From IMG/VR virus record IMGVR_UViG_3300032516_000193, positions 1 to 24,571 of that record: 24,571 nt of DNA; one strand, written 5' to 3'. The DNA comes from a virus. The notes beneath the pieces were generated by a model, which saw nothing but the letters and a program-made list of their open reading frames with translations, was not told the origin of the DNA and did not search any database. Positions 1 through 24,571 of the stretch are shown one piece after another. Positions within the stretch are counted from its first letter, which is position 1. The number at the start of each line of letters is the position of its first letter. The position numbers were made by a program, and so were the translations under genes.

Positions 1-1604
1 GTATCGCTGTATTTACGAACAGTCAATGTGAATGAACCCCAATCACTACCTGCGACGTGGCCCGCTAGTTTTACATTTTCGACTTGAACCTTGAACATTG
101 TGTTCGTATTAGTACCGTCACTTAGGGTTAGAACTCTGAACAATTCAAATCTTGTTGGAACTGTTGAACCAGACTGCCAAGGAGCAATCTTTTGTGATAC
201 GACCCAAGGTGTTGCTGCATTCGTAATTGAGAATGCGCTGTCACCATTAGCCAAATCGGTTGAATAAGCATCCGTGAAGTTCATCGGTTGACCGGAGAAC
301 GAAGATGTAGGAAGAGCAGAACCGTAAACTCCCCACGTTTCTTTTTCACTGGAAATTTCCGAAATAGCGTTTTCGTAAACTTTATACAAATACGCCGCTT
401 CAATTTTCTGACCAGATACTTGTGTTGCTGGGTTGCCTGCTACAGGGTCATTACCAAACACGTTGGTAATATAGCTTGTGCTATTACTATCCAATGAGAA
501 TTGATAGACACCATAAGGAGTCACGCTGTCGGTGTTTTGGAGTGTGAGGCTGAAATCCAAAGGAATATCAGTTACACCAGCCACAGGAATTGGGTTCGTC
601 AAAGTCATGGATGAACCATAGAAACCCGGAGCCTGCAAGTTTTGAATACCACCAGCTTGAGTGTCTGCCAATACGGCAAGCAATCTAACATCAGCGCCTG
701 ATTGAGTTACCCAAGCACCATTTGGTAGAACACATGGGTCAAACGAAGCTGAACCATTGGATGTAAATCCTGTGTATTTACCAAAAGAACCACTTAGAAC
801 ACCAGAGAGTAGAATCAATGGGAATCCACAAGTTCCAAGATTGACACTCAATGAAGCACTAATCAAAGTTAGTGATGTGTTGAATGGTGCGGCGGCTTGT
901 GTATATGTTACTGAAAGTGGGCTTGTGAATGAAGCTGAGAACGTTCCATTTGCGATAGACGCTGAGAACTGTGATTGTGAAACGTTTGTCAAAATTGTTG
1001 ACACGTTTGTTGTACCAAGAGTAATCGTTTGTCCAGAGTATAGAATAGAACCACTCGTAGAACTTGGATTAAATGGTGCGGCCACATCCGATGGAGTACC
1101 ATTGAAAGTAACAGTGAAGGAAGCCGAATTCATTGAAGAAATCGTCTTGCTGCTGGTATTTACGAATGAAATACTTTCACTAAATTGGTTTGCTGCACTA
1201 CCAGAAAAATAAACGTAAGAACTTCCACTACTAAGAGCACCCGCAGAGGCAGCTCTGTTATATTGACCTTTGACGGCCCAAATAGCGAACGGATAATTCT
1301 GTTCGTATCCAGTCAAACCACCAACACGACAAACCGTTACCAGACCACGTTCGGTCAAGTATTCAGCGGCTGTATATGGTCCATAATACACACCATCTGG
1401 CAAACCGAATCGGTTTTGCAAGGTATTCACGTTAACAAACGAGATTGGTGCGAAGGCTGGGCCTTGTGCGAATGGAGCAACAACAACGCCGCCGATATCA
1501 GCAACACCTGTTGCAACACCTGACTGGTCGTTTTCACGGGTGAATACACCCGGACTTACTATACGGCTATCTGGACTAAATGTTCCGCCTTCTTGAATTG
1601 GCAT
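1..1604 (-). CDS. gp18: Contractile tail sheath protein, gp18-like (N-terminal part; runs off left edge)
   Basis: Polymerises around the tail tube and contracts to drive it through the host envelope. I translated the open minus-strand frame from ATG at 1604 to the window edge (about 534 residues, no stop met). It begins MPIQEGGTFSPDSRIVSPGV, and the SPGV-[FY]-x-[RK]-E segment is the classic sheath N-terminus. A GG-V-V-APFAQGPAF stretch and a FG-LPD...YLTERG segment follow, matching the T4 gp18 N-terminal region (KFQWGPAF, FGQPTAE). Near the edge DWGSFTLTVRKY resembles the gp18 core strand around T4 residue 280, but here it lies near residue 525, so about 240 extra residues, rich in Ser/Thr/Gly, are inserted. 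The start is supported by AAGGAAA at 1611-1617. The gene lies alone after a terminator and has its own late promoter. Family call is firm; the C-terminus is outside the window. Confidence 0.85.
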   Translation of the reverse strand, partial: MPIQEGGTFSPDSRIVSPGVFTRENDQSGVATGVADIGGVVVAPFAQGPAFAPISFVNVNTLQNRFGLPDGVYYGPYTAAEYLTERGLVTVCRVGGLTGYEQNYPFAIWAVKGQYNRAASAGALSSGSSYVYFSGSAANQFSESISFVNTSSKTISSMNSASFTVTFNGTPSDVAAPFNPSSTSGSILYSGQTITLGTTNVSTILTNVSQSQFSASIANGTFSASFTSPLSVTYTQAAAPFNTSLTLISASLSVNLGTCGFPLILLSGVLSGSFGKYTGFTSNGSASFDPCVLPNGAWVTQSGADVRLLAVLADTQAGGIQNLQAPGFYGSSMTLTNPIPVAGVTDIPLDFSLTLQNTDSVTPYGVYQFSLDSNSTSYITNVFGNDPVAGNPATQVSGQKIEAAYLYKVYENAISEISSEKETWGVYGSALPTSSFSGQPMNFTDAYSTDLANGDSAFSITNAATPWVVSQKIAPWQSGSTVPTRFELFRVLTLSDGTNTNTMFKVQVENVKLAGHVAGSDWGSFTLTVRKYSD

Positions 1605-1610
1605 ATTATG

Positions 1611-1617
1611 TTTCCTT
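1611..1617 (-). promoter_or_regulatory. Ribosome binding site of the tail sheath gene
   Basis: AAGGAAA read on the minus strand ends 6 bases before the ATG at 1604. It fixes the start and is one of the better Shine-Dalgarno matches in the window, as expected for an abundant virion protein. Confidence 0.7.
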
Positions 1618-1718
1618 AATGGAGTTCATTGAATGACTGATTATAAATATCTCCTAAATATCAAGAAACCAAATTTTTTTACAATTGAGATTAAAGAGAG
1701 TTTACCTTTCTTTTCTGA

Positions 1719-1726
1719 TATTTATA
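1719..1726 (-). promoter_or_regulatory. T4-type late promoter upstream of the tail sheath gene
   Basis: The minus strand reads TATAAATA here (plus strand tatttata), the exact core of T4 late promoters recognised by gp55-directed RNA polymerase. It lies in the only gene-free gap of the left part, after the HNH gene's terminator and about 115 bases before the sheath start. It would give a leader of roughly 100 bases. The match is exact, but AT-rich DNA produces chance matches. Confidence 0.6.
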
Positions 1727-1782
1727 AAAGGATGGGAAACCGTCTGAATTGGTTATAGACTGGGAGATGTGTGGTCGGATAT

Positions 1783-1798
1783 AACAATGTTCATTGTT
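1783..1798. other. Short perfect hairpin in the sheath-gene upstream gap
   Basis: AACAATG and CATTGTT are perfect reverse complements separated by TT, and on the plus strand they are followed by TTTTT. A GTGGT (1771-1775) and ACCAC (1806-1810) pair could extend the fold. The element is strand-symmetric. It could be a weak plus-strand terminator or a protein-binding palindrome; no function can be assigned. Confidence 0.4.
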
Positions 1799-1821
1799 TT
1801 TGACTACCACCACCGTTTCTT

Positions 1822-1863
1822 AAAAGGAAACGCCTTCATAGACCGGTTCTGTGGGGGCGTTTC
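1822..1863 (-). terminator. Rho-independent terminator after the HNH gene
   Basis: On the minus strand, directly after the TGA stop at 1866-1864, GAAACGCC (1863-1856) pairs with GGCGTTTC (1834-1827). An inner CACAG/CTATG pairing lies around an ACCGGT-containing loop, and CTTTT follows. The stem is GC-rich with a U-run, so this is a convincing intrinsic terminator. It ends the long leftward fibre operon and isolates the sheath gene transcriptionally. Confidence 0.8.
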
Positions 1864-2433
1864 TCATGTACACCTATGAACCCTCCACCCACGATAAACG
1901 TCTTTATCTATCATTACCATCTTATCGTGTTCTAATTCTTCTAATAATTTACGTGTCAAACTTGTGGAAGACCCGCTAATGTTTAATTCATCAATTTTCT
2001 TAGGATAAACTGGAAGTTGCGCAAGGATTTGTTTTTTTCTACTATTTCTTTGACGTTTCTTTTCAGAGTCTTTTGCAGATGCATTATGTGTAGTGTTGTG
2101 ACATTTACCACATAAACATACCAACCCACGAACTTCACCAATGAGAAGAAGATGTTCTTCTCCATGATGTTCGTCTCCTTCTTCGGTGTGATGAACTTGA
2201 AGATTTTCTCTACAACCACATACACATTTCCAATTAGTTCGTCTTTTTACTTCAGCAGATATTATCTGCCAGTAGGATGTTTTAAGGAAATAGAAATATT
2301 TCAGTTTTAGAATTGTCGTTTTGATTTCTTCCCAGTCAAGGGTTTGTATAACCGAATACATTTTCGCATACGAGCCCGAGCCGGCGTCTTGGTCGGCTTT
2401 TAGATATTCAAAAACGAATTCGGTTGGGGTCAT
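1864..2433 (-). CDS. HNH-nuclease-like protein with a possible winged-helix C-terminus
   Basis: A 189-aa protein. The core around residues 67-115 has CVCGC, then LQVHHTEEG, then LVCLCGKCHNTTH: a Cys-x-Cys-x-Cys knuckle, the H-H of the HNH beta strand, a second Cys pair and a closing N-x-x-H. This is the layout of zinc-stabilised HNH endonucleases. A basic stretch (KKRQRNSRKKQ) follows, and residues about 145-185 could form a small winged helix ending in GWRVHR. The start at 2433 is preceded by GGGGATG-type purine-rich sequence, and the gene lies 19 bases after the stop of its upstream neighbour. A free-standing HNH gene beside a structural gene is typical of homing endonucleases in T4-like phages. 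The nuclease family is fairly sure; homing is inference. Confidence 0.65.
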   Translation of the reverse strand: MTPTEFVFEYLKADQDAGSGSYAKMYSVIQTLDWEEIKTTILKLKYFYFLKTSYWQIISAEVKRRTNWKCVCGCRENLQVHHTEEGDEHHGEEHLLLIGEVRGLVCLCGKCHNTTHNASAKDSEKKRQRNSRKKQILAQLPVYPKKIDELNISGSSTSLTRKLLEELEHDKMVMIDKDVYRGWRVHRCT

Positions 2434-2452
2434 AAAACATCCCCATCCCTAT

Positions 2453-2743
2453 TTACGCGGGGATAGTTTTTTTCTCTGAAATAAAGGTTCCTGCTTGTAG
2501 GTCCAAAGAACCTTCTCCGTATTTGGTAAGCAACTTGTCAATTAGTTGGTTCTCTTCCTTTTGAAGACCAATCCACTCACCCTCCAATTTTACTTCGGAT
2601 TCTTCTGCATTTTTCAAACCATTTTTAGCTTGAAATTTTTGAAGAGCGGTCTGTCCAAGACGGAAGACTGTTGATTGCATTTTTTCTTGCAAAACACGAA
2701 TCTCTGCAAGTTCACTGTCTGTCATTTTTATTTGTTCACTCAT
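2453..2743 (-). CDS. Small coiled-coil protein of unknown function
   Basis: A 96-aa charged, mostly helical protein. Residues 8-40 (TDSELAEIRVLQEKMQSTVF) and 45-75 have heptad-like hydrophobic spacing, and the end reads KYGEGSLDLQAGTF. Small proteins with this build (two helices then KYGxGxxxLxxGxF) are, as I recall, common in T4-like phages without a known role. I could not check this by search. The start at 2743 has a strong AAGGAAAAG ribosome site. It sits between the 62-aa gene and the HNH gene in the fibre operon. Confidence 0.7.
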   Translation of the reverse strand: MSEQIKMTDSELAEIRVLQEKMQSTVFRLGQTALQKFQAKNGLKNAEESEVKLEGEWIGLQKEENQLIDKLLTKYGEGSLDLQAGTFISEKKTIPA

Positions 2744-2758
2744 AACTTTTCCTTTTTA

Positions 2759-2947
2759 TTAGAAGATAAATACTCTTCTACGAGCCGTAACTGTAACAGC
2801 TTCGTCATAAATTTCTACAAATGGAACTATACTACCACCTTCTACGGTTCTCACCTGAAAATCTTTTTCTTCCGGCAATGCAAAACTAACTACTACCGTT
2901 GGTACAATAATATTTCTATAATCCCAAATATCAAAATCATTTATCAT
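2759..2947 (-). CDS. Small hypothetical protein
   Basis: A 62-aa protein that I do not recognise. It is rich in beta-branched residues (IIVPTVVVSFA, GGSIVPFVEI, EAVTVT) and ends RRRVFIF, so a small beta fold is likely. Its ATG overlaps the stop of the upstream 216-aa gene by four bases (ATGA), which indicates translational coupling and supports it as a real gene. It is probably a minor virion or fibre-assembly protein by position only. Confidence 0.55.
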   Translation of the reverse strand: MINDFDIWDYRNIIVPTVVVSFALPEEKDFQVRTVEGGSIVPFVEIYDEAVTVTARRRVFIF

Positions 2948-3594
2948 GTTGTTATAATTCTATCAAACAACGCCGGTCTTAATACCGTCCCATCAGGATA
3001 CCCTATAGTTGGATAATAAGTATTATTGTTCCAAAGTTCCACCCAAAGCGAGCCGGTGCCTGTAGGCGTTACTGAGAGTGGTCCTATAGTTGTCCAACCC
3101 GTTCCGTCAGCAGCACTTGCGGATATATCAAAAAACAAACCAACATCAGGATTTGCTTTTACAACCATTGATGGTCTATTCGACCCTGTTGAATTTTGAT
3201 TGGCCTGTACAGAAACCGTTTTCATAGACCCATTCACAACCCAACGAAATCTCCACATACCCGGATAATCTAATTGTAATGATGGCGCAGTAGGACTTCC
3301 CTCCGTGGTATTTTTTCCTACACCTATCTGCATCTGTCTTGTGGAAGTTCCACCACTATCTATATTTGAATTATCAGCATTATAAGAAATGCCTCTTCCA
3401 TATCCATAACTTCCTCTTTGTTGTATTGCAACATAAGCACCAATTATTCCAATAGACGACGATTCACCGCCTCGATTTTTAATAAATGACAATCCAACTA
3501 GACTTGAAGATTCAGCAACCATATTTTTTACAGCTCTAGGTGCAAAAAATCTTCCTGATTGATTTCCTCTAATAAATGAACCGCTAATAGGCAT
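2944..3594 (-). CDS. Putative virion/fibre-associated protein
   Basis: A 216-aa protein, rich in Gly and Ser, without a signal peptide. Residues about 1-100 read like a collar of short beta turns (GSFIRGNQSGRFF, SSSIGIIGAYVAI, RGSYGYGRG). Residues 105-200 look like a beta-sandwich (YPGMWRFRWVVNGSMKTVSV, GTGSLWVELWNNNTYYPT), which could be carbohydrate-binding. It starts 3 bases after the stop of the fourth paralogue in the array and overlaps the next gene by ATGA. A tail-tip or fibre component is inferred from context; no exact family was recognised. Confidence 0.55.
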   Translation of the reverse strand: MPISGSFIRGNQSGRFFAPRAVKNMVAESSSLVGLSFIKNRGGESSSIGIIGAYVAIQQRGSYGYGRGISYNADNSNIDSGGTSTRQMQIGVGKNTTEGSPTAPSLQLDYPGMWRFRWVVNGSMKTVSVQANQNSTGSNRPSMVVKANPDVGLFFDISASAADGTGWTTIGPLSVTPTGTGSLWVELWNNNTYYPTIGYPDGTVLRPALFDRIITT

Positions 3595-3597
3595 ATT

Positions 3598-4599
3598 TTA
3601 ATTTGTGCTTAATGTATCACTTGTCTCTATTACATACATAGCACTATTCGGTGTAGTTTTAACAACTCTAAAAGTTTTTCCATTAAAATCTAAAGCACCG
3701 TCAAATGTTTGACCATCAGAAAAATTTGCAATAGGATGTAATACTTGATAAAACCCACGAAGTTGTCCTCGTATAACAGAAGTCGAATTTTCAACCACCC
3801 ACACAGGACTCAAATAAAGGGCATTGTCAGTTGTATTTGGCATAGGAATACCACCCAAAAATGCAGTAGAACTTCCTTTTATACCATCGCCATGTTTACC
3901 AATAGTTATACTTGTTCCTATTCCTGTTGTAGATCTAGGCATAAAACATCCACCAACAGCAGTGACCAATACTGATAAGAAATCGAATCCATCATTTGCA
4001 GCCGCAGAAGTATTTTCACCATTTCTTCCCATGATAATACATCTGTATGGGTCTGAACTGCCTGTTCCTTTGAATGAATAAATATCACCAAATCCAAATC
4101 CATAATATGTTGCGGCGGTATCACCCGTAGCGATTAAACTATAAAACGAACTTGAATCTGCAAAAACAATCCACTGTCTCAATGAACTTGAATCATTTGT
4201 AAGACTTTTTCTAACAACGACGTGACCTGTGGTTAATAATTGTGCAGGTGTAGGGAATTGTCCTGACCCGCTACCAATTGAATTGGATACAGAAGATGAC
4301 AGACTTGCCAAAGATTCCCATCCTGTTGCCCAAGCTTCTTTATACAAAGCCGTTGCATTTTGACCATTATCATTTACAAATAAATACATTCCTGAACCTG
4401 ATGGTTGTTGCCATGCACCAATCGAATCAGGAAAAGTTCCGGCGCTGCCGGTATTTGTAAATGGTTTTAACCATCCAGCTCCAACTTTTGAACCATATCC
4501 ATTTACTAAACAAGAATCCAATAATGCAATAAAACTTCCTGTCGTTCCATAAAAGGAAGGCGCTCCTGAATCGCTTGACCTGTATATTGTAAATGCCAT
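3598..4599 (-). CDS. Fibre-region virion protein, paralogue 4 of 4
   Basis: A 333-aa protein, the shortest and most diverged of four tandem paralogues. The shared N-terminus is FTIYRSSDSGAPSFYGTTGS, then the LLDSCLVNGYG and GWLKPFTNTGSAG segments. Mid-protein are LFVNDNGQNAT, GQFPTPAQLLTTGHVVVRKS, RQWIVFADSS and FGFGDIYSFKG. The shared C-terminus is IRGQLRGFYQVLHPI, FSDGQTFDG and a closing ETSDTLSTN. I recall this IYRSxDxGAPxxxGxxGS family as common in tailed phages near tail-fibre genes; its exact function is unknown. It starts 3 bases after the previous paralogue's stop, with no clear ribosome site, so reinitiation is likely. Confidence 0.7.
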   Translation of the reverse strand: MAFTIYRSSDSGAPSFYGTTGSFIALLDSCLVNGYGSKVGAGWLKPFTNTGSAGTFPDSIGAWQQPSGSGMYLFVNDNGQNATALYKEAWATGWESLASLSSSVSNSIGSGSGQFPTPAQLLTTGHVVVRKSLTNDSSSLRQWIVFADSSSFYSLIATGDTAATYYGFGFGDIYSFKGTGSSDPYRCIIMGRNGENTSAAANDGFDFLSVLVTAVGGCFMPRSTTGIGTSITIGKHGDGIKGSSTAFLGGIPMPNTTDNALYLSPVWVVENSTSVIRGQLRGFYQVLHPIANFSDGQTFDGALDFNGKTFRVVKTTPNSAMYVIETSDTLSTN

Positions 4600-4602
4600 A
4601 TA

Positions 4603-5751
4603 TTAGTTTTTGTCCACCGTTGGTGTTGTTTCTATTGCCCAAAAAGACCCAACAACGGTTTGACGAATTATTTGAAACCCTTTTCCAGCATATTCACCAG
4701 ACCCGCTTATTATTTGTCCATCTACAAAGCTAGTAAGTGGATGTAATACTTGATATAATCCTCTTAATTTACCTCTTAATGTAATTGAATTTGCCGGTTC
4801 CATCACATATAATGGACTCATATAAAATGAATTGTCTGATGAATTTGGACATACTATATTACCATTAATTGGACTTGCCGTCGGCGTCGGGCTTATCCAA
4901 GGATTAGGATCACACGATGCTATATCTCCCCTTTTAGTATAGTTTAAACTTGTTCCACCGCCATATCCTGTTCTGGCTATGTAATGGCCGGGTTGTGCAG
5001 TGGTTACAAAATTACCTACACCAAAACTTGAACCGGGAGGTATTATGTCCGTGTAATCATATGCTGTACCATTATTAGAATTTTGTCCTCTACCAATAGT
5101 ATCAAAACTCGCCCTACCATAAATTGAACATTTCCAAATATCCGATGCTCCCGCATATGAAAAGATATCACCAAACATCCAATGATAATAACGTCCGGCA
5201 GCATCTCCCGTAGCTATCCACATATACATTGTAGTATCGTCGGCAAAAATTATCCAATATCTAGGATTGGAACTGGCGGAGTCAAAAGTTAAACTTTTTC
5301 TAACTATAACATATCCAAATGTATTTTGTTGTGTTGGTAGTGGAAATTGTCCAAGTCCAATTCCAACGCTTCCAGACCTATCTCCACCAAGTAATTGTGA
5401 TGGTGTACATGTGGAGCCAGAAAAAGTTAATGTTTCCCATCCTGTTATAGTAGCTTCTCGGTTTCCCACTGTAACGTTTACACCAAAATCATTAACAAAT
5501 AATGACATTGATGACCCGCCGCCTTGTCTGTAACAACCATAGGCTGCGCTGCCTGTGGCACTAGAACTAATACTAGCAGAATTTTGAAATGGTTTAGTCC
5601 AACCTGCCGGTGCTTTGAAAGACGAACCCGTTCCATATCCTGCTACTAAAACGTAATCCAAAATATTTATAAGAGAGCCCGTATTTCCATAAATAGGACC
5701 CGGCCCTTGTGGGTCATTCGCCGAATAAAATTTAAATTGTGATGTTGGCAT
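4603..5751 (-). CDS. Fibre-region virion protein, paralogue 3 of 4
   Basis: A 382-aa protein, the longest of the array. It shares the framework (FKFYSANDPQGPGPIYGNTG, ILDYVLVAGYGTGSSFK, AGWTKPFQNSAS, GQFPLPTQQNTFGYVIVRKS, WIIFADDTTMYMWIATGDA, LRGKLRGLYQVLHPLTSF, ending ETTPTVDKN). It differs by insertions around residues 95-130 and 215-285, which are rich in Gly, Ser, Thr and Tyr. Those variable segments are the likely surface or receptor-facing loops. The start lies 3 bases after the stop of paralogue 2. Confidence 0.7.
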   Translation of the reverse strand: MPTSQFKFYSANDPQGPGPIYGNTGSLINILDYVLVAGYGTGSSFKAPAGWTKPFQNSASISSSATGSAAYGCYRQGGGSSMSLFVNDFGVNVTVGNREATITGWETLTFSGSTCTPSQLLGGDRSGSVGIGLGQFPLPTQQNTFGYVIVRKSLTFDSASSNPRYWIIFADDTTMYMWIATGDAAGRYYHWMFGDIFSYAGASDIWKCSIYGRASFDTIGRGQNSNNGTAYDYTDIIPPGSSFGVGNFVTTAQPGHYIARTGYGGGTSLNYTKRGDIASCDPNPWISPTPTASPINGNIVCPNSSDNSFYMSPLYVMEPANSITLRGKLRGLYQVLHPLTSFVDGQIISGSGEYAGKGFQIIRQTVVGSFWAIETTPTVDKN

Positions 5752-5754
5752 AAT

Positions 5755-6831
5755 TTAATTTGTTTCTACAGTGTTGGATACTTCCAATCCCCAAAATCCA
5801 CCACTATTTCCTCCAACTGTAATAACCATAAAAGTTTTTCCTGCATATGTGCCAGACCCATCAAGTTTTTGACCTACTGTAAAAGTGGTTGCGGGATGAC
5901 AAATCTGATACAACCCTCTATATCTACCTCTTATATTAATAGAAGGTGGTTCTACTACCCATAAAGGAGAAATGTAATACGAACCATCATATGCATTTGG
6001 GGATGCCATAATTCCATCAATTATACTTGCTTGATTTGATGTTGCAGAAACTCCTGACGTAGATGATAACCCTTGATCGCCTTTAACGGCGTTAAACACA
6101 CTTCCTCCTGTTCCTGATGCATTAGCCGCAAGATAATGTCCATTCAGTCCCACGGTTAAAGAATTTATATTGCTTTGTCTTCCTGCGTCCTGTGAACCGG
6201 CACTCATTGTATCACACCAATTATTTGCCGCGCCGGTGGCATGTCCACCATAAATAAAACATCGCCATAAATCTGTTGGTCCTTTTAATGAATAAAACTC
6301 ACCAAATCCAAAGTGCCAATATCTTGAACCATTGTCGCCGGTTTGAATCCACATATACATTGTACTGGCATCAGCCGCAAGAATCCATTGTCTAGCAACG
6401 GAACTAGCGGTTACACTTTTTCTAATTACAAGATGTCCAAATGTTAGTAATTGTATAGGTGTAGGGAACTGTCCATAGCCTGTTCCCACAGAGCCAGTAT
6501 TCAATATTCCAGCAGGAGGAATACTAGAACTTAAATATTGCCAACCTACAAGACTTGCTTCAGTAGCCGTAAGTCCAGTAGTAGGTGCGCTATCATTTAC
6601 AAACATTGAAAACTGAGAACCAGATGCTTGTTTAAATCCACCAGCAGTACTAGCTGAGTCGGGACAAGGTTTACTCCATCCTGCTGCGGGTTTAAAATAA
6701 GACCCTGTTCCATATCCATTAATCAAACATGCGTTTAATATTCTTAATAAAGACCCTGTTAATCCATTGCAAGCACCCGGACCGTCACGGTCTTCTGAGG
6801 TATAAATTGTAAATGATGACGTTGTAGGCAT
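5755..6831 (-). CDS. Fibre-region virion protein, paralogue 2 of 4
   Basis: A 358-aa protein with the shared framework: FTIYTSEDRDGPGACNGLTG, LNACLINGYGTGSYFK, AGWSKPCPDSAS, GQFPTPIQLLTFGHLVIRKS, RQWILAADASTMYMWIQTGD, FGFGEFYSLKGPTD, IRGRYRGLYQICHPATTF and a closing SNTVETN. The segment at about residues 195-280 is unlike the other copies. The start is 5 bases from the upstream stop. The function is presumed structural, in the fibre or baseplate periphery, because the four copies lie between the giant fibre gene and the sheath gene. Confidence 0.7.
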   Translation of the reverse strand: MPTTSSFTIYTSEDRDGPGACNGLTGSLLRILNACLINGYGTGSYFKPAAGWSKPCPDSASTAGGFKQASGSQFSMFVNDSAPTTGLTATEASLVGWQYLSSSIPPAGILNTGSVGTGYGQFPTPIQLLTFGHLVIRKSVTASSVARQWILAADASTMYMWIQTGDNGSRYWHFGFGEFYSLKGPTDLWRCFIYGGHATGAANNWCDTMSAGSQDAGRQSNINSLTVGLNGHYLAANASGTGGSVFNAVKGDQGLSSTSGVSATSNQASIIDGIMASPNAYDGSYYISPLWVVEPPSINIRGRYRGLYQICHPATTFTVGQKLDGSGTYAGKTFMVITVGGNSGGFWGLEVSNTVETN

Positions 6832-6836
6832 AAAAC

Positions 6837-7946
6837 TTAATTAGTTTCTACTGTATTTGAGGTTTCTAACAACCAAAGTCCAAGACCGTCAGTTGTCGGT
6901 TTAATTACCATCAACGTTTTTCCAGAATAATCACCACCCGCGGTGATATTTTGTCCATCAGTAAAATTAGCAATTGGATGATTAATTTGATATATTCCTC
7001 TCATTCTTCCACGATAACATATACCACTTGGTTCTATTATTTGTAATGGTGTGATGTATATTGAATTATCTGACCCGTTCGGTGTTTGCAACACTCCCGT
7101 CATAGATGTGGTATCTGCTGTTGTCTGGTCCACCGCGCTCGAAGTGGTTGGATCTCCTTTTTTAGTTATTCCGGTGCTTCCTCCTGTTCCTGACATACTT
7201 CTAGCTATCCAACATCCGGGCTGTGCGGTACCTATACTGGTTCCACCAACACTGCCAGCACCAATGGACGCACCAGTAGCAATCAAACCAGTCATATCGT
7301 TGTTAAGAGTTACACTAGTATTTTCCGTAAAACGACCCATTACTAAACACCTGTATATGTCATTTGTGCCTCTTAATGAAAAGATATCACCAAACATTCC
7401 ATGATAATATGCCGTGGTATCCAATGTAAGTACCCAAAGATACATTGTGCTAGAATCGGCTGCAATAATCCATTGTCTAGGGGTTGTATCAGCAGCAGAA
7501 GATTTTCTCCAAACAACGTGTCCACTATTTAATTGTTGACCGGGAAATGGAAATTGTCCAAATCCAAATCCATTGCCATAAGAACCTGAATAAACAAATC
7601 CTGAACCACTTGTTGGATTTGTTAAACTTGTTATAAGTTCAAATCCACAAATCCAAGCTTCTTTTCCCAAAGAAGTAGCATTTGCTCCTGCATCATTTAC
7701 AAACAAAGATAATTTAGACCCCGATGCTTGTTTATAGGCAGCCAATAATGACGGCCCGTTAAGAGTTCCAGATACGTTTGTTAATGGTTTACTCCAACCG
7801 GCTCCCTGTTTAAAATACGACCCGGTTCCATATCCACCGACCAATACATAATCAAGGACGTTTATCAAAGACCCTGTAGCACCGTTCATTGGACCCGGTC
7901 CTTGTGGGTCAGATGAAGTGTAAATTGTAAATTGTGATGATGGCAT
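6837..7946 (-). CDS. Fibre-region virion protein, paralogue 1 of 4
   Basis: A 369-aa protein, first of the tandem array in the direction of transcription. The framework is FTIYTSSDPQGPGPMNGATG, VLDYVLVGGYGTGSYFKQ, AGWSKPLTNVSG, LFVNDAGANATS, GFGFGQFPFPGQQL, RQWIIAADSSTMYLWVLT, YRGRMRGIYQINHPIANF and SNTVETN. It begins after a 61-base gap behind the giant fibre gene, preceded only by a weak AAAAGAT purine stretch. With paralogue 2 it forms the closest pair by eye. The likely role is a virion surface protein. Confidence 0.7.
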   Translation of the reverse strand: MPSSQFTIYTSSDPQGPGPMNGATGSLINVLDYVLVGGYGTGSYFKQGAGWSKPLTNVSGTLNGPSLLAAYKQASGSKLSLFVNDAGANATSLGKEAWICGFELITSLTNPTSGSGFVYSGSYGNGFGFGQFPFPGQQLNSGHVVWRKSSAADTTPRQWIIAADSSTMYLWVLTLDTTAYYHGMFGDIFSLRGTNDIYRCLVMGRFTENTSVTLNNDMTGLIATGASIGAGSVGGTSIGTAQPGCWIARSMSGTGGSTGITKKGDPTTSSAVDQTTADTTSMTGVLQTPNGSDNSIYITPLQIIEPSGICYRGRMRGIYQINHPIANFTDGQNITAGGDYSGKTLMVIKPTTDGLGLWLLETSNTVETN

Positions 7947-8007
7947 ATTATCTTATCTTTTGGTTATACATATTCTGTTATAAAAAGTTTTAGATTTTTT
8001 ATTTTCA

Positions 8008-11000
8008 TTAAGCATTGGATAATTCTGCAATAACCGTCCAATTTTGTGCAGTTCCTAGAGTTGTTACATTGAATCTCAATTTATCTCCGCTTACGGTAGT
8101 TGTAAAGGTTCCTGTCGCATAATTTTCATAAGAACTACTAGGCAATGAAACCGAACCAATCAACGAAGCAGAAAAAGCACCCACAACCGATGATTTTTCT
8201 ATATTGATGGATGATGTAATGGATTCTACGGATTGTGCTCTAATAGACAATCGTTTTACACTCCATGATATTACAGTGTTATTTTGTGGATTAAACGGAA
8301 CTATAACTTCCGCCGCGTCGCCGCCGGTTGTGGTTGGTGAAAATGCTGAACATAATACCACAGACCTACCAATAGGCACCCAAGAAGCCGTAACTGCATA
8401 ACTTGATGAAAGTGCTACTGATGAGAATGATGAACTAATTGACCGTGAAGCGAACGATGCTGACGTGGCCCAGAATGATTCTGAGGCAAATGATGCTGAT
8501 ATAGCATAGTCACTCGGAACTGGTGGTGCCCACGATGCGCTGATGGATTGACTTGCAAACGAAGCACTTATTGCAAATGATGCAAATAATGAAGCCGACG
8601 CCCAAGAAGCAGATATTGATGATGTAGCTATAAAAGCTAATTGAGCAAAAGAAGCATAACTTGCACTTACAGCTTGAAGAACATTCAAAGTATTCAATGC
8701 CCATGACGCCGTTCCAAATAAACTCGAAGAAACCGCTGGAACAGTTATAGCATCCGTTGCTGGATTATATGTAAGATTACTTCCACTATCAATATAAAGT
8801 CTCTGAAATCCACTACCAGTTACAAATGGAATGTAGTAAATGCTAGAACCTGTTGCTAAATTGATATTTACAAACAATGACATGGAAGAGTTTACGGCCC
8901 ATGATGCAGACATTGATTGTGTAATAGATGGCAAGAAATAATTGGCCGCGTAAGACCACGACATGTTTTGAAACACTGTTGTTTCATCAGCAAGTGCTTG
9001 AACACCTAAATCAAGAATTGATGCGGATTGAATTCTATTTGTTGCAATACTTCCCGTCGAAGTAAATCCACCATACAACAACAGTTTACTTCCTGATACA
9101 ATAGCTACTTGTGAATGGTCATTAAATGAGTTACTAAACAGTGTACTTGCATATCCACCCGGATTACTTATTTGTGCTCTATTGATTTTTGAAGAAATTA
9201 TACTTCCGTTATATCCACCAAAATTGTAGTAATAATTTCCAATTACAACACCACTGTTGTTTATGTAAGCACATCCCGGATTAATACCAATATTAGCCAC
9301 ACCCCACGCTGACGGATTTTGAACGGATGATGTATAAACCGATGTATTTACGTTATTGAATCCAGACCCGTTAAACCCACCAAACGCACAAATTTTATCA
9401 CCAAGAACGGCGGCATTACCTGCAATCGTTGACTGATATCCTCCACCACCAAACCAAGTTACAGGAACAATAGACCATGATAAAGGATTACTAGCCGTAG
9501 CATACAACGACGCTGAAAATACTGCACTTCCCGAAGAAGTAAGACCACCGAAAATCCACAATTCTTGATTGTCATTAATAACAACCGTGTTATGATTACT
9601 TAGATTAAATGGCAACGAACCGGTAGCAACCCAAGTAGTAGGATCATCTAAAGATGCGGTTTGAATTGAAGATGTTGGAGTTCCTACGTTATCAATAGCA
9701 CCACCGAAAAGATAAAGACTATTACCCAAACGAATACAATTGGTTTGTAAAACTGGTATAGGTAAAGTTTTGCCTGTAGCTACGGTAATTTGACCACCAT
9801 CACCGACTGATGAAGTCCAAATTGTACCAAGTGCCGCTGCGCCACTATAACCACCAAAAACATACACCGTTCCACTCACCATTGCACCAGCCGCACCATA
9901 AAAAGTTGATGATGCGGTTCTAGCGGTAGCACCCAATCGTGATTCCGAAAGTTGAAGTTGATACCAACCCGGAATAGGCCAAGTAATCGTAGTATTGTTG
10001 GAAAATGATGCGCTAGTAGAATAACTTGATGTAATATTCCATACACCCGAACCTGTAACTACCGTCAATCTTCCATTGGTTGTAGTAACAACAACCGAAC
10101 CAGAAGGCATCGTTATATCATTTATAGCAAATTCTTTTCTAGCTGTACCTGTATTAATTGTACAAAACCACTTATCAGTATTGAATTCTACAACACCTGC
10201 TTCTGGAACAGTTAATAGAGTACTTGAATCCCACTTCATCTGACCTCTTGTTGCAGTTCCATCGCCACCCGCCAAATGTAATAAAGCAGTAGGAGTATCA
10301 CTAACAACGTTTTGTCCAATTCTAATACCACCAATGGTTATTTTTGCTTTTGTCGAACCAACATCCGTATCACCATTTACAAGAAAATAATGACCAGCAC
10401 TTACAGCATTAGCATATGAAACATATACTACTTGTTTTAGATAATCGGTTCTCCATCTACCAGCCAAACTGTTTGAACCGCTGATGATGGATGTGATATG
10501 TGTTTGACCAGTAAGACTTGGATTAACCAATGTTATATGGTCTGTTGCTGTAGTAAAGGCATTTGTATTACTTAAAAATATGGTTAAACTGCCTGATGGG
10601 GCTATAGTTCCAAGACCCACTTTACTTCCTGTTTCATACAAAGAACTTGTATCCGACAATGAACCACTTGTAACCCACGTTGTAAAATACTTTGGTGTAC
10701 CCGGTCCTATAGCTATTAAAGCATAAGAAGCCGTCACAGCATAACTTGAACTTAAAGATTGACTGGCCCAAGAGGATGATATTGAAAACGCCGTTACACC
10801 TGATGGAGGCGCCCATGATGCGGATGTAGAATTATACGCCCAACTAGCTGTACCAAAATATAGACCACTACTACTGACAAAAGCAACGGTATCAGATGTA
10901 AAATTTTTCCAAGATTGAATTGTACTAGAATCTAAAACATAAGGAGCAACGTTTATGTATTGGTGGTCAAGTGGTAAACTTGAAGTTAGTGCATATTTCC

Positions 11001-14000
11001 AAGCCAAATAACCTTCCATTTTACGTTGTTCATCAGAACTAATGTTTTGGTTCGTAATAATGATTTCAGCAATTTCTCCACTAAATGGTTGCCCGAAGTT
11101 AGGTTCAAATCCAACAAACAAATCACGAAGATCCATGTCATTTGAACCATTAACAACACCAGAACTTGTAGCAGCATTATTTATGTAAACGGTTAGAATT
11201 GAATTATTAGAATTAACATTACCGTTGACAATATACCAAGAACGAGAAATATTTGCCAAAGCATTTATGTCATAAGTTGTAGTTCCTGATTCATTATACA
11301 TATTCCATTCAGGAACACCACTGAAAATTCTTGGTCCTAATGTAAAATCTCTGGAATTACCAGAATGTCCATTAGCAATCACGGTGCCGTTTGAAAAAGC
11401 TGACGGTGAAACTGGAAATGTTTGTGGCTTGACTACAGCAAATACACACAACGATGATTGAGATATTGATGTACTTCCTGATATAGCACTCAACCTATCA
11501 TTTGTACCATCAAAGTGAACAACACTGTGTCCGTTGATTGATGATGTGTATAAAGCCGGTTGATTACCAGCCGTAGATTGAGTAAAGTAATTTCCATAAG
11601 AACCTGTATCAGGCCATAGAGATACGGATGAACTTTGTGACCCTGTTATATCATCACCACGCAACCATACTCTCATTGGAACGGTTGCGTAAAACGGACT
11701 CCAAAGAATGTTACTAGATGATGAAAATGCTTTGACAGTCAATGTTGCATCTATTTGTGACCCTGTAGCACGAATGCCTACGCCTACTCCTGTATCAAAT
11801 ACAGAACTGGTTTCAGTAAGACTGTTATTCTGCCATTTTGGAAGATAGTTGTTAGTTCCAACAATTCCAAAGGTAGGTGCCCATGATGCACTCAATGAAA
11901 AACTTGCCCACGAAGCAGATTCAGCAAAGCTATTAAACTGTGGTGGCGACCAAGAAGCACTTATTGCAAATGATGCACTTAAAGAACGTGATGCCCAAGA
12001 GGCTGAATCAGCAGCGAACGATTTACTAGCAAATGATGATGTTACTGATATAAAAGATTTACTAGCAAATGACGCGGTGGTAGCCCAAAAAGACTCTGAG
12101 GCCCAAGATGCTGATACAGCAAAATCACTTGGTATTGGCGGCGCCCACGATGCACTAATTGATACAGAAGCAAAAGACGCAGATGTAGAAAAGAATGACC
12201 GTGAAGCAAAAGATGCCGATGTGGCAACAAATGATGCGCTTGCCCAAGATGCGGAAAGAGCATTAGGATTTACATTCAATGAGAAAGATGCAGTAATAGC
12301 GAAACTTGAACTCAACGATTGACTTGCCCAAGATGCAGATACAGCATTAGGATTCAAATTGGTGGCGAAAGAAGCCGTCAATGCAAATGATGACGTTAAA
12401 GAATTGCTTGAACTTAATGATTGACTTGCCCATGATGCTGTATCGGCAGAAAAAGATTTACTAGCCCACGATGCAGAACGTGCAAATAACGATGATGATG
12501 CAAAGGATGCCGATGAGGCCCAGAACGATTCTGAGGCCCAAGAAGCTGATATAGCATAGTCACTTGGGAGTGGTGGTGCCCAACTTGCAGATACGGCCTG
12601 ATAAGCATTTACCGCACTTGAGGCGGTCAAAGCATATGAAGATGATATAGCTTGACTCGAACTCAACGATTGACTTGCCCAAGATGCAGAGGTTGATGAG
12701 CCTGCTGAGCCGGGTGCCCACGAAGCACTAATAGCAAAAGAAGATGTGGCGTATAGTATTCCACTACCACTAAAGAATCCTACAACATTTCTGTTTATAT
12801 CTTTCCATACTTGAATATTGCCGCCACCAAGAGGTATAGGCATGGATGTTTTATAGGTATGTGCTGTAGGCAAACTTTGCACCAATCCATACTTCCAAGC
12901 CAAATATCCTTCAACCCTTGATTGGTCGCCAGCTGATATGGATGAAGTTATGATAATGATTTCAGCTATATCACCATTAAACGGTTGATTAGATGAAGAT
13001 TCCCAACCAATACACAAATCTTTCAAATCTAAGTTTGTAGATTGGGCTGATACTCCTGAACCAGAAGCAGAACCGCTCAAATAAATTGTTGTTGAACTTG
13101 CACCGCCATTTACAATTACGGTATTGATATACCATTCACCTGTTTTAGCGTTGTATGGATTAATGGGAGTTTCCGTATCAAAACTTGAAACTGCATCTTC
13201 GGTGTGAAGAGTCCAAGTAAATCTTGAAGTTCCACCATCAAAACGTTCACCAACTACAATGTCTCTATTATTACCAACGTGACTATTACCAAAAATTGTT
13301 CCTACATTTGCGTTTGTAACAGTAGGAGCATAAGACGTTACCTTGGCTACCACGAACGCTGTCAATGCACTACAACTTACAGAAGTAGGAACAAGACAAC
13401 GCATCTGGTCATTTGTTCCGTCAAATCTAACGGCGGGATAACCATTAAGAACATTGTAAACCAACACCGGCCTTGAAGTAGCAGCAGACGCGGTAGCATG
13501 GTTTAAGTTTGGTGTGGAATCGGGCCATAAGTTTAAAAGACTGGCAGAAATGTCTGTAATAGCATCAGCTCTATACCACAATCTAGGACTATCACTACCC
13601 AAAAGCGTAGGCGTCCATAAAACATTTGAATTACTTACTTCTGTAATTGTAAATGTATCATTCGCTATAGGATTTGGTGTATTTATGCCTACATTGTCAT
13701 CGTTTACATAAATCAAACTGCCAGTAGTAGGCACATTATTCCACCAATACCCTACGTAATTGTTACTTCCCACCAAATTAGAACCTCCGCCGCCGCCATT
13801 TAAAGCGTGAGAGGCTGTCACGGAAAAATATGAATTTTGAGCAAAGCTAGCAGAAATTGGAGTTTGTTGCCAAAATGCGTTGTTTGTTCCACCAATTAGA
13901 GTGTATTCTTTACTGTCATTTGTAACCCAAACTCTCAATCCAAGGTATCTATCACCAAGAGGAATTGCATCACGAGCCGTAGTATCTACCACAACCGTTC

Positions 14001-14280
14001 TTTGGTCAACTGGCAAAGGATTGTCGGTTGTTATAAAGAAAGATGTACTAAGTGATTGACTAGCCCAAGATGCTGATATTGCTGCATTAGCGAATGTGGT
14101 TGGTGGTGGATAAAGAGTATAAAAAGACGCAGATTTATCGGCATTTAAATTTCCCGAAGCATCAATATGAAGAATTACTTCGGATGCCGAAATGTGAGTT
14201 TCACCATAATACGTATTTGTGGCATCACGTTGTAAAATTACAACATCTTTCGGCTGTGGATTTGTATTAGTAATCGGCAT
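8008..14280 (-). CDS. Giant multidomain tail fibre-like protein with lectin, Kelch and Ala/Ser-rich repeat modules
   Basis: A 2090-aa protein, probably a long side-tail fibre that contacts the host surface. Modules in order: N-terminal 1-60; three copies of a G-[ST]-x-x-Y-x-x-x-W...VG[IL] module (about 170-200, 808-836, 1193-1225); two LamG/concanavalin-like lectin domains (about 218-478 and 856-1108), each ending GDIAEIII or GEIAEIII followed by EGYLAWKY; Ala/Ser-rich repeats of [ST]ASWAS-type (515-800, 1145-1190, 1865-1968); a 1225-1395 region with LLHLAGGDGTA; six Kelch motifs (1455-1757); and a C-terminal beta domain (1970-2090). There is no chaperone/autoprotease motif, collagen repeat or transmembrane segment. 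The start is supported by AAAGGT at 14287-14292. Fibre identity is inferred from size, repeats and position; the domain calls are by motif. Confidence 0.8.
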   Translation of the reverse strand: MPITNTNPQPKDVVILQRDATNTYYGETHISASEVILHIDASGNLNADKSASFYTLYPPPTTFANAAISASWASQSLSTSFFITTDNPLPVDQRTVVVDTTARDAIPLGDRYLGLRVWVTNDSKEYTLIGGTNNAFWQQTPISASFAQNSYFSVTASHALNGGGGGSNLVGSNNYVGYWWNNVPTTGSLIYVNDDNVGINTPNPIANDTFTITEVSNSNVLWTPTLLGSDSPRLWYRADAITDISASLLNLWPDSTPNLNHATASAATSRPVLVYNVLNGYPAVRFDGTNDQMRCLVPTSVSCSALTAFVVAKVTSYAPTVTNANVGTIFGNSHVGNNRDIVVGERFDGGTSRFTWTLHTEDAVSSFDTETPINPYNAKTGEWYINTVIVNGGASSTTIYLSGSASGSGVSAQSTNLDLKDLCIGWESSSNQPFNGDIAEIIIITSSISAGDQSRVEGYLAWKYGLVQSLPTAHTYKTSMPIPLGGGNIQVWKDINRNVVGFFSGSGILYATSSFAISASWAPGSAGSSTSASWASQSLSSSQAISSSYALTASSAVNAYQAVSASWAPPLPSDYAISASWASESFWASSASFASSSLFARSASWASKSFSADTASWASQSLSSSNSLTSSFALTASFATNLNPNAVSASWASQSLSSSFAITASFSLNVNPNALSASWASASFVATSASFASRSFFSTSASFASVSISASWAPPIPSDFAVSASWASESFWATTASFASKSFISVTSSFASKSFAADSASWASRSLSASFAISASWSPPQFNSFAESASWASFSLSASWAPTFGIVGTNNYLPKWQNNSLTETSSVFDTGVGVGIRATGSQIDATLTVKAFSSSSNILWSPFYATVPMRVWLRGDDITGSQSSSVSLWPDTGSYGNYFTQSTAGNQPALYTSSINGHSVVHFDGTNDRLSAISGSTSISQSSLCVFAVVKPQTFPVSPSAFSNGTVIANGHSGNSRDFTLGPRIFSGVPEWNMYNESGTTTYDINALANISRSWYIVNGNVNSNNSILTVYINNAATSSGVVNGSNDMDLRDLFVGFEPNFGQPFSGEIAEIIITNQNISSDEQRKMEGYLAWKYALTSSLPLDHQYINVAPYVLDSSTIQSWKNFTSDTVAFVSSSGLYFGTASWAYNSTSASWAPPSGVTAFSISSSWASQSLSSSYAVTASYALIAIGPGTPKYFTTWVTSGSLSDTSSLYETGSKVGLGTIAPSGSLTIFLSNTNAFTTATDHITLVNPSLTGQTHITSIISGSNSLAGRWRTDYLKQVVYVSYANAVSAGHYFLVNGDTDVGSTKAKITIGGIRIGQNVVSDTPTALLHLAGGDGTATRGQMKWDSSTLLTVPEAGVVEFNTDKWFCTINTGTARKEFAINDITMPSGSVVVTTTNGRLTVVTGSGVWNITSSYSTSASFSNNTTITWPIPGWYQLQLSESRLGATARTASSTFYGAAGAMVSGTVYVFGGYSGAAALGTIWTSSVGDGGQITVATGKTLPIPVLQTNCIRLGNSLYLFGGAIDNVGTPTSSIQTASLDDPTTWVATGSLPFNLSNHNTVVINDNQELWIFGGLTSSGSAVFSASLYATASNPLSWSIVPVTWFGGGGYQSTIAGNAAVLGDKICAFGGFNGSGFNNVNTSVYTSSVQNPSAWGVANIGINPGCAYINNSGVVIGNYYYNFGGYNGSIISSKINRAQISNPGGYASTLFSNSFNDHSQVAIVSGSKLLLYGGFTSTGSIATNRIQSASILDLGVQALADETTVFQNMSWSYAANYFLPSITQSMSASWAVNSSMSLFVNINLATGSSIYYIPFVTGSGFQRLYIDSGSNLTYNPATDAITVPAVSSSLFGTASWALNTLNVLQAVSASYASFAQLAFIATSSISASWASASLFASFAISASFASQSISASWAPPVPSDYAISASFASESFWATSASFASRSISSSFSSVALSSSYAVTASWVPIGRSVVLCSAFSPTTTGGDAAEVIVPFNPQNNTVISWSVKRLSIRAQSVESITSSINIEKSSVVGAFSASLIGSVSLPSSSYENYATGTFTTTVSGDKLRFNVTTLGTAQNWTVIAELSNA
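8377..8688 (-). repeat. C-terminal Ala/Ser-rich repeat tract of the giant fibre
   Basis: Encodes residues about 1865-1968, with repeated SASWA, SASFAS and SSSYAVTASW units spaced roughly 10-12 residues apart. It is the same unit type as in the central tract, and the phrase PPxPSDYAISAS recurs in both, pointing to internal duplication. Confidence 0.65.
9010..9918 (-). repeat. Six Kelch-type repeats in the giant fibre (beta-propeller)
   Basis: Encodes residues about 1455-1757. Six motifs with paired Gly occur: VYVFGG (1472), LYLFGG (1522), LWIFGG (1574), ICAFGG (1630), YYNFGG (1684) and LLLYGG (1733). The spacing is 49-56 residues, the usual Kelch blade length, and most blades carry a Trp or aromatic residue upstream. 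Six blades predict one closed propeller, probably for binding glycan or protein. Confidence 0.75.
10957..11715 (-). other. Second LamG/concanavalin A-like lectin domain of the giant fibre
   Basis: Encodes residues about 856-1108. It parallels the first lectin domain: LW-P opening, [VL]W[LY]R[AG]D, SLWPDTG, VHFDGTND, GHSGNSRDF, DLRDLFVGFEP, GEIAEIIITNQNIS and EGYLAWKYAL-SLP-H. Many core positions match domain 1 and the loops differ, as expected for a duplicated binding domain. Confidence 0.65.
11881..12738 (-). repeat. Central Ala/Ser-rich repeat tract of the giant fibre
   Basis: Encodes residues about 515-800, made of some 20 degenerate units such as SASWASQSLSSS, ASFASSSLFARS and SASWASESFWAS with a period near 12 residues. 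At DNA level, variants of 'cccaagatgc' and 'cttgcccaaga' recur. The tract links the two lectin domains and probably forms an elongated trimeric shaft. Confidence 0.75.
12847..13629 (-). other. First LamG/concanavalin A-like lectin domain of the giant fibre
   Basis: Encodes residues about 218-478. Key segments are RLWYRADAI, NLWPDS, VRFDGTND, GNSHVGNNRDI, DLKDLCIGWES, GDIAEIIIITSSIS and EGYLAWKYGL-SLP-H. The GEIAE-type strand followed by EGYLAWKYG is characteristic of LamG-like domains in environmental and phage surface proteins. Confidence 0.65.
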
Positions 14281-14286
14281 CTATTT

Positions 14287-14292
14287 ACCTTT
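14287..14292 (-). promoter_or_regulatory. Ribosome binding site of the giant fibre gene
   Basis: AAAGGT on the minus strand ends 6 bases before the ATG at 14280 and supports that start over internal ATGs. Confidence 0.6.
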
Positions 14293-14299
14293 ATTGTCC

Positions 14300-14313
14300 C
14301 CTATAAATATAGG
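14300..14313. promoter_or_regulatory. Palindrome CCTATAAATATAGG containing a late-promoter core
   Basis: CCTATA and TATAGG pair around AA in the gap between the gp15-like gene and the giant fibre gene. The plus strand contains an exact TATAAATA (14302-14309), but this points away from the fibre gene and antisense into the gp15-like gene. It may be a regulator-binding or RNA-structure element instead of a promoter. Confidence 0.3.
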
Positions 14314-14330
14314 AACATTAAGATTTATGG

Positions 14331-15311
14331 TTAGATAGAGCCAGATGTATTCAAAGGATTTCCTAATACAACTGGTGTCGCTGGTATTATTTCATCCGCC
14401 GGCAAGTTTGGATATCGTTGACTTCTCCATTTTTCTCTATTTTTATCCAACGCATTAAGGTCAAATGAAGACGCAACAACTTCTGTTCCCATAACTATTT
14501 TCTTTGGACTAAACCATTTCTGAGTGGTCATTTTACCGTCAGCAAGATTGTAATTCATGTCAGGCAATAAATAACCGTTAACCATCAAGTCAAACTCCGT
14601 TTTAACCATTCTATCTTGTTCTACTTGAAGTTCTATCGTGTGAGAAAAAGACTCAATCTTAGTTCTAAACCTAAGACCTCTGGCATTTCCCCAATAATCT
14701 TCCGTTTCAAAATTAAATCGTTCTATTATAGTGTTCATCTGTTCTACATATTCCGTCCATACGATGAAATGATATGTGAACAACATATGGTCAGGCATAA
14801 CTACATCATAAACTTCACGAACAGGAATATTTTGACCAACTAAATTACTAAATCTTGTGTAACGATTCTTTTCGGAATATTGTCTCATTACAGGATAATT
14901 CAAATAACGATTGAACATCAACATAGTTGCATCTTTTTCTGATGAAGTTCTTTGAAATACTATGGCAGGTAAAATCAATTTACCATTATAATCACGAATA
15001 ACACCATCACTTTGTATAGATTTCCATTTTTCTGGAGAAGCATAATATGATGGAACGATGATTTTATTTCCTTCGTCTATTACAGTAAATTGAAGTTTTT
15101 CCAACTGCGTCATTATGGCAGTGTCAATATCAAGCAATGTAACCGTATTGTTTTTATTTTTGTCGGTGTCACGACGCACCTGTTCAGCACGATTAACATT
15201 AGCCTTCTTCTCACTGAGATTATCCGACTGTTGTACAACCGTCTGACTTAAATCGGTTTTTACATTTCCGATATTAGGAACTGGATTTTTTGGGTCGCCT
15301 GTCCATGCCAT
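14331..15311 (-). CDS. gp15: Tail completion / sheath terminator protein, gp15-like
   Basis: A 326-aa protein. T4 gp15 forms a hexameric ring capping the tail and joins it to the neck. Motifs parallel gp15 in order: VPSYYASPEKW (T4 VPITYASKEHF), LPAIVFQRTS (T4 LPRINLHLV), NIPVREVYDVVMPDHMLFTY (T4 PSPIKMIYELSIFTRY), VEQMNTIIERFNFE (T4 MFQIVEQILPYFQP), FRTKIESFSHTIEL, and the DLMVNGYLLPD strand (T4 TFEVNGWMYPP). The first 60 residues are a polar, charged N-terminal extension not obvious in T4. It starts 5 bases after the stop of the GNAT gene. Together with the gp13- and gp14-like genes upstream it keeps T4 order, which strengthens the call. Confidence 0.8.
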   Translation of the reverse strand: MAWTGDPKNPVPNIGNVKTDLSQTVVQQSDNLSEKKANVNRAEQVRRDTDKNKNNTVTLLDIDTAIMTQLEKLQFTVIDEGNKIIVPSYYASPEKWKSIQSDGVIRDYNGKLILPAIVFQRTSSEKDATMLMFNRYLNYPVMRQYSEKNRYTRFSNLVGQNIPVREVYDVVMPDHMLFTYHFIVWTEYVEQMNTIIERFNFETEDYWGNARGLRFRTKIESFSHTIELQVEQDRMVKTEFDLMVNGYLLPDMNYNLADGKMTTQKWFSPKKIVMGTEVVASSFDLNALDKNREKWRSQRYPNLPADEIIPATPVVLGNPLNTSGSI

Positions 15312-15316
15312 ATGTT

Positions 15317-15700
15317 TTACTTTTTATACACCAGCGAACCTTCATATTCTGGATGTTCAACAAATCCATTCTTCTTGTAGAAGTTGATTTGTTCTTCGGT
15401 GTTACCGTCGTATCCACCCGGTTCAACTAAAATATTTGCGTCAGCGTCTTGTTTAAGAACTTCCGCCACAGCTTTTTGTAATAGATAACTTCCAATGCCT
15501 TGCCCCCTAGAATTTCTATCACCAACCAATGCTCTTGCCACCCACCACCTATTACCGTCAATCCTATCTATACTTACAACCGAATTTCTTGTGGGACCAA
15601 GACCCAATCTATGCATAATAGATACACTTTGAGAGGTAGATAATACAGTTATATCTTTTTCTTCAATTGTTTCAAAAATTAACTGTTTAAGTTTAATCAT
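15317..15700 (-). CDS. GNAT acetyltransferase with capsid-targeting-like N-terminus
   Basis: A protein of about 127 aa that would transfer acetyl from acetyl-CoA to an unknown amine. GNAT motif A is RNSRGQGIGSYLLQKAV (residues about 63-79), holding the R-x-x-G-x-G acetyl-CoA loop, and motif B is INFYKKNGFV near the C-terminus. ATG at 15700 is chosen over the TTG at 15709 because GGGGA lies just upstream and the ATG overlaps the preceding stop as ATGA. This start gives MIKLKQLIFE, matching the shared decapeptide of other genes here and the [IL]-x-E prohead-protease site. It sits inside the neck operon between the gp14- and gp15-like genes. The enzyme family is sure; capsid packaging is inferred; the target is unknown. 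Confidence 0.8.
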   Translation of the reverse strand: MIKLKQLIFETIEEKDITVLSTSQSVSIMHRLGLGPTRNSVVSIDRIDGNRWWVARALVGDRNSRGQGIGSYLLQKAVAEVLKQDADANILVEPGGYDGNTEEQINFYKKNGFVEHPEYEGSLVYKK

Positions 15701-16056
15701 GTTCCCCAATTTGCTAGAGCATTTTTCAATTCGTTACTATTCATTGGTTCAAATTCATCGCCTTGTATATGTGCATACCATTGACCATGTTCATCATTAT
15801 AATAAATTGAATCATCCATTCTTTTTTTATTGGCCAACATCCACGTATTTTTTGCATTAAGCGGCGACATTCCAACGACTGATATTCCAGTACCTCCATG
15901 ATGAATTGATACAATATCTTTTGGGTCTTCGTTGCGTTTCATGGCTGTAGCACTAAGATAATGAAGAACTCTAATAACATCATCTGGAGTACCTGATTTT
16001 GAATGCCAACGATACGTAGGGATTCTTGCTTCTATTAAAGTCTTTAGTTTAATCAT
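15697..16056 (-). CDS. Hypothetical protein with capsid-targeting-like N-terminus
   Basis: A 119-aa protein whose fold I do not recognise. It begins MIKLKTLIEA, close to the decapeptide shared with the GNAT gene next door and with the plus-strand cargo genes; here L-I-E places the presumed cut after residue 9. The remainder is soluble, with IHHGGTGISVVGMSPLNAKN and several aromatic residues (YRWHSK, WYAHIQGDEF). Its ATG overlaps the stop of the gp14-like gene (ATGA), and its own stop overlaps the GNAT start, so the three genes are translationally coupled. It is probably a packaged accessory protein, by inference only. Confidence 0.65.
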   Translation of the reverse strand: MIKLKTLIEARIPTYRWHSKSGTPDDVIRVLHYLSATAMKRNEDPKDIVSIHHGGTGISVVGMSPLNAKNTWMLANKKRMDDSIYYNDEHGQWYAHIQGDEFEPMNSNELKNALANWGT

Positions 16057-16526
16057 ACTTGTCTTTCTACAAGACTCAATTTACTCAATCTTGCGTAATG
16101 AGTGTTTACAATTATTGAAAGAGATTTATCAGAAATACCTCCAAGAAATTGTTCTTGAACTACATTATCAATCTCATGATATCGTTTATTAAATTCTACG
16201 ATATCACCAACCTCCGGATACAAATTGACAAGTTTCAAGTTATCTTCTCTAAATTTGAATACAACAGTTTGATTTCTGTCTGGACCAAATTCATCAAAGT
16301 TAGTATCAATATCAGCGCGGTCAATAAGACAGGTGCATTCAACTCCGGGATAAAATACTTTACCAGATTTTGGGTCTGATTCACCATAAATATTGATTCT
16401 GGTTTGGTCTGCACAAATCTTATAGATAAAGACTTCTGTTTGAATGATATCGCCCATCAACTCTGCATTTATGGAGTTGATGAACTTTACATCCCTATCT
16501 GAAAAATATCTTCCTAGTTTTCCCAT
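16053..16526 (-). CDS. gp14: Neck protein, gp14-like
   Basis: A protein of about 157 aa from ATG 16526 (MGKLGRYFSDRD). In T4, gp14 with gp13 forms the neck that seals the filled head. Diagnostic stretches are ELMGDIIQTEVFIYKI (T4 DVLVAESIQMRGVECYYV) and GDIVEFNKRYHEIDNVVQEQ (T4 [20 protein letters not shown]), with FYPGVECTCLIDRADI between them. A longer reading from 16595 exists, but it overlaps the upstream gene by 65 bases and adds a Met/Ile-rich start. The 16526 start falls 4 bases after the upstream stop, though its ribosome site is weak. It is shorter than T4 gp14 (256 aa). The position between gp13- and gp15-like genes supports the call. Confidence 0.7.
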   Translation of the reverse strand: MGKLGRYFSDRDVKFINSINAELMGDIIQTEVFIYKICADQTRINIYGESDPKSGKVFYPGVECTCLIDRADIDTNFDEFGPDRNQTVVFKFREDNLKLVNLYPEVGDIVEFNKRYHEIDNVVQEQFLGGISDKSLSIIVNTHYARLSKLSLVERQV

Positions 16527-16530
16527 AAAA

Positions 16531-17010
16531 TTATCGGTCAAAGTCTCTATCATCATCCCTATCTTCGTCATAATCTGGCTCAGCATCAAAATCAATGGAA
16601 TTCAATATTTTATCTTCTATATCAGATTGATTTTTGTTCACATACTGTTCTACATAGACTCGCAAAGGTAATAGTTGTTCTGGTGTCAATTTGGCTACAT
16701 CCCACTCTACTTCTTGTCCCCTTTCATCTGTGACTTTCATTGAAACAGGATATTGTTCAATAATATCTACCGATGCTCCCTCTCCCGGATAACAATTCTC
16801 AGGCGGTCCATAAGTTTTTCCCTCACAACCACCATCAGCTTCATATCCAATGGTTATATTGATTAATACATAATCACCCATATTTACAATGCCCGGAATT
16901 GCTAAGTCATCTACTTCAATTTCGTAGTCTTCGTATTCACCACTAGCACCACTTTGTCTTTTACGAATTTCTTGTACAATTTCTTTTATTAGTGATTTTT
17001 TTCTTTTCAT
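16531..17010 (-). CDS. Acidic hypothetical protein in the neck operon
   Basis: A 159-aa protein of unknown function. It opens with a very basic helix, MKRKKSLIKEIVQEIRKRQ, in which the first ten residues end I-K-E, so it may carry a variant of the capsid-targeting decapeptide. A beta-rich middle follows (YEIEVDDL, GDYVLINITIGYE, VSMKVTDERGQEVEW), then LTPEQLLPLRVYVEQYV, and finally a highly acidic tail with repeated Asp/Glu/Arg (EDRDDDRDFDR). AGGAT upstream of the ATG supports the start. It lies between gp13- and gp14-like genes, so a role in neck or head completion is also possible. Confidence 0.65.
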   Translation of the reverse strand: MKRKKSLIKEIVQEIRKRQSGASGEYEDYEIEVDDLAIPGIVNMGDYVLINITIGYEADGGCEGKTYGPPENCYPGEGASVDIIEQYPVSMKVTDERGQEVEWDVAKLTPEQLLPLRVYVEQYVNKNQSDIEDKILNSIDFDAEPDYDEDRDDDRDFDR

Positions 17011-17011
17011 A

Positions 17012-18229
17012 TTATCCTATGTAAATGAATAATGGAACCCGTTTCAATGTTTCCATCATTTGTTCTGATTGTAAGGCTTGATTTTCCATTTGTTGTTTTT
17101 GACTTGTAGCTAGAAGCGATTCTCTGAGTTGTGTAATCAAATCGGTTTTTTCTTGTTGGGCTTCGCTTCTTAATTCTGCACCATCCAAAGTAACATCACC
17201 ACCCGGGATAGGAAGAGTTTGATACTTTTGACGAATAGCACCAAGAAGTTCCTTACATACAGCCAAGAAATATTTACGAATCCATTGCCTACCAACAGAG
17301 TTTAATGTATTGTAAACAACGTTATTATAGGGAATGTTAGCATAGTCAGCAACGTAACTACCTGTGTAGTGTGGGTCGCCGCCTGAGTTCAATGAACCAC
17401 TTAATCTATCTTCCCTCAACATATAGTCAAAATAAACATTAAATCCATACGTTGGAATTGGAAACAATTTCAATTTGTTATTTACCAACTCAAATGAATA
17501 TGCGCTTTTACGAACCATGTCATTAAACTCAATTGCTTGCATACGAAGCAAATCTTCAAAAATCGGAGTCATGAGAAATTGAACCGCAGGAGAATATGCA
17601 CCAAATCCTAATTCATTCAATACATTTGAATAACTCATACCCGTCATAGAAAAGGGGTCATAGACACGGGCGGAAGCAGGAGCCCGTTCATGGAATATCC
17701 TCATTACTTCAATTCTATTACAATTTTCCACTTTATCCCCCCACAAAGCTTGTAAATCATACGTTTGTTGATGAGGATACGTCGTAATGAAACCTTTTTT
17801 CCAATCTGCATATCCACCAACACCAACTTCTCTACCATATCCCTTGGCAAGTTCTATTATGTATGGTAGTGTAGTTCCGGTTACGGCTTTACCTGTAAGA
17901 TTTCCCAATGCTGTAACTTTTTGTCCTTGAAATACTTGAAGGTAATTTTGAATATTCATCTGATTGACTTGAGCTGAATATTCATTTACCGATTCTTCAT
18001 AGGCAGCATAGAAATTTACATCTAAAAGTTCAATGTCAATGACAGGATACCCAAGTCTGTATGCAGCCCAAATGGCCGCCGCTTGTGCATCGGCCTGAAA
18101 CATGAAATCGTTGTCGTAAAAGCCGAATGGCGTTTTACCTACCACCGACGAACCGCTGCCGGGCCATCTTACACGGTCTTGGTCAACTAAAGTAGTTGGA
18201 TTGGTTATTGGTTGTGTTACGTCGCTCAT
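17012..18229 (-). CDS. gp13: Neck protein, gp13-like
   Basis: A protein of about 405 aa. T4 gp13 is a neck protein needed for head completion and tail joining. The C-terminal third matches strongly by eye: RQWIRKYFLAVCKELLGAIR then PIPGGDVTLDGAELRSEAQQ, against T4 [20 protein letters not shown] then LPGGVTIDGQRLIEEA; both proteins end in a short hydrophobic x-x-x-x-G tail. Near the N-terminus RLGYPVIDIELLDVNFYAAY matches T4 [20 protein letters not shown]. The protein is about 100 residues longer than T4 gp13, mostly from a Gln-rich C-terminal segment (SQKQQMENQALQSEQ) and an N-terminal extension. ATG 18229 (MSDVTQP) is preferred to the start at 18238; neither has a good ribosome site. It is the first gene of the leftward operon. 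Confidence 0.85.
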   Translation of the reverse strand: MSDVTQPITNPTTLVDQDRVRWPGSGSSVVGKTPFGFYDNDFMFQADAQAAAIWAAYRLGYPVIDIELLDVNFYAAYEESVNEYSAQVNQMNIQNYLQVFQGQKVTALGNLTGKAVTGTTLPYIIELAKGYGREVGVGGYADWKKGFITTYPHQQTYDLQALWGDKVENCNRIEVMRIFHERAPASARVYDPFSMTGMSYSNVLNELGFGAYSPAVQFLMTPIFEDLLRMQAIEFNDMVRKSAYSFELVNNKLKLFPIPTYGFNVYFDYMLREDRLSGSLNSGGDPHYTGSYVADYANIPYNNVVYNTLNSVGRQWIRKYFLAVCKELLGAIRQKYQTLPIPGGDVTLDGAELRSEAQQEKTDLITQLRESLLATSQKQQMENQALQSEQMMETLKRVPLFIYIG

Positions 18230-18251
18230 AAAAATCACATGTATCTATCTG

Positions 18252-18259
18252 AATAAATA
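18252..18259 (+). promoter_or_regulatory. Candidate late promoter for the rightward accessory operon
   Basis: AATAAATA matches the NATAAATA form used for late genes in T4-like phages such as cyanophages. It lies 37 bases before the start at 18296, which is the first gene of the rightward operon. No other gene-free gap exists in which a promoter for that operon could sit. Confidence 0.45.
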
Positions 18260-18284
18260 TAGAAACTGATAGTGTTTATGCTTA

Positions 18285-18292
18285 TATTTATG
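18285..18292 (-). promoter_or_regulatory. Candidate late promoter for the leftward neck operon
   Basis: The minus strand reads CATAAATA, again of NATAAATA form, about 56 bases before the gp13-like start at 18229. It overlaps the first bases of the rightward transcript and faces the AATAAATA element, so the two transcripts would overlap briefly. Confidence 0.45.
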
Positions 18293-18295
18293 TCC

Positions 18296-18688
18296 ATGAT
18301 TAGCCTTAAAAGAATTATAAATGAAATTATGGAAGCATTACCTCCGATACCTCCTGCACCGCCGGCTATAATACAACAAGTTCCTTCCGTCAACACAAAT
18401 GCTATTGCCGATGCTATTTATGTGGCAGAAGGCGGTAAGAAAACAAGGTTTCCATACGGAATATCTTTGAAAAAGTCAGGAATTCAAACGGCAGATGAAG
18501 CCGACGCTAGAAAAATTTGTCTAAATACGATATCACACGCACTTAATGATTGGAGGGTTAGTGGTTCAAAAGGAAACTTCATAGATTTTTTATCACTGAG
18601 GTATTGTCATGAAAATCATAAGAACTGGGCAAAAATGGTAAAATCCATCATGATAAAACAGAAAAAAGAAAAAGAAGCCAAGAAGTAA
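18296..18688 (+). CDS. Possible lysozyme-like protein with capsid-targeting-like N-terminus
   Basis: A protein of about 130 aa. ATG 18296 is chosen over upstream GTG 18272 and ATGs 18278/18290 because it gives MISLKRIINE, the shared decapeptide with Glu at residue 10. A Pro-rich linker (ALPPIPPAPPAII) follows, then a compact domain with AIYVAEGGKKTRFPYGISLK, ARKICLNTISHALNDW, FIDFLSLRYC and NWAKMVKSIM. An AIxxAEGG...PYGI motif with a later RYC-x-x-N...NW segment is, as I recall, found in small phage and bacterial proteins that look lysozyme-like, with the Glu as candidate catalyst. I could not verify this. A muralytic enzyme carried in the virion would fit. The stop is one base before the next gene. 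Confidence 0.5.
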   Translation: MISLKRIINEIMEALPPIPPAPPAIIQQVPSVNTNAIADAIYVAEGGKKTRFPYGISLKKSGIQTADEADARKICLNTISHALNDWRVSGSKGNFIDFLSLRYCHENHKNWAKMVKSIMIKQKKEKEAKK

Positions 18689-18689
18689 T

Positions 18690-20483
18690 ATGTTAAAGGA
18701 AACCGAAAAAAAGATAAAACTCGGACTTAAGAAATTACAAGCCATCACAGGATTTGTAAACGATTCTTTTGATATAATAGCATCCGATGAACTTTCTCGT
18801 CACGATGATGTTTTGAGTCGTGGTCAGGGTTATGGTATTACTGCCAATGATAATAGATGGCGTTATCATTATGACGATGAGATTGTAAGATGGTGGGAAC
18901 TCATCCCATCTGAAAAACAGAGATTTGTAGTTGAAGAATTCCTAAAATACCAGTATAATGTTAAGGTGAAACGCCATGTTTTATACGGACAGTCACAACC
19001 GGAAGACTTTGGCGGAAACAAACTTATGGAAGAAATTAAACAGTTGATTAAAGAAGGCGTCAAAGAAAAAGCGTTGGAAGACTTTATCAGTAAGACTATT
19101 CGGGGAACTGAATGGCACGGTAAGGTATTCATCGCCGGTGGATATGTCCGTGATGAGTTCATGGGCAAAGACCCAAAAGACCTTGACTTGTTGGTAAACG
19201 CTCCAAATGGCGGAATCGAATTTGCCAAGTGGATTACCAAAAAAGTAGGAGCTTACAGAGGCGGGGCTAACGAAGAAGACCCCGGCTCTAATCCTGTAAT
19301 CTTCCCAAGATTTGGCACAGCGAAGTTTAATCTTCGTGGTGTTGTTCACAATGGTATTGACTTATCCGATATGGATATTGAGTCTGTAATGCCACGTAAA
19401 GAGGAATACACAGCAGGTTCAAGAAAGCCTACCGTAACAGGTGGAGAATTGAAAGATGACGTTGAACGTAGAGACTTTACCGTTAATAGTCTATTGAAAG
19501 ACTTATCAACGGGAGAAATCCTAGACCTTACAGGAATGGGCAAGGCTGACATTCAAGCTGGAATCGTCAGAACCCCTCTCAATCCTGACAAAATTTTCAC
19601 GGATGACCCACTTCGTATGTTGCGAGCAATTCGATTTGCTGTCAAATACAATTGGAAACTTCCAATGTTTATGTTGAGGGGATTGAAGAAGAATGCTAAT
19701 CAACTTCCAAACATTTCTCAGGAAAGAATTCGTGATGAATTGAATAAGATGTTGGTTACAGGCCATCCATCAAAGGCAATCAAAATGATGAAGGTTACAG
19801 GTTTGTTACCATTTGTCATTCCAGAACTTTTGCCTGCCGTCAAGATGGTTCAGAACAAATATCACAAAGCTGATGTGTTTCAACACACTCTTGATGTTCT
19901 TGGTAAAACCGAACCTGTATTGGTTCAACGTTTGATGGGATTGTTTCATGATATCGGCAAGACGGTTACACGTTCTGTTGAACCTGAGACAGGCGGCGTT
20001 CATTTCTACGGTCATGAAATGGAAGGTGAGAAAATGGTTGAAGAAATCATGGCTCGTCTAAAATACCCAAGAGAATTGATTGACGCCGTTAAGTTGGGCG
20101 TTCGTAACCATATGCGTCTAAAGCAGGCAGGTGATGTTGGAATTAAACTAAAAGACAAGACTCTGTTGAAGTTTCGTAATGAAATGGGCGAACAGTTGGA
20201 AAACGTCTTGAACTTGATGCATGCTGATAACATTGCTCACGCCGAAGCGTCATCTATGCCACATCAGATTGCTGGTATTCGTAAACGTTTGGAGACATTG
20301 AAAGATGTTCCTACCAAACCGAAGATGCCTATTTCTGGCTTTGACCTACAAAAAATGGGATTGAAACCCGGACCACTGTTCAAGGAAATCATTACTGCGG
20401 TTACTGATGCTTGGTATGAAAATCCCGGATTAACAAGAGAAGAAGCTTTGGACATTGCTAAAAAAGTAGCAAATATATCATGA
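18690..20483 (+). CDS. cca: tRNA nucleotidyltransferase (CCA-adding enzyme) with HD domain and N-terminal extension
   Basis: Adds or repairs the 3' CCA of tRNA from CTP and ATP. A 597-aa protein with all class II motifs: GGYVRD (150-155) with metal-binding D-L-D (164-166), RRDFTVNSLL (260-269), DPLRMLRAIRF (306-316) and SQERIRDEL (343-351). An HD phosphohydrolase domain follows (H399, H420-D421, H442, H474), as in E. coli Cca. Residues 1-122 are an extra domain absent from the usual ~410-aa enzyme; I do not recognise it. At residues 113-122 MEEIKQLIKE resembles the decapeptide of the neighbours, so either an internal start at 19026 or a protease cut there could yield a standard-size enzyme. 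The gene uses more CGT arginine codons than the next gene. The stop overlaps the next start (ATGA). Confidence 0.85.
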   Translation: MLKETEKKIKLGLKKLQAITGFVNDSFDIIASDELSRHDDVLSRGQGYGITANDNRWRYHYDDEIVRWWELIPSEKQRFVVEEFLKYQYNVKVKRHVLYGQSQPEDFGGNKLMEEIKQLIKEGVKEKALEDFISKTIRGTEWHGKVFIAGGYVRDEFMGKDPKDLDLLVNAPNGGIEFAKWITKKVGAYRGGANEEDPGSNPVIFPRFGTAKFNLRGVVHNGIDLSDMDIESVMPRKEEYTAGSRKPTVTGGELKDDVERRDFTVNSLLKDLSTGEILDLTGMGKADIQAGIVRTPLNPDKIFTDDPLRMLRAIRFAVKYNWKLPMFMLRGLKKNANQLPNISQERIRDELNKMLVTGHPSKAIKMMKVTGLLPFVIPELLPAVKMVQNKYHKADVFQHTLDVLGKTEPVLVQRLMGLFHDIGKTVTRSVEPETGGVHFYGHEMEGEKMVEEIMARLKYPRELIDAVKLGVRNHMRLKQAGDVGIKLKDKTLLKFRNEMGEQLENVLNLMHADNIAHAEASSMPHQIAGIRKRLETLKDVPTKPKMPISGFDLQKMGLKPGPLFKEIITAVTDAWYENPGLTREEALDIAKKVANIS

Positions 20484-22450
20484 TTAATCTCAAATCCATA
20501 GTTTTAGAAAATACTCGTATCAATACCTTTAAAAAGGAATTGACCGACCTTATTAAACGGTGGCGTAAATCGCCGGAAGGTGGGTATGATAAAAAACATC
20601 TGATGGATTTAATCAAACTAGCTTTAATAGAAATAGAAAAAGAAAAACACAAATCTCCATCACAAAGAGAATACGAACAAGACAAAGAAGAGTTCTTTAA
20701 TCATCACTACACAGGATTTATTGGGTCTGATGCGTATAAGAATTATGAGAAGGAAGGTGGATTGTCTTGGTTGGGAAGTAAATCTAAATACCCAAAACTT
20801 TTAGATAGGGGAACATACGGAAATTATGAAGTTGAGTTTAGACAAACAGGAGAAAAAAACCAATATACTCAACACGATGCTAATGGTGAAATCGTTCGAT
20901 ACCCAAATGGAGATATAGGATACATGACTCCGGACGAAATTAAAAAAGCAAACCTGCCAGAATATAATACTAGCATTGTAGCTTTTGTTGGTGATAAACC
21001 AATTGGTTTTGCTGGTGATGAGTTTGGAGCTGTTGGAGTGTGGGTTGAAGGTCCATATCAAAAATTGGGAATAGGCACAGATTTGTTGGATAAACATATT
21101 GAACAAAGACCAACGGTAAAAAGTGGCAGGGGAAAAATAGGTCAGATGACTAATAAAGGTATTTCCATGACCAAAAAATATTACGATTTGATGGCAAAAA
21201 GACATGGAGTAAATTGGTTTCAAAAACTAAAACAAAAACAACAAAATATAAAGGAAAGTTTTGAAGACCGAACGCCACTCCAAATTGATACGGAGAAGTT
21301 TAGGAAATCCTTAATTCAAAAATATCCACAGTTGGAGGATTTGTATTTTTACATTTCTGCTGACCGTTCATTATATCTAAGTTCTATTAGAGTTAAATTA
21401 GAAGACCGACATATGGGAGTCGGAGGGTCAGTAATAAGAGACATTAAGAAATTTGCAGATGACAGAGATTTAGTCATTACTTTATCACCAGAAGCAAAAA
21501 GAGGTTATACAAAAAAGTTGGATAGATTTTACAAAGATTTGGGATTTGTGAATAATAAAGGAAGAAAAAAAGATTATAGCCTTGGTGGTTTTTCCGGTCG
21601 TATAATGTATAGAAGACCTAAAATAAACGAATCATTCAAACTTGCTCCTAACGTTGACAGTCAATCTGAGATATTAGCTAAATTTATCGCATCGTTCTTT
21701 TTGAAATATTTTGAAACGAGAGTGCAAAACTCCAAGACAAAAACTGACCATGCGATTGTAAAATATAATGAGTATTACAAGTTAGCTAAACAATATAGAG
21801 ATGAAGGAAAGAAATTATTCAAAACTATGAGATGTGAAGAAGATACCAATTGGGGTCAGGCTTCTCTACGAGTATATCCAACGTCTGGTGTAGATGGAAA
21901 ATTTATAATGCCTGATGTAATTTTGAAAATTACAAATGGATATACAACATCAAATGGTGGATATGTGGTCCATTCAAAATCTCCACAAGATATTTACATT
22001 TTGGTCAATAGACACAGTTTTATACATTCATTTAAGAAATCTACAGAAGAATTAACGGATACAATAAAACATGAAATTAGACACGTACAACAATTTAGTG
22101 ATAATATTGGATTTCCTAAAACTAAAGTATTAAGTAAGACGGCGGATGTTTTGGGATTTAGAAATATTCATGGATATAATGCTAGAGAAAGGCATCATAT
22201 GCGTGATGTTGAATTTAAGACCAATCTTTACAGTTATAAATTTCACATTGAAAAGTTTTTGAATCGAAGTTTTCCATACAAACAATGGAAGGAAAAATTC
22301 AATGATATAGTTACAGGTAAACCAATTTACACAGGCATTGATACTTTGGAAACTATCATTGATAATTTAGAACACATGAAAAATAAAGACTTCCCACGGT
22401 GGAAATTATTCACCAAGGAATTATACAAACTAATTTTTCCAAATGGATAA
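20480..22450 (+). CDS. Multidomain polyprotein-like cargo: GNAT + GNAT + HExxH zincin-like
   Basis: A 656-aa protein. Residues 1-10, MINLKSIVLE, are the shared capsid-targeting-like decapeptide. Residues about 110-250 form a GNAT-like domain (IVAFVGDKPIGFAG; loop QKLGIGTDLL at 194-203). Residues 260-380 form a second GNAT-like domain (loop RHMGVGGSVI at 310-319; FYKDLGFV at 350-357). Residues 385-656 contain H-E-I-R-H (531-535) in TIKHEIRHVQQF, a zinc-protease HExxH site; a distal ligand may lie in the ERHHMRDVEF region. The domain borders carry N-I-K-E|S-F (256-261) and K-I-N-E|S-F (381-386), both fitting the [IL]-x-E prohead-protease rule. Domain calls are moderately sure; packaging and processing are inferred. 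It starts in an ATGA overlap and its end overlaps the next gene by 8 bases. Confidence 0.7.
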   Translation: MINLKSIVLENTRINTFKKELTDLIKRWRKSPEGGYDKKHLMDLIKLALIEIEKEKHKSPSQREYEQDKEEFFNHHYTGFIGSDAYKNYEKEGGLSWLGSKSKYPKLLDRGTYGNYEVEFRQTGEKNQYTQHDANGEIVRYPNGDIGYMTPDEIKKANLPEYNTSIVAFVGDKPIGFAGDEFGAVGVWVEGPYQKLGIGTDLLDKHIEQRPTVKSGRGKIGQMTNKGISMTKKYYDLMAKRHGVNWFQKLKQKQQNIKESFEDRTPLQIDTEKFRKSLIQKYPQLEDLYFYISADRSLYLSSIRVKLEDRHMGVGGSVIRDIKKFADDRDLVITLSPEAKRGYTKKLDRFYKDLGFVNNKGRKKDYSLGGFSGRIMYRRPKINESFKLAPNVDSQSEILAKFIASFFLKYFETRVQNSKTKTDHAIVKYNEYYKLAKQYRDEGKKLFKTMRCEEDTNWGQASLRVYPTSGVDGKFIMPDVILKITNGYTTSNGGYVVHSKSPQDIYILVNRHSFIHSFKKSTEELTDTIKHEIRHVQQFSDNIGFPKTKVLSKTADVLGFRNIHGYNARERHHMRDVEFKTNLYSYKFHIEKFLNRSFPYKQWKEKFNDIVTGKPIYTGIDTLETIIDNLEHMKNKDFPRWKLFTKELYKLIFPNG

Positions 22451-23705
22451 ACTAATAAACATACTATTTGAGAGTTTAGAGGATAGAGAGAAAAATATCC
22501 AAAAATGGCTCGATAATTTAATAGATAATGCGCCCGGTAAAGATAGGGGTGAGAAACTTCAATATCTGTGGGATAAAGACCCACGGTGGGGTAAAGTTGT
22601 TAAGGCTTTGCGTAATTTCAATAGATACAAGCCACCACATCCAGAAGCTTACAAGGCAAAATTTCAAGCCGACCATTACTATGTTCGATTTGGCGACATT
22701 CCAAAAAGTGGTAAATCTTCAAATCATGTAACCGGTGGATTTGAAAAAGGAATAAGTGCGTATCCTGTGAAGTGGAATACTAAACGTGGTATGTGGGAAT
22801 TGGATACAAGTCAGTTAAGTGATATAGGATTGAATACTTTGGATAGTTTGATAGGAGACTTTTTTGATAAAAAAGGAAGACCCATTTATTTGATACAAGG
22901 TCAATCGTTGGAAGATTTGGGTATTCATGATGATGAACCACTTTTGGACTTGAATAAAATCAAAGTCATCAAAAAATTGAATCCAGAAGAAATTTGGATT
23001 GAACATTATGGAGGCAATGATTGGGGTAACATTGATGAAGTAGTTGGTAAGGTGTTTCTAAGAGAAAATATTGAGTTTGATAAAGGAGACACAGTAATGA
23101 GGATACAAACACCAAAGGGTGAGTATCGTGTCAGAGTTTTTAAGTTTGTAAGGGATGGGATTGTCAAATACAACTATGATATCAACTCTCCACCCGACCA
23201 TTATGCAGACTATCATGGCAAAAAGATTGGTGTAGGTGGAACGGTTCATTTGGGGCCAGCTAGCACAAACGCAGAACAGATATATGCTGCGTTAGCAGAA
23301 CAGTTGAAAAAACTAGGCCTTCCTTATACTCAGGCCTTGAAATTGAAGGTGGTTGATACCAATACTCCTGAGAATAAGGCGTTCTTGGATAAATTGGGCA
23401 CTGTAATAGATGATTTCAAGAAAGAAATGCAAAAGCCAGAAAACCAACCGAAACCATTTGGCGCTGGCCCACCAGAATACAGTCAATGGATTCGTGGTGA
23501 AGATATTAAGAATGGTAGAGTAAAATGGGTAATAGAGAACTATGGCGACTTCTGGATAGTCATTAAATGGTCGGCGTCTCCAAGAGAAACCATGAAAGCT
23601 AGTGAGTTTTTGAAGAATTACGAACAAATTATATCTGGTAAGAAAGCGAAGGGTGACTATGCTATGGAAGTATTTATAAGAAACGAACCATTCAGAGGAA
23701 TATGA
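22443..23705 (+). CDS. Hypothetical two-part protein with capsid-targeting-like N-terminus
   Basis: A 420-aa protein. MDKLINILFE at the start fits the shared decapeptide (Glu at 10, L-F-E). Residues 11-208 contain YYVRFGDIPKSGKSSNHVTG (79-98), E-K-G-I-S-A-Y (101-107) and IYLIQGQSLEDLGIHDDEPL (148-167). The Arg/Gly start, S-x-N and E-x-G-x-S blocks are loosely reminiscent of ADP-ribosyltransferase-like folds, but I cannot support that family. L-R-E|N at 206-209 could be an internal prohead-protease site. Residues 209-420 form a second soluble part, with VGGTVHLGPAS, AEQIYAALAEQLKKLG and two Trp-rich strands (VKWVIENYGDFWIVIKW). The start overlaps the previous gene by 8 bases and lacks an evident ribosome site. 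Function unknown. Confidence 0.65.
   Translation: MDKLINILFESLEDREKNIQKWLDNLIDNAPGKDRGEKLQYLWDKDPRWGKVVKALRNFNRYKPPHPEAYKAKFQADHYYVRFGDIPKSGKSSNHVTGGFEKGISAYPVKWNTKRGMWELDTSQLSDIGLNTLDSLIGDFFDKKGRPIYLIQGQSLEDLGIHDDEPLLDLNKIKVIKKLNPEEIWIEHYGGNDWGNIDEVVGKVFLRENIEFDKGDTVMRIQTPKGEYRVRVFKFVRDGIVKYNYDINSPPDHYADYHGKKIGVGGTVHLGPASTNAEQIYAALAEQLKKLGLPYTQALKLKVVDTNTPENKAFLDKLGTVIDDFKKEMQKPENQPKPFGAGPPEYSQWIRGEDIKNGRVKWVIENYGDFWIVIKWSASPRETMKASEFLKNYEQIISGKKAKGDYAMEVFIRNEPFRGI
23693..23700 (+). promoter_or_regulatory. Ribosome binding site of the 2H phosphoesterase gene
   Basis: CAGAGGAA lies just before the ATGATGA stop/start overlap. It serves the tandem ATGs at 23702 and 23705, either of which preserves the decapeptide. 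It is the clearest Shine-Dalgarno match in the rightward operon. Confidence 0.5.
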
Positions 23706-24451
23706 TGATTAACTTAAAAAAAATGTTGACTGAAAATAGAGACGTATCGGCACGTAAGGGGTGTTTGATGGCCATGTTATCAGAAGAAGATACGGCCAAA
23801 ATTCTTAAATTCAGTAAACAATTGATTAACGATGAAGACCTGTATCTTGAAGGTAATGAATATGGTAGAGAAATGGAATCTCATGTTACTATTCGTTATG
23901 GATTTTTAAAAGATTTGAATGAACTTGATATACGTCAATTGATTCAAGGACAAAAACCATTCATGATGGAAATTTTTGGGTTGGATAAATTTGCACCACA
24001 TCCAAGTTATGATGTGGCTGTATTTAAAGTAAACAGTCCTGTATTGAAAAAATTAAACGAATTATCAGGAGCCCATCTGAATGAAAGTGATTATCCTGAT
24101 TATATTCCACATCTTACTTTGGCTTATGTTAAAAAAGGAAAATTCAATCGTCTTAAAGAAGGGTTGAGATTAAATGTTCCTATTAAGCGGTTGTGTTATT
24201 CACCTATTAGTGGTGGTAAATCATATTTTGATTTGACCGAAGGTAATATCCATCACGACATAGATGGTAAAATTGCACGACTTGAACAAGAGTGGGATAG
24301 ATTGGACTCTACGGGTACAGGCACAGCTAGACAACAACAGATTCAACAGGAATTAGGAATGCTTAGAGCCGAAAAAGAAAAACAACCATTATCCCCAAGC
24401 GACCCTAAATCTAAAGAACTTTGGTCAAAAGTAAAAAAATCCACGTCATGA
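23702..24451 (+). CDS. 2H phosphoesterase (LigT/2'-5' RNA ligase-like) with capsid-targeting-like N-terminus
   Basis: A 249-aa protein. The two signature motifs are present at normal spacing: H-V-T (61-63, in ESHVTIRYGF) and H-L-T (137-139, in YIPHLTLAYV). 2H enzymes cleave or seal 2',5'- and cyclic phosphodiesters in RNA and nucleotides; the phage anti-CBASS protein Acb1 (T4 57B) belongs to this superfamily. The N-terminus (M)MINLKKMLTE is the shared decapeptide with L-T-E at the presumed cut. Residues 187-225 are a charged, Gln/Glu-rich probable coiled coil that goes beyond the catalytic domain and may mediate oligomerisation or scaffold contact. The start overlaps the previous stop (ATGA), and the stop overlaps the next start. 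Fold call is strong; substrate is unknown (RNA repair, or defence-signal nucleotide degradation). Confidence 0.8.
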   Translation: MMINLKKMLTENRDVSARKGCLMAMLSEEDTAKILKFSKQLINDEDLYLEGNEYGREMESHVTIRYGFLKDLNELDIRQLIQGQKPFMMEIFGLDKFAPHPSYDVAVFKVNSPVLKKLNELSGAHLNESDYPDYIPHLTLAYVKKGKFNRLKEGLRLNVPIKRLCYSPISGGKSYFDLTEGNIHHDIDGKIARLEQEWDRLDSTGTGTARQQQIQQELGMLRAEKEKQPLSPSDPKSKELWSKVKKSTS

Positions 24452-24571
24452 TTAAATTAAAGTCATTACTTAAAGAAATAGAATATCCTCTTGCTGGAAA
24501 AGAAGACCTTCAATCCTATGGTGGTAATGAAGGTTGGAAAGGAAAGGTTGTGTGGATGACTCCTGATAAAT
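24448..24571 (+). CDS. Start of another capsid-targeting-like cargo gene (cut by the right edge)
   Basis: The ATG at 24448 overlaps the preceding stop (ATGA). The 41 visible codons begin MIKLKSLLKE, the shared decapeptide with L-K-E at residues 8-10, followed by IEYPLAGKEDLQSYGGNEGW and then GKVVWMTPDK. The GNEGWKGKVVWMTPDKF-like wording is also seen at the start of some phage proteins of unknown role; too little is visible to name it. It shows that the cargo operon continues beyond the window. Confidence 0.65.
   Translation, partial: MIKLKSLLKEIEYPLAGKEDLQSYGGNEGWKGKVVWMTPDK

What the first reader, a model, noticed from the sequence alone, without database searches (positions are those of the whole stretch)
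9010..9918. Six-bladed Kelch propeller embedded in a phage fibre
Six FGG/YGG motifs at 49-56-residue spacing form a complete propeller between fibre-shaft segments. Kelch propellers are mainly known from eukaryotic and bacterial surface or enzyme proteins. In a trimeric fibre this would give three propellers as a receptor-binding head.
Basis: partly seen in the sequence, partly recalled or inferred. Interest (0 to 1): 0.6.

Follow-up and report, generated by a model that had tools for sequence, protein, structure and literature searches.

The report
Kelch propeller inside phage fibre protein
An uncultured T4-like phage carries a very long fibre protein with a complete six-bladed Kelch propeller, probably a sugar- or protein-binding adhesin module, inserted in its shaft; close relatives of the phage lack it, but propeller-bearing phage receptor proteins and Kelch virion proteins are already known.

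Summary
Residues 1455-1757 of the 2,090-aa protein at 8008-14280 (-) carry six FGG/YGG motifs, at 1475, 1525, 1577, 1633, 1687 and 1736 (spacings 50, 52, 56, 54, 49). The region scores as Kelch in Pfam above the curated cut-off. An AlphaFold2 model built on 18 phage homologues (pTM 0.73) matches solved six-bladed Kelch domains such as LZTR1 and KEAP1 (Foldseek E about 1e-13). Single-sequence folding failed. The host protein has an N-terminal anchor conserved in related phages, two Laminin_G_3 domains and a Ser/Ala-rich repeat shaft on both sides of the propeller. The gene lies between neck and tail-sheath genes. None of 45 related phage records has this Kelch family. The two best-matching relatives keep the anchor and shaft but carry other or no globular domains, so the propeller is an accessory module at a variable adhesin locus. 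Kelch proteins are not rare in phages: jumbo phages encode a stand-alone family 31% identical to this domain. And the propeller is not at the tip, because about 330 residues of shaft and C-terminal domain follow it. Receptor binding is the likeliest role, but it is inferred, as is trimerisation.

The parts
8008..14280 (-). 2,090-aa fibre-like protein that contains the Kelch propeller
   Evidence: ORF; phrog_10356 virion structural protein E=1.5e-32; same locus position as repeat-shaft proteins of related phages
14101..14280 (-). N-terminal anchor, residues 1-60, conserved in related phages (attachment role inferred)
   Evidence: 65% identity over 57 aa to L026, 43% over 56 aa to L028; alignment
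12781..13617 (-). First Laminin_G_3 (concanavalin-like) domain, residues 222-500
   Evidence: PF13385 31.4 bits, cut-off 27.6; 37% identical to the second copy
11881..12780 (-). Ser/Ala-rich repeat shaft (SASWAS type), residues 501-800
   Evidence: S 34%, A 21%; [STA][AS]S[WFY][AS] motifs mostly 6, 9, 12 or 15 residues apart
10885..11703 (-). Second Laminin_G_3 domain, residues 860-1132
   Evidence: PF13385 28.9 bits, cut-off 27.6; phrog_10356 best stretch 854-1125
9010..9999 (-). Six-bladed Kelch propeller, residues 1428-1757 including the putative N-terminal closing strand
   Evidence: PF24681 E=1.1e-18; AlphaFold2 pTM 0.73; Foldseek to LZTR1/KEAP1 Kelch domains E about 1e-13
9754..9909 (-). 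Blade 1, residues 1458-1509, FGG at 1475
   Evidence: Kelch_1 and Kelch_6 matches
9604..9753 (-). Blade 2, residues 1510-1559, FGG at 1525
   Evidence: PF24681
9442..9603 (-). Blade 3, residues 1560-1613, FGG at 1577, with an inserted linker at 1607-1613
   Evidence: Kelch_4
9277..9441 (-). Blade 4, residues 1614-1668, FGG at 1633
   Evidence: PF24681
9124..9276 (-). Blade 5, residues 1669-1719, FGG at 1687
   Evidence: PF24681 stretch reaches its first half
9010..9123 (-). Blade 6, residues 1720-1757, YGG at 1736; its outer strand is uncertain
   Evidence: Kelch_2; low model confidence after residue 1739
8311..8973 (-). Second Ser/Ala-rich shaft segment, residues 1770-1990
8008..8310 (-). C-terminal domain, residues 1991-2090, no family match over a cut-off (possible tip)
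   Evidence: role inferred
3598..7946 (-). Four consecutive related tail-protein genes directly downstream; three tested match phrog_9600 'tail assembly protein'
   Evidence: 6837-7946, 4603-5751, 3598-4599; 5755-6831 judged related by eye
3..1604 (-). Tail sheath protein (incomplete at window end)
   Evidence: matches tail sheath proteins of cyanophages and Mel-JY01
17012..18238 (-). Head completion/neck protein (gp13-like position)
   Evidence: phrog_211 head-tail adaptor; 45.6% to Microcystis phage Mel-JY01

Best explanation
The protein is a long, probably homotrimeric, fibre of a T4-like myovirus: an N-terminal anchor, a Ser/Ala-rich repeat shaft and several globular modules (two Laminin_G_3 domains, one six-bladed Kelch propeller, a C-terminal domain). 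The Kelch propeller is an exchangeable binding module mounted part-way along the fibre. It most likely binds a cell-surface glycan or protein of the host and so helps adsorption. Shown: the propeller, the domain order, its absence from relatives that share the anchor. Inferred: trimer, virion location, ligand and function.
For: Kelch by profile, by fold and by 31%-identical phage homologues over 300 aa. The shaft composition and motif repeat lie on both sides of it. The gene lies between a neck protein and the tail sheath, followed by tail-protein genes. Relatives keep the anchor (65% and 43% identity over about 57 residues) and shaft but not the Kelch, and 0 of 45 related records has PF24681, as expected of host-range modules. 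Kelch or FGG-propeller domains occur in tail proteins of unrelated phages: L120 combines tail-fibre PHROGs with a C-terminal FGG array, and L155 lies two genes from a baseplate wedge gene. Trimeric phage receptor-binding proteins with propellers are established: phi11 Gp45, and the K1F and phi92 endosialidases (PMC4901313).
Against: No binding partner, host or proteomic evidence exists. The propeller is neither terminal nor the only candidate binding domain. Its nearest sequence relatives are stand-alone proteins encoded among non-structural-looking genes, so the fold's ancestral phage role may not be adsorption. Trimerisation was not tested.
Confidence: 0.68

Rival explanations
1. The propeller is a structural or assembly module: it binds another virion protein, for example as a neck/whisker or collar fibre docking domain, rather than the host.
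For: Kelch domains are mostly protein-binding. The gene sits beside neck genes, and the best PHROG over the Laminin_G region is filed under head and packaging. CBB, whose tail bears whiskers, has a Kelch virion protein (PMC5259590).
Against: The Kelch is missing in all 45 related records, including relatives with the same anchor and shaft; an assembly contact should be conserved.
Confidence: 0.17
2. The propeller is an enzyme that modifies or cleaves a surface glycan, as endosialidase or galactose-oxidase-type propellers do.
For: Propellers in phage tailspikes can be catalytic (K1F endosialidase, PMC12632334); 15 of 19 alignment members match the N-acetylneuraminate epimerase Kelch model NANM weakly.
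Against: The window domain itself does not match NANM at E 0.001. It is poor in charged residues (K 1%, R 1%, E 1% and D 3% of residues 1455-1770). Catalytic sites were not mapped.
Confidence: 0.1
3. An artefact: mis-assembled or low-complexity repeat mistaken for Kelch.
For: The protein is repetitive and the single-sequence model failed.
Against: Sequence 99.8-100% identical in three other records; curated Kelch cut-offs met; fold supported by the 19-sequence model.
Confidence: 0.02

Closest known systems
Stand-alone phage Kelch family on jumbo-sized viral contigs (L225-L260; phrog_12615/phrog_16120; BFVD A0A6J5RHN5)
   Same: Six Kelch blades of the NPxxW...FGG type, up to 31% identical over 300 residues, collinear
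   Different: About 400-430 aa, own N-terminal domain, no shaft, encoded among non-structural-looking genes
Kelch virion proteins of jumbo phages (CBB_552; PhiKZ-like Noxifer, PhiPA3, PA1C)
   Same: Kelch propeller in or annotated in the virion (PMC5259590)
   Different: The nearest hit, in PA1C, is a 313-aa protein that is little more than the propeller, about 27% identical over part of the domain; no repeat shaft or Laminin_G domains were seen in it
Trimeric phage receptor-binding proteins with propellers (phi11 Gp45; K1F and phi92 endosialidases)
   Same: Propeller between an N-terminal stem and C-terminal domains in a fibre- or spike-like protein (PMC4901313)
   Different: phi11 has five blades and K1F/phi92 have endosialidase propellers; neither is reported there as Kelch; here the trimer is untested
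LZTR1 and KEAP1 Kelch domains
   Same: Same six-bladed fold, best solved-structure matches
   Different: Eukaryotic ubiquitin-ligase adaptors; 15-18% identity
Repeat-shaft fibres of related phages (L026, L028; phrog_10356)
   Same: N-terminal anchor, SAS-type shaft, and a Laminin_G-like domain in L026
   Different: No Kelch domain; shorter, split into several genes

Membership tests
Kelch propeller family (PF24681 and Kelch_1/2/4/6) | Profile match over curated cut-off | tested here: met
   PF24681 56.6 bits whole protein and 67.4 domain against 50; Kelch_1, Kelch_2, Kelch_4 and Kelch_6 at or over cut-off for the region
Kelch propeller family (PF24681 and Kelch_1/2/4/6) | Repeats of about 50 residues with a Gly-Gly pair | tested here: met
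   Six FGG/YGG motifs at spacings 49-56
Kelch propeller family (PF24681 and Kelch_1/2/4/6) | Conserved downstream aromatic (Tyr/Trp) in each blade | tested here: inconclusive
   NPxxW/DPxxW in blades 2-4, NPxxY in blade 5, absent in blades 1 and 6
Kelch propeller family (PF24681 and Kelch_1/2/4/6) | Six-bladed four-stranded propeller fold | tested here: met
   Model pTM 0.73, mean pLDDT 68, 22 strands; top PDB matches are six-bladed Kelch domains; ends of low confidence
Phage tail fibre / receptor-binding protein | Encoded in the tail/neck module | tested here: met
   Between neck and sheath genes, followed by phrog_9600 tail proteins
Phage tail fibre / receptor-binding protein | Fibrous repeat shaft and conserved N-terminal anchor | tested here: met
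Phage tail fibre / receptor-binding protein | Homotrimer, part of the virion, binds host surface | not testable with these tools
   No multimer prediction or experiment available
Galactose oxidase / NanM-type enzymes | Family profile and catalytic residues | tested here: inconclusive
   Window domain does not match NANM at E 0.001; catalytic residues not mapped

The most novel reading that the evidence does not exclude
A phage has captured a Kelch propeller of the type jumbo phages use in a separate, perhaps intracellular, role and inserted it into a receptor-binding fibre next to two Laminin_G domains, giving a fibre with several different binding modules along its length.
Probability: 0.3. 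Interest if true: 0.5.

Novelty: new variant of a known kind. Interest (0 to 1): 0.36.

Why it matters
It adds Kelch to the propeller types found within phage fibres, and shows the domain being present at a locus where close relatives carry other modules. It also links the fibre domain to a stand-alone phage Kelch family that had no match in the annotated phage collection searched. If the propeller binds a host glycan, it would be a compact probe, simple to express, for the unknown host of this phage group.

Tried and rejected
Single-sequence AlphaFold2 of the region gave pLDDT 33 and was discarded. Protein-based scans of viral contigs found only the same phage; a scan of bacterial and archaeal genomes found no relative. 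A permuted-blade alignment was useless because identical stretches aligned to themselves. An apparent longer span in L005 and L006 was not a length variant; the DNA is collinear. The first FGG pattern scan returned many proteins that are not Kelch by Pfam, and none similar to this domain. Whether the DGY tripeptides in the stand-alone homologues reflect a DNA motif was checked: nearly all lie on one strand, that of the Kelch gene, so there is no sign of a genome-wide element. Artefact and chance were rejected.

Full report
Observation. The ORF at 8008-14280 on the minus strand encodes 2,090 residues without interruption. Residues 1455-1757 match the stated window coordinates. All [FY]GG tripeptides of the protein lie there. 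Shuffled versions of the domain never reached six.

Is it Kelch? Yes. PF24681 is over its curated cut-off for the whole protein and for the excised region, and single-repeat Kelch models match at or over theirs for the region. By sequence alone the best solved relative is the LZTR1 Kelch domain (E = 5e-9). A first AlphaFold2 run on the single sequence failed, pLDDT 33. A DNA pattern for NPxxW...FGG...NPxxW then fetched about 20 homologous phage proteins, the best 31% identical over 300 residues. With 18 of them in the alignment the model reached pTM 0.73 and mean pLDDT 68, with blades 1-3 mostly 75-96 and the later blades lower. Foldseek returns six-bladed Kelch domains throughout, E about 1e-14 to 1e-12, TM-scores 0.56-0.67 by query. 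The closing strand of blade 6 is unresolved: residues 1428-1453 and 1740-1775 are low confidence. In the homologues a Trp-bearing segment precedes the first blade, which suggests, but does not show, closure by the N-terminal strand.

What protein is it in? An N-terminal anchor of about 60 residues, a Laminin_G_3 domain, a Ser/Ala-rich shaft, a second Laminin_G_3 domain 37% identical to the first, further linker, the Kelch propeller, more shaft, and a C-terminal domain with no match over a cut-off. Neighbours are a gp13-like head-completion protein, other neck proteins, a tail sheath and a run of related tail proteins. The nearest annotated relatives of the neck protein are Microcystis phage Mel-JY01, an uncultured 484-kb phage, and Flavobacterium immuto phages, so the host is not determined.

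Where else does it occur? The same phage (99.8-100%) is in three other IMG/VR records. Using the neck protein as bait, 80 related loci were fetched. L026 and L028 carry proteins at the same position with the same anchor (65% and 43% identity over about 57 residues) and the same kind of shaft repeats, but no FGG arrays. PF24681 was absent from all 45 records tested. Those records are often fragments, so absence is strictly of the parts sequenced, but in L026 and L028 the equivalent genes are present. The domain is therefore accessory in this lineage.

Related Kelch proteins in phages. PhiKZ-like phages carry several, some annotated as virion structural proteins. CBB_552 was detected in the CBB virion (PMC5259590). 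The closest sequence relatives are the stand-alone proteins found here, many on contigs of 130-480 kb; by eye their neighbours look like an ADP-ribosylglycohydrolase, a helicase, a peptidyl-tRNA hydrolase, a tRNA-His guanylyltransferase and a DNA ligase, so their role is open. Other phages attach FGG or Kelch arrays to tail proteins: L120 has tail-fibre PHROGs plus a C-terminal FGG array (phrog_27227), and L155 has Kelch in a large protein two genes from a baseplate wedge protein. The literature searches turned up no report of a Kelch propeller in a phage fibre, but they cover only open-licence papers.

Mechanism. Shown: fold, architecture, locus, variability. Inferred: the fibre is a trimer on the virion and the propeller binds a host-surface molecule. 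The layout of stem, propeller and C-terminal domains is that of phi11 Gp45 (PMC4901313), where three propellers form a platform rather than a tip. That is a better analogy than a terminal head.

Verdict. The finding is real and the fold reading is right; rarity and the head position were overstated. Interest is moderate.

Noticed in passing
15317-15709, 15697-16056, 16531-17010 (-), 20480-22450, 23702-24451 (+); also L025, L026, L028: Five otherwise unrelated proteins share an N-terminal leader MIKLKxLIxE (5 hits against 0.005 expected by shuffling); relatives have 4-5 each. From memory this resembles T4 capsid-targeting propeptides, so these may be internal head proteins injected with the DNA.
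   Followed up: partly
L225, L228, L229, L231, L234, L236, L238, L245, L246, L248, L253, L257: Stand-alone phage Kelch family with a conserved N-terminal domain in a conserved neighbourhood (helicase, Pth2-like, Thg1-like, DNA ligase-like); no match in the annotated phage collection.
   Followed up: partly
L246, L253, L245, L248, L260 Kelch genes: The tripeptide DGY is strongly repeated (for example DGYDGYDGY), well over expectation on the coding strand.
   Followed up: partly
L109:2521-6762 (-): A 1,414-aa viral-contig protein combining 17 RCC1 repeats with a C-terminal FGG-repeat array.
   Followed up: no
L116, L129, L147, L162: Very long FGG-repeat proteins, some with DYSNDTATAS-type repeats (L116, L162), that match PF24681 weakly or not at all where tested; possible large propeller arrays.
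   Followed up: no

What the first reader, a model, noticed from the sequence alone, without database searches (positions are those of the whole stretch)
15317..24571. A family of capsid-targeting-like decapeptides on at least seven unrelated proteins
Seen: MIKLKQLIFE (15700, minus), MIKLKTLIEA (16056, minus), MISLKRIINE (18296), MINLKSIVLE (20480), MDKLINILFE (22443), MINLKKMLTE (23705) and MIKLKSLLKE (24448). A looser MKRKKSLIKE occurs at 17010 (minus). The bodies behind them share no fold: GNAT, unknown, lysozyme-like, polyprotein, unknown, 2H phosphoesterase. Glu is at residue 10 in nearly all and most end [IL]-x-E. Established: T4 internal proteins carry MKTYQEFIAE, which targets them to the prohead and is cut after [IL]-x-E by gp21. 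Inference: these genes form a packaged, injected effector set, much broader than T4's.
Basis: partly seen in the sequence, partly recalled or inferred. Interest (0 to 1): 0.9.

Follow-up and report, generated by a model that had tools for sequence, protein, structure and literature searches.

The report
Phage cargo tags with protease sites
A large T4-like phage and its relatives put nearly the same ten-residue, protease-cuttable leader on many unrelated proteins, which looks like a shared address label for loading them into the virus head, so reading the label could list the proteins that such phages carry into a cell.

Summary
Seven genes in the window start with variants of M-I-K-L-K-x-L-[LI]-x-E on mostly unrelated bodies. 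The eighth, looser one (17010) is not conserved and is dropped. Relatives carry the leader on 27 sequence-unrelated protein clusters. In an IMG/VR pattern scan 95 of 97 matches are gene starts (permuted motif 10/72, bacterial genomes 15/79). The leader matches T4's capsid-targeting sequence at the four mapped positions (4, 7 targeting; 8, 10 processing).

The window is a fragment without head genes, but a 365-kb close relative has a gp21-type protease with both catalytic segments. Its capsid protein keeps the [IL]-x-E|A maturation site. Strongest new evidence: where tagged genes are fused to an upstream domain, the junction keeps [LIM]-x-E at the aligned position, including three junctions in this window.

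External check: the T4-position rule, unaltered, picks ipII, ipIII and gp24 in T4. In cyanophage S-CREM2 it picks six genes, five found in virions by published MS, including a SAM hydrolase, a kinase and a cytidylyltransferase. In S-SZBM1 (shallower MS) it picked four, none detected.

Verdict: a greatly expanded version of T4's CTS/gp21 system. Packaging and cleavage are likely; injection is inferred.

The parts
15317..15700 (-). gene A: GNAT acetyltransferase-like protein with leader MIKLKQLIFE|T (leader 15671-15700)
   Evidence: leader kept in orthologues at 50-54% identity, MIKLKQLLYE
15697..16056 (-). gene B: 119-aa protein of unknown fold with leader MIKLKTLIE|A (leader 16030-16056); tandem tagged paralogues in relatives
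   Evidence: AlphaFold pLDDT 82, Foldseek PDB no match
16531..17010 (-). gene C: start MKRKKSLIKE, considered and excluded as a tag
   Evidence: Glu not conserved in orthologues
17012..18229 (-). gp13-like neck protein (head-tail adaptor Ad2 family), used to find relatives
   Evidence: phrog_211 E 1e-10; weak hits to T4-like neck proteins
18296..18688 (+). gene D: 130-aa protein with leader MISLKRIINE|I (leader 18296-18325)
   Evidence: no Pfam family
18690..20483 (+). tRNA nucleotidyltransferase (CCA-adding type) with an upstream 122-residue extension; no N-terminal tag in this genome
   Evidence: PF01743, PF12627, HD
19026..19055 (+). internal tag-like site MEEIKQLIKE|G at the extension/CCA boundary; stand-alone relatives start here with MIKLKQLIKE|G or MSIKQLILE|G
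20480..22450 (+). gene E: three-domain protein, leader MINLKSIVLE|N (20480-20509), GNAT + GNAT-like (DarB/PLxRFG relatives) + HExRH metallopeptidase-like domain
21248..21256 (+). internal junction site IKE|S between domains 1 and 2 of gene E; the stand-alone gene in G001 has MIKLKPLIIE|G here
21623..21631 (+). internal junction site INE|S between domains 2 and 3 of gene E; stand-alone genes have MIKLKTILNE|A and MIKMGQLIKE|V here
22443..23705 (+). gene F: 420-aa protein of unknown function, leader MDKLINILFE|S (22443-22472)
   Evidence: fits the T4 position rule
23705..24451 (+). gene G: 2H phosphoesterase-like protein (two HxT motifs, weak Acb1 similarity), leader MINLKKMLTE|N (23705-23734)
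   Evidence: PF13563 27.0 bits at cut-off 27, PF23474 Acb1 25.4 bits below cut-off 27; phrog_755 E 1e-11
24448..24571 (+). gene H: leader MIKLKSLLKE|I (24448-24477), cut by the contig end; 142 aa in L001

Best explanation
The decapeptides are capsid-targeting propeptides of the T4 type. During head assembly the hydrophobic face (residues 4 and 7) docks each tagged protein on the scaffold core. The gp21-type (S77) prohead protease then cuts after Glu 9/10, leaving the mature protein loose in the head. In this phage group the system is expanded to about ten genes per genome with unrelated, often enzymatic bodies. Some cargo is made as polyproteins with the same [LIM]-x-E site at the domain junctions. 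The freed proteins are probably injected with the DNA as early effectors. Shown here: leader, spacing, protein-level conservation, protease and capsid site in relatives, junction conservation. Supported by analogy: packaging (T4, S-CREM2). Inferred: cleavage in this phage, injection and host targets.
For: Position match to T4 CTS mapping. The T4-position rule picks exactly ipII, ipIII and gp24 of 69 T4 genes. Close relative G001 (83% neck identity) has an S77 protease, E 1.7e-27, with GELDHP and SSRGLG at the catalytic His/Ser segments, and a capsid protein with [IL]-x-E|A aligned to T4 E65. 62 distinct tagged proteins in 27 unrelated clusters. IMG/VR scan: 95/97 hits at gene starts versus 10/72 for a permuted motif and 15/79 in bacterial genomes. 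Fusion junctions keep [LIM]-x-E at the aligned position for dom2, dom3, CCA, B and H, where 1.25% is expected per residue. S-CREM2: 5 of 6 rule-matching genes are in the MS virion proteome, Fisher P 0.003, or 0.0004 excluding tail/neck proteins.
Against: No virion data exist for this phage. The window has no protease gene (fragment). S-SZBM1: 4 rule-matching genes, none in its 30-protein MS list, although its packaged cytidylyltransferase starts MRFRQFIIE|A. A variable-offset rule loses significance in S-CREM2 (P 0.09). S77 enrichment in tag-bearing IMG/VR contigs is modest (8.6 versus 3.7 per Mb, P 0.02; 25/41 versus 8/20 contigs, P 0.10), and two tag contigs over 100 kb gave no S77 hit. The window's CCA gene has the internal site but no N-terminal tag.
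Confidence: 0.83

Rival explanations
1. The leader targets proteins into the prohead, but the bodies act inside the head or in assembly (core filling, DNA compaction) and are not injected effectors.
For: T4 IPII and IPIII have no firmly known host role (own knowledge); packaging and cleavage evidence does not bear on injection.
Against: Many bodies are enzymes typical of injected or polyvalent proteins: GNAT, 2H phosphoesterase, NUDIX, ART-PolyVal, zeta-type kinase, lysozyme, SprT-like. Gene E dom2 is related to DarB-like and PLxRFG proteins.
Confidence: 0.15
2. The conserved start is a DNA or translation element (coupled start with overlapping stops in ATGATTAA, or a recombination site that shuffles bodies) and the peptide is incidental.
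For: ATGATTAA holds stop codons in the other two frames, and several genes overlap their upstream neighbour.
Against: Codons vary freely at Leu 4/7/8, Lys and Ile while residues stay fixed, and Glu 10 lies beyond the overlap. Internal junction sites without a start codon keep [LIM]-x-E.
Confidence: 0.03
3. The leader is an amphipathic localisation or membrane signal unrelated to the head, and [IL]-x-E is coincidental.
For: AlphaFold of B shows a low-confidence helix over residues 4-11.
Against: Fixed Glu, junction sites, match to T4 mapping, and virion enrichment in S-CREM2.
Confidence: 0.05

Closest known systems
T4 capsid-targeting sequence of internal proteins IPI-III (Mullaney and Black 1996; reviewed in PMC9026906)
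   Same: 10-residue N-terminal leader, hydrophobics at 4, 7 and 8, Glu at 10, [LI]-x-E, shared by different bodies; gp21-type protease
   Different: T4 uses it on three small basic proteins. Here it is on about ten genes per genome and 27 body clusters, many with enzyme domains, sometimes in polyproteins with internal sites. Leader letters differ (MIKLKxLLxE versus MKTYQEFIAE).
T4 gp24 propeptide (MAKINELLRE|S)
   Same: Closest letter match: I/L at 4, LL at 7-8, E10; gp24 is cut by gp21
   Different: gp24 is a shell vertex protein, not internal cargo
Polyvalent proteins (Iyer et al. 2017, PMC5512222)
   Same: Same domain repertoire (GNAT, ART, metallopeptidase, kinase); predicted packaged and injected; gene E dom2 resembles DarB-like and PLxRFG regions
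   Different: There usually one giant multidomain protein, with no common leader reported in the passages read. Here mostly separate short proteins under one leader.
P1 DarB N-terminal packaging signal (PMC9024508)
   Same: N-terminal signal that packages an antirestriction protein
SPN3US/phiKZ ejection-protein propeptides (PMC5694885)
   Same: Propeptides of internal head proteins cut by a diverged gp21
   Different: Several are more than 100 residues long, not a shared decapeptide

Membership tests
T4-type capsid-targeting sequence | About 10-residue N-terminal leader shared by unrelated proteins | tested here: met
T4-type capsid-targeting sequence | Hydrophobic residues at targeting positions 4 and 7 | tested here: met
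   L4 in 67/68, hydrophobic at 7 in 66/68; position roles from PMC9026906
T4-type capsid-targeting sequence | Hydrophobic at 8 and Glu at 10 (processing), giving [LI]-x-E | tested here: met
   Glu at 9 or 10 in 60/68; hydrophobic at 8 in 66/68
T4-type capsid-targeting sequence | gp21-type S77 protease encoded by the same phage | tested here: inconclusive
   absent from the 24.6-kb fragment; present with catalytic segments in the 365-kb close relative
T4-type capsid-targeting sequence | Leader removed after Glu in the mature head | not testable with these tools
   needs N-terminal proteomics; indirect support from junction sites
T4-type capsid-targeting sequence | Tagged proteins found in virions | not testable with these tools
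   no virion data for this phage; 5 of 6 rule-matching genes in S-CREM2 virions, 0 of 4 in S-SZBM1
T4-type capsid-targeting sequence | Leader sufficient to package a foreign protein | not testable with these tools
   experiment proposed
Polyvalent proteins | Two or more disparate enzymatic domains in one polypeptide | tested here: met
   gene E only: GNAT, GNAT-like DarB/PLxRFG relative, HExRH domain
Polyvalent proteins | Delivered into the host at the start of infection | not testable with these tools
   inference only
Acb1 anti-CBASS nuclease (gene G) | Score above curated Acb1 cut-off | tested here: not met
   25.4 bits against cut-off 27; only a 2H phosphoesterase is claimed

The most novel reading that the evidence does not exclude
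T4-like phages share a general cargo code: each lineage has its own dialect of the leader (MIKLKxLLxE here, MKxFxSFLTE in S-CREM2, M[RK]WxQLTE in Atu_ph07, MKTYQEFIAE in T4) spread over dozens of unrelated, exchangeable proteins. Internal copies of the cut site let fused effectors be delivered as polyproteins that the prohead protease separates inside the capsid. The leader alone would then list a phage's injected proteins.
Probability: 0.55. Interest if true: 0.87.

Novelty: new variant of a known kind. Interest (0 to 1): 0.74.

Why it matters
What large phages inject with their DNA is mostly unknown. A readable address label would turn raw genomes into lists of candidate virion cargo: counter-defence enzymes, host-takeover modifiers, even a CCA-adding enzyme. 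It would also offer lineage-specific tags for loading proteins into phage heads. That T4's CTS may be a general mechanism had been suggested in a review (PMC9026906); here it is given statistics, controls, a fusion test and a proteome check.

Tried and rejected
Gene C (17010) as a tag: rejected, Glu not conserved. D as lysozyme: not supported. DNA-level element: rejected by codon diversity. Variable-offset leader rule: loses predictive value in S-CREM2. Second proteome, S-SZBM1: negative for the strict rule. S77 co-occurrence as strong proof: only modest; the first 20 tag contigs were chosen for length or several hits, so they are not a random sample. Structure of B and dom3: models made, Foldseek PDB found nothing. 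PADLOC: no defence or anti-defence family of note. Atu_ph07 supplementary protein list could not be read, so only cluster-level evidence is used. ART assignment of the Atu_ph07 array is by eye; Pfam gave nothing.

Full report
Observation. The window is a whole 24.6-kb IMG/VR fragment. Seven fit a common leader; one (gene C, 17010) does not survive comparison with its orthologues, which begin MKKSQLKPLIKT, MKKEQLKILVRE and similar. Gene B has its Glu at residue 9. Bodies: A is a GNAT; E has a GNAT domain, a GNAT-like domain and an HExRH metallopeptidase-like domain; G is 2H phosphoesterase-like; B, D, F and H match no family. D showed no similarity to a tagged lysozyme.

Beyond chance. Relatives were fetched by the neck protein, not by the tag. 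Using only the first five residues as a seed, 68 distinct gene starts were found; 60 have Glu at residue 9 or 10 against 12% of other genes, and 65 have hydrophobic residues at both 7 and 8 against 122 of 639. Leucine, lysine and isoleucine codons vary, so selection is on the peptide. Removing the leader, the bodies of 62 distinct tagged proteins fall into 27 clusters with no detectable similarity. They include a CCA-adding enzyme, GNAT, phage lysozyme, RNase T-type exonuclease, NUDIX, a 2H/tRNA-ligase CPD-like domain and a weak ART-PolyVal match. Tagged genes found by the IMG/VR scan add a zeta-toxin-like kinase and a SprT-like protein. The same residues in another order gave 72 stretches in the whole collection, 10 at gene starts. 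The true pattern in bacterial genomes gave 15 of 79 at gene starts, several of them ordinary bacterial genes.

What it matches. Published mutational work on T4's 10-residue capsid-targeting sequence puts targeting at residues 4 and 7 and processing at 8 and 10, with gp21 cutting after L/I-x-E (PMC9026906). The leader here has L4, L/I7, L/I8 and E10. Written as a rule without further adjustment, these positions select exactly ipII, ipIII and gp24 among 69 T4 genes, all known gp21 substrates. T4 gp24 (MAKINELLRE|S) is the closest in letters.

The protease. The fragment does not reach the head genes, but G001 (365 kb, 83% identical neck protein) has an S77 prohead protease with the GEL-HP and SSRGLG segments of T4 gp21. 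Its capsid protein and those of five other phages keep [IL]-x-E|A where T4 gp23 is cut. The MIKLK-type tagged genes of G001 lie at 359 kb and 3-24 kb of the contig, near neck (10 kb) and capsid (354-356 kb) genes. In tag-bearing IMG/VR contigs S77 is about twice as frequent per Mb as in contigs with the permuted motif (P 0.02; not significant per contig, P 0.10), which is suggestive only.

The fusion test. Several tagged genes occur both alone and fused behind another domain. Domain 3 of gene E: alone MIKLKTILNE|AFELP and MIKMGQLIKE|VFELP; fused KINE|SFKLA (window), TLSE|AFELP (G014) and KLNE|AFEIP (G001). Domain 2: alone MIKLKPLIIE|GFGDK (G001); fused QNIKE|SFEDR (window). CCA enzyme: alone MIKLKQLIKE|GILEQ and MSIKQLILE|GVKEK; fused QLIKE|GVKEK (window), QLIVE|GVREK and KLMSE|GVKEK. 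B fused to A in L011: KKLLE|S. H fused to an ART-like gene in L009: DLKE|I. The Glu is aligned whether a start codon or a foreign domain precedes it. [LIM]-x-E ends at a random residue 1.25% of the time. This is what is expected if a protease must release each part, and it argues against a start-codon or DNA-level explanation.

External proteomes. S-CREM2, a T4-like cyanophage, has a published MS virion list with coordinates (PMC10665884). The T4-position rule picks 6 of 217 genes. Five are in virions: the SAM hydrolase, the APH/ChoK-like kinase, the cytidylyltransferase and two unknowns. The sixth is a 56-codon ORF (P 0.003). In S-SZBM1 (30 proteins detected) the rule picked four genes, none listed; its packaged cytidylyltransferase has a leader one residue shorter, MRFRQFIIE|A. 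In the jumbo phage Atu_ph07, tandem genes gp053-gp062 start M[RK]WxQL[TNI]E or close variants. They lie in the CDS 31-76 cluster, in which 29 proteins were found in virions by MS (PMC6102473); which ones could not be checked.

Mechanism. Best reading: the leader docks proteins on the prohead core through its hydrophobic face, and the S77 protease cuts after the Glu, including at polyprotein junctions, leaving free cargo. Injection follows by analogy with T4 internal proteins, Alt and P1 Dar proteins and from the enzyme types, and is inferred.

Known or new. The mechanism is T4's. That it might be general had been suggested (PMC9026906), and polyvalent packaged effectors are known (PMC5512222). 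What appears new is the scale of the set under one leader, the alternation of tagged single genes with site-bearing polyproteins, and leader dialects by lineage. Literature search here covers open PMC papers only, so an earlier description elsewhere cannot be excluded.

Open points. The window's CCA gene has no N-terminal leader, so how it would be targeted is unclear. Two large tag-bearing contigs gave no S77 hit. No virion data exist for this phage.

Noticed in passing
L353 (Atu_ph07 NC_042013) 19484-30592: Tandem array of hypothetical genes gp053-gp063, about ten of them sharing the leader M[RK]WxQLTE and a YRGM motif that looks ADP-ribosyltransferase-like by eye (Pfam finds nothing); the array lies in the cluster from which many products were found in virions.
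   Followed up: partly
window:18690-19055: The CCA-adding enzyme has a 122-residue extension without a leader, although stand-alone and longer versions in relatives are tagged; how it would be targeted is unexplained.
   Followed up: partly
window:8008-14280: A 2090-residue protein full of SASWAS/SASFAS repeats, probably a tail fibre.
   Followed up: no
window:3598-7946: Four tandem paralogues of 333-382 aa sharing FTIYTSSDPQGPGP..GxTGSL-type starts.
   Followed up: no
window:23705-24451: 2H phosphoesterase with weak Acb1 (anti-CBASS) similarity and a packaging-type leader: a possible pre-packaged signal-degrading enzyme.
   Followed up: no
L360:7704-10313 (S-CREM2 gp12): Virion-detected Cas9-like nuclease carries LRFASFMAE|A at about residues 17-25, a displaced copy of that phage's leader; its annotated start may be too early.
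   Followed up: no
L151:17439-18854 and L011:9638-10317: Gene B family is a tandem array of tagged small paralogues, and in L011 one copy is fused behind the GNAT gene with an LLE|S junction.
   Followed up: partly
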